64,000 nucleotides of DNA from Phycisphaerales bacterium (lineage in GTDB: Bacteria > Planctomycetota > Phycisphaerae > Phycisphaerales > UBA5793). This document shows, one piece after another, positions 1 through 64,000 of this stretch. The stretch is taken from positions 62,001 through 126,000 of the forward strand of contig JADZAS010000014.1 in NCBI GenBank assembly GCA_020852515.1, read 5' to 3'. Both the position numbers and the translations under genes were made by a program. The notes beneath the pieces are model-generated. The model searched no databases. It saw nothing but the letters and a program-made list of their open reading frames with translations, and was not told where the DNA came from. Numbering within the stretch: the stretch's first letter is position 1; every line of letters begins with the position of its first letter.

Positions 1-3
1 CTG

Positions 4-573
4 ATGCCCGCCGCCCGCCGAAGCGATCTCGCGCTGACTCACGTGGCCCTGCTGCGCGGCATCAACGTCGGCGGCAAGCGCATCGTGCCGATGAAGGCGC
101 TGGCGGCAATCTTCGAACAAGCCGGCTGCGGCTCGGTGCAGACCTACATCCAGAGCGGCAACGTGCTCTTCACGGGCAGGGCCGATCTGGCGCGCACTCT
201 GGCCAAGGAACTGCCACGCTGCATCGGCCGCGAATTCGGCTTCGAGCCCGTCGTCGTCGTGCGCTCGCGCAAAGAGATGGCCGACGTGCTCAAGGCCAAT
301 CCGTTTGCAAGGCCCGGCGTGAACGCGGCGACGCTGCACGTGGGGTTTCTCGCCGAGCGCCCAACGGCCGGGCAGGTGGCGAGCCTTGACGCCGATCGCT
401 CGCCGGGCGATTCGTTCAGCGTTCGCGGCCGCGAGATCTACCTGCACACGCCCAGCGGCATGGCGCGAACGAAACTGACCAGCGCCTACCTCGACTCGAC
501 GCTGGGCACAACGTGCACCGTGCGCAACTGGAACACGGTGACGAAACTCGGCGCGCTGCTGGGCTGCGCCTGA
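4..573 (+). CDS. DUF1697 family protein
   Basis: A 189-residue protein. The N-terminus reads HVALLRGINVGGKRIVPMK, followed by YIQSGNVLF, the hallmark of the DUF1697 family (small cytosolic proteins of unknown biochemical role). Length matches the family (about 170-190 residues). The ATG at 4 is used because it is the first in the frame, but the frame is open to the window edge, so the true start could lie upstream. It faces the minus-strand zinc-ribbon genes and shares no operon with them. Confidence 0.85.
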   Translation: MPAARRSDLALTHVALLRGINVGGKRIVPMKALAAIFEQAGCGSVQTYIQSGNVLFTGRADLARTLAKELPRCIGREFGFEPVVVVRSRKEMADVLKANPFARPGVNAATLHVGFLAERPTAGQVASLDADRSPGDSFSVRGREIYLHTPSGMARTKLTSAYLDSTLGTTCTVRNWNTVTKLGALLGCA

Positions 574-666
574 GCACGCGTCGCACCTTCAGCGCTCCAG
601 AGGGTCCAGGCAGGGTTTTTCACTGCAAAGACCGCGGAGTGCGCGGAGGAACCATCGCGACACCGG

Positions 667-774
667 TTACATCGTGGAATTCCAGCGGTGAACCGGCGCG
701 CCAATCATGTAACTCTTCAGCAACACGTGCAGCACTGCCCCACTTGATGGTGCTTTGCAGACGGCTGCGCATCG
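667..774 (-). pseudogene. Frameshifted remnant of a zinc-ribbon membrane protein gene (5' end only)
   Basis: Read on the minus strand from the ATG at 774, the first twelve codons give MRSRLQSTIKWG, nearly identical to MRKRLRSTIKWG at the start of the intact paralogue at 2087-2572. The DNA similarity then continues as GTGCTGCACGTGTTGCTG in a different frame (VLHVLL against VLTVLL), so a small deletion has shifted the frame. No zinc-ribbon tail follows. It lies just downstream of three intact paralogues on the same strand, so it looks like a decayed fourth copy. The downstream limit of the remnant is approximate. Confidence 0.6.
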
Positions 775-781
775 CGTGATC

Positions 782-1321
782 CTACAGCGCGGAACTATCG
801 ACTCCCTCCTCCGGCTTTGCCTGGGAGGGCTGGGGTGGGGGCTCCCCGCACTCGGGACAGACTTCATGAGCGGCCCCGCGCAGGTCGTAGCCGCATTTGT
901 GGCAGAATCCTGTCGGAGTGGCCAGGAACGAACGCAAGGCGCGCCACCGGAACGCGATGATGACCACGACAAACGGCCAGAGCGGCGCAATGCGTGCTCC
1001 GCTGACCATCCGTACCCCATTGACCCGGGCGACGGCTTTGGGAATCAGTGTGTGCCAGCCGATCTTGCGACGGAGATCATGAGAACGAACCGTGCCTGTC
1101 CTTTCAAAATCCACATCAAAAGACGGTGGCGCATCAAACACCACCCAATCGGGAAACTCGATCGTTCCCCATCCGATGTTGAATGCGAAATGCACCCTCG
1201 GAAATGCGGCAATCTCAAACTGCGCCTCATACAAGAATGAGCCCAGGTACAGTCCCAACGCGCCAATGACCACCGCCAGCGAGCGGACTCGGTGCACCGG
1301 GTTGGTTTGGCTGCTGCTCAT
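782..1321 (-). CDS. Membrane-anchored protein with C-terminal zinc ribbon (paralogue 3)
   Basis: A 179-residue protein with an N-terminal hydrophobic segment (about residues 12-30), an extracytoplasmic middle region, a second hydrophobic segment near residue 115 (APLWPFVVVIIAF), and a C-terminal zinc ribbon CHKCGYDLRG...CPECG. The ribbon has two CxxC pairs about 16 residues apart. This N-TM / variable domain / TM / ribbon layout is a recurrent planctomycete family with no known function; the ribbon would face the cytoplasm if both segments span. Its ATG overlaps the stop of the upstream paralogue as ATGA, so it is probably translated by coupling in a three-gene operon. Confidence 0.75.
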   Translation of the reverse strand: MSSSQTNPVHRVRSLAVVIGALGLYLGSFLYEAQFEIAAFPRVHFAFNIGWGTIEFPDWVVFDAPPSFDVDFERTGTVRSHDLRRKIGWHTLIPKAVARVNGVRMVSGARIAPLWPFVVVIIAFRWRALRSFLATPTGFCHKCGYDLRGAAHEVCPECGEPPPQPSQAKPEEGVDSSAL

Positions 1322-2094
1322 CGTTCATCTTGGCGATGTGCGCCGCACTCCGGGCACACGGCGTGATCCGCACCGCGGAGGTCGTAGTTGCAATGCACGC
1401 ACCGGCCGCGCCGTTTTCGCCATGCCGCCCCGACCATCCTGGCCAGAAACCAGATGAGGAGAAGTGTTGCGCCGTAAACAGCCGTGTTCGCCAGCGCGCC
1501 GGGCCAGTGGATCCTCAATGGCAGGACACGCGTTGCAGTTCGAGATAGTGCAATCCCGTCGCGGACGATTAGTGCGTCGTGTCGGTTTGACGACTCGAAT
1601 TCCGTGTACATCGCAGAGCGCATCGGCAGGCCAAACGCGTATTCATAGATGAACGCCGTGGACTGAGGGGCCCATGCCTCCAGGCTGCGGCGACCCTCCA
1701 GCTGCCGAAAGCGCGACCACGTTGGAGGTTTTCGAAAGTCGCGATCAACATGAGACGTCATGCCGCCAGATTCGACCTTCCGCCAAGGTCCTGCTTCGCT
1801 CCAGTAATACCAGGCATCACCGTCCAACTCCGGCCAATCGGAAAGTGTACCGCCATTGTGATTGCTCCACAGAAAGTCGAACGAACGAGATGATCGCACG
1901 TTTATGGAAGCTTTCAACACGACACCGCTCCGATCGCCTTCCAGCCACCATATCTGTACGATGGGTCCGCTTCGCCCACGAGAGAGACTGAACGCGATTG
2001 CAACCAGGTATTGGAAGAGGGCACCAAGCAGCAGGCAAAGGACGAGTCGCTTCGTCCATATGCGCCGCCGCGATGCTCCGCGCCGCTCAGGCAT
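1318..2094 (-). CDS. Membrane-anchored protein with C-terminal zinc ribbon (paralogue 2)
   Basis: The frame is open further upstream, but the ATG at 2094 (MPERRGASRRR) is preferred because it overlaps the end of the upstream paralogue by 8 bases and gives a basic N-terminus directly before the first membrane segment (LVLCLLLGALFQYLVAIAF). The product is about 258 residues: TM, a periplasmic-side domain of about 160 residues, a second TM (TAVYGATLLLIWFLARMV), then CVHCNYDLRG...CPECG. Same architecture as its two neighbours but with a diverged middle domain, as expected for duplication followed by divergence. Function unknown. Confidence 0.7.
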   Translation of the reverse strand: MPERRGASRRRIWTKRLVLCLLLGALFQYLVAIAFSLSRGRSGPIVQIWWLEGDRSGVVLKASINVRSSRSFDFLWSNHNGGTLSDWPELDGDAWYYWSEAGPWRKVESGGMTSHVDRDFRKPPTWSRFRQLEGRRSLEAWAPQSTAFIYEYAFGLPMRSAMYTEFESSNRHDALIVRDGIALSRTATRVLPLRIHWPGALANTAVYGATLLLIWFLARMVGAAWRKRRGRCVHCNYDLRGADHAVCPECGAHRQDER

Positions 2095-2572
2095 CGGTTG
2101 CCCCGCTCGCGCTGCGCACCGGCAGTGCTGAGCCGCACTCCGGACAGACTTCATGCGCGACGCCGCGCAGGTCGTAGGCGCAGTTGATGCAGTGTCCTAT
2201 CGCCGGCGCTGTTCCCAATCTCCAGCAAGTCAGCACAGTCGACAAACCGGCGAGCAGCACCAGTGACCAGATTGGAAGACTGATATGGGTGGATGTGACT
2301 CCCCAGGGATTCGTGCTGCGTTGCCACCGAAAGCCAAGTCGAAACGGCGCTTGATGCCAGACCGGCCCCTTCCACTCAGTGGTGCGCGGAGGGAACTTCC
2401 CGTTCTCAAACCAGTCAATGGAAACTCGACCACCGATGACGCTCGCTCCGAACTGCGGAGTGTGATCGATGCCAAATGCCATCCACGCGCTTCCCCACCA
2501 CAAGACAAGCAGCAGCACGGTCAGCACCGTCCCGCCCCACTTGATCGTGCTTCGCAGGCGCTTGCGCATCAT
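2087..2572 (-). CDS. Membrane-anchored protein with C-terminal zinc ribbon (paralogue 1)
   Basis: A 161-residue protein and first gene of the three-gene array. It has TM1 at about residues 15-33 (TVLTVLLLVLWWGSAWMAF), a short outer domain, TM2 at about 100-115 (IWSLVLLAGLSTVLTCW), then CINCAYDLRG...CPECG. Two ATGs stand in tandem at 2572 and 2569 and either may serve. Its first codons match the decayed copy at 667-774. Function unknown; the ribbon suggests a zinc-stabilised cytoplasmic tail. Confidence 0.75.
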   Translation of the reverse strand: MMRKRLRSTIKWGGTVLTVLLLVLWWGSAWMAFGIDHTPQFGASVIGGRVSIDWFENGKFPPRTTEWKGPVWHQAPFRLGFRWQRSTNPWGVTSTHISLPIWSLVLLAGLSTVLTCWRLGTAPAIGHCINCAYDLRGVAHEVCPECGSALPVRSASGATDA

Positions 2573-2628
2573 CCGATCCTATCACGCCGCGTTCGGCTGC
2601 TCGCGCTGCTTTCAATGTGCCGCGCCCA

Positions 2629-3657
2629 TTACCACGCGTAATTCTTCGGCGCTTCGCCGCCGGGGCCGGGCCAGATTTCGTTGAGGCTCTGCAGTGTCGC
2701 GTCTTCGAGTTTGAGTTCGATCGCGCGGAGGCAGCCGGTGAACTGCTCCATGGTGCGCGGACCGATGATCGGCGCCGTGACGACCGGGTTGTGCAGCAGC
2801 CACGCCAGCGCGACGTTCGCGGGCGACTCGCCCAGTTCGCTGCACAGCGCTTCGTACTGCTCGACCTGTGCGCGGCACTTGTCCAGCGCTTCGTTGATGC
2901 GCGGCCCGGTGCGGCGCGAGCCTTGGCTCGCATCCCGGCTTGCATCCTTGCCCAGCACGCCGCCGAGCAGCCCGCCGCCCAGCGGGCTCCACGGAATGAT
3001 GCCCACGCCGTACTCCCGGCACGCGGGCACGACCTCCGCCTCGATCGCGCGCACGCGCAGGCTGTAAATGCTCTGCTCGCTCACGAGGCCCGGCGTTCCC
3101 AGGCGCCGCGCGGTTTCGTTGTAGCGAGCGATGTCCCAGCCGGCGAAGTTGCTCGAGCCCATGTAGAGCACCTTGCCCTGCTTCTTGAGCGCATCGAATG
3201 CCTCGAAGACTTCCTCGACCGGACAGGCGCGATCGATGTGGTGCATCTGGTAGAGATCGATGTAGTCCGTCTGCAGGCGGCGCAGCGACGCTTCGCAATC
3301 GAGGATGATTCGCCGGGCGCTCAGGCCGCCTTCGCGGTCGGGGTCGTAGCCCTCGGCCAGTTGCATCTGGCCGTAGACCTTGGTGGCGAGCACCGTGCGC
3401 TGCCGCCGTCCGCCGCCCTGGGCGAACCAGTTGCCGATGACGGTTTCGGTCAGGCCGACCTGTCCCTTCTGCTCGGCGCTCCAGAACGCGCGGCCGTAGA
3501 CATTGGCGGTGTCGAAGAAGTTGATTCCTTCGGCGAGCGCGTGGTCCATGATGGCCCACGAATCCTTCTCGCCGGTGATGGCGCCGAAGTTCATCGTGCC
3601 CAGGCACAGCGGGCTGACGCGCACGCCGCAGTTCGCTCCGAGTCGCCGGTATTGCAT
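2629..3657 (-). CDS. Aldo/keto reductase
   Basis: A 342-residue NADPH-dependent aldo/keto reductase (TIM barrel). Visible family features include MQYRRLG at the start, a G-T-M-N-F-G stretch, the catalytic Asp and Tyr in FFDTANVYG, the Lys in VLATKVYG, and the DYIDLYQMHHID strand. The C-terminal NADP-binding part includes IIPWSPLGGGLL and APIIGPRTMEQ. The ATG at 3657 is preferred over the longer frame because GAGGAG lies 6 bases upstream of it and the family begins at this point. Substrate cannot be read from sequence; the group with the DxYQMHxxD motif usually acts on diverse small carbonyls. Confidence 0.9.
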   Translation of the reverse strand: MQYRRLGANCGVRVSPLCLGTMNFGAITGEKDSWAIMDHALAEGINFFDTANVYGRAFWSAEQKGQVGLTETVIGNWFAQGGGRRQRTVLATKVYGQMQLAEGYDPDREGGLSARRIILDCEASLRRLQTDYIDLYQMHHIDRACPVEEVFEAFDALKKQGKVLYMGSSNFAGWDIARYNETARRLGTPGLVSEQSIYSLRVRAIEAEVVPACREYGVGIIPWSPLGGGLLGGVLGKDASRDASQGSRRTGPRINEALDKCRAQVEQYEALCSELGESPANVALAWLLHNPVVTAPIIGPRTMEQFTGCLRAIELKLEDATLQSLNEIWPGPGGEAPKNYAW

Positions 3658-3741
3658 GAGCTCTCTCCTCAATTGATGGCCCGGGCGCAGCGCATAGCGC
3701 GCCGCTGTCGGCATTGTATCAGCGAGGACAGATGAAGAGTC

Positions 3742-4524
3742 TCAACCGACCAGCATCGAGGCGAACGACTCCCACGCAGCGGTTCGCGCCACCTGCATAG
3801 TCAGCAGCGAGATCGCGATCAGGCTGGCCACGCCGATGCCCAGCGCGCGGTCGATGGAGCGCGTCACGGCGCAGCGCAGTAGCCAGAGCGCCACGGCGAA
3901 GACCATCGTCATCAGAAACGGGCCGAAGTACTGCTCCCAGGCCGTGCCGACGTAGAGGTTGCTCAGCGCATCGATGCGGCTCACGCCCGCGGCCAGGGCC
4001 GACAGCGTCGCGGTGATCATCATCGCGCGGTGAATGCGCGGCTTGCGCCGGTACACGACGCCCAGCGCGACGAAGATGGCGAACACGCTCACGCCGATGA
4101 GCGGAATAGCCATGAAGCGCTTTGGCGACAGCCCCCAGATGACGGCCTCGGGCGGCGTGTAGCGCGCCGACTGAATGCCCACCCAGATGCCCAGCACCAG
4201 GATGGCCGCCGCCAGCGCTGCGCCGACGCGGCCGAGGGCCATGTGCACGCGGTGCTTGCGCACCACAATCAACAGCGGTTGCACCAGCAGCAGGATGAGC
4301 CACGCGCTCATCGCCACGCCGTGCGCAATGACCAGCGTGCGAATCGGCGGCGCGATCTCTCGGCCGGGGTACGCCTGTCCGTGGAGGTAGAACTTGCTGA
4401 AGCCAAGGAATGCAAGAACGACCATCACCGCCGCGGCGGCGGCATAGAAGTAGCGCGCCGCAGCCGAAGTGGAGCTTCGGCCGGCCCGAGCGCGGTCGGG
4501 CATCATCACCTGAGACTGAGTCAT
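3742..4524 (-). CDS. Multi-pass integral membrane protein of unknown function
   Basis: A 260-residue protein with about seven hydrophobic segments starting near residue 24 (YFYAAAAAVMVVLAFLGF). There are conserved-looking loops IAHGVAMSAW and HRVHMALGR, the latter resembling the His-bearing loop of DUF2306-type membrane proteins, but this assignment is tentative. The ribosome site before the ATG at 4524 is weak (AGGA about 13 bases upstream). It stands alone, 84 bases beyond the start of the aldo/keto reductase. Confidence 0.7.
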   Translation of the reverse strand: MTQSQVMMPDRARAGRSSTSAAARYFYAAAAAVMVVLAFLGFSKFYLHGQAYPGREIAPPIRTLVIAHGVAMSAWLILLLVQPLLIVVRKHRVHMALGRVGAALAAAILVLGIWVGIQSARYTPPEAVIWGLSPKRFMAIPLIGVSVFAIFVALGVVYRRKPRIHRAMMITATLSALAAGVSRIDALSNLYVGTAWEQYFGPFLMTMVFAVALWLLRCAVTRSIDRALGIGVASLIAISLLTMQVARTAAWESFASMLVG

Positions 4525-4838
4525 GTGGGTACGGTCCTGTGAGAGGTTTCAAATCTGCCAGGAAACATCCAGGAAGTGAATCGAGAACGCCGCGAGACGC
4601 AGCCGGCTCGACCGAGCCGCTGTTGAATCGGGCCGTGAGTTTAGCTGGTCGCCGCCCGCGGGCCAGCCGCCTGGCCAGGCGCAGCCGCAGCGAGCGGCCG
4701 GCCGAGTCGCGTGCCATTCAAGCCAGTCGTGTTCAAGAGGCGGCGCCTGCCCGGGCCAGGCGGCAGGTGCATGGCAAAGCGCCCGCTCACCGGAATCAGT
4801 AGTCCGTGGAGACGGGGCCGTGCCAGTTGGCAGGGTTT
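4525..4838. other. Intergenic, no gene seen
   Basis: A 314-base gap between two minus-strand genes. Frames crossing it are low-complexity Arg/Ala/Gly-rich shadows. No hairpin with a T-run or convincing promoter was recognised. Confidence 0.4.
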
Positions 4839-5303
4839 CTATGGGTGCCGGGCGACGTGGTCTTCGATGTTCTTGAGCTGCTCGGTCCAGCCTTCGAGGT
4901 TGGCGTGGTAGGCCTGTTCACGACGCGACGGCGGAATCGCATCGAAGCCGGACTCGGTCAGTCGAAGCAGCGTCCCCGCAGGCGTGCGCCGGAGGCGGAA
5001 CTCGACCAGCGTCGGCTCCTCGTCGGAATAGTCCGCCTCGGGGTCGATCGCATTGGGGTGCCAGCGGAACGAGAACAGCCGTTGCGGCTCAATGCGCTGG
5101 ACGTCCATCTCGATTCTGGTTCGCTCGAATGCGCCGCCGGTCATCCGCCCGCTCACGTGGCGTCCGGGCGCGAATCGCCCATCGAGGTTGGCGCCGAACC
5201 AATCGCTGAATGCGGCCGGGTCGGTGAGCGCGTGCCACACGCTGTCCACGGACGCATTGAGTTCGACCGCCTTTTCGATGCGGTCGGTGTCGGTGGTGAT
5301 CAT
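4839..5303 (-). CDS. SRPBCC / AHSA1-type domain protein
   Basis: A 154-residue START-like protein. Family features: the N-terminal strand ending SVDSVWHALTDPAAFSDWF, a central G-x-V-S-G-R-M turn, FSFRW, and a C-terminal long helix (EGWTEQLKNIEDHV). Such proteins bind hydrophobic ligands in a helix-grip fold; no ligand can be inferred. GGAGGA lies just upstream of the ATG at 5303. It starts 21 bases after the YciF-like gene ends, so the two are probably co-transcribed. Confidence 0.85.
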   Translation of the reverse strand: MITTDTDRIEKAVELNASVDSVWHALTDPAAFSDWFGANLDGRFAPGRHVSGRMTGGAFERTRIEMDVQRIEPQRLFSFRWHPNAIDPEADYSDEEPTLVEFRLRRTPAGTLLRLTESGFDAIPPSRREQAYHANLEGWTEQLKNIEDHVARHP

Positions 5304-5324
5304 GGCTGTTTCCTCCGCGCAGAT

Positions 5325-5891
5325 TCAGTCGCCCGTGTCTTCGTCTTCCTCGTCGTAGTCTTCATCCTCGGCCGCCTCGCCGCGTGCGGCGCCGCCATTG
5401 GCTGCCGCTGCGTTGACGCCGTCGCGGGCGATGGCGTCGAGCTTCTCGTTGGCCTCGCTCTCTTCGTCGAGGGTTTCCTGGAGCAACTCGGCCACGCGCG
5501 AGAGCCCGAGCAGCTCGGCGTGGGTGCGCGATGAGCCGTAGGCGCAGATCTCGTAGTGCTCCACCTTCTGGGCCGCGGCGATGAGGGCGGCGTCGATGGC
5601 GGCCGGATCGCTGCCTTTGCGCTCATCGAGCACTTCCTTGCCTTCTTCGATGATGCCCTGCATGCCGTGGCAGGTCTTGCCGCGCGCGGCCATGTCAAGT
5701 TCTTCGAAGATCTGCTCGAGGCGCTCCACCTGATTCTCGGTCTGCGCCAGGTGTTCTTCGAGCGCGCTCTGCAATTCGGTCGATGACGCGGCCTTGCTCA
5801 TCCGGGGCAGGGCCTTGAGGATCTGCTTCTCCGCGTTGTAGAGGTCGCGAAGTTCATCCACCAGAACGTCGTGCAGATTGGACAGTTTCAT
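5325..5891 (-). CDS. YciF/DUF892 ferritin-like protein
   Basis: A 188-residue four-helix protein: LHDVLVDELRDLYNAEKQI, then EEHLAQTENQVERLEQIF, then KVEHYEICAYG, then ETLDEESEANEKL. These carry the Glu/His residues expected of a di-iron ferritin-like site. The family responds to stress in other bacteria (established for YciF relatives, not shown here). The ATG at 5891 is chosen because AGGAG lies 5 bases upstream and the family begins MKLSNLHD. A highly acidic tail (EDEDYDEEDEDTGD) extends beyond the usual family length of about 165-170 residues. Confidence 0.88.
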   Translation of the reverse strand: MKLSNLHDVLVDELRDLYNAEKQILKALPRMSKAASSTELQSALEEHLAQTENQVERLEQIFEELDMAARGKTCHGMQGIIEEGKEVLDERKGSDPAAIDAALIAAAQKVEHYEICAYGSSRTHAELLGLSRVAELLQETLDEESEANEKLDAIARDGVNAAAANGGAARGEAAEDEDYDEEDEDTGD

Positions 5892-6253
5892 TGATGCTCC
5901 TTTGCTCGCCCGCGTTGTGACAGGCGTGTGCAATAGTGCACGCCGCGTCTGAATGGCGAGTGAATACGGCATGAGAATTTGCTCATCGTGACCGGCTCAG
6001 CCTTGCACGAGCACTCTCAGGATCGGCCCGGACGAAACGCTCCGACGGTTCCTCAAAGAATCTCGGATCGGATGAGCGGGCGTATAGGCGCGCCGTCCGC
6101 CGGTTCATCCGGTGGAGTTGTGGCGGGCATCGTGGAACAATTACGGGGAGCAGGCCGAGCGCCAGCGCCACCGAGTTCCTCGCTGAACGCGGAATCGAGA
6201 CTGAAAACTGATCGAGCGCAGTTCGCGCCCGTCGAACACCTGCGAGGCTCCGA
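5892..6253. other. Intergenic, divergent promoter region
   Basis: A 362-base spacer between the minus-strand YciF-like gene and the plus-strand MmcQ/YjbR gene, so it should hold both promoters. I could not pick out convincing hexamers and see no gene. Confidence 0.4.
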
Positions 6254-6592
6254 ATGTCCCCCGATGCGTTCCGTTCGATCGCGTTGAGCATGCCTGAAAG
6301 CGAGGAGCGTTCGCACGGCGGACATCCCGACTTTCGCGTTGGCGGGAAGGTGTTCGCCAGCCTGTGGAACGATGATGCACACGGCATGGTGAAACTCACC
6401 CCCGAACAGCAGGATGAGTACATCGACGCTCACCCGGCGATGTTCGAGCCGGTGAACGGCACGTGGGGACTGCGCGGCTGCACCAAGGTCATCCTCGCCG
6501 GCGCGAAGGCGAACGTACTCCGCCGCGCCATGCGCGATGCATGGCGCAACACGGCGCCGAAGCGGCTCGTGGAAGCGCATGAGACCGATTAG
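6254..6592 (+). CDS. MmcQ/YjbR family protein
   Basis: A 112-residue protein with the family pattern: N-terminal helix FRSIALSMPESEERSHGGHP, then DFRVGGKVFASL, VKLTPEQQ and GWG-like NGTWGLRG, ending in a helix (LRRAMRDAWRNTAPKRL). The fold is a small double-wing DNA-binding-like domain of uncertain function. The ATG at 6254 agrees with the family start. It is the only plus-strand gene between 5.3 and 8.3 kb. Confidence 0.85.
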   Translation: MSPDAFRSIALSMPESEERSHGGHPDFRVGGKVFASLWNDDAHGMVKLTPEQQDEYIDAHPAMFEPVNGTWGLRGCTKVILAGAKANVLRRAMRDAWRNTAPKRLVEAHETD

Positions 6593-6620
6593 CGCGGTTG
6601 GGAGCCCGCACGGCCTTCGG

Positions 6621-7055
6621 CTAGCGCCTTCGGGATTTCTTCTTCGAGCGGCTCGCGGTCGGCGGTGCGGCAGCAGCATTCATCGCCACCGCCGTGCGAA
6701 TGAGCGCCTTGAAGGCCCGCTGATCAACGCGCTCGCCCTGCCGGATGTCGATGGCCCGCCGGGTGTTGCCCTCCAGGCTTGCATTAAACAGACCCGCAGG
6801 ATCCTCGAGAGCGGCGCCCCCGGCAAACGTCAGTTTGACCTTGTCCTTGTAGATCTCCCCGGTGCAGATGATGCCATCATGCGACCAGACCGGCACGCCC
6901 GACGGATTCGTCGGCTTGCGCCACTTCACTTCCTCGACGACTTGCGGATCGGCCTGGCGAATGAGGTCGCGCACGGTCGCCAGCGTCTGGCCGCGCCAGT
7001 CGCTCGATGCGATCAACTCCTCGATCCGCGCGTCGATCTCCGCGGCTGCGTTCAT
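6621..7055 (-). CDS. DUF1801-like protein
   Basis: A 144-residue protein with an N-terminal helix, then ADPQVVEEVKWRKPTNPSGVPVWSHDG, then ICTGEIYKDKVKLTFAGGAAL and DIRQGERVDQRAFKALI. This is the DUF1801/YdhG-like pattern (small alpha/beta protein, iron-chaperone-like fold, role unclear). The C-terminus is Lys/Arg-rich (SRSKKKSRRR). It lies 33 bases downstream of the SRPBCC gene at 7089-7577 on the same strand and probably shares its transcript. Confidence 0.8.
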   Translation of the reverse strand: MNAAAEIDARIEELIASSDWRGQTLATVRDLIRQADPQVVEEVKWRKPTNPSGVPVWSHDGIICTGEIYKDKVKLTFAGGAALEDPAGLFNASLEGNTRRAIDIRQGERVDQRAFKALIRTAVAMNAAAAPPTASRSKKKSRRR

Positions 7056-7088
7056 CGCGCCCTCCGTGCATTGAACATCACGCGCGGC

Positions 7089-7577
7089 TTACATGTCGTC
7101 AGGAATCTCTGCCTCGACGAGCTTTGCCAGCAGTTCCAGCGACTCCTGCCAGCCGAGGTAGCAGGCCTCCGGCGGAATCATCGCGGGGATGTTCTCCTGA
7201 ACGATCGTCACCTCCGTGCCGACCGACACTGGCGTGAGCGAATAGGTCGTGCGCATTTCGCCCGGCAGGCCGGGATCGTCGAAGACATCGGTCGCGACGA
7301 TGCGCTCGCCAGGCTTCAACTCGACATACTTTCCACCAAAGGCGTGACTCTTACCCGTAGAGAAGTTGGTGAACGACATCCTGTACGTGCCGCCAACGGT
7401 CGCGTCGAGCTGGTGGACGGTGCAGGTGAAACCATGTGGCGGAAGCCATTTGCAGTTCGCCGCGGGATCGAGAATCGCCTTGTAGATGCGCATCGGCGGC
7501 GCCTTGAGCACCCGATGCAGGCGGATGGTGCCCGGCGCGGCAGCGTGTTCGGTTGAATCGGCTTTCTCTGTGGTCAT
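7089..7577 (-). CDS. SRPBCC domain protein (AHSA1-like)
   Basis: A 162-residue START-like protein. The core pattern is present: RVLKAPPMRIYKAILDPAANCKWLPP, TVGGTYRMSFTNFSTGKSHAFGGKYVEL, ERIVATDVFDDPGLPG, and the C-terminal helix YLGWQESLELLAKLVEAEIP. This subgroup is often annotated as a general stress or polyketide-cyclase-like protein; the ligand is unknown. It is distinct from, not a recent duplicate of, the SRPBCC protein at 4839-5303. Confidence 0.85.
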   Translation of the reverse strand: MTTEKADSTEHAAAPGTIRLHRVLKAPPMRIYKAILDPAANCKWLPPHGFTCTVHQLDATVGGTYRMSFTNFSTGKSHAFGGKYVELKPGERIVATDVFDDPGLPGEMRTTYSLTPVSVGTEVTIVQENIPAMIPPEACYLGWQESLELLAKLVEAEIPDDM

Positions 7578-7752
7578 CGCTTTACCTCCAGTGGGATTCT
7601 CTTGGAGTCTTCAAGCCAGTCTATGCCATCGACGCGTTGCTCGTCGTCAGGCCGGCCCCCGGCCAGCCCGCTGTCCGCTTCGGCCGATTTGGATCAGCAT
7701 GCGGCAGCGGGTGTGTCCGCAACCACGCGGCAATTACCGAGTTCCACCGGGG

Positions 7753-8226
7753 CTAGAAGCACGCTTCGCCCGGCAGCGCCGCCGCTTGGCGAATCCAGTC
7801 CGCCAGTTGCGACTCATCAAGGGGCTCGCCGCTCTGCCGCCCGCTCTCATGAATGTGAACGTAGCGCACTTCCTTGTGCTTCGACTCGCCGGGCGGGATC
7901 GGGCGCAGCGATGCGCCGCGGAAGAACACAACCTTGACGTAGTTCGTGAAGCAGTGGAAACTGAGAAACCAACCCTGCTGCGGATCGCCGGCGCCGTAGA
8001 ATGGCGAGTTCCACCGCACCGCCTTGCGCACATCCGGCACGGTCTTGACAATCAGCGCATCGAGGCGCCGGCCGACCTGTTGCTTCCAGCCCGGCATCGC
8101 CTCAAGGTACGCCCGCACAGGCCCGTCGCCATCGCCCTTGGGAATCTGCGGGTTACCGCCCGAGAGCAACCGGGGCGCCTTCGCGGCCGCGCCTGACTTC
8201 GCCTTCGATGTTGACTCGCGGACCAT
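7753..8226 (-). CDS. DUF1801-like protein (longer form)
   Basis: A 157-residue product from the ATG at 8226 (MVRESTSKAK). The frame continues upstream to 8298, but that extension lacks family similarity. Features: PVRAYLEAMPGWKQQVGRRLDALI, VRKAVRWNSPFYG, GWFLSFHCFTNYVKVVFFRGASL, and a Lys/Glu-rich HKEVRYVHIHE segment, matching the DUF1801 fold. Function unknown. A second DUF1801-like gene lies 0.7 kb away at 6621-7055. Confidence 0.8.
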   Translation of the reverse strand: MVRESTSKAKSGAAAKAPRLLSGGNPQIPKGDGDGPVRAYLEAMPGWKQQVGRRLDALIVKTVPDVRKAVRWNSPFYGAGDPQQGWFLSFHCFTNYVKVVFFRGASLRPIPPGESKHKEVRYVHIHESGRQSGEPLDESQLADWIRQAAALPGEACF

Positions 8227-8365
8227 GCGCGGGATTCTACCGCCGACCTGGGAAGCGGGAATCGGCGGGCCCCGGCTCGCCCACTGCTCGCGCGACATGA
8301 ACTTCGCGTTCGATCAATGGTTATAATCGACAGAGTCGCAGGCCAACCTCAGAGAGGCCGGACGG

Positions 8366-8842
8366 ATGAAGGCAACACACTCTCCGCTCAAGTGGCTCGC
8401 CGGCCTCGCGGTTGTTGCAGTTTGCGCAAGCATCGTCTGGGCGATCTTCGCGATCACCGGCGCGGTGCAAACGGGCGTCGAAACCGCCACCAAAGCGCTG
8501 GGCCAGCCAGGCGCGCCTGAACCCGGGCCGCAGGAGTCTGCCGCGATCACGCTGACTGCCGAAGGCGTGCCCCTCACAATCAAGCAGCGCGCCAGCGCCT
8601 GGCTGCCCGGCGGCAAGTTCCGTCTGCACCTCGATGACATCACCAGTAATCAGGTGCTCGTCAGCATCACCGACGGCGGCGAGCGCGTCGTCATGGGCCC
8701 GGTCTCGGTCAAGGCCGGTCAAACGATCACGCTGGAGAACGTACAGCCGGCGATGCTGCTCGAAGTGCTCCGGCTGGAGAACCTGCTGACGGGTGAAGAC
8801 TTCGGCGAGTTCATCATCAAACCGGCCGACGAGCGACAGTGA
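8366..8842 (+). CDS. Hypothetical membrane-anchored protein
   Basis: A 158-residue protein with one N-terminal membrane segment (WLAGLAVVAVCASIVWAIFAI, about residues 10-30) and a soluble domain rich in beta strands (FRLHLDDITSNQVLVSITDGGERVVMG). There is no cleavage motif or lipobox, so it is probably an uncleaved signal anchor with the domain outside the cytoplasm. AGAGAGG precedes the ATG. I do not recognise the family. Confidence 0.6.
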   Translation: MKATHSPLKWLAGLAVVAVCASIVWAIFAITGAVQTGVETATKALGQPGAPEPGPQESAAITLTAEGVPLTIKQRASAWLPGGKFRLHLDDITSNQVLVSITDGGERVVMGPVSVKAGQTITLENVQPAMLLEVLRLENLLTGEDFGEFIIKPADERQ

Positions 8843-8923
8843 CTCGCCGCCGGACTTCTCCCAGCGCTCTCCGCGCCCCGGCGTTGAGTACTTCTTGCGA
8901 ACAGCCAGCCGTCCGCCGCGCGG

Positions 8924-10210
8924 CTATGGAAGTTCAACGCAGAACACCTTCTTCTCCGGATCGACCGGCGACTCGACGTAGCGAACAGGCAGGCGCTGTT
9001 CCTCTGTCCAGCCGACGGTGTCGCCTTCCGGAACCGCCTCACCGCGCGTCACGACGTAGGAGAGAAGGTCGTACATGAAAGGCAGCGCCTCGCCCGCCGG
9101 AGTCTCGCCGGAGATGAGCAGCAGATTCGGCAATCCGAATTGCTCCATCCCGGTGCTGAGCAGACTGAGCCGACCGTCTTCCTGTCGCGCCACGCTTACT
9201 CCGGACCAGATCAGCATGCGCATGTCGTGATCGGCGGCGACCGATGTAAAGAACTCAGAATCATGCGTCGCTCCGGCGCTGCCCCAGTAGACTCCCACCG
9301 CCGGGGACGCCTTCGTTACGGCGGCGAGAACCGAAGTAAACCGCGCGACGCGCTCGGCGGGGCTCGTCCTCCCAGAAGCGTAGAGCATGACGACGAGATG
9401 CGCGTTGTATGGCGGTGGCTCCCAGCCTTTGCCGATCGCCGAAAGACTGAACATCGCATACTGTTCCGCTTCGCCGCCGGGTATGGCCATCGGCATCACC
9501 ACGACCATGCCTTCCTCGCCGGTGCCGAGTTTCAGCGACAGGCCGCGATCCTCCGGGTCATCCGCCGACGCGTCCCCCTCCACCTGGATCGTCTCATCGG
9601 GCGCTGCAAATTCGCGAAACGCCTGCGCCACCGCCTCTCCTTCGGGCAGCTGCGCCTTGGAGAGCAGGATGAACGCGAGATGGATGGGCGAATCGTCTGC
9701 CTCTGCAGGCGCTGCTTCAGCCTCGGCCGGCTGGTTTGCGCGCAACGCGTTGTACCGGCCGGCAAACTCCGTCGCCGCCTTCTGCCAAGCGGTGTTCTCG
9801 ATGACATCCGAGGTGCCGGGCAAGACCCAGTCGCGATCCCGATCATACTCGACGTCGGCCGGCACGCCGGGAAGCACAATCATGTCTTCAGCCACGGCGA
9901 GGTAGCCGGCCGCGTCGTGCTCGACCTGACGCTCGACACTGGCGCCCTTGAGCAGTCGCACGGCTCCGTCGTAGTCGCCCGCAGACACGAGCCGCTCGAC
10001 ATCCGCGCGAAAGCTCTCGGGCGAGTGAGCCACCGGCTCAGCAATCTCGGGCGCGGCCTGCCGCGCCGGCTCGACAGAAGTCGGCGCCGGCTCGCCGCGA
10101 CCGCAACTGACCATACCGACCAGCACGAAGATCAGGGCAGAGCACGCGACGGACTGGGCCGCGATCAAACGCAGGCGTGCACACGCAGGGGTCAGGCAAA
10201 TCCACGGCAT
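8924..10210 (-). CDS. DUF4261-like lipoprotein
   Basis: A 428-residue protein. The N-terminal hydrophobic segment ends in MVSCG (Cys near residue 36), a plausible lipobox, and is followed by a Pro/Ala/Glu-rich linker. The C-terminal half carries a DUF4261-like pattern: HLAFILLSKAQLPEGE, AVGVYWGSAGATHDSEFF and MEQFGLPNLLLISG. DUF4261 has no assigned function and is usually cytosolic, so a lipoprotein version is slightly unusual. No other gene shares its transcript. Confidence 0.65.
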   Translation of the reverse strand: MPWICLTPACARLRLIAAQSVACSALIFVLVGMVSCGRGEPAPTSVEPARQAAPEIAEPVAHSPESFRADVERLVSAGDYDGAVRLLKGASVERQVEHDAAGYLAVAEDMIVLPGVPADVEYDRDRDWVLPGTSDVIENTAWQKAATEFAGRYNALRANQPAEAEAAPAEADDSPIHLAFILLSKAQLPEGEAVAQAFREFAAPDETIQVEGDASADDPEDRGLSLKLGTGEEGMVVVMPMAIPGGEAEQYAMFSLSAIGKGWEPPPYNAHLVVMLYASGRTSPAERVARFTSVLAAVTKASPAVGVYWGSAGATHDSEFFTSVAADHDMRMLIWSGVSVARQEDGRLSLLSTGMEQFGLPNLLLISGETPAGEALPFMYDLLSYVVTRGEAVPEGDTVGWTEEQRLPVRYVESPVDPEKKVFCVELP

Positions 10211-10466
10211 CTGGCGACCTCCGGATTCTCACATCTATTCATAGGCCGCACGTTCCGCCGCGACAGCGCGTGGAGCGCGCTTCAAGCGAATCGAAGCGAC
10301 CGATCGGTTACCGGTCCACCTGCCCCACGACGATGTCGATCGAGCCGATGATCTCCGTCGAGGCGAATCGGCTCAGGCGGCCTCGCCATCCACACATATC
10401 ACATTCCGCGAAACTCACCCTGTTCGCGTCGCGCGCTGGTGGTATTCACTCTCGTCACCCCGCACC

Positions 10467-10976
10467 TTACGCGCTTTGGGCGATTCCAGCGGCGCGGCGC
10501 CACTGCTTGAGTTGCCGCAAGTGGTCCGGCGGGTGCGCCACCAGCAGCATGATGGCGATATGCCCGATGGTCGGCGCGTGCGGTTGAAACCTCTGCGGCG
10601 CGCGTCTCGGAAAGTAGTCCTGATGCTTCTCGGCGACGACCGCGGCAAGTCGCGCATTGCGCTCTCTGAACTGGTCAAGCAGTTCGCGCTTCGTCGCATA
10701 GGCAGCGAGGTCGGGCACGGGCGTGGTGCCATACCCGAACCGCTCCATCTCGGCCTCGGCCGTCGGCACACTCGGGTCATCAAGCATCGACAGCAACATT
10801 CCTGCGTACGCGTTGAGATGCGACAGCGTCCACGCCGGGTGGTTCACAATGGCGCCCGGCTGCTCGGTCATGCGGGATTCCGGCACGTCTTCGACGGCTT
10901 CGATGAGCAAGCCACTGATCATCGCGTGGATGTCCAGGATCGCACCGATCGTGTCGTAGGAGTCGTGGAGGTTCAT
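10467..10976 (-). CDS. DinB-like / DUF664-type protein
   Basis: A 169-residue protein from the ATG at 10976 (MNLHDSYDTIG). The frame stays open upstream, but that part has no family likeness. The four-helix DinB pattern is visible: HAMISGLLIEAVEDVPE, then the metal-ligand-like HPAWTLSHLNAYAGMLL, and the C-terminal PTIGHIAIMLLVAHPPDHLRQLKQWR with the second His cluster (HIAIM...HPPDH). DinB-like proteins include bacillithiol- or mycothiol-dependent transferases; no specific activity is assigned. Confidence 0.8.
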   Translation of the reverse strand: MNLHDSYDTIGAILDIHAMISGLLIEAVEDVPESRMTEQPGAIVNHPAWTLSHLNAYAGMLLSMLDDPSVPTAEAEMERFGYGTTPVPDLAAYATKRELLDQFRERNARLAAVVAEKHQDYFPRRAPQRFQPHAPTIGHIAIMLLVAHPPDHLRQLKQWRRAAGIAQSA

Positions 10977-11075
10977 GCGAGGAATGCTACACGATGGACG
11001 CGTCGGGCTCGTCATCGCCGGGCGGCACGGTCGCCACGCCCAGAGCACGCGCCAAGAGCGGGAGCTCAGGCTCTC

Positions 11076-11117
11076 AAAAAAACGCAAGCCGTGCAAGTCC
11101 TTGACCTGCGCGGCTTG
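11076..11117 (-). terminator. Intrinsic terminator-like hairpin
   Basis: On the minus strand the stem runs CAAGCCG-C-GCAGGTC, loop AAG, GACTTGC-A-CGGCTTG (7 bp, one C/A mismatch, 7 bp including one G-T pair). CG and then seven T follow (11076-11082). This is a textbook Rho-independent shape, but no recognisable gene lies upstream of it on that strand within 400 bases, so it may be a relic or end an unseen transcript. Confidence 0.6.
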
Positions 11118-11498
11118 AGGCGTGAATCGGGGTGACAGTACGCCAATAGAACTTTTCGTGCAGGGAATCCGCTCCTGGGGGACGGAAACGCGGGTTCTGC
11201 TGGCCGTGAAACCGTGAAATGCGGTCACAGGCGGTTGGTTCCACCCGTCGAGCAGATCCCGATAAGGACACGCAACAGAAGCCTGAAGGGGATTACCACG
11301 CGATCGGCGTCGCAGCCATCGGCGCCCCCGTCTCGTGTGTCGCTGGAGTGAACCAGAGGGAGCAGGGCAAACCTGCCGTGTACCTTTCGGCGGCGAACTG
11401 CGAGAGTTTTACGGACGCGGTGCGGGCAGGCGACGTGTCGGACGGGTTCGCAGGCGGGGCCGTGTGAGTCACCCGTTGGGCGCACCGGCCTCTGGGGG
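11118..11498. other. Unassigned stretch before the efflux operon
   Basis: About 380 bases without a recognisable gene. A plus-strand frame (11219-11467) and two overlapping minus-strand frames exist, but none has a clear ribosome site or a known domain. Together with the orphan terminator at 11076-11117 it may be the remains of a lost minus-strand gene. Confidence 0.35.
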
Positions 11499-11526
11499 TT
11501 GACATGGTAGTTGCCCGCCATACCAT
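11499..11526 (+). promoter_or_regulatory. Promoter with palindromic MarR operator
   Basis: TTGACA (11499-11504) is followed by a 16-base spacer and TACCAT (11521-11526). The spacer edge holds ATGGTA (11504-11509), which is an exact inverted repeat of TACCAT (11521-11526), centred between the hexamers. A palindrome covering both hexamers, 32 bases before a marR-family gene, is the expected geometry for autorepression. Seen in sequence; control by the adjacent MarR is inferred. Confidence 0.65.
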
Positions 11527-11558
11527 TTGGCCCCAAACCGATCGAGGAACGCGCTCGC

Positions 11559-12095
11559 GTGAGTCACCTTCCCCCGTACATCCCCGACTATCAGCGCCTG
11601 CGGGAACTCGCCGAGCGCGTTCCGGGTCTGGACCCTGACGATGTCACCGCTGCGGCGCTGCTCCGGGCCGTGGCGGCAGAGCTGTCAGCACAGCTCCAAC
11701 TGAGCCTGGATCGGTTCGGGATCAGCGAAGGGCGGCTGCGGGTGCTGGGCTACCTCCTTTACCTCGGCGGTCCCGCCACGCACTCTCAGCTCGCGGAGGC
11801 CGCCATGGTGACCAAGGGGACCGTCACGGGGCTCGTGGACGGACTGGAGCGTGACAGGCTGGTGCGTCGCTTCGCGAGCAAGGAGGACCGCCGCGTGTCG
11901 CTCATCGACCTGACGCCGGCCGGGCGGCGCTTGCTCGATGAAATCCTTCCTGCGCACCTGAGCCGGCTCTCGGAGTTGATGCGGGGCGTCTGCCCGGCCG
12001 AGCGGAGGACACTGCGTGGACTGCTTGAGAAGGTCCGCTCCGGCCTCGACGGGCCGCGGGGCGCCGCCGGCACGGCATCGCGGGAGAGCACATGA
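11559..12095 (+). CDS. MarR family transcriptional regulator
   Basis: A 178-residue winged-helix protein. The DNA-binding part reads GYLLYLGGPATHSQLAEAAMVTKGTVTGLVDGLERDRLVRR, followed by the wing RRVSLIDLTPAGRRLL. The GTG at 11559 is chosen because GAGGAA lies 9 bases upstream; the longer frame starting with TTG at 11511 would begin inside the promoter. Its stop overlaps the start of the outer-membrane factor gene (ATGA), making it the first gene of a four-gene efflux operon. It is probably a repressor released by a small ligand that the pump exports. Confidence 0.9.
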   Translation: MSHLPPYIPDYQRLRELAERVPGLDPDDVTAAALLRAVAAELSAQLQLSLDRFGISEGRLRVLGYLLYLGGPATHSQLAEAAMVTKGTVTGLVDGLERDRLVRRFASKEDRRVSLIDLTPAGRRLLDEILPAHLSRLSELMRGVCPAERRTLRGLLEKVRSGLDGPRGAAGTASREST

Positions 12096-13609
12096 GCCGC
12101 AAGTCTGCTTCACGAACTCTTCTGGTGACGACGGTGCCGCTCACCGCGCTTCTGGCCGGTTGCCTTTCCGTGCCGCCGCCCCCCGATGACCTCGCAGCGC
12201 GCCACGTCGGCACGCCCGGCCAGTTCTCGGAGCTCTCCGCGAATGCGACGCCGATGGAGGTCGGGGCGGGGTGGCTGTCGGAGCTCGGGGACACGACGCT
12301 CGAAGCCCTCGTTCGCGAGGCGTGGGACCGGAATCCGGACCTGTACGTGACGGCGTCCAGATTCGAGGAGGCGGCGGCCCGGCTGCGGATCGCGGCCTCG
12401 TTCCTCTACCCACAGGCCGCCGGCGTCGGCGAGGCGCGGCACACGGACTTTGACGGCTCAACGGACGAGGACCAGTACTTCGCCGCCCTCCAGGTTTCCT
12501 GGGAGGCGGACCTCTGGGGCCGGCTCAGGGCGGACAGGTCGGCGGCGGCTCGGGTGGCCGAGTCCGCGGGGCTCGACTTCATCCAGGCGCGGCATTCCCT
12601 CGCGGCCGCGGTTGCGCAGGCCTATTTCGCCGTGATCGTCGCCCAGCAGCAGCTCGCGATCGACAATCAGCTCCTGGAGGCCGAGCGGTTCACGGCCGTC
12701 ACGACCCGGCAGCGCGTCGAAGCCGGGCTGCTCACCAGCCTCGACCTGAACCTGGCCGAGTCCAGCGTGCGCCTCGCGGAGGCCGCCGTTCAGGACGACC
12801 TGTCCGCCCTGCGAGAGGCCCGTCGGGCGCTGGAGCTCCTGCTGGGCCGCTACCCCTCGGCCGAGCTCGATGCCGCCCCCGAAGCCCTGCCGCGATTCTC
12901 CTCCGCTCCGGTCGCCGTGAGCGTGCCCGCCGAGCTGCTCGAACGCCGACCGGACGTGCGGAGCGTCGAGCGGCTGGTGGATGCGGCGTACTTCGACGTC
13001 CGCTCGGCGCGGGCCGCCCGGCTCCCGCGGCTGATCCTCACGGCCGATGCCAGGACGCTGATCGATCCGTCGGACTTCATCACCTCGGTCGCGGCGGAAA
13101 TCCTCGCGCCGCTCTTTCAAGGCGGGCGGCTCCAGGCCCAGGAAGCGGCGGCCAACGCGCGCCAGCGTCAGGCGCTCGGCCAATTCGCCTCCGTCGCGCT
13201 CCGCGCATTCAGCGAAGTCGAGTCGGCCCTCTCTAACGCGCGCTTCCTCGGCGAGCGAGAGAGGAGCCTCGCGGATGCGAGCGCGCGGCTCCAGGAAGCG
13301 AGCGAGGCGGCGATCAACCGCTACGAGCAGGGTCTCATGAGCATTCTCGACCTCCAGCAGATCCGCCGGCGGGACTACGACACCCGGTCGCTCCTCCTTG
13401 GGGTGCGGTTCGAGCGGTTGCGCCAGCGCCTGAACTTGTATCTGGCCCTGGGCGGCCCTCCCCTCGTGGACGGCAAGGCGCCGCCGCCTGTTCCCCTGAA
13501 TGGCCAGTTCGCCGACCCCAACGATGCGCCCGTGAGCGGCGAGCTCCACGTGGGCATGCCCCGCGAGCCGAAGCCCGATCCAGTCCGGAGAAGCGACAAT
13601 GGCGGATGA
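12092..13609 (+). CDS. RND efflux outer-membrane factor, NodT/OprM-type lipoprotein
   Basis: A 505-residue TolC-like channel protein. The signal peptide ends in the lipobox LLAGC (Cys24), typical of the NodT subfamily. Two OEP repeats follow; QVSWEADLWGRLRADRSAAARV is the hallmark of repeat one, and ELLERRPDVRSVERLVDAA opens the second. A Pro-rich tail (GKAPPPVPL...) extends past the usual end. It would form the trimeric outer-membrane duct of the pump encoded downstream. It overlaps marR by 4 bases and the adaptor gene by 11 bases. Confidence 0.93.
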   Translation: MSRKSASRTLLVTTVPLTALLAGCLSVPPPPDDLAARHVGTPGQFSELSANATPMEVGAGWLSELGDTTLEALVREAWDRNPDLYVTASRFEEAAARLRIAASFLYPQAAGVGEARHTDFDGSTDEDQYFAALQVSWEADLWGRLRADRSAAARVAESAGLDFIQARHSLAAAVAQAYFAVIVAQQQLAIDNQLLEAERFTAVTTRQRVEAGLLTSLDLNLAESSVRLAEAAVQDDLSALREARRALELLLGRYPSAELDAAPEALPRFSSAPVAVSVPAELLERRPDVRSVERLVDAAYFDVRSARAARLPRLILTADARTLIDPSDFITSVAAEILAPLFQGGRLQAQEAAANARQRQALGQFASVALRAFSEVESALSNARFLGERERSLADASARLQEASEAAINRYEQGLMSILDLQQIRRRDYDTRSLLLGVRFERLRQRLNLYLALGGPPLVDGKAPPPVPLNGQFADPNDAPVSGELHVGMPREPKPDPVRRSDNGG

Positions 13610-14861
13610 GACCCAACCCTCCGAAGATCTTCGACCCCCGGCCGAGGAGGCCGATGCGAAAGAGACGCTCTTGCTGCGGCACATCCTCTGGCGCGGACTC
13701 GTCATAGTCGTGCTGCTTGGCGTGCTCGCGTTCGCTGCTTTCTACCTGACACGCGGCGGACACGGGCCTGCGCCGCGCGGCGCACCACCACCGTCGGGCC
13801 CTCTGGCCGTGAACATCCTCACGGTCGAGCCCAAAGATGTGCCGATCACCGCGGAGTTCCTCGGTCAGACGGAAGCGTCGCAGACCGTGCCGATCCGCGC
13901 CCGGGTCAGCGGAGTCCTGATCGAGCGAGGATTCGAGGAGGGCCAGATCGTTACCGAGGGGCAGGTGCTGTTCCGGATCGACCGCGAACCGTTCGAGATT
14001 GCACTGAGGCGGGCCGAGGCTGGTCTCCAATCGGCACAGGCCGTGCTCACTCGCGCCGAGCGGCAGGTCCGTCGGTTTCAGGAGCTGGCTGCGCAGCAGG
14101 ACGCTGCGGCCAATGAGCTCGAGCAAGCGCAAGAGTCGCTCGGGGTTGCAGAGGCCCAGGTTGCGACTCAGCGGGCTCTGATCGAGCAAGCGAAGCTTGA
14201 CCTGGGTTACACGACGGTCGAGTCTCCGATCACGGGCGTCATCGGCATGCGCCAACAGGATGTCGGCAGCTTTGTCGGGCCGGCGCCGGAGGCCGAGCCG
14301 CTGCTTGCGACGGTTCGCAAGGTTGACCCGCTCTACGTGCGGTTCAGCGTGAGCGAGCGCGACCTCCTGCGCTGGCAGCGGATGACCGAACAGGGGATGG
14401 TGAACGACGTTGGCATCGAAGACCTCACGGTGACCGTGGTGCTGCCAGACGGGCGGGAGTTCCCGCATCCGGGCCGCATCGACTTCGTAGACGTGGCCGT
14501 GGACCCCTCGACAGGCACCGCGGTCATCAGGTCCACCGTGCCGAATCCGGACCGCACCCTGCTTCCCGGCCAGTTCGTGCAGGTGCGGATCGGCGGGGCG
14601 TCGCGGCTGGGCGCCATCGCCGTACCGCAGTCGGCGGTGCTGCAGACGCCCAACGGGGCGGCGGTGTACGTCGTGGACGGAGGCGTCGCCCAGCTGCGGC
14701 CCGTGACGCCGGGCGGTTGGTCAAACGGCCAATGGATCGTTGAATCGGGCCTCCGGAGTGGTGAGCGCGTGATTACCGATCACCTCGTACAGATTCGGCC
14801 GGGCATGCCCGTGGAAGCCGCCGCCCCGGCCGCGGCACCACAGCCCGAGTCACCGCATTAG
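13599..14861 (+). CDS. RND efflux periplasmic adaptor (membrane fusion protein)
   Basis: A 420-residue AcrA/MexA-like adaptor. There is an N-terminal cytoplasmic stretch, one TM anchor (LVIVVLLGVLAFAAFYLT, about residues 35-52), a lipoyl half (GQTEASQTVPIRARVSGVL), a coiled-coil hairpin (about 125-185), the second lipoyl half (LGYTTVESPITGVIG), then beta-barrel and membrane-proximal domains. Unlike AcrA it has no lipobox and is anchored by the TM helix. It is the middle component of the tripartite pump, joining the channel at 12092 and the transporter at 14870. Confidence 0.93.
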   Translation: MADETQPSEDLRPPAEEADAKETLLLRHILWRGLVIVVLLGVLAFAAFYLTRGGHGPAPRGAPPPSGPLAVNILTVEPKDVPITAEFLGQTEASQTVPIRARVSGVLIERGFEEGQIVTEGQVLFRIDREPFEIALRRAEAGLQSAQAVLTRAERQVRRFQELAAQQDAAANELEQAQESLGVAEAQVATQRALIEQAKLDLGYTTVESPITGVIGMRQQDVGSFVGPAPEAEPLLATVRKVDPLYVRFSVSERDLLRWQRMTEQGMVNDVGIEDLTVTVVLPDGREFPHPGRIDFVDVAVDPSTGTAVIRSTVPNPDRTLLPGQFVQVRIGGASRLGAIAVPQSAVLQTPNGAAVYVVDGGVAQLRPVTPGGWSNGQWIVESGLRSGERVITDHLVQIRPGMPVEAAAPAAAPQPESPH

Positions 14862-14869
14862 GAGCCGCG

Positions 14870-17800
14870 ATGTTCTCCCGATTCTTCATTCATCGCCCGA
14901 TCTTCGCGACTGTGCTGTCGCTGCTCATCCTCATCGCGGGCGGCGTGGCGCTGGTGATACTCCCGATCGCGCGCTACCCGGAGATTACGCCGCCGACGAT
15001 TCAGATCAGTGCGACGTACCCCGGCGCAGACGCGGCGACGGCGGCGACGGCCGTCGCGGCGCCGATTGAGCAGCAGCTCTCGGGCATCGAGAACCTGATC
15101 TACTTCAGCTCCACCAGCACCAACAACGGGTCCGTCACGATCACCGCCACCTTCGAGATCGGCACGGACCAGGACCTCGCCGCCGTCGAAGTCCAGAACC
15201 GGCTGAGCGTCGCGGAGCCGCAGCTGCCCGCGGAGGTCGTCCGCAACGGGATCACGGTGATCAAGAGCTCGACCAACATCCTCGCGGTCGCGACGCTCCA
15301 GGCGGAGGAAGGGTCCGGATACGACGACATCTACCTGAGCAACTACGCCACGATCAACCTGCTCGATTCAATCCGCCGCGCCGAGGGCGTCGGCGACGCC
15401 ACGGTCTTCGGGAGCAAAGACTACTCGATGCGGATCTGGCTCGATCCCGACAAGCTCGCGGCCAAGAACCTGAGCGTCAGCGACGTGGTCGCGGCGCTCC
15501 GCGAGCAGAATGCCAACTTCCCCGTGGGCACGATCGCCCAGCGTCCCACGGGCCGAGCGGTCGAACTGACGGTCCCCGTCCTCACGCGCGGCCAGCTCAG
15601 CGAGGTCTCGGAGTACGAGAACATCATCATCCGGGCCGAGGAGGACGGCCGGATCGTCACGCTCGAGGACGTCTCCCGCGTCGAGCTCGGCAGCCGGAGC
15701 TACGAGCTCTTCGGCCGTGCCAACGGCCGCTCCACGACGTTGATGCTGGTCTACTTGCAGACGGGCGCCAACGCCCTGGAGACCATGGACAATGTCCGGC
15801 GGGTGCTGGAGGAGGCGTCGGTGAGCTTTCCCCAGGGCGTGCGCCACACGATCCCGTTCGACAGCACGACCTTCATCAGCGCCTCGGTCGAAGAGGTGGT
15901 CCACACGCTCTTGGAGGCCGTCCTGCTGGTCCTGCTCGTGGTCTTCCTGTTCCTGCAGAGCTGGCGGGCGACGCTGATCCCCCTGCTCGCGGTGCCCGTC
16001 GCGATCGTGGGCACGTTCGGCGGGATGCTCCTGCTGGGGTTCACGATCAACACGCTGACCCTCTTCGGCCTGGTGCTCGCCATCGGCATCGTGGTGGATG
16101 ACGCGATCGTCGTCGTCGAGAACGTCGAGCGGATCATGGATGAGGAAGGGCTGAGCGCCCGCGAGGCCACGATCAAGGCGATGGACCAGATCAGCGGCGC
16201 GTTGATCGCCATCGTGCTGGTGCTCTCGGCGGTGTTCGTGCCCGTGGCCTTCCTGGGCGGCCTGACCGGGCAGCTCTACAAGCAGTTCGCGGTGACGATC
16301 GCGACCTCGGTCGCGATCAGCGGCATGGTGGCGCTGACGCTCTCCCCGGCGCTGTGCGCCTTGCTGCTCAAACCTCACCACGACCGAAAGAAGTTCGTGC
16401 TCTTCCGCTGGTTCAACTCCCTGTTTGCGGGCGCGACCTCCTGGTACGGACGCGGCGTCGCGCTGGCCGGCCGGCACCTCGTCGTGACGCTCGCGGTCTT
16501 CGGCATCCTCGTCTTCGCGCTCTGGCGGCTCCAGGAGCGCGTCCCCGGCGGCTTCCTGCCCGATGAGGATCAGGGCTACATCCTGGCCGCCGTCATCCTG
16601 CCCGACGGGGCGTCGCTCGACCGCACCGACGCGCTCACGCGCCAGGCCGAGCAGTTCCTCATCGACCATCCGGCCGTCGAGAACGTCACCATGCTGGGCG
16701 GCCTTGACGTGGTCTCGGGACGTGTCAACGCGACCAACGCGGCGACGATGTTCGTCACGCTCAAGCCCTTCGAGGACCGCCGCGACCCCGCCCTGAGCGC
16801 GCAGTCCGTCGCGCGGGACGTGCTCATGCGGTTCGGCCGCTCGGGCGAGGGGCTGGTGCTCGCGTTCAACCCTCCCGCCATCCAGGGCCTCGGCGTCACC
16901 GCCGGATTCGAGATGCAGCTCGAGCAGCGGCAGGGCGGCACGGTCGTCGAGCTGACCCAGGCCAGCGGGGCGCTCGTGGGGGCCATGAGCCAGGACCCCT
17001 CGTTGGTGGGCATCCGTAGCAACGTCCGCGTCACGGTCCCGCAGCTCTACGTGGAGCTCAGCCGCGCCAAGACCAAGATGATGGGCGTGTCGATCTCCGA
17101 GGTGTTCGAGACCCTCCAGGCGTACTTCGGTGCGTTGTACGTCAACGACTTCTCCAAGTTCGGGCGGGTATGGCGGGTGCTGGTCCAGGCCGAGCCCGGC
17201 TTCCGCGACGATCCCTCTGACCTCAACCGAGTGTTCGTGCGGAACGCCGAAGGCTCGATGGTGCCGCTCTCGGGGGTCGTTGACGCGAGCTTCCGCGCCG
17301 GCCCCAACATTATCACCCGCTTCAACGGCTTTCCGTCGGTGCAGATCAACGGCGCGCCGGTGCCGGGCGTCAGCGGAGACGAGGCGATCCAGCGTGTGGC
17401 CTCGCTCGCCGAACGCACCCTGCCCACCGGGTACGCTTTTGAGTGGAGCGGAGAGACCTACCAAGCGATTAAGGCCGGCAACCAGGCGCCCATCGTGCTC
17501 GCGTTCGGTCTGGTCGTCGTCTTCCTGGTGCTCGCCGCACAGTACGAGCGCTGGTCGCTTCCCATCGTCGTGCTCCTGAGTGTTCCCATCGCGGTGCTCG
17601 GGGCCTACGTGGCGGTTTCGCTGCGGGGCCTCTCGGAGGACATCTACTTCCAGATCGGACTTCTGACACTGGTGGGGCTGGCGGCCAAGAACGCGATCCT
17701 GATCGTCGAGTTCTGCGTGAGTGCGGTCCGCGAGGGCAAGCGACCCATGGACGCGGCGCTGGAGGCCGCGCGCCTGCGGTTCCGGCCCATCGTCATGACC

Positions 17801-18049
17801 TCGATGGCGTTTGTGCTCGGCGTTCTGCCCCTGGCCATCAGCAGCGGCGCGGGCGCGGCGGCACGCCACAGCATCGGCACTGGAGTGATCGGCGGCATGC
17901 TGGCCGCGACGTTCGTCGGCGTATTCTTCGTGCCGGCCTTCTTCGTGCTCGTGCAGCGCATGACGGCCGGTTTCCGACGGCGGCCGCGCGCGGCCCCTTC
18001 GCCCCGCCATCTCCAGCAACGGGCGTTGGCGGAAAGATCATCGGCGTAA
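14870..18049 (+). CDS. RND multidrug efflux transporter, HAE1 family (AcrB-like)
   Basis: A 1059-residue inner-membrane proton/drug antiporter of full family length. The start MFSRFFIHRPIFATVLSLL is classic. The proton-relay aspartates of TM4 are present (AIGIVVDDAIVVVENVER), as is the TM10 lysine (VGLAAKNAILIVEF). GGAG lies 9 bases before the ATG. Last gene of the marR-led operon. Substrate range cannot be read; the family exports drugs, dyes, detergents and bile-type compounds. Confidence 0.95.
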   Translation: MFSRFFIHRPIFATVLSLLILIAGGVALVILPIARYPEITPPTIQISATYPGADAATAATAVAAPIEQQLSGIENLIYFSSTSTNNGSVTITATFEIGTDQDLAAVEVQNRLSVAEPQLPAEVVRNGITVIKSSTNILAVATLQAEEGSGYDDIYLSNYATINLLDSIRRAEGVGDATVFGSKDYSMRIWLDPDKLAAKNLSVSDVVAALREQNANFPVGTIAQRPTGRAVELTVPVLTRGQLSEVSEYENIIIRAEEDGRIVTLEDVSRVELGSRSYELFGRANGRSTTLMLVYLQTGANALETMDNVRRVLEEASVSFPQGVRHTIPFDSTTFISASVEEVVHTLLEAVLLVLLVVFLFLQSWRATLIPLLAVPVAIVGTFGGMLLLGFTINTLTLFGLVLAIGIVVDDAIVVVENVERIMDEEGLSAREATIKAMDQISGALIAIVLVLSAVFVPVAFLGGLTGQLYKQFAVTIATSVAISGMVALTLSPALCALLLKPHHDRKKFVLFRWFNSLFAGATSWYGRGVALAGRHLVVTLAVFGILVFALWRLQERVPGGFLPDEDQGYILAAVILPDGASLDRTDALTRQAEQFLIDHPAVENVTMLGGLDVVSGRVNATNAATMFVTLKPFEDRRDPALSAQSVARDVLMRFGRSGEGLVLAFNPPAIQGLGVTAGFEMQLEQRQGGTVVELTQASGALVGAMSQDPSLVGIRSNVRVTVPQLYVELSRAKTKMMGVSISEVFETLQAYFGALYVNDFSKFGRVWRVLVQAEPGFRDDPSDLNRVFVRNAEGSMVPLSGVVDASFRAGPNIITRFNGFPSVQINGAPVPGVSGDEAIQRVASLAERTLPTGYAFEWSGETYQAIKAGNQAPIVLAFGLVVVFLVLAAQYERWSLPIVVLLSVPIAVLGAYVAVSLRGLSEDIYFQIGLLTLVGLAAKNAILIVEFCVSAVREGKRPMDAALEAARLRFRPIVMTSMAFVLGVLPLAISSGAGAAARHSIGTGVIGGMLAATFVGVFFVPAFFVLVQRMTAGFRRRPRAAPSPRHLQQRALAERSSA

Positions 18050-18525
18050 CGCGACTCCGCGGAGCAGTCACGAAGCCGCGCTGCGGGTGGCTCACAGGCA
18101 AGGCGTCCGCTGCGGAGACTGCCCGTTGAGGGTGGCGCGATGCCACCGATGTTGATCACGAGGTGCCAAGATGCGACGGCTGCGCCCCCTGAGCCTGTTT
18201 GTTTTCGGGGTTGGCTGCGAGTACCAGTCGGGCAGCCCCTCCGGCCAGCCGACGAGGAGTTCCTCGTCTACACCGGCAGTTCAAATAGGGCCCGGAACTG
18301 CCACGGTAAGAGGATGTCGCGAGCGGTTTGAACGCCCCATCTCTGATCGTGGCTGGAATGACTATCCAGAACGCAAAGCTCCCCCGGCGTAGGTTCAGAT
18401 CATGGGCCCGCTATGCCCGCCACCGCAACACGCCTGAGAGCGAAAGAACGCTGATTCTGGCGTCCATCCGGGCCGTGTTCTGGCTGCACTTCGACCGGGC
18501 GGCCTGACAACGGGCGGTGCGAGTT
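18050..18525. other. Intergenic, no gene seen
   Basis: A 476-base gap after the efflux operon. Short frames exist on both strands but lack ribosome sites and recognisable domains. It marks the transition from the host-like genes on the left to the island on the right, so an element border could lie here, but no direct repeat or integrase was seen. Confidence 0.35.
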
Positions 18526-18738
18526 TCACAAAGCGTCGCTGCCTCCGGACTCATTCACTGGTGGCGGGCGCTCGTCCTTGAGCCGCCAGATCATCTCTTG
18601 AATCGTGATGTCCCACCCTGGCGGGCGGAAATCCGCGCCGTGCGCGTGGTAGTGGAGGTCCCAGCGTTCGAGATAGTGGATGATCATATCGAGCTTGGCC
18701 CGCAAGCGAGCAGCTTCCGAATGGGGCTCAACCGCCAT
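18526..18738 (-). CDS. Small hypothetical protein
   Basis: A 70-residue protein from the ATG at 18738 (MAVEPHSEAARLRAKLDMI). The choice is supported by GGAGGAC immediately upstream. It has a helical N-terminal half (AARLRAKLDMIIHYLERW), an aromatic/His-rich centre (WDLHYHAHGADFRPPGW) and a short C-terminal helix. No known family recognised. It reads away from the defence operon's 3' end and is probably monocistronic. Confidence 0.5.
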   Translation of the reverse strand: MAVEPHSEAARLRAKLDMIIHYLERWDLHYHAHGADFRPPGWDITIQEMIWRLKDERPPPVNESGGSDAL

Positions 18739-19056
18739 AAGGTCCTCCGTCCAAGAAAGGCTGCATGAGACGGCTGGGAAAGTCAAGCAAGACGCAAGGC
18801 CGACAGGTTACTGGCGCTCAGTCCGCGCCACGGGCGGGGCCGTCTATCGGCATTGCTGAGAGATCGTGGAAAGCGAAAAGCGCGATCTCGGATGCCTGCC
18901 GTCTAAGCCGTCGCCATCGCGGTCCTCGCGAGAGCAGGCCGGTAGGCCCTTGGGGCCGCGACGGTGGCGGCGTAGGCAGAGCAGCCGGATGCCCCTGCCT
19001 GCCGATAAGGTCGAAGCCGGAGCGCTCGGGGATACTGCCCATTCGGCGTCGGAATC
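18739..19056. other. Intergenic, 3' side of the defence operon
   Basis: A 318-base stretch beyond the last gene of the minus-strand island. It contains a 7-bp inverted repeat (GAGATCG and CGATCTC, loop about 16, near 18860-18895) but no T-run, so a terminator cannot be claimed. No gene seen. Confidence 0.35.
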
Positions 19057-20127
19057 CTAGCGGGTGGAAGCGACGCAACACTGACACCATCCTGTCCCCG
19101 CAGATCGCTGCCTTCGGCGAGTGGCTGTCGGTTTGGCGTCGTATCGTGACTTGCCGCTTTGGATATCATCGACCGCTCGGTCAAACGTCTTGCGCGTCTC
19201 CACGTACATACCGCCGCGTGGGCCATCGTAGTGGCAAGTCCAAGCAGCCATCGCCTGCCCTCGCCTGAGGGCGGCCTGCACCTGCGCGCCGGATGCGGCC
19301 TCGAGTCCCTTCGGGCCGAGCTGGCCAAGTTTGCTGATAATACCTGCTGTGCACCAGTCGCCGGCACCGGCGGCGTCGCGAAAGGCAGTAACGGAGAAGG
19401 CCGGCAAGGTCTTCCACGATCTCTTCCTACCCACGCGGCGACGTGAGTATCGTAAACCAGATGCGCCAAGCGTCTCGATGAGAAGCAGCGGCGTCGTGGC
19501 ATCGAGGATGTCTTCGTTCCCGGCTGTGCGATCAGACGCGACTTTGACAACGTGGGCGACAGCGAGCGCCGCCTTTAGCAAGTGCGGTTCACTTTCGGCG
19601 GATGGTTCGAACACAACAAGCGCGCCGTCCTGGCGCGCGTTTTGGGCGAGCGTCACGGCGCCACGCGAAGTGCGGTCGAAATAAAAGACGTTTGCTTTAG
19701 GCAACCGCTGCGTAAGTTCCGGAACGGTTGCGGCTCGGACAGCCTTGTACCAAGGAAGCCAGTTGCCACAGACCGGACACCTGCGAGAAAACTTGTGCGA
19801 CCGCTCGCCATTACCATTCTCATGGTTGTGCTGAACCACGACCGGCGTGCTGCCGCAACTGCTCAGGGATACGAAGTCGAGCTTGACATCCCAGGATTTG
19901 AGATCCTCGATGATCCGCTTGGATGCGGCATCGCTACGTAGGCGGGCGATCGGGTACGCATCCCAACCAAGCCAGGCCAATGCAGTAAGAACATTGCCGC
20001 AGGTTCCGCCGGCACAGAGAATCGGATCCGACCGTACGTTATCGGCTATCACGACATCTAGGGCGACCAAGCCAGTGCCAACGACGACCGGTTTGGCGGA
20101 GGAGACTGTTCTGCGGTGACGCATCAT
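19057..20127 (-). CDS. PfkB/ribokinase-family carbohydrate or nucleoside kinase
   Basis: A 356-residue protein from the ATG at 20127 (two ATGs in tandem), 7 bases after the stop of the upstream gene. PfkB signatures: N-terminal VVVGTGLVALDVVIAD, the GGTCGNVLTALAWLGW substrate/Gly motif, and the C-terminal anion hole with catalytic Asp in FRDAAGAGDWCTAGI. An unusual insertion carries HKFSRRCPVCGNWLPWYK, a single CxxC that could bind half a zinc site. The family phosphorylates sugars or nucleosides on a hydroxymethyl group. As last gene of the SIS-HAD/PRTase/ATPase module it probably acts on a ribose-like or nucleoside substrate. Base composition is more AT-rich than in the genes at 12-18 kb. 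Confidence 0.82.
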   Translation of the reverse strand: MMRHRRTVSSAKPVVVGTGLVALDVVIADNVRSDPILCAGGTCGNVLTALAWLGWDAYPIARLRSDAASKRIIEDLKSWDVKLDFVSLSSCGSTPVVVQHNHENGNGERSHKFSRRCPVCGNWLPWYKAVRAATVPELTQRLPKANVFYFDRTSRGAVTLAQNARQDGALVVFEPSAESEPHLLKAALAVAHVVKVASDRTAGNEDILDATTPLLLIETLGASGLRYSRRRVGRKRSWKTLPAFSVTAFRDAAGAGDWCTAGIISKLGQLGPKGLEAASGAQVQAALRRGQAMAAWTCHYDGPRGGMYVETRKTFDRAVDDIQSGKSRYDAKPTATRRRQRSAGTGWCQCCVASTR

Positions 20128-20134
20128 CGTTGTC

Positions 20135-21271
20135 CTATCTGTAACATTCCCCGGCGACCCAGATTCCGACGGGCACGTCCTCGATCTGCAAGTTGGCGGG
20201 CATGTCGTAACCTTGGCATTCGATGTGGGCAATGCCGACCTCAACATCGCTCGCTTTCAGTTCGTAAGCAACCAAAAGAACGCCCAGAGACATCAGTTTG
20301 CTGCACATCGCCGAGAGTGCCACCCGACAGCCGCCAATGAGACCCAATACCTGGTGGTAGTGAAGAACGGTTCGTCTGATCTGCCTGTAGACATCGAAGG
20401 GATTCGACTCCGAGGCGTACATGATGTTCCGAGGAGCTAAGCGGACCTCGTCGAAGAGTAGCTTCTGATATTCCATTACGATGTCGTCTCCCCGACGGGG
20501 ATTCCTTGCGGGGGATGGGAGCACAGGGCAGACTTCCGTGGGCTTCACATGCACGTACATACGTTCGAAATGATGCGTGCGGCCCTCCCCCAATACCGGA
20601 ACCCACACAGTCCGCTGGTCCCCTCTGGCCTCGCGGTTGAACGGGCCCTCGAACGGGTGAAGGAACTTGGCCTCCTCATCGATGCCGTGTTCGCGGATAA
20701 GGGTATCAACGCGGGGATCTTCCGAGACGATGACGTGGATGTTAGGTGCGGCCTTTCCGAGCCTCTGCCGATCGTCATGAAAGTAGATCAGACGGCTGAT
20801 AATGGGAAAGTAGACGACGCGAGGCATGGCGCTTACGTCGACGACGATGTCCGTGTAAGAGGCGACGACGTTCTCGTCTGAGAACAGGTTGGCCGCGCTG
20901 CGGTCCGCGATTGAGTCGCGCTTCTCGTTTCGGAACTGCACCGCCTTCGACTCAACGGTCCCGCGGTTGCCAATAATCTGGCCGAAGGCTTCCCAATTCG
21001 CCGTCGCCGCCGCGCGCTGTTCGGGCGAATCAGCCGCAAGCTCGTCCTCGAATTGCAAGGCCACGACGTTGATCGAGCAGTGCTTCGCTGCGGCCGCCAA
21101 GCGGGCCAATCCTCTCGGCGCACGCGGATCGAAGCCCCGTCCAACGATGAACAAGACACGGCGATCCTGTTCGCGAGTGTGAGCGTCCCAGAACTCATCG
21201 AATGTCGCGCCGCGCGTAATGACGTAGTCACGCCAGCGGGGGTCGGTCAGAGCGAGTGCGGGGGTCGTCAT
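20135..21271 (-). CDS. Unknown protein of the SIS-HAD/PRTase/PfkB module
   Basis: A 378-residue protein with no family that I recognise. There is an N-terminal strand-turn RRVLFIVGRGFDPRAPRGL and a strand-rich middle (ASYTDIVVDVSAMPRVVYFP, then ISRLIYFHDD). The C-terminal half is helical and ends with GIAHIECQGYDMPANLQIEDVPVGIW. The alternation of strands and helices suggests an alpha/beta domain, possibly Rossmann-like at the N-terminus, but no catalytic motif can be named. The start overlaps the ATPase stop as ATGA, so its stoichiometry is probably coupled to the ATPase. Confidence 0.75.
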   Translation of the reverse strand: MTTPALALTDPRWRDYVITRGATFDEFWDAHTREQDRRVLFIVGRGFDPRAPRGLARLAAAAKHCSINVVALQFEDELAADSPEQRAAATANWEAFGQIIGNRGTVESKAVQFRNEKRDSIADRSAANLFSDENVVASYTDIVVDVSAMPRVVYFPIISRLIYFHDDRQRLGKAAPNIHVIVSEDPRVDTLIREHGIDEEAKFLHPFEGPFNREARGDQRTVWVPVLGEGRTHHFERMYVHVKPTEVCPVLPSPARNPRRGDDIVMEYQKLLFDEVRLAPRNIMYASESNPFDVYRQIRRTVLHYHQVLGLIGGCRVALSAMCSKLMSLGVLLVAYELKASDVEVGIAHIECQGYDMPANLQIEDVPVGIWVAGECYR

Positions 21272-23199
21272 AGAAGTTCGCCCTCCGACGCGTCCGAATA
21301 GGGGCGGTCAAGCCACTGCATCAGCGTTTTGAGCGGGCGCTCCTTATACAAGCCATAGCCAAGTGGCAGGTCGAAGTGGACACAGAGGAGCCGGTTGAGG
21401 TTGAGCAGCATCCACTTTTCGTGCTTGCAATTGTAATCGAGTTGGGCGACAAGCAGGTTGTGCGAAAGGGCCGACGCGATCGTCTCGCCGAGGCGCACCA
21501 TCGCATGGTTGGCTTGCCCCTTCTTCGCGAGCACCTCATACAGTTGCTCGCGCTCGCTCATGCGGATCGCAGTGCCGGTCACACCTGGGTCGTTCGGCGC
21601 AGTCGGGCGATAGGTGTAGGCTCGGGCAAAGTTGCCGACGGATTCAAGGAATTGTCGCAACGCGCGGCCATGACGTACTCTCTTAGGGATGTCTTCCCAA
21701 AGCTGCCGAGCAAGATCCTTCATGATCGCGTGTTGGCGTTCGGGGGGAAGTGCGAGCGAACGTCGCATAACTTCTGCCGCAGCCGACTCTTCGAAGACCT
21801 CGCCGCCTAGGCCCAGGAACTGCTGAATATTGAGCGACGCGAGCCGAGCGATGCGGCCAGACCCGTAGTAATAGGGAAGGTCGAACTCGCGCGCGAGGAA
21901 CAGCTCGGCGGCACTCGAAAGAGAGGAATCGTCCCTTCGGTCGAGTTCCTCCTCACCGAGTGGCTGCTCGTCAAAGAGCCCTTTCTGTTTCCTGTTGAGC
22001 TCGCGCGCGATCAGTATTTCGAGTTTGCGCCACTCGATGGCGCGCTCCTGTGGTGTGCAGTCTGCGCCTTCACGCAAACGGATCCACTCGCGAAACCGTT
22101 CCTTGCCACCGAATGTGTCTTTCACCCGAGATGAGATGACCCCTGCGATGTCAGCGAAGCGTTGATCCCAGTGGGTGCCGGTGAGCATCTCCTGGACGCA
22201 GCTTTGGAATGAGGTGATTTCTGTGTCGGACGCTTCCGTGATGCGACGATCCGCTACGGCTATGGCGAGTTTCTCGAACTTGTCCCACTTGGCACGCCAA
22301 AAGTTCTCAATCTCTATGGTTGCGCCATAGTCACGTCCCTTCTCAGCACCGGAGGATAGCATCTCCTGAGCGGAGAGGGCCTCGAACCGTTCGGCTATCC
22401 AGACGCCTACGGGGCTACGTGCCTCGATGACAGTACTTACGAGCAGCTCACGTTGAAGGGCCGTAAGCTTATGGATATCATCCATCATGAGGAGCACACG
22501 CTGGGCAATAGGCCTGCCGTCCATCGTGAGATTCCCGGGACCCATCAGATTCAGGCTGTAGAGGGCGTCGTCGCCGGGCAGTGTCTCCGCCTTCAGCGGG
22601 CCTAGGCTGTCCAAGGTCCCGCACAATGTTGCTTCGCGCTGCTCGGCCCACTGGTAGAGTTGACGGCCTTTGCAAGGGAACGTAACCGGTTGGAGAGACG
22701 GTATACCGTTAGATGAGGAGACGATGAGCCGTTGGAGCCCTTCGGGGAACGGCAAGCCCTTGAGGCTAAGCGCACCGCGTAGTACTGCTAGCGTGATCCG
22801 AGCATTGAACAATCCGAAGAACAGGCGATTCCTTCGCGCCTGCTCGATATTCAGGTCCTGCAGCATCGAGTAACCGGGTCCGCAGGTCAGCAGCACTGCG
22901 AGAACTTGCGGTCCGGCGTCGTCGATCGCCTCAAACTCCTTCATTCGCTGAAAAAGCTCCTTGGTCTTCGCGTCGTTGCGGCCCCGGCGGCAAAGAGCAA
23001 GAAGCGACGGGGGCGTGAACATGCGGATGAGGCTCGTCTTTCCTCCGCCCGCGGCGCTACGGATGATGTGGACTGAGTCCCAGAGCGTCGCCTGGGGCAT
23101 TACGTCCAGAATCCCCGGCTCAAAGAGCGTGAGGAACGCATCGTCCGTGTCGATGCTCTCCGAGCGGCGAAGCCGAAATGGGTTTCGTAGCCCTCTCAT
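21268..23199 (-). CDS. P-loop ATPase (AAA+/STAND or ORC-CDC6-like)
   Basis: A 643-residue protein. Walker A is AAGGGKTSLIR (about residues 49-59) and Walker B is VLLMMDDIHKL (near residue 240), with the acidic pair and a following His. A helical region follows; the C-terminal third is probably winged-helix or helical (NHAMVRLGETIASALSHNLL). The N-terminus FLTLFEPGILDV precedes the P-loop as in ORC/CDC6- or STAND-type conflict ATPases. It is likely the sensor or switch of the five-gene module. Both ends overlap neighbours by 4 bases. Sampled base content 28/60 G+C at 22261-22320, well below the flanking genes. Confidence 0.75.
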   Translation of the reverse strand: MRGLRNPFRLRRSESIDTDDAFLTLFEPGILDVMPQATLWDSVHIIRSAAGGGKTSLIRMFTPPSLLALCRRGRNDAKTKELFQRMKEFEAIDDAGPQVLAVLLTCGPGYSMLQDLNIEQARRNRLFFGLFNARITLAVLRGALSLKGLPFPEGLQRLIVSSSNGIPSLQPVTFPCKGRQLYQWAEQREATLCGTLDSLGPLKAETLPGDDALYSLNLMGPGNLTMDGRPIAQRVLLMMDDIHKLTALQRELLVSTVIEARSPVGVWIAERFEALSAQEMLSSGAEKGRDYGATIEIENFWRAKWDKFEKLAIAVADRRITEASDTEITSFQSCVQEMLTGTHWDQRFADIAGVISSRVKDTFGGKERFREWIRLREGADCTPQERAIEWRKLEILIARELNRKQKGLFDEQPLGEEELDRRDDSSLSSAAELFLAREFDLPYYYGSGRIARLASLNIQQFLGLGGEVFEESAAAEVMRRSLALPPERQHAIMKDLARQLWEDIPKRVRHGRALRQFLESVGNFARAYTYRPTAPNDPGVTGTAIRMSEREQLYEVLAKKGQANHAMVRLGETIASALSHNLLVAQLDYNCKHEKWMLLNLNRLLCVHFDLPLGYGLYKERPLKTLMQWLDRPYSDASEGELL

Positions 23200-24314
23200 G
23201 ACATCTCCCGGTGCCGCTGTACGCGGGGGAACAATCCCCGTAAGGGACAGTTCTCGTAATACCAGAGGATGGCCAGCGAGTTGTTCGGCGTGTTATGATG
23301 CAAGACGACGGGAAGGCCGCAGTCGGCAAAGCCGTATCTGGCGTCGGGTGTGTTGCCTTTCTTCATGTGGAGATCGAACACGACTTTGTCCACGTCATCG
23401 TCATAATATTTCTCGATCAGCTTCGTGAATGCGACGGAGTGATCGCCACGGCCGACTCTCATGCGGTTCGGTAGCAGTTGCACGGTCGCGACCTGAGTTC
23501 GGACAACACCAGGGACTTGAGCATTCAGCGCATCGCTTAGGTGCGCAATCGCCTGTTCGGTTGCCATGTAAATGAGGATGATGACTTCGACGCCGGCCGG
23601 ATCGCACAGGCGATGGAGCGGGGTCTTGTCGTCTGCGAGCGCACGAAGAAACTTTGCGACCTTGCCGCTTGCTTCGCCTGACGACTTCTTGGAATAGTAG
23701 CTGCTGCCGCTCGCGGAAAAGTCGTCGAGCAACACGATCGAGCGGAACTTCGGCTCGGATTGCGTTGCGCCGAGGTCGGCGACGTGGGTTTTCAGCTTAT
23801 CCAGTAGCTCGTTGACGCGCTCCTCGGCGAGTTCGTGGGTCTGCCAGATCTGCTCGTGGTTGAGGTCCGGGTTCGCGCGACGGAACGCGTCGATGCGGGC
23901 ACCGTCGCTGAGGCCGAGGAACAGCGTCTGGCGTTGGAGTGTGCGGAATGGAACCGATAAGGCGATACGGCCGACGTAGTGCGCATTGACGCCCTGCTCA
24001 ACGGCGGAGCGGGCAAGCAGGATCGGCCGAACGTGGTCCGGGTAAGCCGTCTCCACGAAGTGGTCCATTTCCTCCGCAGAGCAGAAGACGAGCGATGCTT
24101 TGAGGAAGGCGTAGGCAACGCTGCGGTCTTCCGGGGCAAACTGGTTGAGCCAGAGTGCGAGGCTCTCAAGGAAACGGAGACCCGGAGAGTACTGTTCGTA
24201 CTCATCATACTTGAGCGACGCCATCGCCTGTAAGACCGGACGTTCCTCGGCGACATCACTCGGTTCCCAACCGAGTACCTTGGCAAGCAATTCCTCGGCG
24301 AGCGCATCCTTCAC
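23196..24314 (-). CDS. Phosphoribosyltransferase-like protein
   Basis: A 372-residue protein from the GTG at 24314. That codon overlaps the stop of the SIS-HAD gene as GTGA and has GAAGGGG upstream; the frame continues to 24428 but the extension would overlap the neighbour deeply. Around residues 193-207 it has IVLLDDFSASGSSYYS, matching the PRPP-binding loop of type I PRTases (hydrophobic strand, two acidic residues, SG-S turn). The N-terminal 180 residues are helical and absent from housekeeping PRTases. Active-site acidic residues are kept, so catalysis with PRPP is possible; the base or acceptor is unknown. Confidence 0.75.
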   Translation of the reverse strand: MKDALAEELLAKVLGWEPSDVAEERPVLQAMASLKYDEYEQYSPGLRFLESLALWLNQFAPEDRSVAYAFLKASLVFCSAEEMDHFVETAYPDHVRPILLARSAVEQGVNAHYVGRIALSVPFRTLQRQTLFLGLSDGARIDAFRRANPDLNHEQIWQTHELAEERVNELLDKLKTHVADLGATQSEPKFRSIVLLDDFSASGSSYYSKKSSGEASGKVAKFLRALADDKTPLHRLCDPAGVEVIILIYMATEQAIAHLSDALNAQVPGVVRTQVATVQLLPNRMRVGRGDHSVAFTKLIEKYYDDDVDKVVFDLHMKKGNTPDARYGFADCGLPVVLHHNTPNNSLAILWYYENCPLRGLFPRVQRHREMS

Positions 24315-26257
24315 GGTGTCATCCCCTTCAGGTCGAAACGCAACCCTTGTTTCGTCATCTTTAGGTGGCCGAGGTACCATAGAGTGGCCTGAGAGCCACG
24401 AAAGCCCGCGGGAGCGAGGTTCCAGCATGTTTCGGGATCAGAGGACACTTCATGCACACTCAATCCGTATGGGCTTGCCAAGAGGTGTGCGTCGTTCCCC
24501 GGCCAGCGTCCCCGATCACCGATTCGGAGGACCGCATCCGTATCCGCGATGCGGGCGGTCTTCCGAATGTGTGCTACGACCTCCAGTTTGGATACAGACG
24601 CTGGAACGACGTCAACGGAATGACCTGAGCGCATGACGCGAACAGGGTGCGTTGCGACGCGGTTGGCAATTGCCTCCACGTGCTCGTGAAGTGCCTCAAG
24701 GCTCATGCCGCGAATCAAGTCCAAGGTGATTTGCTTAGGGCGGAGCGTCAACGTGCCTTGTGCCAGCAGGCGATCCGCCCCTAGCGCTCTTGCGACGGGC
24801 ATGAGCTCTTCGCCGACATTCTCCGACCCGTCGGGAACGGCATTAGAGTTAAGACTGAGGATCTGACTCCCATTGTAATAGCCCACGACGACTTGCCGCC
24901 AGTACTTCCGGGGAAGTGCCTCGCGCAGTCGCGTACGGACAGACTTGCCGCGGCCGGTCGCGATGCCGATTGTGATACCGGCTGCAGTCAAATCAGAGAG
25001 AGCCTGCGCAATTGAGCTCGGGAGAGGGCCGAACCGGTGGTCCTCACTGCATAGAGTTCCGTCGTAGTCGAATACAATGGCACCAAAGCGAGCGGCGGAT
25101 AGGTGAGCCAGAGTGGCACCTAAAGCACCGAGCCAAAAGGTCAGACGGTCGTCATCGGTCAGTTGCTCAATCGTTTCCGCGGCCTTTCGTTCAACTGCGC
25201 GAGCCCTCCAAGCAGTTACGCCATTGTTCCTGGAGCGCTCGCGAAATGCATTTGAATGGTAGAGCTTACGACCGAAGGATGGTACGCCGGGCCGCCCAGG
25301 ATCGATTCCGCGGCATCGCCCAGCGGCACTCACCAAGTAGAGCCCGCGCGTCAGCGCAGCAAGATTCGCGAGCCAGCCGCGATGGGGAATACGGACTCGT
25401 TGCGCAGGCACTGACGCAGGCAGGAGCGCGAGGGTTTGAGAGGCGACCGTTTGTTCATCCTGGGATTCCAGAGACAGAACAGCGCTTTCTGCCGCCCGCT
25501 TTGCAAGCCAATGATGTCTTCCGTGAGCAAACTGACGGTAGTCGCAAACCTGAACGTTTCCGAGGGCGGCTTCGGCGAACTTTGATTCAATGTCCACGGC
25601 ACCGGATGCGGTGGCCGGGCCGTGCAGTACGAGCAAGGTACCTCGATGCAGGAGATCGCGTAGCTCGGCATGGGCGGATGTGGAGCGAAGCGACGATTCG
25701 CGTTCGCCCAGCAATTCACGATAGTGCTTGGGAAGATCAGGTCGTCTGCCCGAAGCCGCTGAATACGCGCGAGCGAGCAACACGCAAAACGCGAGAAGCG
25801 AGTTCGTTGCGAGAAAACCATCCTTACCAGCGGGTAAGTCATACGTAATGCAATCCACCATTTTGTACTGAGCGGCCCTTGCAGCAACGCGAGACCTGGC
25901 ATTTCCACAGAGAATCAGGATGCTGTGTGGTTCCTGCTCGGCAAGAAGGCGGACGGCCGCAAGAACATCAGGATTGTTACCGCCAGCGGTGGGCAAGATG
26001 ACGCCGACGCCTGCGCAGAGGGATCGTTGTGCTACCGCCTGAAGGGGCGTCATTGGAAGGGCCGCCTTGCCGGCAAGAATGCCATGCAGGTGCGCCGCGA
26101 AATGCGAAACGCTGAATGACCCACCGGATCCCACGGCCAGTAACGGATGGGGTTGTAGGCGCTCAACAGCGCGCGCAAGATCGTCGACCGCTTGGGTGAG
26201 AGCCCAGGCGTAGGTAGTGGGCAAGGCGTCAATCTCAGTTTCAAAAGGCTTTCCCAA
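24311..26257 (-). CDS. SIS domain - HAD phosphatase fusion
   Basis: A 648-residue two-domain protein. Residues about 20-340 hold a SIS (sugar isomerase) fold with LLAVGSGGSFSVSHFAAHL, VGVILPTAGGNNPDV and a second SIS-like half. Residues about 390-640 are a HAD hydrolase: nucleophile motif FDYDGTL, motif II IATGRGKS, and motif IV RIGDRGRWPGND. It probably binds a phosphosugar and dephosphorylates it or a nucleotide. The start is a TTG at 26257 with GGAG 5 bases upstream; the family begins at this point. First enzyme of the five-gene module, one base after a 29-codon reading frame that bridges it to DUF499. Confidence 0.82.
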   Translation of the reverse strand: MGKPFETEIDALPTTYAWALTQAVDDLARAVERLQPHPLLAVGSGGSFSVSHFAAHLHGILAGKAALPMTPLQAVAQRSLCAGVGVILPTAGGNNPDVLAAVRLLAEQEPHSILILCGNARSRVAARAAQYKMVDCITYDLPAGKDGFLATNSLLAFCVLLARAYSAASGRRPDLPKHYRELLGERESSLRSTSAHAELRDLLHRGTLLVLHGPATASGAVDIESKFAEAALGNVQVCDYRQFAHGRHHWLAKRAAESAVLSLESQDEQTVASQTLALLPASVPAQRVRIPHRGWLANLAALTRGLYLVSAAGRCRGIDPGRPGVPSFGRKLYHSNAFRERSRNNGVTAWRARAVERKAAETIEQLTDDDRLTFWLGALGATLAHLSAARFGAIVFDYDGTLCSEDHRFGPLPSSIAQALSDLTAAGITIGIATGRGKSVRTRLREALPRKYWRQVVVGYYNGSQILSLNSNAVPDGSENVGEELMPVARALGADRLLAQGTLTLRPKQITLDLIRGMSLEALHEHVEAIANRVATHPVRVMRSGHSVDVVPASVSKLEVVAHIRKTARIADTDAVLRIGDRGRWPGNDAHLLASPYGLSVHEVSSDPETCWNLAPAGFRGSQATLWYLGHLKMTKQGLRFDLKGMTP

Positions 26258-26258
26258 T

Positions 26259-26344
26259 TTATCTCCGTGTCGCTAGCAGAAGGCGGTCCTTGAGCGCGAC
26301 GTACCCTGCCTCAAGTCTTTCAAGATGTCCACTCGAAGAAGGAT

Positions 26345-26348
<4 letters not shown>
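26259..26348 (-). CDS. Possible 29-residue coupled microprotein or leader ORF
   Basis: The ATG at 26348 overlaps the DUF499 stop as ATGA. The frame then runs 29 codons (MNPSSSGHLERLEAGYVALK..., ending LLLATRR) to a TAA that stops one base before the TTG start of SIS-HAD. It therefore fills the only sizeable gap in this part of the operon. The middle is amphipathic-helical in character. It may be a real small protein, or simply a device that keeps ribosomes running into the TTG start. No homologue known to me. Confidence 0.4.
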
Positions 26349-29707
<3,359 letters not shown>

Positions 29708-29723
29708 AAGTCAGATCCCATCC

Positions 29724-32540
29724 TCAGAAGAGTTCACGCTGCGATTCAGGTTGCCGCACTCGGGCGGAAAGAGCAAGCTTGGAGAGTTCCGGCCAGGCGA
29801 TCACGAGACTGTTGTAGGCCAGCGCCTCGTCGGCCCATTTCTTGCGCTCGCAGATCGAGTAGAGCCGGTAGGCCAGCTCGCGGGCGGTCTCGCCCATGCC
29901 GCCGAGGCGATTCAGCAGCTTGGCGGCTTCGGACTCGCCCTTGGTCTCCAGCGTCCGAATCAGGTGCTGCACCGTCTCCCAGTGGCGGAGACGGGCGTCG
30001 GTGGCGGGGTCCCAATTATCTGGGAGTTCGTCACGTCGCAGTAATCGCACCTTACCCTTAAGCCCTTTCGTTCGGAGGATTCCGGCCTCTTCGAGTGCGC
30101 TAACAGCCGTGTTCTTCGCCTTGCTCAGGGTCTCAGCGGTCCCGAAAGATTCCTCGTTCATGCCGAACTGCTCGAACCACGCCACCGCCCAACGCGTATC
30201 GGCGTCAAAATCGCCTTCCTGTTCTGTGAGCACTTCGTCAAGGACTTGATTGATGATTCCAAGCGCCGTGCGGACAGTCATTGGTCTGCCATCACTCTCG
30301 ATCACTTTGGCATAGCGCGTGAAAATGGCCATACCCGGACCGATTGCTGCCTGAGCGAGATCCACCGGTGCAATGTTGCCGTGTTGGAGCATTTTGAGAG
30401 CGTTGGGCAGGTTGCCACGTAGGGCCGCTATGACGTCCTTGCGAGTCGCGAGCGGCGCGTCAGCGTGGCGAGGTCGGCAGGCGAGAACGATGTACGATGC
30501 GAGAGCATTCGTTCCCATCGCGACCATACGCCACTGCTGAGACGCTCGGACCGGCCAAGTCCCGGTGATCTGAAACCCGCTCGAGTTCAGCGCCTCAAGC
30601 AGCGTCTCCCAGCCCGTAGTAAGATCGATGCTTGAAGCATGGTCGTCTGTTGCTCCGCTGCTCTCGTCTTCCTGTTTGAATGCATAGTAGACGGTGAGCG
30701 GGAAGCGTGGGTCCATTTTCTCGCGCAGCGCTGTGAACGTACTCCGGAATCCGCTCTCGAAGTGTTGCTTTGCCTTCTCCTTGTCCCCATCAAATCGCTC
30801 TGGAGATGCCGTTAGCTCCTGGGCTTTGGGTACGAGGACTGTGCTGCACAGATCAGAATGAACAGTGCCAATCGATCGTCGAAGCCACACGTAGAAGAAA
30901 TCAGACAGACCAGCGTAACTGATGTTGTCGTAGTAAGGAGGATCAGTGCTGACCAGGATTTTGGAGAGCCCATTCGCGCCGCTGGCGGCGTCTATCTGTC
31001 TTGCGTGACCCGTGCGCTGCGAGCCAGCGGTTAGGACCTGAATACAGCCAGCCACGTACTGACTGCAAGTGTGCCATGCCCCAACGGACTTTCCGAGGAT
31101 GTTGGCCTCGGCAAAGTCCCAGACCATGGGAATGGCCTGCCGGGAGAATAGGTTCATGACCTTCTCGTTCGTGGGACTCCAGCGACAAAGCGAGTTATTG
31201 AAGTCGCAGCAGCGGTCCAGAGCCAACCCCAGGAACGTCGTAACGGTATTCGCATAACTCTTCGCATTGTCAGGCGCCATGCCAACGGCTTCGGCGTCGC
31301 GAATGATGTCGATGGCAACGTGTCCGACGCAGTCGGCGAGAACCGTGATTGCCACGAGCTGTCGAGACGTAAACAGTTGGTTGAAGCGAGTCACACCGTA
31401 GCCGATGCACCAGATGTTTCGCGGATCATGTGCCAGTTCGTCTTGCGGAACATTCGACGGTGCGGGTACGGAAGCGGCATTTACGTGGACTGTATTGATC
31501 GGTACATAGGCACGACCAGCCCGCGAGTCTGCCACAACCGCAAGGAGGGATTCCTTCAGACGGCCCGCCTTCGACTCCTCTTTGATGTGCTTGTCGCCAA
31601 TGGGCTCGCCACTCAGCAAGCATCGGAACTTAGCACCGCGTCCAACTTTGGTGCCTGCGGCGACAGCCGCTCGATTTTCGGGAGGCCCGGTGCGAACATC
31701 AAATCGCCACGTGCCTTGCCCACGGTCAATGACAGGCGAGAGCCACGCAAGCGTTCCCTTCTTACTAGAAAGCCAATATGTGCTGATGAGCGGGACATGC
31801 TTGCCTTGAACAGCGGGATCGGGGCTGGCAACGGTACGCGCCCATATCCATGCGATTACATCTGCTTCGGCGCCGCCGTTCTCCTTGGGTAGGCGCACCT
31901 TCGGGTAAAGATGGCCGATCTTCTCATGGGCGCGGTCACTAATTAGCGCCGCGTAATACCGCACGTCGGCCGCCAATCCATGTGTACCACGCCAGGCATC
32001 TGCACCGCCAATGGTCTCTCGGTCCTCTGGGTTGACTGGGGGATGATTCGTCCAGCGGGGGGCCAGCTCAAGGTTGCACTTATTGAGCAGCACAGCGACT
32101 GGATTCAGGTCGGCGGCGTGCGCCTCTAATCCCAGACGGTTGGCCTCAAGCGGTATCGAGCCCCCACCGGCGAACGGGTCATAGACGGCGGGCAGCCTTC
32201 CGTCGCAGTGCTTCAACATCTCGGCGTGGGCCGCCTCGTAAATCTCCGGCCGATCATGCAGCCGCTTCTCCATCATGCTGCGGAGGATGTCGAAGAGACG
32301 CTCGCGTTCGGCGTTCTGCGCGTCCTCGGTCGGAAAGCGGTCCGGATGCTCGGACGGATCGTCCACCACGGAAGCAAAGAGCACTGCTCTGGCCGTAGGC
32401 AACGGAAGCCGCGCCCACCAGTGGTGGATGCCCTTCGGGTGCGGGCCGATGCCGGGCATCTTGTCGTAGGCCGACGCGTCGTTGATCTCCGGCAACGGCA
32501 GGGCCACTTCGATCAGCTTCTTGCGGTAGGATGCGGTCAC
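29724..32540 (-). CDS. DUF1156 DNA methyltransferase (anti-phage-associated)
   Basis: A 938-residue protein from the GTG at 32540, which forms GTGA with the stop of the membrane-protein gene. The frame continues upstream, but that part is the shadow of the neighbour, and the family begins TASYRKKLIEVALPL. Motifs: HHWWARLPLPTARAVLFAS, the AdoMet motif I VYDPFAGGGSIPLEANRLG, and the catalytic motif IV TDPPYYDNISYAGLSDFFY. DPPY places it among amino-methylases (N6-adenine or N4-cytosine). It probably marks host DNA so that the helicase/ATPase partners attack only unmodified phage DNA. The middle third is less GC-rich than both ends (31/60 at 30661-30720 against 39/60 at 29821-29880). Confidence 0.9.
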   Translation of the reverse strand: MTASYRKKLIEVALPLPEINDASAYDKMPGIGPHPKGIHHWWARLPLPTARAVLFASVVDDPSEHPDRFPTEDAQNAERERLFDILRSMMEKRLHDRPEIYEAAHAEMLKHCDGRLPAVYDPFAGGGSIPLEANRLGLEAHAADLNPVAVLLNKCNLELAPRWTNHPPVNPEDRETIGGADAWRGTHGLAADVRYYAALISDRAHEKIGHLYPKVRLPKENGGAEADVIAWIWARTVASPDPAVQGKHVPLISTYWLSSKKGTLAWLSPVIDRGQGTWRFDVRTGPPENRAAVAAGTKVGRGAKFRCLLSGEPIGDKHIKEESKAGRLKESLLAVVADSRAGRAYVPINTVHVNAASVPAPSNVPQDELAHDPRNIWCIGYGVTRFNQLFTSRQLVAITVLADCVGHVAIDIIRDAEAVGMAPDNAKSYANTVTTFLGLALDRCCDFNNSLCRWSPTNEKVMNLFSRQAIPMVWDFAEANILGKSVGAWHTCSQYVAGCIQVLTAGSQRTGHARQIDAASGANGLSKILVSTDPPYYDNISYAGLSDFFYVWLRRSIGTVHSDLCSTVLVPKAQELTASPERFDGDKEKAKQHFESGFRSTFTALREKMDPRFPLTVYYAFKQEDESSGATDDHASSIDLTTGWETLLEALNSSGFQITGTWPVRASQQWRMVAMGTNALASYIVLACRPRHADAPLATRKDVIAALRGNLPNALKMLQHGNIAPVDLAQAAIGPGMAIFTRYAKVIESDGRPMTVRTALGIINQVLDEVLTEQEGDFDADTRWAVAWFEQFGMNEESFGTAETLSKAKNTAVSALEEAGILRTKGLKGKVRLLRRDELPDNWDPATDARLRHWETVQHLIRTLETKGESEAAKLLNRLGGMGETARELAYRLYSICERKKWADEALAYNSLVIAWPELSKLALSARVRQPESQRELF

Positions 32541-33040
32541 GACTTCGGCTCCTCCGTCGGCGCGGTCGCGACAAGGTGCGTGACCTGCTCCAGTACCCAA
32601 ACGCAGCGCGACAATCGCGCGATGACCAGCAGGATGCCGAGCACGCATCCGTACATGGCCCAAGCTGCCGGTGAGTTCTCCCGGTCGGCAATGAGGGCGA
32701 CAAGCGCCGCTACCGCGGCGATGGCAAGCGCCCGGATCGTGGCCGTGAATACCCGCCAAAGCGTAGGGTAGTGTTTGCTCTTGCGGACAATGTCCAGTCG
32801 CTCGTGACCCGACAGGCCGAGCACGATGGACTCGGCCGTAATGGCGAAGCCGAGCAGAGAGCCGAAGATCGCGGCGAGCGTGCCGTAAATGGCGCTGCGG
32901 CGATCCTCCAAGATGTCGGCCACGTGAGCGTACCCGTTGTAGTATTCGGCCCATACCACGAACGCCACAAAGAACGCAAGCAATGCGACGAGCTCGCATC
33001 CCAAGAAGCAACGCCCCCAATATCCGGCGAATCGCTTCAT
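32537..33040 (-). CDS. Four-helix membrane protein in defence operon
   Basis: A 167-residue protein with four hydrophobic segments: about 13-30 (FLGCELVALLAFFVAFVV), 50-75 (IYGTLAAIFGSLLGFAITAESIVLG in two parts), 98-117 and 125-145. A conserved-looking cytoplasmic loop SGHERLDIVRKSKHYPTLW separates the two hairpins. There is no signal peptide. Start and stop overlap both neighbours by 4 bases. Membrane partners in anti-phage operons often act as pore-forming effectors; that role is only a guess here. Family not recognised. Confidence 0.7.
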   Translation of the reverse strand: MKRFAGYWGRCFLGCELVALLAFFVAFVVWAEYYNGYAHVADILEDRRSAIYGTLAAIFGSLLGFAITAESIVLGLSGHERLDIVRKSKHYPTLWRVFTATIRALAIAAVAALVALIADRENSPAAWAMYGCVLGILLVIARLSRCVWVLEQVTHLVATAPTEEPKS

Positions 33041-33975
33041 TGGGCGACTCCCGCGGCGCGCTGGAGTTCATCGCGCAACTCATGGTGAGCGTTGGCGATG
33101 GCTTCATATGCCGAGTCAGCATCGAGGGCCTTCGAGCGACCGCCCTGGCTCACGATGCGCTTGACGGAGACCAGCTTGTCGCTGAGCAAGTCAACCTCGA
33201 CGACTCGCTCGGTGTGCGTATCGACGCCGGCGACCACGAATCGCTCCGCTTCCTCGCGGAGGTCGGCGCGTCCGAGCAGATTGCGAGCGACGGTTCTGAG
33301 GTTCTGTCGCAAGCGTGATGCCCGTTGCCGATTGGTCCGTAGGACGACCTGAACGAGGTCAGCTTCTCCTGCGTCAGCAGCGGCCTGAAACGCGGCGCCG
33401 AGGCTGGCGTCGGCGTGGGCAATCGTGTCGGCGTAGGAGCGGCGGACCTTCAGGTCGAAGAGTCGCAATCCGCCCAGTCGATTGAGTTCGGCGAGAACGT
33501 CCTGGCGCAGGAGCGGCTCGATCGCGATGTCGGGCGGGATGCCCGGAACCCGTGCAGCCAGATAGGGACCGAGCCGCGTCGGGCGCGGGCCGTAGAAGTT
33601 GAACACGGCGCCGAGGATGTTTCGGGGGAAGAATGCAAGATGCGTCACCTCGGCCAGCCCGGAGTTTGGCGCGAGAGCCAGGTCGCTGAGGTTCCCGGCG
33701 TCCTCGACCTGTGGGAACCCGCCGCGACGGATCGTTCCGAGGCGCATGCACGGCTGCTGCCGACCGTTATCGATCCACGCGCAGAGCGACGTGTTGTCCG
33801 GGCCGGCGACGTATCGGCCGGCGGGTGTGTACGGAAGGCCGTCGATGTGCTGCAGAGCGCCGGCGGCGTCGAAGCGGACAGGCCTTCCCGCATTGTCTTG
33901 GCCGAGATTGACGCGATAGAAAAAGACGCGTCGCTCGACAGTTGTAGGCGCGGGTTGCTGGCGGCGGCGGGCCAT
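33037..33975 (-). CDS. Unknown cytosolic protein paired with the 4-TM protein
   Basis: A 312-residue protein. The ATG at 33975 is preferred over the TTG at 33978; GGGAGG lies 9 bases upstream. The N-terminus RRVFFYRVNLG is followed by an aromatic/Gly strand region (GLPYTPAGRYV, CAWIDNGRQQPCMRLGTIRR). The middle has FFPRNILGAVFNFYGPRPTRLG and the C-terminal half is helical. I do not know the family. Its coupling by a 4-base overlap to a small membrane protein suggests a sensor plus membrane-effector pair inserted between the AlbA-type gene and the methylase. Confidence 0.7.
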   Translation of the reverse strand: MARRRQQPAPTTVERRVFFYRVNLGQDNAGRPVRFDAAGALQHIDGLPYTPAGRYVAGPDNTSLCAWIDNGRQQPCMRLGTIRRGGFPQVEDAGNLSDLALAPNSGLAEVTHLAFFPRNILGAVFNFYGPRPTRLGPYLAARVPGIPPDIAIEPLLRQDVLAELNRLGGLRLFDLKVRRSYADTIAHADASLGAAFQAAADAGEADLVQVVLRTNRQRASRLRQNLRTVARNLLGRADLREEAERFVVAGVDTHTERVVEVDLLSDKLVSVKRIVSQGGRSKALDADSAYEAIANAHHELRDELQRAAGVAQ

Positions 33976-34144
33976 CAAGAAGCCTCCCGGTTGTACGGCG
34001 TGCGCGGGCCGGATTGCGTGGGATTTGGGTCAGATTGGGGGCTTTGGCCCGACTCCTCCACGCAATCGGAGGGGCCGCAAACGCCTGAAAAACACGCATT
34101 TTCGAGGCCGAGGATCGCGATGGATTGCGGGGGAATTGCGTGGA
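33976..34144. promoter_or_regulatory. Intra-operon spacer with three copies of ATTGCGTGG
   Basis: The only long gap inside the first half of the defence operon. ATTGCGTGG occurs at 34013-34021 (+) and 34135-34143 (+), and as its complement CCACGCAAT at 34058-34066. Two copies form an inverted pair 36 bases apart. A clustered 9-mer in a gap between otherwise overlapping genes suggests a protein-binding site and perhaps an internal promoter for the downstream genes. No hexamers could be assigned with confidence. Confidence 0.4.
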
Positions 34145-35785
34145 TCATCGTCTCCCTCCCGCAATCGGCGACTCGCCGCCCGGATACCAGCGGGCCGACC
34201 TGGTGGCCCCTACGGGGTGCGTCTTGCCCTCCCGGCGCAGCTCCTTCAGTAGGTCCTGAACCTGATTGCGCGTCAGGTCGGGAACGACGGCCATCAACTC
34301 GCTGAGCGAACAGCCGCTTTTCCGATTCGAGGTGATGTGACGCAGGAGCCGAGCCTTGCTCTGTTCGCGGATTGACACCCGATTGCGGGCGGCAACTGCG
34401 GACTCGCTTTCGGGCTGATACAGCTCCCGCGCGAGGATCGGCTTACCGCGGCCGATTCGGTCGAGGAGGCCCTTCTCGACCAGGGCCGGCACGTGCTTTT
34501 GCAGATCAGCCGAGAGGCGTTTGCCCTCCGCGACCGCCGACAGTACGAGGAAGTCGTGCGGATCGAGCGTATCAAGCGTCTCCTCGCCGATGCGCTCCAG
34601 GTACTTCAAGAATTTCTCGTCGCGAATCTCGCCGTCGAGGGTGAGCCAGACCTGATTGTCGTCGGAGCGAGAGTAGTCCGGCAGTCGCTTGCCGTGACGG
34701 ACGCACTCCTCGACGATCCGGTCGGCGCCCTGGCCGGAGCGCTCAACCAGGCCGCAACGGGCGAAGGTCTCAGCAATGCGGCGATTGCGGGGCAACTGCT
34801 GGTCGAGGATATTGTCGGGCGTAATGCCGGGTGGAAACCCGCCGGGGCTGACGATCTCGATGTGACGCGGATACTGACGCACGAAGACCGACCCGGCGTG
34901 GCGGTAGTCACGGTGGCTGACGGCATTCAGCAACGCCTCTCGCACCGCGACCTCGCTGAAGGTCGGCACGGGGTGCATGACGAGGCGCTCCTGGAAGTGC
35001 TGCATGTCATTTCGCAGGTTCACCAGCTGCCACACCCGGTCATAAAAGTGGAAGAACCCGTGGCGGAACTCCTCGCGTTGATTCGCCGGACCGGGGCGGG
35101 CGTTCGCCCGGTACTCGAAAATGACCTCGGCCTGCGCGAGAAAGCGGCCGAGCGCTGCGCGCGTCCCGAGCAGGATGAGCGCCGCGTAAGTGATGCCGGC
35201 GGGCAGAATGAGTTCGGCATCCTGCAACAGTGCTTCGACGGGTCGCTTGGCGAGCCCCTTTGAGCCGGAATGCCTGCCCCAGCGGGTTCGGAAGGCCGTT
35301 ATCGCGGCAGGGTCGAGGTCCGCGAGCGTCGCTTCGCGACAGACCTCGGCGGAGAAATCCAGTCCGGCCTCGTCGAAGATGCGCCGGAGCATGTCGGGCG
35401 TCATCGGGGCGAGGTCTTCGCCGGCGCGCATCCAGTACGCACCTTCGACGGCAATCGGTACTCCGATTGGTCGCGACGGCGCGGTAAAGACGACGACGCG
35501 ACCGTCGGCGTGGGCGAGCTCCTGGGCGTCGATGCGAAGCCTGAGCCGTTCGATCAGTCCGGCCTTGGTCCGCTCCAGATCGTTGAAGACGTTGCTGCCG
35601 ACAACCCTGCGGGGGCGTTTGTCCGTCACGCCGAGCACGATGGAGCCGCCGCCCTCATTGGCGAGCGCGGCGCAATACTTGACGAGCTTGTCGAAGTGGA
35701 AGTTGTTCTTGGCCTCCTTGAACTCAAGGTGCTCGTCTTCGCGGCTGGTGAGCCAGTGTTGTAGTTGCTGGAGAGTGACGCTCAT
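34145..35785 (-). CDS. AlbA_2/Schlafen-type ATP-binding protein with C-terminal wHTH
   Basis: A 546-residue protein. The N-terminal AlbA_2 (Schlafen-like) domain reads EDEHLEFKEAKNNFHFDKLVKYCAALANEGGGSIVLGVTD. The middle contains HATPase-c4-like elements (REALLNAVSHRDYRHAGSVF, RNRRIAETFARCGLVERSGQGADRI). The last 70 residues are a winged helix (SLSELMAVVPDLTRNQVQDLLKEL). Such proteins are often named RecG-like or divergent AAA-4; some relatives act in phage defence or tRNA cleavage. The start overlaps the helicase stop as ATGA. Confidence 0.85.
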   Translation of the reverse strand: MSVTLQQLQHWLTSREDEHLEFKEAKNNFHFDKLVKYCAALANEGGGSIVLGVTDKRPRRVVGSNVFNDLERTKAGLIERLRLRIDAQELAHADGRVVVFTAPSRPIGVPIAVEGAYWMRAGEDLAPMTPDMLRRIFDEAGLDFSAEVCREATLADLDPAAITAFRTRWGRHSGSKGLAKRPVEALLQDAELILPAGITYAALILLGTRAALGRFLAQAEVIFEYRANARPGPANQREEFRHGFFHFYDRVWQLVNLRNDMQHFQERLVMHPVPTFSEVAVREALLNAVSHRDYRHAGSVFVRQYPRHIEIVSPGGFPPGITPDNILDQQLPRNRRIAETFARCGLVERSGQGADRIVEECVRHGKRLPDYSRSDDNQVWLTLDGEIRDEKFLKYLERIGEETLDTLDPHDFLVLSAVAEGKRLSADLQKHVPALVEKGLLDRIGRGKPILARELYQPESESAVAARNRVSIREQSKARLLRHITSNRKSGCSLSELMAVVPDLTRNQVQDLLKELRREGKTHPVGATRSARWYPGGESPIAGGRR

Positions 35786-38700
35786 GCCGGCGCCTCCGCT
35801 CCGGCCAAAAGCGCCGACAAGTCGTAATTCACGCTCGTGGCGTTGAAATCCGGCTCCGTCTGGAACGGTTGGCGGACGTACCGCACGTCGGCGGTGTGGT
35901 CCCCATCGATCACGGCGATGGCGAGGATGAACTCGTCGGGCTTGTTCAGCGCCGTGAGGATCTCATTCTTGGTGACGGTGACGGTCTTTGCGCCTTTCGC
36001 GCGCCCCTTGACCTCGATGAACCGCAGCAAGCCCGTGTCGGGAATGGCGGATTCGATGTCGTAGCCGAGATTCTGCGCGCTCACGTCGCGCGGGACGAAG
36101 CCGAGACGACGCTCGATCTCCGTCACGGCCTGCATGGCCAATCGTTCAGAGTGCTCAGTCTCGACGGCGAACGCCGGCGGAATGTCGGCGGTTTCGCCTT
36201 TGAGCGTCCGCACAAGACCGATGGGGAGCACGAGCGCGCCGCCGAGAACGATCGGCGGAAGTGCCGAGAGTTTGCGCTCCTGCTCGATTTCGGCGAGCCG
36301 CCGTTGCAAGCGGGCCGTCAGCTCGTCGGCGCGTTGTCGTGCGAGGCCGGAGTTGAGCTTGGCGTTGACCTTGCCGGCCAGCTCCTGGTCCTTGAGTTGG
36401 GCCGCCCTGTGGTCCCAGTAGTTGATCTCCTTTGTGAGCCGGTCCTGCACGGCGGCCTTGGTCTTGTCGAGCAACTCCTCCTTGCGGCGGCGGACCTCGT
36501 CAAGGTGCTGAGGAACCATGTGAATCGCGGCGTACTCCATCGCGCGTGATTCGAGGTCGCCACGAATCCAGGCCGGCATCGGCATGTCGGCAAGCGCTTT
36601 CGCCTCCTCGTCGGTCGGCGGGCGATAGTCGAGGTATGGTGCCGGTCCGGCATTGACCGCGTCGCCGTCGGCATCGATCTCGACGAACTGCAAACGCTTC
36701 GACACGACGCGCCGGTTGCCGGCGCGGTCGGTTCGTGCGTCCTGGATGGCATGCTCCAGATAAAGCAGCGTGCGCGGCTGCTCGCCGGGATCGATGTCGT
36801 CGATCAGGACGGCGCCGCGCTTGAGCAGGTCGCGGTGCCGCTCGACGATTAGGTCGAGCGTGGCATCCAGCAGCGGATGGCCGGGGCACACGAAAGCGGC
36901 CGGCGGTTTGCCCTGGACGCTGATGAGTCCCTTCTCGAAAGTAATGCGTTCATAGCGGGTGAGCACGGCCTCGCCGCGGCCAATCTGTCGGTCGCGGTTG
37001 CGGATCACGGCCGGTACGTGCTTGATTTCGTAGCGCTTCGGCTCGCGTTCGTGAATCGTCCCGCCGAGCAGCTTGAATGCCTCGATAAAGAAGGCGGCGA
37101 TGAAGTGAGGTTGCAGGCGGCGGGCCTCGGCGCGTTCCATCTCCTGCCGAATCTGCCGAACCTTGGACACGTCCATCGCGTCGTGCGTGAGCGCCCTCCC
37201 CTCGACCAGCTCTTGCAGATGCTGGCGGTCGAGCGCCTTGTCCACGACCTGAAAGAGCCTTGCTCTGATCTCGGGCCGGTCGCCGTAGCGAACGGCCTCC
37301 AGCAGCAGGTCGCGCAACGGGCGATCGTCGAACGTCAGCTCCCCGAGCACGTCGAAGACCTGGCCGCCGAGCGCGCTGCGCTCCTCGTCGAGCTTCTCCA
37401 GCAGCCGGTAATAGACCTCGCCTTCGCGCGTGTCCTTGGCGACCAAGTTCCACAGGTGGCAGACCTCGGTCTGACCGATGCGGTGGATGCGGCCGAAGCG
37501 CTGCTCCAGGCGATTCGGGTTCCACGGCAGGTCGTAATTGACCATCAGGTGCGCGCGCTGGAGGTTGATGCCCTCGCCGGCGGCGTCGGTCGCCACGAGG
37601 ATTTCGACCTCCTTGTCGTGCGTGAAGGCCTCCTGAGACTTGCGGCGCTCCTCGCGGCCGATGCCGCCGTGGATGATGACCACGGCTTCGGGTTTGCCGA
37701 TCAGCGCACCGATTCTTTCTGCAAGATAGTTCAGCGTATCGCGGTGCTCGGTGAAGATGACGAGCTTCCGGCGATGGCCGTGCGCGTCAAACATCTCGGA
37801 GTTGTTCTGCAGCAGCCGGGACAGTTCATCCCACTTGCGGTCCGTGCCCGATTGGCGGACGCGAAGCGCTGCCCGCTCCAAGTCTTGCAACTGTGCGATC
37901 TCGGCCTTGAGTTCCGCAATCGTGCGGGCGGCGGACGCCTGATCGACCACGCGCTCTTCGGTGTCCTCGACCTCCTTGTCCGGGGCGTCGTCAAGGTCGT
38001 CCATCTCATCGGCAGTGAGCGCCGGCAGTCCGGCCGTCAGGTCGATGCCGGCCTCCGCGCCGCGCTTGAGCAACTGCTCTTCGCGGAGGCGCTTCTCCAG
38101 CCGCTCACGCCGACGGCGGAGCGATTGATAGATGGCCTCGGGAGAGGAAGCGAGGCGGCGCTGCAGAATCGTGAGCGCGAATCCGACCGTGCCCTTCCGG
38201 CCTTCGTTCTCCAGCGCCTCGGCGCGGTTGAACTCCTCGCGGACATAGTCGGTGACCTGCTTGTAGAGGTCGGCCTCGGCGTCCGACAAGGCATAGTTCA
38301 CCGTGTAGGCGCGGCGCTCGGGGAACAGGGGCGTGCCGTCGAACTTGAGCAACTGCTCCTTGACCAGGCGGCGCATCATGTCCGTCGCGTCGCTCATGTG
38401 AACGCCGTCACGGAACTTGCCCTCGAAGCGGTCGCCGTCCAGGAGCGCCATGAAGAGCTGGAAGTCGGCTTCCTTTCCGTTGTGCGGCGTGGCCGTCAGC
38501 AACAGGAAGTGCCGCGTCAACGGCGAAAGGGCCTGACCCAATCGGTATCGCTTCGTGTACTTGACCTCGTTGCCGAAATAGGTCGCGCTGAGCTTGTGGG
38601 CTTCGTCGCACACGATCAGATCCCAGTCGGTCAGATTGAGCTTTGACTGGGTGTCCTCGTCGCGGCTCAGCTTGTCGAGCCGGCAGATGGCCAGCGGGGT

Positions 38701-39294
38701 CTCCGCAAACCAGTTGCCCGTGCGGGCGGCTTCGAGCGCGTCGTTCGTCATGATGTCGAAGGGCAGGTGGAACCGGCGATCCAGTTCGTCCTGCCACTGC
38801 TCGACCAGGTTGCCCGGGCAGACGATGAGGCAGCGTTGGAGGTCGCCGCGGGCGATCAGTTCCTTGATGAGCAGACCCGTCATGATCGTCTTGCCGGCGC
38901 CCGGGTCGTCTGCGAGCAGGAACCGCAGCGGCTGGCGGGACAGCATCTCGCTGTAGACCGCCGTGATCTGGTGCGGCAGCGGCTCGACTAGGGACGTGTG
39001 AACGGCGAGCAGCGGATCGAAGAGATAGGCCAGCCGGATACGGTTGGCCTCGGACAAGAGCCGGAACAAGCCGCCATCGCCGTCGAAGCTCCACGGGCGC
39101 CCGGTCTCCACCACTTCCAGCGTCGGTTCGCGGTCGCGGTAGAGCAATTCGTTGCCCAGCCTGCCTGCGGCGTCCTTGTACGTGACCTCGATGGCAACCG
39201 TCCCGATCCAGCGCACGTCACTAATGGTGACGAGCGAGTCCGGGAGGATGCCTCGCACGGCCGCGCCGCGCGTGATGGATTCGAGCGTCGTCAT
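35782..39294 (-). CDS. DrmD-like SNF2 helicase with C-terminal DUF3883 nuclease-like domain
   Basis: A 1170-residue protein. The N-terminus (RGAAVRGILPDSLVTISDV, ELLYRDREPTLEVVE) matches DISARM-type SNF2 helicases (DrmD). Helicase motifs: Walker A LADDPGAGKTIMTGLL, motif II VCDEAHKLSAT, TATPHNGKE, motif V VATDAAGEGINLQ, and motif VI EQRFGRIHRIGQ. A coiled-coil-like insert lies between the lobes. The C-terminal DUF3883 region holds GYDIES...FIEVKGRAKG, a D-(E-x-K) arrangement of restriction-type nucleases. It probably recognises and unwinds invading DNA. Three bases separate it from the regulator gene upstream. Confidence 0.88.
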   Translation of the reverse strand: MTTLESITRGAAVRGILPDSLVTISDVRWIGTVAIEVTYKDAAGRLGNELLYRDREPTLEVVETGRPWSFDGDGGLFRLLSEANRIRLAYLFDPLLAVHTSLVEPLPHQITAVYSEMLSRQPLRFLLADDPGAGKTIMTGLLIKELIARGDLQRCLIVCPGNLVEQWQDELDRRFHLPFDIMTNDALEAARTGNWFAETPLAICRLDKLSRDEDTQSKLNLTDWDLIVCDEAHKLSATYFGNEVKYTKRYRLGQALSPLTRHFLLLTATPHNGKEADFQLFMALLDGDRFEGKFRDGVHMSDATDMMRRLVKEQLLKFDGTPLFPERRAYTVNYALSDAEADLYKQVTDYVREEFNRAEALENEGRKGTVGFALTILQRRLASSPEAIYQSLRRRRERLEKRLREEQLLKRGAEAGIDLTAGLPALTADEMDDLDDAPDKEVEDTEERVVDQASAARTIAELKAEIAQLQDLERAALRVRQSGTDRKWDELSRLLQNNSEMFDAHGHRRKLVIFTEHRDTLNYLAERIGALIGKPEAVVIIHGGIGREERRKSQEAFTHDKEVEILVATDAAGEGINLQRAHLMVNYDLPWNPNRLEQRFGRIHRIGQTEVCHLWNLVAKDTREGEVYYRLLEKLDEERSALGGQVFDVLGELTFDDRPLRDLLLEAVRYGDRPEIRARLFQVVDKALDRQHLQELVEGRALTHDAMDVSKVRQIRQEMERAEARRLQPHFIAAFFIEAFKLLGGTIHEREPKRYEIKHVPAVIRNRDRQIGRGEAVLTRYERITFEKGLISVQGKPPAAFVCPGHPLLDATLDLIVERHRDLLKRGAVLIDDIDPGEQPRTLLYLEHAIQDARTDRAGNRRVVSKRLQFVEIDADGDAVNAGPAPYLDYRPPTDEEAKALADMPMPAWIRGDLESRAMEYAAIHMVPQHLDEVRRRKEELLDKTKAAVQDRLTKEINYWDHRAAQLKDQELAGKVNAKLNSGLARQRADELTARLQRRLAEIEQERKLSALPPIVLGGALVLPIGLVRTLKGETADIPPAFAVETEHSERLAMQAVTEIERRLGFVPRDVSAQNLGYDIESAIPDTGLLRFIEVKGRAKGAKTVTVTKNEILTALNKPDEFILAIAVIDGDHTADVRYVRQPFQTEPDFNATSVNYDLSALLAGAEAPA

Positions 39295-39297
39295 GCG

Positions 39298-39567
39298 TCA
39301 GTGGCCCTCCCCTCGTGCCGAGTCGGACGGGCGCCGGTCCTTGCGGTCGGCCTTTCCCTGGACAAGGACATATCGCCATCCGTTGTCGCCGCGCTCGGCC
39401 CGGATGTCGTGGCCGCGCTGGCGAAGGGCGGTCACGTCGCGCGAGACGGTCGGAATCGACACGCCGAGTTCCTCGGCCAAGCGCGGGGTCGAGTAGCTGC
39501 CCTTGCGGATCATGCCGAGCACGGCCTCCAGTCGGCGTTCTATTTCGAGGGATCGTTGGTAAAGCAT
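39298..39567 (-). CDS. DeoR-like HTH regulator leading the defence operon
   Basis: An 89-residue protein. Residues 8-50 form a winged helix of the HTH_11/DeoR type (EAVLGMIRKGSYSTPRLAEELGVSIPTVSRDVTALRQRG), followed by a short wing (DIRAERGDNGWRYVL) and a charged tail. No ligand-binding (WYL or sugar) domain follows, so it is a stand-alone DNA-binding protein. AGGAGG lies 8 bases before the ATG. First gene of the island, directly downstream of a palindrome-containing promoter, hence probably an autorepressor controlling the whole operon. Confidence 0.82.
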   Translation of the reverse strand: MLYQRSLEIERRLEAVLGMIRKGSYSTPRLAEELGVSIPTVSRDVTALRQRGHDIRAERGDNGWRYVLVQGKADRKDRRPSDSARGEGH

Positions 39568-39594
39568 CCGCGGGGCCTCCTGACCGCCGCTACC

Positions 39595-39623
39595 TGTCTA
39601 TCGGAGCATGATAGACATGTCAA
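39595..39623 (-). promoter_or_regulatory. Defence-operon promoter with perfect 8-bp palindromic operator
   Basis: On the minus strand TTGACA (39623-39618) is followed by a 17-base spacer and TAGACA (39600-39595). The spacer and -10 are filled by TGTCTATC-atgctcc-GATAGACA, a perfect inverted repeat (39595-39617). Binding there would block RNA polymerase. The start codon of the HTH gene is 28 bases downstream. Sequence is direct; identity of the binder is inferred. Confidence 0.7.
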
Positions 39624-39773
39624 CCGGCCTGCTCGGAGGGGGGTAGAGGGTGAGGCTTGGAGCGGGAGAGGGGCCGCGTCTCCCGCTCCATCCAACGTGG
39701 TCCATGCACTGGCTTTCCGACAGCGGTGCCGCCGGCACGGGCTGAACGCCCCCGATCGGCCCGCGGCCGACCG

Positions 39774-39810
39774 ACAGAAAGACACCCCGGCGGTACCCCG
39801 CCGGGGTGTC
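39774..39810 (-). terminator. Intrinsic terminator of the ArdC-like gene
   Basis: A perfect 13-bp stem GACACCCCGGCGG / CCGCCGGGGTGTC with a 4-base loop (39781-39810). On the minus strand it is followed by TTTCTGT. It begins 7 bases after the stop of the gene at 39817 and insulates it from the defence-operon promoter. Confidence 0.8.
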
Positions 39811-39816
39811 GGAGAG

Positions 39817-40638
39817 TCAGGCCGCCTGGGCCTGCTCGGCGGCGGCGCCGTGCAGCGCCGCGATGATCTCGGCGGCGACGTGCTGGATGCGGTCAAGGGA
39901 CTGCGCCAGCGTCTCGGTCTTGCCGTCGAAGAGCTGGATGTAGTCGCTGGCGGCGGTGCCGGCCTCCAGGCCGATCGCCTGGCAGACGACGAAGGCGACC
40001 GCCTCGGCCTCGGTCTCGCGGACGGTCTTGCTGGCCGGGCGGTCCTCGCCGCGGTGGAGCAGCTCGTGGGCCAGTTCGTGGGCGAGGACGGAGAACTCGA
40101 CGGCCGGCTCCAAGTCTGGGTGGATGCTGATGCGGCCGCCGCGGGAGACGCCCAGGGCGTCGTGTGGCACATCGATGTGGTCAAGCGTGATGCCGCGCTC
40201 GGCGATGAGCGCCTTGAGGCGGTCGGTGTGGTGACGCGGGTCGCCGTTGACGCGCGCCGGCTCTGCAAGAGGTTCACCGTCGGTTGACGCCACATCAAAG
40301 ACGTACACCGCTCGAAATCGCAGCACGGGCTTCGGCTCCTCGGCGCCGTCGCTGTCCTGCTCGTCGCGCTTGCGGATGAGCATCGGTGCGATGATGACGA
40401 TGCCCTTCTCGCCCTTGCGGACGAAGCGGCCCATCTGCCGCCAGGTGTGGAAGCCGGCGACATGCGTGGCGTCGGGCTTCTGCGCGAGGATCATCAGCAC
40501 GTTCCCGAAGCTGTACTTGTGGAACTTCGCCAGCATGGCGAGGTAGCGGGTGAGCGCCTCGCTCTTGCCCTTGGCGAGTGCGTCGGCGAGTTGTTCGAGG
40601 GCCTGGTCGGCGATCTTCTTTGCTTGTTCGGCTTTCAT
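39817..40638 (-). CDS. ArdC-like antirestriction protein with ImmA/IrrE-type metallopeptidase motif
   Basis: A 273-residue protein from the ATG at 40638 (MKAEQAKKIADQAL), with AGGAGC upstream; the longer frame is not family-like. The N-terminal ArdC ssDNA-binding domain includes HKYSFGNVLMILAQKPDATHVAGFHTW, then RFVRKGEKGIVIIAP. The C-terminal zinc-peptidase motif is HELAHELLH. ArdC proteins travel with conjugative plasmids and protect incoming DNA from restriction (known for R388/pSa ArdC). Here it sits beside a defence operon on a plasmid-like element, which may protect the element during entry into new hosts. Confidence 0.88.
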   Translation of the reverse strand: MKAEQAKKIADQALEQLADALAKGKSEALTRYLAMLAKFHKYSFGNVLMILAQKPDATHVAGFHTWRQMGRFVRKGEKGIVIIAPMLIRKRDEQDSDGAEEPKPVLRFRAVYVFDVASTDGEPLAEPARVNGDPRHHTDRLKALIAERGITLDHIDVPHDALGVSRGGRISIHPDLEPAVEFSVLAHELAHELLHRGEDRPASKTVRETEAEAVAFVVCQAIGLEAGTAASDYIQLFDGKTETLAQSLDRIQHVAAEIIAALHGAAAEQAQAA

Positions 40639-41049
40639 GGTTCTGCTCCTTGTCGGGCCCCGCGACGTGCGGTCCCTTCGCCAGGCACGAGGGACCACGT
40701 CGGGGGTGACAAGGAGCAAGCGGCGCGACGGCCGGCGGCCCGCCGGAGAGTCCCGCGTCAGCGGAGCAGGCCGAATGACGGAGCGCACCCGCAGGGCGCG
40801 TCAGCGGCGACGGCGTGAGGCGTGCAAGACTCGGAGGCGGGAAGCGAAGCGGCGACGGCCGGGAGCGCCGCGGATGAAAGCCGGACAGGCGGAGCCGGCC
40901 ACGTCCCATGACACCTGCCCGAGGCAATCGCGGCGTGAGGCGTGCTGAAACCGTGCTCGACACGTTCCAGCAGCACCGGCAGATCGTCCGTAAACACTGA
41001 CAAGGCAGTTGGTTAGACATTGCAGCGCGAGTTTCTGCATGTCGTGCGG
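40639..41049. other. Divergent intergenic region with a 15-bp direct repeat
   Basis: Separates the ArdC-like gene and the XRE-GTPase gene. It holds an exact direct repeat CGGCGTGAGGCGTGC at 40811-40825 and 40931-40945, 120 bases apart. No gene is seen; frames are Arg/Ala-rich shadows. Confidence 0.45.
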
Positions 41050-41085
41050 TTGACAATGGCAGAATAATCGCATACCATGCGGTAT
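41050..41085 (+). promoter_or_regulatory. Promoter and operator of the XRE-GTPase gene
   Basis: TTGACA (41050-41055), 17-base spacer, TACCAT (41073-41078). An inverted repeat ATACC-atgc-GGTAT (41072-41085) covers the -10 box, the normal place for an XRE repressor. The downstream gene itself starts with an XRE-like HTH, so autorepression is likely. Confidence 0.6.
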
Positions 41086-41123
41086 CGAAGTTCTGAAAAC
41101 CGCAAACGAATCAGGAGGCAGTT

Positions 41124-43289
41124 ATGGACGAATCAGGACGGGTCAGGCTGACGCTTTCGCGGCTGCGCCAAGCCGCGGGTAAGTCACAGGCAGAGATCGC
41201 GGAGCGGCTCGCGGCCGGCGCCAGCGCCAGCCGGGTTTCGCGGCTCGAATCGGGTGAACTTCGGCTGTCGGTTGAGGAAGCCAAGGACTTCGCGCGGGCA
41301 ATCGGCACGCCGGAGGCGGCGGAGTACGCGGAGTACCTGGGCCAGGAATGGTTCATCCTGGAGCGGCCGGGATTCGAGCATGCGAATCGACACTCGCTCT
41401 GGGAGGCAGAGCAGGCCCTGCAACGGCTGAAGTCGCTCCAGGACGATCCGGACACGAAGAATGTGCTGCTGAAGCAGGTCGAGTCGTGTCGCGAGGCGCT
41501 GCTGCGGACGGCGCGCTTCCTGGCGAGCACCGAGCACCCCATTGCGCTGATCGGGAGTCCCGGCGTCGGGAAGACAACGCTGATCTGCGCGCTGGCCAAC
41601 CTTCGGGACGAGAGCGTGAATGAAGACGATCTGGAGCACCAGATGGTCTTGCAGACCGGCGGCGGCAGGACGACCATCTGCGAAGTTCACGTCCGGTCCG
41701 GCGGCGAGTACGCGATCTCCGTCGATCCATGCACGGACGAGGAGATGCGCCAGTTCGTGGCGGAGTTCTGCGACCATATCGCAAAGTTGGCGTCGGACGA
41801 GGGCACGGGTTCCTCGGAAGCCGCTGGTCTGAATGCCGAGATTGACCGGGCACTCCGGAACATGACCGGACTCGCGCACAAGCGCGTCAAGTCGGGAGAC
41901 GGCAAGCTGCGGTACGAAGATCCCGCGAAGGAACTGGCGCTGAAGTATCCGAACCGGGAGGATCTCCAGGCGCAAGTGTTTGCTCGCCTGGAACTCCATC
42001 GACGACGGAGAGCCTCGGTGAGCTGGTCGCGTGATACTGGAATGACGGGGTTGCAGTGGCTGGGACGCACGTCCGCGAAGATCAACTACGGGCATCATCC
42101 CGAGTTCTCGATGCCGCGGCGTATCGAAGTAAGCCTTCCCGAGCGGATACTCGCCGAAGAACGGGTAGACCTGCGGCTGATCGATACGCGGGGAGTGGAC
42201 GAGCCAAAGGCGCCGCGGCGGGACTTGCAAGCGTACCTGGACGATGAATCGGCGGTCGTGGTGTTCTGCTCGAAATTCAACGATTCGCCGGACGCGGCGA
42301 TGCTCGACGTGATCGAGCGTGCCGTGCAGGGCGGTTTGGGCGACGCGATCTCCGAGCGCGGTGTGTTCGTAGTGCTGCCCCGGGGAGGCGAGGAAACCAA
42401 GGTACGCGATCAACAAGGCAACCTTGCCGGGAACGTGGAAGACGGGCGGCTGATCAAGTCGGATCACATCCGGAGTACCCTCGCACGGCAGAGGCTGCCC
42501 GAGCTTCGCGTGGAGTTCACGGATGTGACGGTGCCTGCCGACTGCGAACAACTGCAACAGCGGCTGATCGAGACCGTGTTCGCACAGCGAGACAAGGCGG
42601 CACAGCGCATTTCGTCGCTCGTGCAGACGGTTGATCACCTGATCGTCAACCGGGAGAACGAGGCCGTTCGCGCCGCCCTGGAGGAAGTCGGCCGTCGCGT
42701 CCACGTTTGGTGTCGCGCGAACGAGTCCATTCCCGACGGCGAACCGCATGTCGAACAGGCGCTCCTCGTCAACATGGACCAGCTTCGGTATGCCTCAAGT
42801 CTTCGCGCATCCGTGAACAGGCGAGGCGATTGGTACAACTTCGACTACTGGCACGGATTGGGCTACGGGTCGAGGCGTGAGGCCGTGGCCCGCACGGCGA
42901 AACAGGTTGCGGAGTTGAAGGCGATTCTCAAGAACCTGTCCGAGGACGACAACCTGGCGGATGCTCATGGCTTCATTTCGCATTTGTCCGCCGAGGTCGC
43001 GTCGGCGGTGAACGAGTTCTTCCAGGACATCCAGTCGGTCGGCGAGGCGGCGTTCGGCGACCAGCTTCGCGAAGACGCCGGCTACTGGCAACGTTGCCGG
43101 GATCGCTGGGGCGGCGGCGCCGGGTACAAGATGGAGATCCGTCAATGGACCGACGAGTGGTTCTCGGCAGAGCGGCGCGCGGAAAGACGGAAGTTCATCG
43201 AAAGCGAGCTGCAGCAGCGGTGGCGCAAGGTCGTGGACAGCCTTCGGTCTCGGGTCGCGTCTGCGTCTCCGGCCGCGGCAGTTGCGTGA
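41124..43289 (+). CDS. XRE HTH fused to dynamin-like GTPase
   Basis: A 721-residue protein. Residues 8-70 are a Cro/C1-type HTH (LRQAAGKSQAEIAERL...SRVSRLESGELRLS). Residues about 135-400 hold a P-loop GTPase: G1 GSPGVGKTT, G3 LIDTRGVD, with a strand VVVFCSKFND in the position expected before a G4-like region. The C-terminal 300 residues are long helices (NRENEAVRAALEEVGRRVHVW) as in dynamin-like or IRG GTPases. AGGAGG precedes the ATG by 5 bases. A DNA-binding domain fused to a large GTPase is unusual; a self-regulated phage sensor is one possible reading. Confidence 0.72.
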   Translation: MDESGRVRLTLSRLRQAAGKSQAEIAERLAAGASASRVSRLESGELRLSVEEAKDFARAIGTPEAAEYAEYLGQEWFILERPGFEHANRHSLWEAEQALQRLKSLQDDPDTKNVLLKQVESCREALLRTARFLASTEHPIALIGSPGVGKTTLICALANLRDESVNEDDLEHQMVLQTGGGRTTICEVHVRSGGEYAISVDPCTDEEMRQFVAEFCDHIAKLASDEGTGSSEAAGLNAEIDRALRNMTGLAHKRVKSGDGKLRYEDPAKELALKYPNREDLQAQVFARLELHRRRRASVSWSRDTGMTGLQWLGRTSAKINYGHHPEFSMPRRIEVSLPERILAEERVDLRLIDTRGVDEPKAPRRDLQAYLDDESAVVVFCSKFNDSPDAAMLDVIERAVQGGLGDAISERGVFVVLPRGGEETKVRDQQGNLAGNVEDGRLIKSDHIRSTLARQRLPELRVEFTDVTVPADCEQLQQRLIETVFAQRDKAAQRISSLVQTVDHLIVNRENEAVRAALEEVGRRVHVWCRANESIPDGEPHVEQALLVNMDQLRYASSLRASVNRRGDWYNFDYWHGLGYGSRREAVARTAKQVAELKAILKNLSEDDNLADAHGFISHLSAEVASAVNEFFQDIQSVGEAAFGDQLREDAGYWQRCRDRWGGGAGYKMEIRQWTDEWFSAERRAERRKFIESELQQRWRKVVDSLRSRVASASPAAAVA

Positions 43290-43321
43290 CGGGTGCCGCA
43301 AATCGCGAACCGCACCAGCAC

Positions 43322-46300
43322 CTATCGGCTGGGAGCATTCTCGGTGACCGGGCATCGCCTGGAGCGACGCTCATCGGCAACGTGTTCCCGGTACCGCTTC
43401 GAGCCTCGCTGTAGCACGCCTGTGCCGAAGCCGTTCAGGCCCGGTAGTCCGGGGATGGCGAAGGCGTCCGGTTCGTGCGAGGGGCGAGTGTCTTCGGCGT
43501 CGGAGACAGTCGGGTCGTCAGCAGAGCGCGCCTCTGCATGGCGACGAATGCGGGTGGTGACCGGCTCCTCCGCGTCGAGGCGGCGGGTGGCGCTCCGTTC
43601 GGCCGGCGTTTCGACGGTGTGGGCCGCCTTCAGTGTCTTGATCCCTTCGGCCAGTTCAGCGGCCGTCGATGCTGGAGTTCCGGTGGACGGCTCGGCCGTC
43701 ATGCCGGCGAGACTGGCCTTGAGCCGGTCGCGCAGCGCCGTCAGCTCGTCCTGGTAGGACTCGTGGTCGAAGGGCCTGCCGATGCGGGCCTGGTAGTCGC
43801 GGAGCTGCGACTCGGCGATGGAGCGGTCCTGGCGGAGCCGGGATATGTCGCTGTCGTAGCCGGCGCTGACGCGGTCGAGTGCGTTGAGGACGGCGCGCGG
43901 GCCGTGGCTGCCGCGGGTGAGCCGGTCCGTCCGGGTCGTGGCACCTTCGAGGTAGACCTCCGGCGGGAAGTGCGGGCTGAGCACAAGTCCAAAGCGCAGG
44001 CCCCGGTATGCGCCGAGCGGGACGCGCTGTTCCTCGCCGACGGTCTGCGGCAGCGCTTCCAGGCGCTTGCCGAGCACGGCCATTGCGTCCTCGCGCGGGA
44101 AGGCGCGCTCGCCGATGACGATGTCGTCGCCGGCGTGGGCGGTGACGGTCGCCCGGTCGGCGTCGAGGCTCGCTAACCGCTCGGAAAACCTCGCGATTCT
44201 GCCCGGCAGGTCGCCCACGTTGCGGCGGGCGACGTACTGCTCGTCGAGGTGGTTCTTCCGCAGCAGCGCCAGCCGCTGCAACTCGGCGTCGGCCTCGGCG
44301 AGCGTAAGCACGGCCGGATTGCCGGAGGCGATCGCCTTCACTTCCGCGTAGGAAAGTTCCTGCCCGCCCACGTCCTCGGCGCGGCGGGCGGCGTTGTGGC
44401 CGGTGATGACCTGGCCGATGAACCGGGCCTTGGTTTCGAGGGCCTGCCACATGTAGGCGTCGAACGAGCCTTCGGTGACGTAGCGGTACACGGCAACTTC
44501 TTCGTTGGTATTGCCCTGCCGCAGGATGCGGCCTTCGCGCTGCTCGACCTCGGCCGGCTTCCACGGGGCGTCCAGGTGATGCAGGGCGACCAGGCGCTGC
44601 TGCACGTTCGTGCCGGTGCCCATCTTCTGCGTGCTGCCGATCAGCACGCGGACCGTGCCGTTTCTCACCTTCTCGAAGAGGGCCTGCTTCTTCGCGTCGG
44701 AGTCGGCGTCGCCGATGGCGGCGACCTGTGAACGCGGGATGCCGGCCGCGACGAGCTTCTCCGTCACGTCGTCATAGACCGAGTAGCCCCACGGCGTCGG
44801 GTTGACGCCCATGTCGCAGAAGATCATCTGCGTGCCGCGCGTCGCGGCGGTCTTCTGCCAGATGTCGGCGACGTTCTCGACCAGGCGGTTGACCTTCGAG
44901 CCGGGGAAGTCGGTCGCGGAAGCCGAGAGCAGCCGCGCGTCGGTGGCGAGCTTGCGGCCGTCGGTGGTGATGGCCAGCGCATTGTCCTCGCGCGGGTCCA
45001 CCTTCTCCGTCCGCAGCCGCTCGTAACGCGCGACGAGCTGGTCCTGGAGGGTGTGCTGCTCGGCGGACATCGGACAGGCGACGACGATCGGCTTGCCGGT
45101 TTCGAGTTTCGGCGTCGGGAGGTTGAGCATCCCGGCGGTCTGCACGTCGGCAAACGCCCGGAACATCTGCTGGAGTTCCGGCAGGTTGGTGAACTTTGCG
45201 AACCGGCTGCGCGGGCGCAGCGACGCCCCGTCCGGCGAAATCTCCATCGTGTCGATGACTTCACCGAACGTGGCCGCCCAGGCGTCGAAGTGTTCCAGCC
45301 CACGGCTTTTGAGTCCCGCCGGGTCGAGGAAGCGCTGCATGGTGTACATCTCGACCATCGTGTTCGATACCGGCGTGCCGGTGGCGAAGGTGACGCCGTG
45401 GCCGGGATGCCGCTCGCCCAGGTAGCTCGCCTTCATGTACACGTCGAAGGCGCGTTCGCTGCCGCCGGTCTGGATGCCGGCGACGCGCTCCATCTTGGTC
45501 GGCGTCTCCAGGTTCTTGAAGTAGTGGGCCTCGTCGATGAAGACGTGGTCCACGCCGAGCTCGTCGAAGACGAGGCCGTCGTCCTTCTTCTCGCGGGCCA
45601 GCAGGTCTTTCAGGCGCTCGACGCGCGCCGCCTTCTGCTTCTCGATCTGCTTGATGATGTTGCGGTTCGACCCCTTGGCGCCGGCGTGCTCGATCAGCAA
45701 CCGGTCGTACTCGGCGATCTGTTCGGTCAGAAACTTCTCCTGGTACTCCCGCGACATGCCGATGCGCTCGAACGACGAATGCGTGACGAGGATGCCGTCC
45801 CAGTCGGCGCTGGCGATCTTGGCGGTGAGCAGCTTGCGCCGGTCGCGGCGCAGGTCGTCCTTGGTGGCGACGAGCAGTTTCGCGTTGGGATAGAGTTGCA
45901 TGAACTCGCGGGCGAACTGCTCCAGCAGGTGGTTGGGCACGACGTACATCGGCTTGCGGATGAGCCCCGCCTGCTTCATCTTCATGCCGGTGGCGGCCAT
46001 CGTGAACGTCTTGCCGGCGCCGACGGCGTGAGCCAAGAGCGTGTTGCCCGCGCTCATGCCGCGCCACACCGCGTCGCACTGGTGCGGGCGGAGCGTGATC
46101 GCCTGGTTCATGCCGGGGAAGTCGAGATGCGCGCCGTCGAAGAGGCGCGGCCGCAGGTTGTTGTAGGTGTCGTTGTAGATGCGGACCAGCCGCTCGGTGC
46201 GTTCGGGATCGGCGAAGACCCAGGCGCGGAAGCGCTCCTTGATGAGCTTCTGCTTCTCGCGGGCGGCCATCGTCTCGTCCTGGTTGACGACGCGCTCTTC

Positions 46301-48586
46301 CCTGTCGCCGTGGTCGATCACGTCGTAGATGGTCGGCGACTTCATGTTGAGCGCCAGTTCCAGCAGCCACGTGCCGTTGGCGCGGCCGGTGCCGTAGTCG
46401 GAGGTGGCGGCAACGGACTGCTTCGCCGCGTAGCCGGCGTCGAGATTCCACACAGCGTCCTTGGCAAGGTGCGCCACGGGCACGGCTTCGGGCGCAACAT
46501 GGAACAACTCGGCCGCGAACGCCTGGATGTCGCTTGCGGGTATCCACGGCGCGCCGAGATTCGCGTCGATGTCGCCGGGCAGCACGTCCTCGGGCTGCAC
46601 GCGGCGCAATGCCTCGGCGTTGCGGGCGTATTTCGGGCCGGCTCGTTCGGCCACGGCGAGCTTGTGGCGGACGTTGCCCGACAGGTACTCGTCGGCCGTC
46701 CGCCACTGCTTCGACTCCGGGTCGTGGTAGATCAGGTCGCCCAGTTCGGCGATGACCTGCTGTTCCGGTTTCCCGTACAGCGCGGCGATGAACGGCAGGT
46801 CAACCCTGCCCTTCTGGTTGAGCGAGACGAGCAGCCCTTCCTCGGCGCTTCGGACCTGCGTGACGGGCGGAGTGCGGCCGACCACGTCGCGGCTCATGAT
46901 CGCGGCCTTGGCCGCCTTGCCGGTGACCTCGTCGTAGTCTTCCAGCGACATGACCAGCATGGCGTCCGGGTCTTCGATGAACTTCACGAGGTTGGGCCGG
47001 CGGCGGATGACGCTGCCGTCGCGCGTCTCGCTGAAGCTGGTCTTGTTGATCGGGCCGTAGGCGCGCACGAACCGGTCGTAGGCGAGGTTCAGTTCGCGGC
47101 GGGCCTCGTCGCGGTGTTCCGCAGGCCAGCCCTCGTTCTGCGACGCAAGCACGCGGCGGGCGCGGTCGCGGATGTCGATGAGCGCCGCCATGCGCTTACC
47201 GGTCAGCGTGCCGCCTGCCTTCAGTGCCGCGCCGCCGTGGACGACGGGGACGGCCTGGCCGCCGGCGACCTGGTAGATGCCGCGGTCCTCGCCGACGAAG
47301 AAACTGCCCTCGTCGATGTGGCGCTCGGGCGGCGGCGGCGTGAATCCGCCTTCGCCAAGGCTCCGGCCTGACGAGCGTCCTGGTTCTGGCGTCGCCAGGA
47401 TCGGAGTGAACTGCGGCAGTCGCTGAATGGCGTCGTTGAGTCTCGCGGCAAGGTCGCCGCCGCCGCGGACGCTGTAGCCCTCGCCGTAGAGCGTGTCCTT
47501 GCGGCTCCACTCGCCCAGCACCATCTCCGGGTGATTCAGGAAGTAACGGTTGACCGGGACTACCACGCCCTCGACGGCAAGCGGCGCAACGCACAGCCAG
47601 TCGGGGTCTACGTGATGCTCCGGCTCGCCAAGGGCGCGTTTGCGAAGAAACAGGATGTCGGTGACGACGGACGTGCCCTCGCGCTTGAAGGCATCGGACG
47701 GCAGGCGTATCGCCCCGACGAAATCGGCCTTGGAGGCGAGGGACTCGCGGAGCGCGGCGTTCTGCTTGTCGAGGGTGAAGTGCGACGTGACCACGGCGAG
47801 CACGCCGCCGGGCTTGAGCGCGTCCACGGACTTGGCGATGAAGTAGTCGTGCAGAGCGAGCTTCCGCCCGTGATAGTCGAGCCGGATGTCGGCGAAGGGG
47901 ACGTTGCCGACCACGGCGTCGATGCCGCCCTCGGGGAGCTTGGTGTCGCGGAAGTTCTCGATGCGGATGTCGTGCTGCGGGTGCAGCGCCCGGGCGATAC
48001 GCCCGGAAACCGAATCCAGCTCGACGCCGATGAAGCGCCGGCGGCCGCTTCCCTGCCGCATGAACTTGCCGATGCCGCAGCCCGGTTCGAGCACCAGGGC
48101 GTCGTCGGGTGCGCCCAATCGCCCGATGGCGTCGTGAATAGCCGCGATGACGGTGGGCGAGGTGTAGAAGGCGTTGAATGTGGTCCGCTTGGCGCTCTCG
48201 TACTCCTCGGGAGACAGCAGCGCCTTCAGCTCCTCGCCGAGCACCTGCCAACCGGCGTCTTTGAACCGCCCGGTCACCGGGTCGGGGAAGATCGAAAGCG
48301 CCACCGGGCCGAAGCCGGGGAACCTGGCGAGGATGCGCTTCTCGTCGGCCGTTGCCGGCCGCCCTTCCCGCTCAACCGCCTGCAATGTGCGGATGGCGGC
48401 GAGGATGTCGCGGGCCTTCTCCTTCTCGCCGCTGGCGATTTGGACGACCGGGGCGGGCGTGTCGCCGGGTGATTGGTCTTCGGCCTCGGCGGGATGCGGA
48501 GTCTCGACGGCAGGTCCAGCATCATGAACCGGCCGTGGCGCCGGCGGCGGCAGGTCCCACAGCGTCGGGGCGCGACGCGCCTTCAG
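43322..48586 (-). CDS. Giant N6-methylase/SNF2-type helicase of plasmids and ICEs
   Basis: About 1754 residues. The N-terminal third has an AdoMet methylase: motif I LEPGCGIGKFMRQG and motif IV-like VVGNVPFADI (NVPF instead of NPPF/Y). The helicase has Walker A AHAVGAGKTFTMAATG, motif II HVFIDEAHYFKNL, and motif VI EQREGRILRQGNTNEE. The C-terminal region contains long coiled coils. This family is typical of conjugative plasmids and ICEs, where it probably protects or processes element DNA. The frame has no ATG/GTG near its beginning: a CTG at 48586 overlaps the stop of the upstream small gene (cTGA), so the start is uncertain; the frame extends open to 49018 as a shadow. Confidence 0.82.
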   Translation of the reverse strand: MKARRAPTLWDLPPPAPRPVHDAGPAVETPHPAEAEDQSPGDTPAPVVQIASGEKEKARDILAAIRTLQAVEREGRPATADEKRILARFPGFGPVALSIFPDPVTGRFKDAGWQVLGEELKALLSPEEYESAKRTTFNAFYTSPTVIAAIHDAIGRLGAPDDALVLEPGCGIGKFMRQGSGRRRFIGVELDSVSGRIARALHPQHDIRIENFRDTKLPEGGIDAVVGNVPFADIRLDYHGRKLALHDYFIAKSVDALKPGGVLAVVTSHFTLDKQNAALRESLASKADFVGAIRLPSDAFKREGTSVVTDILFLRKRALGEPEHHVDPDWLCVAPLAVEGVVVPVNRYFLNHPEMVLGEWSRKDTLYGEGYSVRGGGDLAARLNDAIQRLPQFTPILATPEPGRSSGRSLGEGGFTPPPPERHIDEGSFFVGEDRGIYQVAGGQAVPVVHGGAALKAGGTLTGKRMAALIDIRDRARRVLASQNEGWPAEHRDEARRELNLAYDRFVRAYGPINKTSFSETRDGSVIRRRPNLVKFIEDPDAMLVMSLEDYDEVTGKAAKAAIMSRDVVGRTPPVTQVRSAEEGLLVSLNQKGRVDLPFIAALYGKPEQQVIAELGDLIYHDPESKQWRTADEYLSGNVRHKLAVAERAGPKYARNAEALRRVQPEDVLPGDIDANLGAPWIPASDIQAFAAELFHVAPEAVPVAHLAKDAVWNLDAGYAAKQSVAATSDYGTGRANGTWLLELALNMKSPTIYDVIDHGDREERVVNQDETMAAREKQKLIKERFRAWVFADPERTERLVRIYNDTYNNLRPRLFDGAHLDFPGMNQAITLRPHQCDAVWRGMSAGNTLLAHAVGAGKTFTMAATGMKMKQAGLIRKPMYVVPNHLLEQFAREFMQLYPNAKLLVATKDDLRRDRRKLLTAKIASADWDGILVTHSSFERIGMSREYQEKFLTEQIAEYDRLLIEHAGAKGSNRNIIKQIEKQKAARVERLKDLLAREKKDDGLVFDELGVDHVFIDEAHYFKNLETPTKMERVAGIQTGGSERAFDVYMKASYLGERHPGHGVTFATGTPVSNTMVEMYTMQRFLDPAGLKSRGLEHFDAWAATFGEVIDTMEISPDGASLRPRSRFAKFTNLPELQQMFRAFADVQTAGMLNLPTPKLETGKPIVVACPMSAEQHTLQDQLVARYERLRTEKVDPREDNALAITTDGRKLATDARLLSASATDFPGSKVNRLVENVADIWQKTAATRGTQMIFCDMGVNPTPWGYSVYDDVTEKLVAAGIPRSQVAAIGDADSDAKKQALFEKVRNGTVRVLIGSTQKMGTGTNVQQRLVALHHLDAPWKPAEVEQREGRILRQGNTNEEVAVYRYVTEGSFDAYMWQALETKARFIGQVITGHNAARRAEDVGGQELSYAEVKAIASGNPAVLTLAEADAELQRLALLRKNHLDEQYVARRNVGDLPGRIARFSERLASLDADRATVTAHAGDDIVIGERAFPREDAMAVLGKRLEALPQTVGEEQRVPLGAYRGLRFGLVLSPHFPPEVYLEGATTRTDRLTRGSHGPRAVLNALDRVSAGYDSDISRLRQDRSIAESQLRDYQARIGRPFDHESYQDELTALRDRLKASLAGMTAEPSTGTPASTAAELAEGIKTLKAAHTVETPAERSATRRLDAEEPVTTRIRRHAEARSADDPTVSDAEDTRPSHEPDAFAIPGLPGLNGFGTGVLQRGSKRYREHVADERRSRRCPVTENAPSR

Positions 48587-48900
48587 CCGCGCAACGTGAG
48601 ACTGCGGACGAACGCCATCGCGGCGTCCAGCGAGAGCTGCCCCTGCCCGCTGGCCGGAAACGCGGCCTGCAAACGATGCTCCATCTCCGCCGCCGCGATC
48701 TCCATCGCCGCGCTCGCCGCCTGGGCCGGGTCGAGTTCCGGCTTCGTCGCCGCCAACTCGTGCTTCAGTTCCTCGTGCCGGGCCTTGAGCGCCGTCGCCA
48801 GCGTCTCGGTCGCCGCCAGCAGCATCCGGCCGCGGCGGAGTTGCTCGTGCAGCGGCGGCGCGCTCTGCAGGAGTTCGAGGATGATCGTCTTGTACGGCAT
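48583..48900 (-). CDS. Small helical protein coupled to the giant methylase/helicase
   Basis: A 105-residue, almost entirely helical protein (TIILELLQSAPPLHEQLRRGRMLLAATETLATALKARHEEL; AASAAMEIAAAEMEHRLQAAF). AAGGAG lies 7 bases before the ATG at 48900. Helical small proteins directly upstream of the giant helicase are a common arrangement in plasmid/ICE backbones. It ends in TGA overlapping the presumed CTG start of the next gene, suggesting translational coupling. Function unknown. Confidence 0.75.
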   Translation of the reverse strand: MPYKTIILELLQSAPPLHEQLRRGRMLLAATETLATALKARHEELKHELAATKPELDPAQAASAAMEIAAAEMEHRLQAAFPASGQGQLSLDAAMAFVRSLTLRG

Positions 48901-49262
48901 GGGGTTCTCCTTCCTGTTGCTGCGGTGCGTCCTCCAGGGCGACGGCTGTGTCGCTCCCGTTGAGCGGGAAGAGCAGCGGTGTTTCTCGTCCGGGGCGCCA
49001 CTTCCTGCGCATGGTCACAGCGGCGCAGCTATGCCCGGCCCGTGCCGTCCCGTCCGGCGGCGCGCAGTAGCGTCACTGCCTGCCCGGGCAGCGCTCAGGG
49101 GCACGGCCACGGGGGGAATGACGGATGATTCGATGCACGCGGGGCAGGAATGACGGGGCATGGAGTCGATGGTGTGAGTTGCGGCGTACTCCCATGCCAC
49201 ACTCTGGCCGACGAATCAACCCCAAACTGCATCGCTCGCGGACCGCCTCGGTGTGCGGCGGG
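48901..49262. other. Intergenic, no gene seen
   Basis: A 362-base stretch upstream of the small helical protein gene, presumably holding the promoter for the 5.6-kb methylase/helicase transcript. No clear hexamers, hairpin or gene recognised. Confidence 0.35.
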
Positions 49263-49538
49263 TCAGCGGCGACGTACCGAGCGGATGATCGCCAGCGGGT
49301 CGTCCCATTCCAGCGCCTCGCACCAGTCGAGGAACTCGATGGGGTCGAGCCGGCGCTGGCCGGTCAGGGTCTTGTGAACCGTGGTCCTCGGGCGGTCAAG
49401 GCGCTCGGCGAGCGCCCGCACCGAGAGGCCCAGCTCGTCCGCCCTTTCGTGGATGAGCCGGGCGAGGCCCTGGTACGCGGAGTGCTGTAGGGGCTGCTTG
49501 GTGGGCAGTAGACGCTTTTTGCCGCGGGTGGTTGCCAC
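49263..49538 (-). CDS. Small HTH (XRE-type) protein
   Basis: About 91 residues from the GTG at 49538; a TTG at 49574 is an alternative. The C-terminal two-thirds form a Cro/C1 HTH: LARLIHERADELGLSVRALAERLDRPRTTVHKTLTGQRRLDPIEF, then LDWCEALEWDDPLAII. A probable repressor of its own promoter and of the divergent PEP-CTERM genes. A perfect palindrome lies just upstream at 49577-49591. Confidence 0.65.
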   Translation of the reverse strand: MATTRGKKRLLPTKQPLQHSAYQGLARLIHERADELGLSVRALAERLDRPRTTVHKTLTGQRRLDPIEFLDWCEALEWDDPLAIIRSVRRR

Positions 49539-49576
49539 ATCCCAATCAGAGCGGCTATACTCGGGTGTCCCCAAAA

Positions 49577-49591
49577 CGCGGACAGTCCGCG
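49577..49591. promoter_or_regulatory. Perfect palindrome CGCGGAC-A-GTCCGCG
   Basis: A 7-bp inverted repeat with one central base, between the divergent HTH gene (49538, minus) and the PEP-CTERM gene (49649, plus). Candidate operator for the adjacent HTH protein. Confidence 0.45.
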
Positions 49592-49648
49592 CGGGCGTGC
49601 CGCGACGGAATCTGCCGCCTTGTCCCCGATGCCCAGGAGAGAAAGAAC

Positions 49649-50287
49649 ATGCGGCTCGGATTCGTTATCGCCGTCATCGCCATGCTCGCCCCTTACGCCT
49701 CCGCCGACATCATCGAGGTCGGCGGGGCGGCTGTCCTTGCGGAGCCGCCCGCCAACATCGCGCTCAACCAGTGGGAGAGCGATACCGAGATCCGCGGCTT
49801 CTTCGAGCGGCAGACCGTGCTGTTCTCGGACCTGGCCCTGGACCACGTCAACACCGGGCTGGTCGATCACGAGTCGCTGCTCGTGCCGGGCCTCGTCTCC
49901 GTCGGGACGGCGGTGCAGAGCTACCTGTTCCACGCCGACTCGGTGGCGGGCTTCGATGCCCTGCTTTCCGGCTACGTCGTCTTCGACCAGCCGATCCTGG
50001 GCGTGCTGATTCATACGGCCTCGATGAACGGCACCGACGACTTCCTCGGGCGGCCGGGCGTGACCTACGGAAACAGCCCCGGCCGGCGGCTGGAACTGCC
50101 CCCCGGCTCGCTGGATACCTTCGAGATTTCCGGCGACCGGACGCGGCTGGACTTCACATTGAAGTTCGACGCGGCGTACGACGAGATTCGCATCGTTACC
50201 GCCGCCGTGCCCGAGCCGGGTTCGCTGGCGCTGCTCTCCCTGGTCGGCTTCGCTGGCCTGCGACGAAGGCGGGAGGCGCGGCGATGA
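49649..50287 (+). CDS. PEP-CTERM sorting domain protein
   Basis: A 212-residue secreted protein. The signal peptide is MRLGFVIAVIAMLAPYASA, starting at the ATG at 49649 with AGGAG upstream. A beta-rich exported domain follows (GYVVFDQPILGVLIHTASMN). The C-terminal PEP-CTERM tail is VPEPGSLALLSLVGFAGLRRRREARR in pattern: PEP motif, hydrophobic helix, Arg cluster. Exosortase would recognise and cleave the tail to release or anchor the protein. PEP-CTERM proteins are common in planctomycetes. Its stop overlaps the next start as ATGA. Confidence 0.85.
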   Translation: MRLGFVIAVIAMLAPYASADIIEVGGAAVLAEPPANIALNQWESDTEIRGFFERQTVLFSDLALDHVNTGLVDHESLLVPGLVSVGTAVQSYLFHADSVAGFDALLSGYVVFDQPILGVLIHTASMNGTDDFLGRPGVTYGNSPGRRLELPPGSLDTFEISGDRTRLDFTLKFDAAYDEIRIVTAAVPEPGSLALLSLVGFAGLRRRREARR

Positions 50288-50754
50288 GCGCGGAACCCAG
50301 ATCTTCCGGCAGTCAGCTTCCAGGCGGGCCGGTGACCCCGGCTCCGTTTGCTCCCGTCGAATCCGAGAGCAGGCTTGCGTGCGCGTTCGATTGGTTCCTG
50401 ATCATCATGAGCCAGGGCGTCATTCCCCTGGCGCTGGTAGGGGTGGTCATCTACTTCCTCGTCAGCCTGGGCATCCCGTGGGCGTCTGACGCCTCCACGC
50501 GCTATCGCCTGTCGGGAACATGGCACGTCGCCGGCAGCTTCGCCGACTGGAGGTTCGGCCGCGACGGGACGTGGACGGAGGATGCCCTCATCGACACGCA
50601 AGGCTCCTACACCCTTCTGGACGACGACCGCATCCGTATCAAGGGGTTGCTCGGAGCGACGATGGATTTCGAGTACACGTTCGACGATGAGGGCTTGCTG
50701 CTGAAAGGCGACAGCGGCACGCCGTTCAGTTTCCGGTTGAGGCGGAAGGACTGA
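50284..50754 (+). CDS. Single-TM protein with lipocalin-like or beta-barrel domain
   Basis: A 156-residue protein. A Ser/Pro-rich N-terminus is followed by one membrane segment (FLIIMSQGVIPLALVGVVIYFLVSLGI, about 37-63). The exposed domain is strand-rich (RLSGTWHVAGSFADWRFGRDGTW ... YTLLDDDRIRIKG ... SFRLRRKD), a pattern seen in small lipocalin-like or DUF5640-like domains that begin G-x-W. Translationally coupled to the PEP-CTERM gene by ATGA, so the two may act together at the cell surface. Family not certain. Confidence 0.65.
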   Translation: MSAEPRSSGSQLPGGPVTPAPFAPVESESRLACAFDWFLIIMSQGVIPLALVGVVIYFLVSLGIPWASDASTRYRLSGTWHVAGSFADWRFGRDGTWTEDALIDTQGSYTLLDDDRIRIKGLLGATMDFEYTFDDEGLLLKGDSGTPFSFRLRRKD

Positions 50755-51036
50755 CCCGATTGCCGGACGATCTGTTTCCTGCATCAGCGACATTCCGCGA
50801 GTAATCGCCTCTGAATGGCCAAAGAGCATCTCCGGGCGACGACATGGCCTCGAAGTCGATTCCTCGCTTCTACGGGCGTCTATTGAGGCCGGGAACCATG
50901 CCACGCGCTCGAACCCTTCCCTGAATGCCAAACGGGCTTCTCCGCGACGTGAAGCCGTTGCGGCTTGCTCAGCCAGGGCAACCCTCCCGTCTACCGGCGG
51001 TGCATTCTGGCTGCGGCTGCTGCGGTTTTCGTGGCG

Positions 51037-51236
51037 TTATCCACAGCCGGCGCGGTTCTTCCGATGAGGCGTGCGAGCCGCCGCCTCGGCCAGCGCGGTC
51101 GGGGCGCGCTCGGCGGCGGTCCCGGTGCTTTGTATTGGAATATAAGAAAGAGGCAGGGGTGCAAGTCGTTGATCTTGCTCGATCTGAACCGTCACGATCT
51201 GTCGGGCGACCGTCACAACTGGTCGGTGCACCGTCA
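51037..51236. other. Candidate replication origin (DnaA box, AT-rich patch, iterons)
   Basis: Upstream of the RepL-like gene lie, in order, a perfect DnaA box TTATCCACA (51037-51045), an AT-rich patch TGTATTGGAATATAAGAAA (about 51131-51149) standing out in GC-rich DNA, and 21-bp iterons (51188-51236). This is the standard layout of an iteron-controlled plasmid origin: initiator binding, DnaA binding, melting region. Function is inferred from arrangement. Confidence 0.65.
51188..51236 (+). repeat. 21-bp direct repeats (iterons)
   Basis: ACCGTCA occurs at 51188, 51209 and 51230, exactly 21 bases apart. The first two units are ACCGTCACgAtCTGTCGGGCG and ACCGTCACaAcTGGTCGGTGC; the third is partial. 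Two helical turns of spacing puts all copies on one DNA face, as expected for initiator-binding iterons. Confidence 0.7.
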
Positions 51237-51274
51237 GAAAGCCCTTGCGCTTCTGTCGGTCATCTGCCAGTGTG

Positions 51275-51292
51275 TTGTCTGACTACAGACAA
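51275..51292 (+). promoter_or_regulatory. Inverted repeat operator before the initiator gene
   Basis: TTGTCTG-acta-CAGACAA, a perfect 7-bp inverted repeat ending 16 bases before the ATG of the RepL-like gene. The position suits autorepression by the initiator dimer or another plasmid repressor. Confidence 0.6.
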
Positions 51293-51307
51293 AAATGGAG
51301 GGCGAAA

Positions 51308-52042
51308 ATGACGGATGATCGACAGGGTACGGCGCTGGCCGCGAGAGGCGCGGCAACCGCCGGAGGCGCGAACCAGATCAGCACGAAACGCGGCTTCCCG
51401 GTCTACCGCACCAACCCGAGCGTGCCCGCGTCCAACGGCATGACGACGCGCACCAAGCGCTTCCATGTGCCCGGCGGCAAGGGCTCGGTGATCGTGGACC
51501 ACAGCAGCGGCGAGATCAAGGGCATCGGCGGCATGGGCTTCTGGTGGGAGGAGGAAGTCGATAGCAGTCGCTTCGTCAAGCTCTTCCTCGACGGCATCAA
51601 GCAGGCGGCCGGTCTGTCGAAGACGGGCATGCAGGTCTTCGAGCTGGTCTACCACCAGATGCGGGCCAATCCCGGCTCGGACGAAATCAAGCTCAACCAG
51701 TACCTCGCCAAGGACCACGGCATCAACGACCGCACGTACCAGCGCGGCGTGCGTGAGCTGCTCGAAAAGGAGTTCCTCTACCGCAGCCCGAGCGACGGCG
51801 TGTTCTTCGTCAACATCCGTTTCATGTTCAACGGCGACCGACTGGCCTTCGTCCGCTCGTACCACCTCAAGGGTTCGAGCCGGCAGCAGGAACTGCAACT
51901 GGACGCGGCGCCGTCCCTCCCCTCGCCCTCGGAAGCTCCGCCGGCGCGACTCGAAGTGCCGCAGGCGACCGACGTTGCCGATGCCGGCGACGCTGCGGTC
52001 GATAGCGCCAGTGTTGTCGCTCCGGGTGATCAGGAGAGATAA
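51308..52042 (+). CDS. RepL-like plasmid replication initiator (winged helix)
   Basis: A 244-residue protein from the ATG at 51308 with GGAGGG upstream. The middle shows a winged-helix pattern: LSKTGMQVFELVYHQMRAN, EIKLNQYLAKDHGINDRTYQRGVRELLEKEFLYRS, and FFVNIRFMFNGDRLAFVRSY, which resembles RepL-type initiators (xxFFVNPxxMFNGDR). The C-terminal 50 residues are Pro/Ala-rich and disordered. Iterons, a DnaA box and an AT-rich patch lie directly upstream, and partition genes converge on it. It overlaps the 3' end of the minus-strand RHH gene by 13 bases. Confidence 0.72.
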   Translation: MTDDRQGTALAARGAATAGGANQISTKRGFPVYRTNPSVPASNGMTTRTKRFHVPGGKGSVIVDHSSGEIKGIGGMGFWWEEEVDSSRFVKLFLDGIKQAAGLSKTGMQVFELVYHQMRANPGSDEIKLNQYLAKDHGINDRTYQRGVRELLEKEFLYRSPSDGVFFVNIRFMFNGDRLAFVRSYHLKGSSRQQELQLDAAPSLPSPSEAPPARLEVPQATDVADAGDAAVDSASVVAPGDQER

Positions 52043-52344
52043 CCGTTCGAGCGCAGCCACGGCTCGATGGCCTGCTCCAGGATGTCCTGCAATGTGTTCG
52101 GCTCGACGCCTTTCAACTGCCGCTCCAGCGAGGCGCGCTTGAGCGCCTTGGCGTAGTCGTCACGGATGCGCGTGCTGAGCGATACGCGGTTGATGACCGG
52201 CGCGGCAGGAACCTGCGTTTGCGGTTTGATTTCCGGCGGCGCCGCGCCGGGCTTCCCCTCGTACACGAACTCGCGTGCGACCACGGTGTCCACCTTCGGG
52301 GTGGCCTTGAGTCCCTCGGCGAGTGAGCGGCGTTCGGCGGCCAT
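52030..52344 (-). CDS. Partition partner, ribbon-helix-helix-like DNA-binding protein
   Basis: A 104-residue protein from the ATG at 52344, preceded by GGGGAGGGG. The N-terminal half is basic and Pro-rich (flexible). The C-terminal half has the strand RVSLSTRIRDDYAKALKRAS and the two helices LKGVEPNTLQDILEQAIEPWLRSN, like the RHH fold of ParG/Omega-type partition proteins. It follows parA by 13 bases on the same strand. It would bind the repeats upstream of parA and stimulate the ParA ATPase. Confidence 0.7.
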   Translation of the reverse strand: MAAERRSLAEGLKATPKVDTVVAREFVYEGKPGAAPPEIKPQTQVPAAPVINRVSLSTRIRDDYAKALKRASLERQLKGVEPNTLQDILEQAIEPWLRSNGYLS

Positions 52345-52357
52345 GCGTCCCCTCCCC

Positions 52358-53032
52358 CTACGTCGCCACGACTTGGCGCTTGCGGGCCGGGCGCGCCGAT
52401 GCAATCGCATCAGGCAGCAGCTCGCGGAAGAGCCGGTGCACCTCGACGGCGGCTTCCCTGGCACGCGAGCCCATGTGCCACACCACGGCCGCCTGGCCGG
52501 GCGCGTCGGCGTAAATCTGGCGGAGCGTCATGAAGGTCGGCGTGATCGGCAGCTTGAGCAATGCCGCGGCTTCCCGCATGTCCTGGGTCAGCCGGTAGTT
52601 CTTCCCCACCATGCTGAGCACGATGGTCGCCTTGGGCGGGCCGACGCGGATCTTCTGCGCCTGGCGGAGCACCTTGGTCGCGGCGTCCAGCGCGCGAATC
52701 TCCAGCATCGACGCCTTGCACGGCACGATGGCCTGGTCGGCCACGAGCAGCAGCGCCCGGCTGGTCTCGGCCAGGCTGCCGGGGCCGTCGGCGACGACGT
52801 AGTCGGTCTCCTGGGCCAGTTGCGGCAGCTCGTTGATGATGGTGTCCGGGTCGCGCATGCAGAGCGTCTTGACCTGCGGCGCCGCCTCGCGAATCCATTG
52901 CGACGACGACTGCTGCGTGTCGCAGTCGGCGAGCGTGACGCGGTGGCCCTGCTTGTCGAGCCACGCGGCCAGGTGAACGGCGAGCGTCGATTTCCCGACC
53001 CCGCCCTTGGAGTTCGCCACGGCGATAATCAT
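52358..53032 (-). CDS. parA: ParA-type partition ATPase (type Ib-like)
   Basis: A 224-residue deviant Walker ATPase. The P-loop KGGVGKST (residues 9-16) has the signature Lys and lies in MIIAVANSKGGVGKSTLAVHLA. Other motifs: TLADCDTQQSSSQW (Walker A' Asp), VVADGPGSLAETSRALLL, and VVWHMGSRAREAAVEVHRLF. There is no N-terminal HTH, so it belongs with short type Ib ParA proteins whose partner is an RHH protein. Its ATG abuts the repeat region at 53033-53285, allowing repression of the par operon by the partner. Confidence 0.9.
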   Translation of the reverse strand: MIIAVANSKGGVGKSTLAVHLAAWLDKQGHRVTLADCDTQQSSSQWIREAAPQVKTLCMRDPDTIINELPQLAQETDYVVADGPGSLAETSRALLLVADQAIVPCKASMLEIRALDAATKVLRQAQKIRVGPPKATIVLSMVGKNYRLTQDMREAAALLKLPITPTFMTLRQIYADAPGQAAVVWHMGSRAREAAVEVHRLFRELLPDAIASARPARKRQVVAT

Positions 53033-53285
53033 GCCTGATGGCTAGCACGATTGCATGCCCGATGGCAAGCATTATTTGCAGCCGGCAGTCTGGCATGCCT
53101 TCTGGCACGCAAGCCGGACGGCAAGAGCGACTGCACTCATGCCTGCATGATTGCCAGCCGTCAAGCCGCCACGTCATCCGGCCTTCATGCCTGCAAGCCT
53201 GCCGTCATGCCGTCGCGCCTGCATGCACGCCGTCAGGACGGTAGGCCAGCCTGCAAGCATGATAGCTTGCCAGCCAGCAGGCTTT
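53033..53285. repeat. Centromere-like degenerate repeats upstream of parA
   Basis: About 250 bases packed with variants of GGCAAGC/GGCATGC/GGCACGC and their complements (GATGGCAAGC at 53061, GGCATGCC at 53092, GGCACGC at 53104, CATGCCTGCATG near 53139, CATGCCTGCAAGCC near 53187 and more), at least a dozen on both strands. This dense array begins at the parA start codon and is a natural candidate for the partition site and par operator. Confidence 0.65.
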
Positions 53286-53705
53286 CACGGTGAAAGAAAT
53301 CCTAAGCACCGCTTAGGGGAGATGTCTGATGCTGAAATGCTCTGCGATGGAGATTCAGCGCGCGTCTTGGGCGGAATTCCCAGTCAGTCGTTCAACTGTG
53401 CTGAATCTGCCGTATACGGCCGTCGTCGTCGGGTCCTCACCGGCGGCTGGGACCCGACACGACGGGCGGCGGACACGCCAGGTTCAACCCACCCATCTGC
53501 CGGTATGGTCCCGAGTCCGAGGGTTCCTCTTCTTCGGCTTCACGCGCATGGGACGAGACAGGCGATGCCCCGCCTGGCGCGGACCATGCTCCGGCGCGAT
53601 GCGGGAACCAGGGAGCAGGGAGGCAGCTCGCAACGGCGCGCACAGAACTGGACAGCCGGAACGGCGCCCGCTGTCCAGCGTCGTGAAGATGAGGGGACGA
53701 AGCCC
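53286..53705. other. Intergenic, no gene seen
   Basis: Between the centromere-like repeats and the next minus-strand gene. It includes a 6-bp inverted repeat GCTGAA...TTCAGC near 53331-53358, otherwise nothing assignable. Confidence 0.35.
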
Positions 53706-54104
53706 TCAGTGTTCGGAGGGCAGGTAGAGCGTCCAGTAGCGGCCGTCGTAGCCGGCCCACACGTCCACGTGGTCGAGCGGGAAGTCGGTCCACGGGATAT
53801 GGCGGGTGACGAAGGGAGCAACGCCGTAGTCGGCGCGGGCGGTCAGCGTTGCCGAGCGGTCCTCGCGGACTTCGAGCCGCCAGAAGTGCAGGCTGAGCAC
53901 GCGCTCGTCGGATCTGCCGGCACGGGCAACATCGCCCCCAGCGATCGCCAGCGCAATCTCGTCGATGAGCCAGTACGCGCCGCCTCGACTGGCAAGGTAC
54001 CGGATGCCCGGCGTGTAGATGACGCCGCGGGCGAGCGGGCAGCGGAAGCGTTCGAGGTCGCCCGTGAACTGGCGGAGTTCGGCATGCGTGAGCGGTGTGT
54101 CCAT
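53706..54104 (-). CDS. DUF6876-like plasmid-associated protein
   Basis: A 132-residue protein from the ATG at 54104, with AAAGGAG upstream. Pattern: ELRQFTGDLERFRCPLARGVIYTPGIRYLASRGGAYWLIDEIALA, then LSLHFWRLEV and DVWAGYDGRYWTLYLPSEH. This matches a small family found on plasmids and phages (DUF6876), function unknown. It is part of the plasmid-like cassette at 52-57 kb. Confidence 0.75.
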   Translation of the reverse strand: MDTPLTHAELRQFTGDLERFRCPLARGVIYTPGIRYLASRGGAYWLIDEIALAIAGGDVARAGRSDERVLSLHFWRLEVREDRSATLTARADYGVAPFVTRHIPWTDFPLDHVDVWAGYDGRYWTLYLPSEH

Positions 54105-54369
54105 CGGTTGAGTCTCCTTTCGTGGCTGGTTGACCGATGCACACCGGACGGCGGCCGTGGAAAGCCGCCGCGTCAAGGGGATGGTGCGGGCAGGAGCGAA
54201 GCGACAACACGGTCCCCTTGAGGCCGCAGGCCGCACGCGGGGGCGGCGGACGCCAGGATGTGCATCAACAGGTCAACCCCCACGGAAGGAAGCCGGGCGA
54301 CACAGCCGCGGGCCGTGGCGAGCACGCGGAAGTCAGGGGAGGGAGGCGCAGTACTGCGCGCGGAAACGG

Positions 54370-54954
54370 TCAGCGACCACGCGCATTCGCGCGGGACAGT
54401 TCGCGTTCGAGGACGGCGATGCGGCCGAGTCGCCACGCGATGTGGTTGAAGGTGAGAGCGAGGGCGCTGGCGCGGGCCATCTCCAGGTCGCCGCCGTGAG
54501 CGATCTCGCGGTCGTAGCGGCTCAGGGCGTCGGCGCCGCGCTCGACGATCGCCTGGTATCGCTGACGGTCCGCTTCCAGCCCTTGACGTTCCGCGTTCAG
54601 CAGTTCGCGCGCCTTGACGATCCTCTTCGGGCCTGACCTCGGCAGTTCGCGGTCGAATGTGTGTTCAATGGCTGTCGCCGGTGGAATGGCATCGACGGGC
54701 ATCGGCGCAGCGCTGTCACCCTCGCGGCAGTAATGCCACGGATGGCCGGGCGGATAGGAGTGGGCGGCCGGTGGAATGTTGATTGGTTGTTCCGAGGCTG
54801 CGGGCTGGTCCTGTACGCCGATTGTGGGCTCCTGCACATGCGGCTGGGGAAGCGGTGAGGGGACGGGCGTGTCGCCTGGCTTCGACCAGTCAAAGAGCAG
54901 CTGTTCTCTCCGGCGGGCACATGGTGTGCGTCCTGGGCTGTTGCCGGAGTTCAT
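54370..54954 (-). CDS. Hypothetical plasmid-type protein with C-terminal helices
   Basis: A 194-residue protein. The first 80 residues are Pro/Gln-rich and probably disordered; the C-terminal half is helical and charged (KRIVKARELLNAERQGLEADRQRYQAIVERGADALSRYD). The ribosome site before the ATG at 54954 is weak; it lies 21 bases after the parE-like gene, so read-through translation is possible. I do not recognise the family. Confidence 0.55.
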   Translation of the reverse strand: MNSGNSPGRTPCARRREQLLFDWSKPGDTPVPSPLPQPHVQEPTIGVQDQPAASEQPINIPPAAHSYPPGHPWHYCREGDSAAPMPVDAIPPATAIEHTFDRELPRSGPKRIVKARELLNAERQGLEADRQRYQAIVERGADALSRYDREIAHGGDLEMARASALALTFNHIAWRLGRIAVLERELSRANARGR

Positions 54955-54975
54955 TCGGATGGAGCGGTCATGTCG

Positions 54976-55293
54976 TCAGCCGGACGCGGCCTCTGTCCTG
55001 TCGGCGGCGACAGCCGGGTCCAGGCGACAATGCAGCACCCCGACGACCTGCACGGCGTCGTCGAACACGCGGTAGACGATGGCGTAGTCGAACCTGCTGA
55101 GCACCGCTCGGCGGCACTCGCCGCGGACTCGCTGGTACATTGCGGGGTTATTGCGGATGTGCATTGTCAGCCGGTCGAGTTCCTGGACAAAGGCGCGGCC
55201 GAGACCGGGACGCAGCTCTTCCAGCCAGTGGTAGGCGGTGCGAATGTCCTCGTTCGCGGCGGCGGAGAAGCCAAGCGGGGCAACGCGGGTCAT
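54976..55293 (-). CDS. parE: ParE/RelE-family toxin
   Basis: A 105-residue toxin of the RelE/ParE superfamily: FSAAANEDIRTAYHWLEELRPGLGRAFVQELDRLTMHIRNNP, then YQRVRGECRRAVLSRFDYAIVYRVFDD and the last strand VVGVLHCRLDP. ParE relatives inhibit gyrase; RelE relatives cut mRNA; the conserved basic/aromatic C-terminal residues do not settle which. It overlaps its antitoxin by 4 bases (ATGA). It probably stabilises the plasmid-like element. Confidence 0.85.
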   Translation of the reverse strand: MTRVAPLGFSAAANEDIRTAYHWLEELRPGLGRAFVQELDRLTMHIRNNPAMYQRVRGECRRAVLSRFDYAIVYRVFDDAVQVVGVLHCRLDPAVAADRTEAASG

Positions 55294-55517
55294 GAAGCGC
55301 CGAGGAGCCGGTCACGGACCGTGTCCCACGGCTCGCTGGTCATCTCGCCGGCGTCCAGGGCGGCCACGCGGCGGTCAATCTCCGCGAGTTGCTCGGGCGT
55401 AAAGGGCGCGGCGCAGGCGTCCGCGTGAACGCTGTCCCAGAGCTCTTGGGCGAGCGCGACGCGCTCGGGCAGGGACAGCGATGAAAGCACGAACTGGTGA
55501 AGCGTGGATTGCGTCAT
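55290..55517 (-). CDS. Addiction-module antitoxin (Unstab_antitox family)
   Basis: A 75-residue protein with the PF09720-type pattern: LSLPERVALAQELWDSVHAD, then LTPEQ-like FTPEQLAEIDRRVAALDAGEMTSEPWDTVRDRLL. The family pairs with RelE/ParE toxins. It precedes the toxin gene, as usual, with the ATGA overlap coupling translation. Confidence 0.85.
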   Translation of the reverse strand: MTQSTLHQFVLSSLSLPERVALAQELWDSVHADACAAPFTPEQLAEIDRRVAALDAGEMTSEPWDTVRDRLLGAS

Positions 55518-55586
55518 TGTTCTCCTCCGTCAACGGTGTACATGCTCAAGAATGCCTCAGGCTGTGCCGCGTGTAAACCGGAAAGT

Positions 55587-56339
55587 TCATGCTCGCGCCT
55601 CCGGCGATGAACCGTTCAGCGCCGCCTCGATGCGCTTGCAGGCGTAGTTGAAGTAGACCGGGTCGCGCTCGATGCCGACGAAGCGCTTGCCGGCCAGCAC
55701 CGCGGCGACGCCGGTAGTGCCGGAGCCCATGAACGGGTCGAGGATGGAATCGGCGGGAATCGAATCGCAGAACCAGCGCACCTGTTCCAGCGGTCGCGGA
55801 CAGGGCACGGGGTTGTCGCCGGTGTAGCCGGTCCACGGCCGCAGGTCGGCGACGTGCCAGTCGCGGGGCAGTTCGTCCTTGAGCAGCGAACGGCCGCTCC
55901 AGAAAATCACCGGGTCCCAGCTCAGGCAACGCTGGCGACCTTGCTCGGGATACACCTTGCAGGCAGCGATGATGCGGAAGCCCTTGGGGAAGTAGCGGTG
56001 CCAGCGTTCGGCGGTGAGCGGACTCTGCCAGACGAAGCACGGGCCGTTGCCGGTGATGCGGACCAGCTCGGGCACGAGCCGTTCCATCATGGCGTCGTAC
56101 TTCTCCGGCGCGTCGTCATAGCTGCGGTACTGGAAGCCGATGCCGTAAGGAGGGTCGGTGACGACGGCGCCGATGCCGGAGAGCGTCGGCAGGATGTCGA
56201 AGCAGTCTGCGCGGTAGAGCGTGGCGTTGCCGATGACTCGCTTTTCGACGGGTGCGGAAGCAACTCCCGCGGCCACTGGACGCGACTTGCGGCGGAGCCG
56301 CGCCGCGAAGAACGGGTTGATGAGGGCGACGGCGGTCAT
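55587..56339 (-). CDS. DNA (N4-cytosine/N6-adenine) methyltransferase
   Basis: A 250-residue beta-class methylase from the ATG at 56339, which overlaps the upstream stop as ATGA. Catalytic motif IV AVVTDPPYGIGFQY comes first; the AdoMet motif I comes last (SILDPFMGSGTTGVAAVLAGKRFVGIERD), the beta-class order. No restriction enzyme is adjacent, so it is an orphan methylase of the kind plasmids and phages use to evade restriction. Confidence 0.9.
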   Translation of the reverse strand: MTAVALINPFFAARLRRKSRPVAAGVASAPVEKRVIGNATLYRADCFDILPTLSGIGAVVTDPPYGIGFQYRSYDDAPEKYDAMMERLVPELVRITGNGPCFVWQSPLTAERWHRYFPKGFRIIAACKVYPEQGRQRCLSWDPVIFWSGRSLLKDELPRDWHVADLRPWTGYTGDNPVPCPRPLEQVRWFCDSIPADSILDPFMGSGTTGVAAVLAGKRFVGIERDPVYFNYACKRIEAALNGSSPEARA

Positions 56340-56584
56340 GGCGTCACCTCCTCGCGCAGCTCGCACTCGAAGTGGTAGCACGCTTCGGTGACGATGTTGC
56401 CGGTGTCGAAGCCCTGCTGCTTCGCAAAGTGCAGCAGATCGGCGATGAGGTCGAAGATGGCGGTCTCCAGGTCGCCGCGGTCCATCGTGTCGGGATGGTC
56501 GCCGCCGTAGGTGCGGACGGTGAAGGCGGCGAGCGCGTCTTTCGCCCAGGCGGCGCGGTCGGCGTTGGTCGGTTCATTGGTCAT
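56336..56584 (-). CDS. Small plasmid-type protein upstream of the methylase
   Basis: An 82-residue acidic, helical protein from the ATG at 56584 with AAAGGAG upstream. Pattern: DRAAWAKDALAAFTVRTYGGDHPDTMDRGDLETAIFDLIADLLHFAKQQGFDT, ending FECELREEVTP. Typical of small genes of unknown role in plasmid backbones. Overlaps the methylase gene by 4 bases. Confidence 0.75.
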   Translation of the reverse strand: MTNEPTNADRAAWAKDALAAFTVRTYGGDHPDTMDRGDLETAIFDLIADLLHFAKQQGFDTGNIVTEACYHFECELREEVTP

Positions 56585-56600
56585 GTGATGCTCCTTTCGA

Positions 56601-56629
56601 TAGAGAAGGGCGGGCCTTGCGGCCCGCCC
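56601..56629 (-). terminator. Intrinsic terminator after the 67-residue gene
   Basis: A perfect 9-bp stem GGGCGGGCC/GGCCCGCCC with a 4-base loop (56608-56629). On the minus strand it is followed by TTCTCTA. It lies between the stop at 56643 and the start at 56584, so it would separate or attenuate these two genes. Confidence 0.65.
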
Positions 56630-56642
56630 GATTGCGGATGGG

Positions 56643-56846
56643 TCAGTCCTTCTTGTCGCTGGCGACGCGGAGCGTGATGCGGCCGTCCAAAGGCACGCAT
56701 TCGAGCTGGATGTTGAAGCCCTTGCCGTCGTTGTGCGGCCAGGCGGACCCGATGCGGGTCCAGAAGCCCTTCTTGCCCTCCCGGTCGCGCACCTGGTAGG
56801 CGATGTGCGTGGGAGCCTTGGAAGCGTTGGTGTTCGTGTCGGACAT
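56643..56846 (-). CDS. Small plasmid-type protein
   Basis: A 67-residue protein from the ATG at 56846 with AAAAGGAG upstream. Pattern: THIAYQVRDREGKKGFWTRIGSAWPHNDGKGFNIQLECVPLDGRITLR, a single beta-rich domain. This is a recurrent family of small proteins on plasmids and ICEs with no known function. Confidence 0.78.
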   Translation of the reverse strand: MSDTNTNASKAPTHIAYQVRDREGKKGFWTRIGSAWPHNDGKGFNIQLECVPLDGRITLRVASDKKD

Positions 56847-57285
56847 GTGAGTCTCCTTTTCTGAGGTTTCCGGCCGCGCCCATCGCGGCCTGATGGCACG
56901 CGTACACCAGCCGCTCCAGCCGGGGCGGAGCGCACCGGTCACAGCGGAAAACGGGAGGGACCCGGTCTGCAACGCAGTGAAGATTGGGAGGAACCGGTTT
57001 TCTGCTTGACCGGACCGGCGGCGGCTGTAGCGATGCCGTCAATCAGGCCGTGTGTGGGTGCAGGAGACCGGGGAAAGGTTAAGACGAGCCCGGCACGTCA
57101 ACGCCCGGGCGACCCCGCATTGCCGGACAGGAAGTGCATGCGAGGGGCCTGTGCTTCTGTCGCATCGTGCCTGGCCGTGTGTCAACAGGGTTCAAGAGCA
57201 GCGGCGATGGTGCTAAAGGCCGGACTGCTCCGCGTGCGCCGAGTGGATGGCCCTTCCGCCGGGGGGCGTCAAAGGGCCGCACCGC
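56847..57285. other. Intergenic, no gene seen
   Basis: A 439-base gap between the plasmid-type cassette and the glycosyltransferase-like gene. No convincing gene or hairpin. It may mark the right-hand edge of the plasmid backbone. Confidence 0.35.
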
Positions 57286-58830
57286 TCATGGCGTTCCACA
57301 GGCCTTCGTGCTGTCACGCCGGACATAGATCGGCACGCGGTGCCCCGGGATCACAAGCACGTCGGAGACGTAGTCTTTGAGAAGGTCATCGCAGGAACCG
57401 GGATGACAGGTAGGCTGGACGTTGGGCAGGTCGAAAACGAGGATATCGGGCCTCCGTCGCTTCACGTACGCGGGGTCAAACAGCTCGTGTCCGAGCATCC
57501 CCTGGCCGAAGGACTTGCCAGGGTCGAATCGGTGTTGCGTCAGGTATGCGTCGTTCAGCCCCAGCACGTCCAGGGCGGGAAGCTCCGAGTAGAATGGAAT
57601 GGCGCCCGCGGCGGTGACGGCAATCAGTGGTCGCGCATCGCCGCACCGCGCTTTGAGCGCCTTGCCTATCGCGACAACGTTCGTGACGAACGACAGGTCG
57701 GTACCGCGGGGGTCGCGGAACTCAACCATGCTGAACTGGATAGCAATCGTGGCAGCCACGACTGACAGGAAGACGGGGTGCTGCGATTTCGGGGTCACTG
57801 CCGCGCGGGCGGCGGCGACACGTGCGGCGAGGAAGAGGAGCAGCGGAAAGATGGGCACGTAGAATCGAAACCCGTCCCGGAAGATGTCGCCGCCGGCGAG
57901 AATGACGCACGCGACGACGACCTGGATCATCAGGATGGCCGTCCGGTCGAGTGGGTCGCTGAACTTGCCGGCGGCGACAGCGGTCCGTCCAAGGTAGCAA
58001 TAGGCGACGATGGGAAGCACCGAGAGCATCGCACGGCAGGTGTAGAGGATGCCCAGTTCCATATGAGCGAGCGATGGCGCCACCTTGGCGGCAGCCGAGT
58101 TGGCGACCCACGCATTGTAATAGACCAGGCGGAACGAGAGCTGGGCGACGAAGAAGAGGAAGGGCACTGCGCTGACCGTGACAACGTCGCGAACACGGTC
58201 GCGCAGCGGTGAATTGGAGTATGCCAGCATGCCGGCGCCGAGGGAGAGGACGTAGATCGGTCCTTCGGGGCGCGTCCAGCAAAGCAGTCCGAGCAGCAGC
58301 GCGGCCACCGACAGGCCGGCTCCCGGTCGCCCAGATACTGATCCGCGAACGGCGAACACGGCGCCGGTCAACAGCAGCATCACCAGGGGTGCTTCGAGGC
58401 CGCCGAGTGCCCAGACGGCGACGGTGGCGTTGACCGCGAAGCAGCACAGCACAAAGCAGGCTTCTGCCGGCGGCATTCTCAGCGATCGCAGGTAGCAGCA
58501 GAGGACGGCGTAGGTCCCGAGCGTGCAAGCGATGCCCAGCAGGCGAACCGCGTCCACGAGATCCATGCCGGCCCGATGGAGTATCGCCGCAAGGAGAACC
58601 CACAGGAGGTTTGAGTACCCCTCCACGTATTCACCGTCATTCCACGTCAACCCATATCCGTTCACCAGGCGCTGCGCGTACCGGAGGCTGATAAAGGCGT
58701 CGTCGGCAATGAACGGGTAGAAGTACCAGAGGTGCGCCGCCAGGAGCACGAGGGGCAAGGCGACCGCGAGTAGGTAATGTGGCTGGCGCGAGTGCGTCGG
58801 TAACTGGGCCATCGAGCGATACTGCCACAT
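57286..58830 (-). CDS. GT-C fold glycosyltransferase-like membrane protein
   Basis: A 514-residue protein with about ten TM segments. The first periplasmic loop has IADDAFISLRYAQRLVNGYGLTWN, the Asp-containing loop typical of GT-C enzymes (ArnT/PMT or mycobacterial AftB-like). Further loops have WTRPEGP and a C-terminal soluble domain with LDVLGLNDAYLTQHRFD. It would transfer a sugar from a polyprenyl-phosphate donor outside the cytoplasm. Start at 58830 or at a second ATG at 58812. Alone on its strand. Confidence 0.75.
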   Translation of the reverse strand: MWQYRSMAQLPTHSRQPHYLLAVALPLVLLAAHLWYFYPFIADDAFISLRYAQRLVNGYGLTWNDGEYVEGYSNLLWVLLAAILHRAGMDLVDAVRLLGIACTLGTYAVLCCYLRSLRMPPAEACFVLCCFAVNATVAVWALGGLEAPLVMLLLTGAVFAVRGSVSGRPGAGLSVAALLLGLLCWTRPEGPIYVLSLGAGMLAYSNSPLRDRVRDVVTVSAVPFLFFVAQLSFRLVYYNAWVANSAAAKVAPSLAHMELGILYTCRAMLSVLPIVAYCYLGRTAVAAGKFSDPLDRTAILMIQVVVACVILAGGDIFRDGFRFYVPIFPLLLFLAARVAAARAAVTPKSQHPVFLSVVAATIAIQFSMVEFRDPRGTDLSFVTNVVAIGKALKARCGDARPLIAVTAAGAIPFYSELPALDVLGLNDAYLTQHRFDPGKSFGQGMLGHELFDPAYVKRRRPDILVFDLPNVQPTCHPGSCDDLLKDYVSDVLVIPGHRVPIYVRRDSTKACGTP

Positions 58831-59049
58831 CCGCCGCGGGCGGTCCAGGAATATGAGGCGGGCGGCGTTGCTCCGGGTACGCGCACCGGAAGACCCATCT
58901 GCCGGGCCGGTGGCAGCGCCGGCATTGCGGCGGCAGGACCGAGACCCCGCAAAAAGTGAGCACTGTCAACGGTTTGCTGCGCCGGGTGCGGCCGTCACAA
59001 AACCATCACAAAAAGGAGCGCGACAAGCGCCGCGGAATGGGCTAGTCTG

Positions 59050-59082
59050 AAAATGTGCCAGATCGTCGAATCGGCACGTTTT
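59050..59082 (+). promoter_or_regulatory. Hairpin in the leader of the pilin gene
   Basis: AAAATGTGCC...GGCACGTTTT forms a 9/10 matched inverted repeat with an inner GAT/ATC pair. It ends 21 bases before the pilin ATG. The T-run after a GC core resembles a small terminator, but its position suggests a 5'-leader element or the end of an upstream transcript. Confidence 0.45.
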
Positions 59083-59103
59083 CTACAACTACGAGAGGTC
59101 TTT

Positions 59104-59433
59104 ATGACTCACTCCAAGACTCTTGCATTAACATGGCAGGCCTGCCTGTTGATGCTCGCCGGCGTGGCGATCGTGCTCATGCCGGACCTGGCCTTCGCGG
59201 GCCAGGACACACCGATGGGCAGCGTGCTCTGCACGGTGGTCCAGTGGTTCACCGGCAATACCGGTAAGGGCCTGGCGACTATCGCGATCACCATCATCGG
59301 CATCGGCGCCCTCCTGGGCAAGGTGTCGTGGGGCATGGCGATCATCGTCGGTATTGGCGTCGCCATCGTGTTCGGCGCCGCCGGCATCGTGAACGCGCTC
59401 GGAGCTCAATACTCCGGCGACTGCACGATCTAG
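59104..59433 (+). CDS. VirB2/TrbC-like conjugal pilin
   Basis: A 109-residue protein from the ATG at 59104 with GAGAGG upstream. An N-terminal signal (ALTWQACLLMLAGVAIVLMPDLAFA) cleaves at AFA-GQ. The mature part is about 77 residues, with two TM segments (GKGLATIAITIIGIGALLG and GMAIIVGIGVAIVFGAAGIVNAL) joined by a short basic loop, the exact layout of VirB2/TrbC pilins. Two Cys (VLC, GDC) could form a disulfide. No other type IV secretion gene is nearby, so the rest of the apparatus must lie outside the window or be lost. Confidence 0.8.
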   Translation: MTHSKTLALTWQACLLMLAGVAIVLMPDLAFAGQDTPMGSVLCTVVQWFTGNTGKGLATIAITIIGIGALLGKVSWGMAIIVGIGVAIVFGAAGIVNALGAQYSGDCTI

Positions 59434-59459
59434 CCGCAACGCGAGTTGCTGCTCGGAAA

Positions 59460-59483
59460 GGGCCTGCCGGCGACGGCAGGCCC
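59460..59483 (+). terminator. Strong hairpin terminator after the pilin gene
   Basis: A perfect 10-bp GC-rich stem GGGCCTGCCG/CGGCAGGCCC closed by a GCGA (GNRA) loop, followed by TATTCT. It lies 26 bases after the pilin stop and before the 3' end of the convergent IS-type gene, so it can serve both strands. Confidence 0.7.
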
Positions 59484-59505
59484 TATTCTCGTGGCCGGAC
59501 GGAGC

Positions 59506-60018
59506 TCACACATCTGCCGGCCTGCCGCCCCGCCGGCCTTTCACCCTGCGAGTCCGCTTCCGCCAGGCGAACGGGCCGGTTCCCGTCTTGGCGCCGCGCT
59601 TCGGACGCCCGCGCGGACGGTGGAACCAACCGAGCGCGTTGAGGATCTTCTGCACCTGGCTGGGGTGGTAGGCGACGCCGAACTCGCGCCGGATGAGTTC
59701 GGCGACTCGGGCGAGTGTCCATCGCTGCGAATCGAAGCCGCAGGCGACCGGCCCGGCGAGCAGCAGCGGCTCCAGCCGCGCCAGCTCCTCGTCGGCCAGC
59801 TTGGGCTTGCAGCCGGTGCGCCCGGCGACTGGAAGCGCATCCCCGCCCTCGATCTTCCACTTGCGGTGCCAGCGTGAAGCGGTCATGCGGCTGACGCCCA
59901 CCAGGCGCGCTACCTCCGCCTGCGTGCAGCCGCGGGCGAAGAGTTCCGCGGCCCGGGCACGGCGCTGCCGCTCTCCGGCGCGGTCGAGGCGGTGGAGTCT
60001 GGGCTTTCCCCTGGCCAT
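59506..60018 (-). CDS. IS630-type transposase N-terminal HTH (stand-alone)
   Basis: A 170-residue protein from the ATG at 60018. It holds the paired HTH/winged-helix region of IS630/Tc1-type transposases: RARAAELFARGCTQAEVARLVGVSRMTASRWHRKWKIEGG, then LARVAELIRREFGVAYHPSQVQKILNALGW. The DDE catalytic domain that should follow is absent; a basic tail (RKRTRRVKGRRGGRP) ends the frame. Either ORF-A of a split transposase whose ORF-B is gone, or a domesticated DNA-binding protein. No terminal inverted repeats were seen. Confidence 0.75.
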   Translation of the reverse strand: MARGKPRLHRLDRAGERQRRARAAELFARGCTQAEVARLVGVSRMTASRWHRKWKIEGGDALPVAGRTGCKPKLADEELARLEPLLLAGPVACGFDSQRWTLARVAELIRREFGVAYHPSQVQKILNALGWFHRPRGRPKRGAKTGTGPFAWRKRTRRVKGRRGGRPADV

Positions 60019-60115
60019 GGAGCGACCATGCCACACGCTGGCGGGCGTGTCCAGCGCGGCATACGCAGTGCCTGGGATCGAGTGATACCGCCCGTGCGAG
60101 TAGAATGCGAACGGC

Positions 60116-60706
60116 ATGGACGAACCCCCGGGTGAACTGACGCGATTGCTGGGCGATGACTCGCTCGACGCGGCGGAGAAGGCGCGACGCCTGATGCCGC
60201 TGGTGTACCAGGAGCTGCGCGCCTTTGCGCAGGCGCGGCTCAACGAGGAACGCACCGGCCACACGCTCACGGCGACCGCTCTCGTTCATGAAACATACAT
60301 GAGGATGTTCGGGGGCGGCGAGGTTCCCTGGCGGAGCCGGGCGCACTTCTTCGACGCGGCCGGCACGGCCATGCGCCGGATTCTCATCGACTACGCGCGG
60401 GAGCGCGGCGCGCTCAAGCGTGGCGGCGGCCACGAACGAATGCACCTTGACGCCGTCGCGACACTGGCCGCGGCGGACGGACAGGCCGTCGAGTACATGG
60501 CGCTCGAAGAAGCGCTCCAGGAGTTGGAACGCCACGATGAAAGGGCGGCCCGGGCTGTGATGTTGAGGTTTTACGCCGGTCTGACGAACGCGGAAGCGGC
60601 CGAAGTGCTCGGCGTCTCGGAGCGAACTGTGAAGTACGAGTGGGAGTTCGCACGGGCCTGGCTGGCCAGACGGCTCGATGGGGATGACGATCGGGAGCGG
60701 CCATGA
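60116..60706 (+). CDS. ECF-type sigma factor (planctomycete/acidobacterial TIGR02999-like)
   Basis: A 196-residue sigma-70-like factor with region 2 (LVYQELRAFAQARLNEERTGHTLTATALVHETYMRMF) and the family core WRSRAHFFDAAGTAMRRILIDYAR. Region 4 is RAVMLRFYAGLTNAEAAEVLGVSERTVKYEWEFARAWL. This subgroup is typically linked to a Ser/Thr kinase rather than an anti-sigma factor. Its stop overlaps the kinase start (ATGA), so the pair forms one regulatory unit. Confidence 0.92.
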   Translation: MDEPPGELTRLLGDDSLDAAEKARRLMPLVYQELRAFAQARLNEERTGHTLTATALVHETYMRMFGGGEVPWRSRAHFFDAAGTAMRRILIDYARERGALKRGGGHERMHLDAVATLAAADGQAVEYMALEEALQELERHDERAARAVMLRFYAGLTNAEAAEVLGVSERTVKYEWEFARAWLARRLDGDDDRERP

Positions 60707-63495
60707 CCGACGAACGGTTCCGGCGGGCCAAGTCCCTGTTCATTGCGGCGCTCGACCTGAGCGAGGAAGCGCGGGCCGAGCTGCTCACCCGCGAGTGCGC
60801 CGGCGATGCCGACCTGCGCCGGGAAGTCGAGTCGCTGCTTCACGCGCAGCGGCAGGAGACCATGCGGACGGGCGGGGCCTGCGCCGCCGCCGGGCTTGCC
60901 GAGGCGACCGACACGGTTGACCCTGACATCGCGTCCCAATCGCGCCTCGGACGCTACCGGCTCCTTGAACGGCTCGGACAGGGAGCGTTTGGCGAGGTGT
61001 GGCTGGCCGAAGAGGAGAATCCTGTCCGCCCGAAGGTGGCGGTCAAGATCATCAAGCCGGGCATGGACACGCGCGAGGTGCTGGCCCGCTTCGACGCCGA
61101 GCGGCGGGCCTTGGCGATCATGGACCATCCCGGTGTAGCGAGGGTGACCGACGCCGGCGCCACGGAGCGCGGCCGTCCGTACTTCGTCATGGAGCATGTG
61201 CCGGGCGTCCCGATCACCCGGTATTGCGACGATGCCCGCCTGCCGGTGCGCCGCCGGCTGGAACTCTTCGTCGAGGTCTGCCGCGCGGTTGAGCACGCGC
61301 ACCAGAAGGGCATCATCCACCGCGATCTCAAGCCGCAGAACATCCTGGTGTCGGAGCGGGGCGGCCGGGCCGTGCCGAAGGTGATCGATTTCGGCGTGGC
61401 CAAGGCGATGTTCGGTGACGGGGTCGAAGACGGCCTGGCGACGGAGGTCGGGCGAGGCGTCGGGACGCTTGAGTACATGCCGCCCGAGCAGACCGGGCGG
61501 CTCGGGCTCGACGTGGACGTGCGCGCCGACGTGTACGCCCTGGGCGCGGTGCTCTATGAACTGCTCACGGGCACGCCGCCTCTCGACCTGCGGTCGCGTG
61601 GCGGGGCATCGCTGGAAGCGCTGGCGGCCACCATCTGCGACACCGATCCGCCGCTGCCCAGCGCTCGGCTTTCCTCGACGGGGGCGGCAACAGGCGCCGC
61701 GGGCAGCGCTTCCACCTTCGCGGATACCAGGAACGAGGATTTGCGCACTCTCATTCGGCTGGTACGCGGCGACCTCGACTGGATCGCCATGAAGGCGATG
61801 GAGAAGGACCGTTCGCGCCGCTACGGCTCGGTCGCCGAGCTCGCGGCCGATGTGGAACACCATCTCGCCGGTGCCCCGGTCGCGGCCGCGCCGCCCAGCC
61901 GCGTGTACCGGTTGCGGAAGTTCGTGCGGCGACACCGGACAGGCGTCGTGTCGGCGTCGGCTGTCGGCGCCGCCGTGGTGATGGGCGCCGTCGGGATCGG
62001 GCTGGCGTCCGAACGCGCGTTGCTCGCCGAGCGGGCGCGCGAGCGACTGGCGGCGCACGTCGAAGGCCAGCGCCTCATGCTGCGTGACCTCCTGGAAGGG
62101 GCAAGGCCCTCCATCGCGCTTGGCCGCGACACCACCATGCTCCGCGCAGCGCTCGACGCCGCCGCGGAACGCATCCGGCGGGGCGACCTGCGCGATGCTC
62201 CCGAGGCGGAACTCGACCACCGGATGACCATCGGGGACGCCTATCGCGAGATCGGCCAGTTCAGGGCGGCGCACGACATGCTTGACACGCTGCCCGACCT
62301 TGCCGCGTCGATCGCGGGCGCCGAGAGCATCGAGCACGCGAACGCGCTGGCGGTCCGGGCGTCGCTGCTGCGGACGGAAGGGAACCTCGACGCCTCGCTC
62401 GCGGACGCGCAATCCGCCCTGGATATCCGCCGGCGGGTGGCGTCCGGCGACCGGGCCGACCTGGCCAAGAACATCCAGGAGGTCGGCGACAGCCTGTTCG
62501 GGCTCGGGCGGTACGACGAGGCGCTGGCATTCCAGCAGGAAGCGCTGGCGATGCGCCGACGGCTCTTTCCCGGTGACCATCCCGACGTGGCGCTCAGCTT
62601 GAGCAGCGCGGGCGAGGTGCTCCGCGCGCTATGGCGGTTGGATGACGCGCTCGCGCATCACCAGCAGGCGCTGGCGATGTACCGGGCGCTGGAGGCAGGC
62701 AACTCGCTCAACGTCGCGCTGGCGAGCAACAACGTGGCGGTGTGCCTGTCCGATCTGGGGCGCGCGTCGGAGGCGATCGGCCCGCAGCGCGAGGCGCTGG
62801 AGATGTTCCGACGCCTTTATCCCGATGGCCACCCGTTCATCGTGAACGGCCTTGGCAACCTGGCGGGCTGCCTGCAGGACACCGGCCGCCTCGACGAGGC
62901 GCTGCCGCAGTACGAGGCCGCGCTGGCGATGTCGCAGCGTCTCTTCGCCGGGGACCATCCGGGCACCGCCGTGTGCCTGAACAACCTGGCGTTCTGCCTT
63001 GACGCAATGGGCCGACCTGGCGACGCACTGTCACCGTACACCGCTGCGCTGGACATGCTCCGGCGGCTCTCCCCCGAGGGGCATCCGCAGATCCCACTGC
63101 TCCTGGGCAACATCGGCAGGACGCTCCACCTGCTGGGCCGTCTCGATGAGTCGATCGAAAGCTACGAGCGTGCGCTGGCCGAGGCCTCCGGCGGCTTACC
63201 CGAGGATGACCCGCGCGTGGCACGGTTGCACAGCAACTTCGGCTGGTGCCTGGTGGAATCCGGCCGGTTGGCCGAGGCGGAAACGCACCTTCTTTGGGCG
63301 CAGCAGAGCTTCGATGCCGCGGAGGGCATCCCGCCGCGCTTCCTGCGCGAGAACATCGCCAGGCTGGTCGAGGTCTTCGAGAAGCAGGCCCCGTCCAGCG
63401 AGGCGGCCCAGGCCAAGGCCGCGGAGTGGCGGCGGCGACTGGCCGAACTCGATGCCGGCCAATCGGCGGGCGGAGACCCGGGCGGAGGTGGCTGA
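60703..63495 (+). CDS. Membrane Ser/Thr protein kinase with TPR sensor region
   Basis: A 930-residue protein. The kinase domain (about residues 85-390) has the Gly loop LGQGAFGEVWLA, Lys in VAVKII, catalytic HRDLKPQN and DFGVAK. One TM helix lies near residue 420 (GVVSASAVGAAVVMGAVGIGLA). The outer region has eight or more TPR-like repeats (for example LGRYDEALAFQQEALAMRRRLFPGDHPDVA). It probably senses a signal with the TPRs outside the membrane and phosphorylates cytosolic targets, possibly the sigma factor it overlaps. A common planctomycete arrangement. Confidence 0.92.
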   Translation: MTDERFRRAKSLFIAALDLSEEARAELLTRECAGDADLRREVESLLHAQRQETMRTGGACAAAGLAEATDTVDPDIASQSRLGRYRLLERLGQGAFGEVWLAEEENPVRPKVAVKIIKPGMDTREVLARFDAERRALAIMDHPGVARVTDAGATERGRPYFVMEHVPGVPITRYCDDARLPVRRRLELFVEVCRAVEHAHQKGIIHRDLKPQNILVSERGGRAVPKVIDFGVAKAMFGDGVEDGLATEVGRGVGTLEYMPPEQTGRLGLDVDVRADVYALGAVLYELLTGTPPLDLRSRGGASLEALAATICDTDPPLPSARLSSTGAATGAAGSASTFADTRNEDLRTLIRLVRGDLDWIAMKAMEKDRSRRYGSVAELAADVEHHLAGAPVAAAPPSRVYRLRKFVRRHRTGVVSASAVGAAVVMGAVGIGLASERALLAERARERLAAHVEGQRLMLRDLLEGARPSIALGRDTTMLRAALDAAAERIRRGDLRDAPEAELDHRMTIGDAYREIGQFRAAHDMLDTLPDLAASIAGAESIEHANALAVRASLLRTEGNLDASLADAQSALDIRRRVASGDRADLAKNIQEVGDSLFGLGRYDEALAFQQEALAMRRRLFPGDHPDVALSLSSAGEVLRALWRLDDALAHHQQALAMYRALEAGNSLNVALASNNVAVCLSDLGRASEAIGPQREALEMFRRLYPDGHPFIVNGLGNLAGCLQDTGRLDEALPQYEAALAMSQRLFAGDHPGTAVCLNNLAFCLDAMGRPGDALSPYTAALDMLRRLSPEGHPQIPLLLGNIGRTLHLLGRLDESIESYERALAEASGGLPEDDPRVARLHSNFGWCLVESGRLAEAETHLLWAQQSFDAAEGIPPRFLRENIARLVEVFEKQAPSSEAAQAKAAEWRRRLAELDAGQSAGGDPGGGG

Positions 63496-63713
63496 CCCGA
63501 CCGGGCTGACAGGCCTTCAACAGCGCCGCATCCGTCGCACACGGGGAAAAAGCGCGCAAGCCCGGAGATTCCGTTGCCCTCCGCGGGCGCAGTTTCCGCC
63601 TGATGCTGTGAGGGTCCGTTGCAGCTGGACCTGGCTCAGCCGGGACGCCGCCTGTGTGCGCGGCATCGCCGGCCGTTGTCGTGCTTGGCCCCTGGAGAGG
63701 AAAGAGGATCATC

Positions 63714-64000
63714 ATGCATACCCGTCTTGCCCGTGTGCTCATCGCCGGCGTTTCGCTGGCTTCCGCATACTCCGCCCGTGCCGACATCACCGGCTTTGGC
63801 AACTTCTCGGAGTGGACCATCAACCAGGGGGACGATGGGCCCGCCCCGATGCTGGTGGACAATGGCATCCGCCTCACCTATCTCAACGATGTCCTGCAGC
63901 AGACACGGAGCATCTGGCACGAGACGCCCCAGACGGTGTCGGCGTTCACCGCGTCCTTCACCTACCAGGCGCTCAACGGCGCGACGGGCAGCGGGTTCGG
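63714..64000 (+). CDS. Secreted L-type lectin-like protein (5' part, cut by window end)
   Basis: Starts at the ATG at 63714 with AGAGGA upstream and runs off the window. Signal peptide MHTRLARVLIAGVSLASAYSARA, then DITGFGNFSEWTINQ. The end shows the legume-lectin-like strand pattern VSAFTASFTYQALNGATGSGF. Such proteins in planctomycetes usually end in PEP-CTERM; that part is not in the window. It follows the sigma factor/kinase pair and may be one of its targets. Confidence 0.7.
   Translation, partial: MHTRLARVLIAGVSLASAYSARADITGFGNFSEWTINQGDDGPAPMLVDNGIRLTYLNDVLQQTRSIWHETPQTVSAFTASFTYQALNGATGSGF

Follow-up and report, generated by a model that had tools for sequence, protein, structure and literature searches.

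We find that five adjoining genes in the window (the whole 64,000-nucleotide stretch of DNA analysed here) belong to a gene set shared with distant phyla. At roughly even odds (a probability of about 0.5), we read this set as a defence (conflict) module that is self-contained and moves horizontally, is composed of two exchangeable units, relies on phosphoribosyl chemistry and would act against phage. The original prediction, made from the letters of the DNA, had proposed five minus-strand genes joined by GTGA or ATGA overlaps and one 7-base gap. Both the open reading frames, verified at 19057-26257, and the sequence of the junctions confirm this architecture (Table 1).

Gene content and conserved residues

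The SIS-HAD and PRTase genes overlap at a GTGA, and the PRTase/ORC and ORC/CARF junctions are ATGA overlaps. The 7-base gap lies between CARF and PfkB, given a PfkB start at ATG 20127. Homologue alignments make this the most likely start, in place of 20247, and move that of the PRTase from 24428 to GTG 24314.

Table 1. Genes of the module and of the adjoining Hma operon, with positions in the window
Feature	Coordinates	Strand	Remarks
SIS-HAD fusion: phosphosugar isomerase (SIS) at the N-terminus, HAD-IIB phosphatase (Cof/SPP-type) at the C-terminus	24311..26257	-	TTG start; unit A
Type I phosphoribosyltransferase, PRTase-CE family	23196..24314	-	GTG start, refined; unit B
ORC-CDC6-like AAA ATPase, candidate invader sensor	21268..23199	-	PF24389; unit B
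Tandem-CARF protein (PADLOC CARF6), candidate nucleotide receptor	20135..21271	-	Two CARF domains, effector domain absent; unit B
PfkB-family sugar/nucleoside kinase	19057..20127	-	ATG start, refined; unit A
Complete Hma / Type-1 BR defence operon	26345..39294	-	PADLOC and Pfam; context rather than module
HmaC, N-terminal HEPN_Swt1	26345-29707	-	PADLOC E 0
HmaB	29724-33122	-	PADLOC E 0
AlbA_2/Schlafen-like gene in Hma operon	34145-35785	-	Pfam
HmaA	35782-39294	-	PADLOC E 0

The predicted SIS-HAD, PRTase, Walker-motif ATPase and PfkB identities are upheld by Pfam or profile matches together with conserved catalytic motifs. The HAD part of the fusion matches PF08282 (2e-9) and is of subtype HAD-IIB; the SIS domain (residues 17-322) is detected solely by a profile search against PDB chains, which matched GlmS-like isomerases (8eol/3hba) at E 3e-8. 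Across 84 homologues, the DxD motif, K557, GDxxxxxND and the GSGGS loop of the SIS domain are 95-100% conserved. The kinase matches PF00294 (1.5e-12), and its GAGD motif (D297) is invariant in 60 homologues. Its best subfamily matches are fructokinase and ribose-1-phosphate kinase, both far under their cut-offs.

The PRTase scores 70.5 bits against PF24390 (2.6e-19; curated cut-off 27). Comparison of its AlphaFold model (pLDDT 94) by VIA gave PRT-fold proteins as 50 of the 50 structural matches listed, the best being a UPRTase (Z 9.2). The PRPP loop, DDFSASGSS, departs from the classic motif and retains the acidic pair: D197 and D198 are invariant across 85 homologues, and conservation at D197-D198 and S202-G203 is 99-100%. 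The ORC-CDC6-like ATPase matches PF24389 (8.6e-18; 64.8 bits, cut-off 27), and a PDB sequence search with it returned no useful match. Its Walker A motif (G51-x-G53-K54-T55) and the acidic D240 of Walker B are 95-100% conserved in 83 homologues, with G51, G53, K54 and D240 invariant. No killing domain, be it a nuclease, a membrane domain or another obvious type, was found among the module's proteins.

The remaining protein, of 378 residues, had been labelled unknown; PADLOC and structural matches now identify it as a tandem CARF protein. It matches PADLOC CARF6 (PDLC01910) at E 2.4e-106, and a PDB sequence search gave nothing useful. The 27 best structural matches to its AlphaFold model (pLDDT 93, pTM 0.93) are all CARF proteins (Z 7.9-15.9), led by Can1 (6sce; Z 15.9, rmsd 3.3 over 234 residues), and the first non-CARF fold follows at Z 7.8. 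Foldseek ranked transporter C-terminal domains first with low TM-scores, a result that VIA-align resolved in favour of CARF. Six residues (G46, D48, R50, D145, S147 and K325) are 96-100% conserved in homologues; conservation of the loop residues G46, D48, R50, S147 and K325 supports a putative ligand site.

Recurrence, units and genomic context

With the PRTase as bait, the SIS-HAD, PRTase, ORC and CARF genes are contiguous in 56 of 56 fully flanked loci, which span at least 15 phyla, Archaea included. Because the same genes recur in this way, their co-occurrence is not due to chance. The association in distant phyla that the original prediction anticipated is therefore seen for these four core genes, and the contrary outcome, genes that rarely occur together, is not. 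The CARF gene, used as bait, leads to the same picture, as the PRTase is likewise present in 17 of 17 plasmid records. Two CARF copies recovered from whole genomes independently of the PRTase bait both lie inside full modules. Of 50 genomes, 48 have a single CARF6-family gene; of the other two, one holds a second complete module, and in the other the gene call is split or overlapping.

The gene set is not one flat operon. Distance-matrix correlations are 0.92-0.96 within PRTase/ORC/CARF and 0.93 between SIS-HAD and PfkB, compared with 0.58-0.65 between the two groups. Furthermore, two plasmids carry a duplicated PRTase-ORC-CARF triple with a single, shared SIS-HAD/PfkB pair. The module thus consists of two co-evolving units: B (PRTase-ORC-CARF) and A (SIS-HAD-PfkB). 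Every intact locus that lacks PfkB has a NADAR N-glycosidase instead. NADAR is a recurrent linked family among 777 flank proteins and is absent from most loci; it is a sixth family, belonging to many versions of the module. Of the flat five-gene module first proposed, the conserved families do stand together, but as two units and with NADAR in addition.

A search of 84,980 species yielded 296 PRTase relatives. The module is carried on conjugative plasmids and is missing from three congeneric genomes. A strongly supported clade unites copies from Acidobacteriota, Chloroflexota and Pseudomonadota; the window's unit B is closest to Planctomycetota. We reject a phage-borne gene set, as a search of 50,697 phage records found nothing and only four IMG/VR contigs matched.

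The module also lies near defence genes, as predicted. Across loci, neighbours include Gabija, DrmD-type (DISARM), HsdR/HsdM, type IIG and Mokosh, and the tally of loci adds BrxL (BREX-type), AbiEii, GmrSD, AbiC, Fic, integrases and relaxases. PADLOC families matched by 116 immediate neighbours numbered 219, versus 21, mostly of housekeeping type, for 116 random genes; these are tallies of families with redundant models, not protein counts, and the control genes come from one bacterial class. Many module loci adjoin ordinary genes.

In the window, the module begins 87 bases downstream of the Hma operon, on the same strand. Hma / Type-1 BR, a DUF499-centred BREX-related system, has ORC/Cdc6-type AAA ATPases in common with the module (PMC12839542). 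However, the flanks of the other module loci contain no HmaB or HmaC homologues and, for HmaA, two distant helicases only, and we reject the module as a part of Hma.

Proposed mechanism and competing readings

We propose that unit B would act as a single assembly, in which the ORC-CDC6-like ATPase may sense the invader and the PRTase would use PRPP to make, or perhaps break, a phosphoribosyl compound. The CARF protein would bind the resulting nucleotide and gate the assembly; since 31 of 50 module-bearing genomes lack both Cas10 and SMODS, this ligand probably originates from the module itself. Unit A (SIS-HAD with PfkB and/or NADAR) may supply the sugar- or nucleoside-phosphate substrate, or may clear the product. 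The end product would be a nucleotide that either serves as a signal or, being toxic or abnormal, halts the phage or the cell. A bolder version, which we advance tentatively, is that a PRTase-isomerase-phosphatase-kinase pathway answers infection with a new, non-cyclic phosphoribosyl or altered-sugar nucleotide, read by a tandem CARF that is independent of Cas10.

It is unlikely, although precedents exist, that the genes instead form a suicide module depleting PRPP or nucleotides. The ORC ATPase would then activate a toxic PRTase, a role proposed for the PRTase of ShosTA, with SIS-HAD, PfkB and NADAR as the antidote that removes its product and CARF merely as a gate. A DprA-type DNA-binding protein and a PRTase together protect against T7 and lambda (PMC9122126), and NADARs act as antitoxins by removing ADP-ribose from guanine through hydrolysis (PMC11125620). 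The replacement of PfkB by NADAR and the separate evolution of units A and B are consistent with such an arrangement, but four or five enzymes would make an unusually elaborate antidote, SIS-HAD is no less obligatory than the PRTase in the 56 loci, and most loci do without NADAR.

Those precedents also differ from the module in composition. ShosTA (DprA + PRTase) and retron PRTases resemble it in combining a PRTase-fold protein with a probable DNA-sensing partner (PMC9122126), a likeness of PRTase-CE drawn from fold and partner type rather than from homology comparison. Their partner is DprA or a reverse transcriptase, whereas the module has an ORC-CDC6-like ATPase and adds CARF, SIS-HAD and PfkB/NADAR. 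Since that ATPase, and no DprA-family protein, is the partner gene in 93 of 94 PRTase loci, membership of ShosTA is rejected. DarT-NADAR toxin-antitoxin pairs likewise share with the module NADAR, an N-glycosidase of ADP-ribosyl-guanine (PMC11125620), but no DarT/ART gene is apparent beside the module's NADAR, which pairs with SIS-HAD.

Somewhat less probable again is a function unrelated to phage defence: the genes would serve a specialised pathway of metabolism or of antibiotic nucleosides (synthesis, salvage or self-protection), with CARF as its allosteric nucleotide sensor. The enzymes are all of sugar or nucleotide type. In addition, a distant PRTase-CE homologue on a Streptomyces plasmid sits beside prs, pgi, inositol-monophosphatase-family and PEP-mutase-family genes, apparently a biosynthetic cluster, so ordinary biosynthesis may be a further role of the family. 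However, no recurrent biosynthetic, transport or sugar-metabolism neighbour was seen in 91 loci (777 flank proteins; Pfam tally of immediate neighbours), where NADAR is the recurrent linked family. Defence and mobility genes are among the neighbours, the distribution is sporadic, and carriage on conjugative plasmids also speaks against such a pathway. The same tallies lead us to reject a sugar-metabolism operon, the housekeeping setting against which the original prediction was framed. The Ter-dependent stress system has a biosynthetic module predicted to produce a nucleoside-derived compound via PRTases in phage and plasmid immunity; in the second-hand view that PMC5512222 affords, it shares PRTases with our module and differs in gene set.

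The least probable of these readings is an accessory to cyclic-oligonucleotide immunity, whereby CARF would receive cyclic oligoadenylate made by Cas10 or a CD-NTase and activate the PRTase/ATPase, or would be a ring nuclease: proteins that bind cA4 and ring nucleases are among the matches to the CARF fold, PADLOC names related PRTases 'PRTase_III-A', type III-A systems have CARF-HAD effectors that dephosphorylate dATP, ATP and IMP (PMC12715507), and the window's genome has a SMODS gene on a different contig from the module, yet neither Cas10 nor a cyclase was seen within module loci. Among 50 module-bearing genomes, Cas10 (PF22335) is over cut-off in 10 and missing from 40, the window's included, SMODS is over cut-off in 11, and 31 have neither, as assessed with two Pfam models in genomes that are partly incomplete. 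These counts disfavour a simple type III CRISPR or CBASS accessory; membership of the former would place Cas10 in the same genome, and of the latter SMODS with the system.

The module's CARF has the fold of type III CRISPR CARF proteins (Can1, Csm6, Card1, Cam1 and the ring nuclease Sso2081), and Can1, its top match, also carries two CARF domains per chain. Unlike those proteins, it has no fused nuclease, deaminase or membrane effector, most of its host genomes are without Cas10, and its partners are a PRTase, an ATPase and sugar-phosphate enzymes. CARF-HAD (Chp) effectors, which act in phage defence, similarly link a CARF receptor to a HAD phosphatase. Chp is a single membrane protein switched by Cas10-made cA4, whereas here HAD is fused to an SIS isomerase and CARF is separate (PMC12715507).

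Novelty and implications

The original prediction called the system undescribed, which stands in part. Our literature search found no description of the five-gene set, of PRTase-CE or of PADLOC's CARF6, and earlier prediction in CARF, conflict-system or Ter surveys is possible. On the other hand, Pfam or PADLOC already list families under the names PRTase-CE, ORC-CDC6-like and CARF6, and these names probably stem from earlier computational surveys. The consecutive accessions PF24389 and PF24390 hint at a joint description of the ATPase and the PRTase.

To our knowledge, the nucleotide-based immune systems known so far use cyclases or NAD-derived signals. Here, a CRISPR-type nucleotide receptor is coupled to ordinary sugar and nucleotide-salvage enzymes, not to the usual signal maker. 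The module is a small gene set with clear catalytic residues that recurs in cultured strains, and is therefore directly testable. If it is protective, it would imply a nucleotide signal or toxin not yet characterised, and would indicate what CARF domains detect outside CRISPR. If the proposed non-cyclic nucleotide pathway exists, CARF would be a general receptor for nucleotide signals, and the exchangeable units would represent different signal chemistries, of the kinase type and of the N-glycosidase type.

Composition and conservation of the module

All five minus-strand ORFs of the original prediction were recovered at their place. Their junctions read GTGA (SIS-HAD/PRTase), ATGA (PRTase/ORC and ORC/CARF) and a 7-base gap (CARF/PfkB), and homologue alignments indicate likely starts for PRTase and PfkB (see the table). 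SIS-HAD joins a HAD-IIB phosphatase half, detected by Pfam, to a SIS half that matched GlmS-type isomerases (E 3e-8, family profile against PDB chains). The PRTase is PF24390 PRTase-CE; for its AlphaFold model (pLDDT 94), all 50 structural matches listed are PRTase-fold proteins, the best among them being uracil PRTase (Z 9.2). The ATPase is PF24389 ORC-CDC6-like and the kinase PF00294. The protein previously called unknown proved to be PADLOC CARF6 (E 2e-106). Its AlphaFold model (pLDDT 93, pTM 0.93) has only CARF proteins among its 27 best VIA matches, the first other fold appearing at Z 7.8. The best match is Can1 6sce (Z 15.9 over 234 residues), followed by Csm6, Card1, Csx1-Crn2, Cam1, Can2, Csa3, Sso2081 and Cad1. 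As in Can1, two CARF domains are covered; the protein has no effector domain.

With 60 to 85 homologues compared per family, the catalytic motifs (PRTase DD and SG, Walker A and B, HAD motifs, PfkB GAGD) are kept at 95-100%, as are CARF loop residues G46, D48, R50, D145, S147 and K325. Given this conservation of catalytic motifs, the five proteins look active, not decayed.

A PRTase-alignment scan of 84,980 species returned 296 relatives, the best 80 of which were retrieved and combined with plasmid and viral loci. PRTase occurs in 94 loci, ORC in 93, SIS-HAD in 91, CARF in 85 and PfkB in 74; absences are mostly contig ends. The expectation that the genes recur together in distant phyla is borne out: where at least 2.5 kb flanks each side, SIS-HAD, PRTase, ORC and CARF are all present (56/56 loci), most commonly in the order SIS-HAD, PRTase, ORC, CARF, PfkB. 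With CARF as bait, PRTase was also found in 17/17 plasmid records. The CARF family is single copy in 48/50 whole genomes, and the two copies recovered without PRTase bait both lie inside complete modules. Among the hosts are Pseudomonadota, Bacteroidota, Planctomycetota, Acidobacteriota, Chloroflexota, Armatimonadota, Nitrospirota, Cyanobacteriota, Bacillota, Actinomycetota, Myxococcota, Verrucomicrobiota, a Kaiserbacterium and two archaea. The module is one conserved system.

A more distant PRTase-CE branch is represented in four same-class genomes (G171:C28, G272:C127, G130:C17, G038:C1; loci L166-L169), whose proteins align with the PRTase profile in its C-terminal part only (E 4e-5 to 2e-9). 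A distant homologue, at plasmid locus L019, might be a genuine biosynthetic phosphoribosyltransferase that could serve as a model for the reaction.

Two of the families, PRTase-CE and ORC-CDC6-like, already stand in Pfam under neighbouring accessions, and PADLOC lists CARF6; thus, earlier computational surveys probably noted parts of the module. Among the papers available to the search, none describes the five-gene set, its division into two units, the use of NADAR as an alternative, or any experiment on the module. The label "undescribed" is only partly right, since these three families already had names.

Two co-evolving units

Distance matrices show that PRTase, ORC and CARF co-evolve (r 0.92 to 0.96), as do SIS-HAD and PfkB (r 0.93), while correlations between the two groups are only 0.58 to 0.65; permutations of the four-family set never exceeded 0.13. 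Between loci L016 and L021, the PRTase-ORC-CARF triple is 54-59% identical, SIS-HAD and PfkB only 24-30%. In the window, SIS-HAD is the odd gene out, with 40% identity to locus L022 against 64 to 75% for the other four genes. Two plasmids carry a second, or partial second, triple with a single SIS-HAD/PfkB pair, and in three loci this pair reads from the other strand.

Of the additional genes linked to the module, NADAR is the most frequent (PF08719; 24/91 loci by clustering, plus L101 by profile). It stands beside SIS-HAD in every intact locus without PfkB, and such loci form one fully supported PRTase clade spanning three phyla. The co-evolving groups, duplicated triples and NADAR-for-PfkB pattern thus define two units: unit A, a sugar- or nucleoside-phosphate unit of kinase, N-glycosidase or combined type, and unit B, a PRTase-ATPase-CARF assembly.

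Coordinates of features in the window and at related loci
Feature	Position	Strand	Observation
Module	19057-26257	minus	SIS-HAD, PRTase, ORC, CARF, PfkB
PfkB likely start	20127	minus	ATG
PRTase likely start	24314	minus	GTG
29-codon ORF MNPSSSGHLERLEAGYVALKDRLLLATRR	26258-26348	minus	Starts in ATGA overlap with HmaC stop; ends just ahead of SIS-HAD start
AlbA_2/Schlafen-like gene	34145-35785	minus	ATP-binding RecG C-terminal-type domain; between HmaB and HmaA; addition to core Hma set
1898-aa protein	43322-49018	minus	Methylase-like stretch, SNF2-helicase motifs; weak PADLOC matches to mad2, DrmD, BrxHI
DNA methylase domain	55587-56381	minus	Separate domain
930-aa protein kinase-TPR protein	60703-63495	plus	PADLOC PD-T4-6-type kinase matches
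Second PRTase-ORC-CARF triple	L015:12408-16568		Adjoins complete module, patatin-like phospholipase gene between; its PRTase groups with L018 and three viral contigs in a divergent clade
End of second triple	L020:1-2079		Only the end visible; adjoins complete module
Distant PRTase-CE homologue	L019:8995-9966		Streptomyces scopuliridis plasmid NZ_CP109092.1; no ORC or CARF; apparent biosynthetic cluster (prs, pgi, inositol-monophosphatase-family and PEP-mutase-family genes, dioxygenases)

Mobility and defence neighbourhood

The module is found on conjugative plasmids; three same-genus genomes lack it, and it is full-length in 2/397 genomes of the class. In the window, a complete Hma (Type-1 BR) operon lies 87 bases upstream on the same strand, comprising HmaC (N-terminal HEPN), HmaB, the AlbA_2/Schlafen-like gene and HmaA (naming and BREX relationship: PMC12839542). 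The 29-codon ORF is possibly a remnant of a former gene after HmaC, marking the module junction. The 1898-aa protein and the separate methylase domain suggest a defence island that reaches to about 56 kb. PD-T4-6-type kinases are also frequent outside defence.

The predicted proximity to defence genes extends to other hosts, where immediate neighbours include GajB (Gabija), a DrmD-type helicase, HsdR, HsdM, a type IIG enzyme, a Mokosh-type protein, BrxL, AbiEii, GmrSD, AbiC, Fic, integrases and relaxases. The 116 neighbours matched 219 PADLOC families and 116 random genes matched 21, mostly housekeeping; with redundancy among the PADLOC models and a control drawn from one class, this surplus shows an enrichment in the kind of neighbour and does not measure a rate. 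Concentration of homologues in sugar-metabolism operons, named beforehand as evidence against a conflict system, was not found: no recurrent sugar-metabolism context was seen around module loci.

Four IMG/VR contigs classed as viral (L102, L103, L104, L105) also carry the module. As the CARF protein had no match in 50,697 phage records, these contigs could represent proviruses or host DNA that was wrongly assigned.

CARF ligand and proposed mechanism

Those CARF domains whose function is known sense Cas10-made cyclic oligoadenylates. Among 50 module-bearing genomes, some of them incomplete, Cas10 was above cut-off in only 10 and SMODS cyclases in 11; neither of these two families was detected in 31. 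CARF matches PRTase in strictness of conservation and the two co-evolve; with neither family detected in those 31 genomes, the simplest inference is that the module itself would generate the ligand, as a product or an intermediate.

The literature offers parallels. A PRTase paired with a DprA sensor gives protection from T7 and lambda (PMC9122126), CARF-HAD effectors dephosphorylate dATP, ATP and IMP (PMC12715507), and NADARs cleave ADP-ribose from guanine and have an antitoxin role (PMC11125620). We propose that the ATPase would detect an invader and then drive unit B, in which the PRTase would exchange a phosphoribosyl group with PRPP and the CARF protein, by binding a nucleotide, would gate the reaction. 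Unit A would supply or clear the sugar- or nucleoside-phosphate. The product may act as a signal or as a toxin, or the effect may be no more than PRPP depletion.
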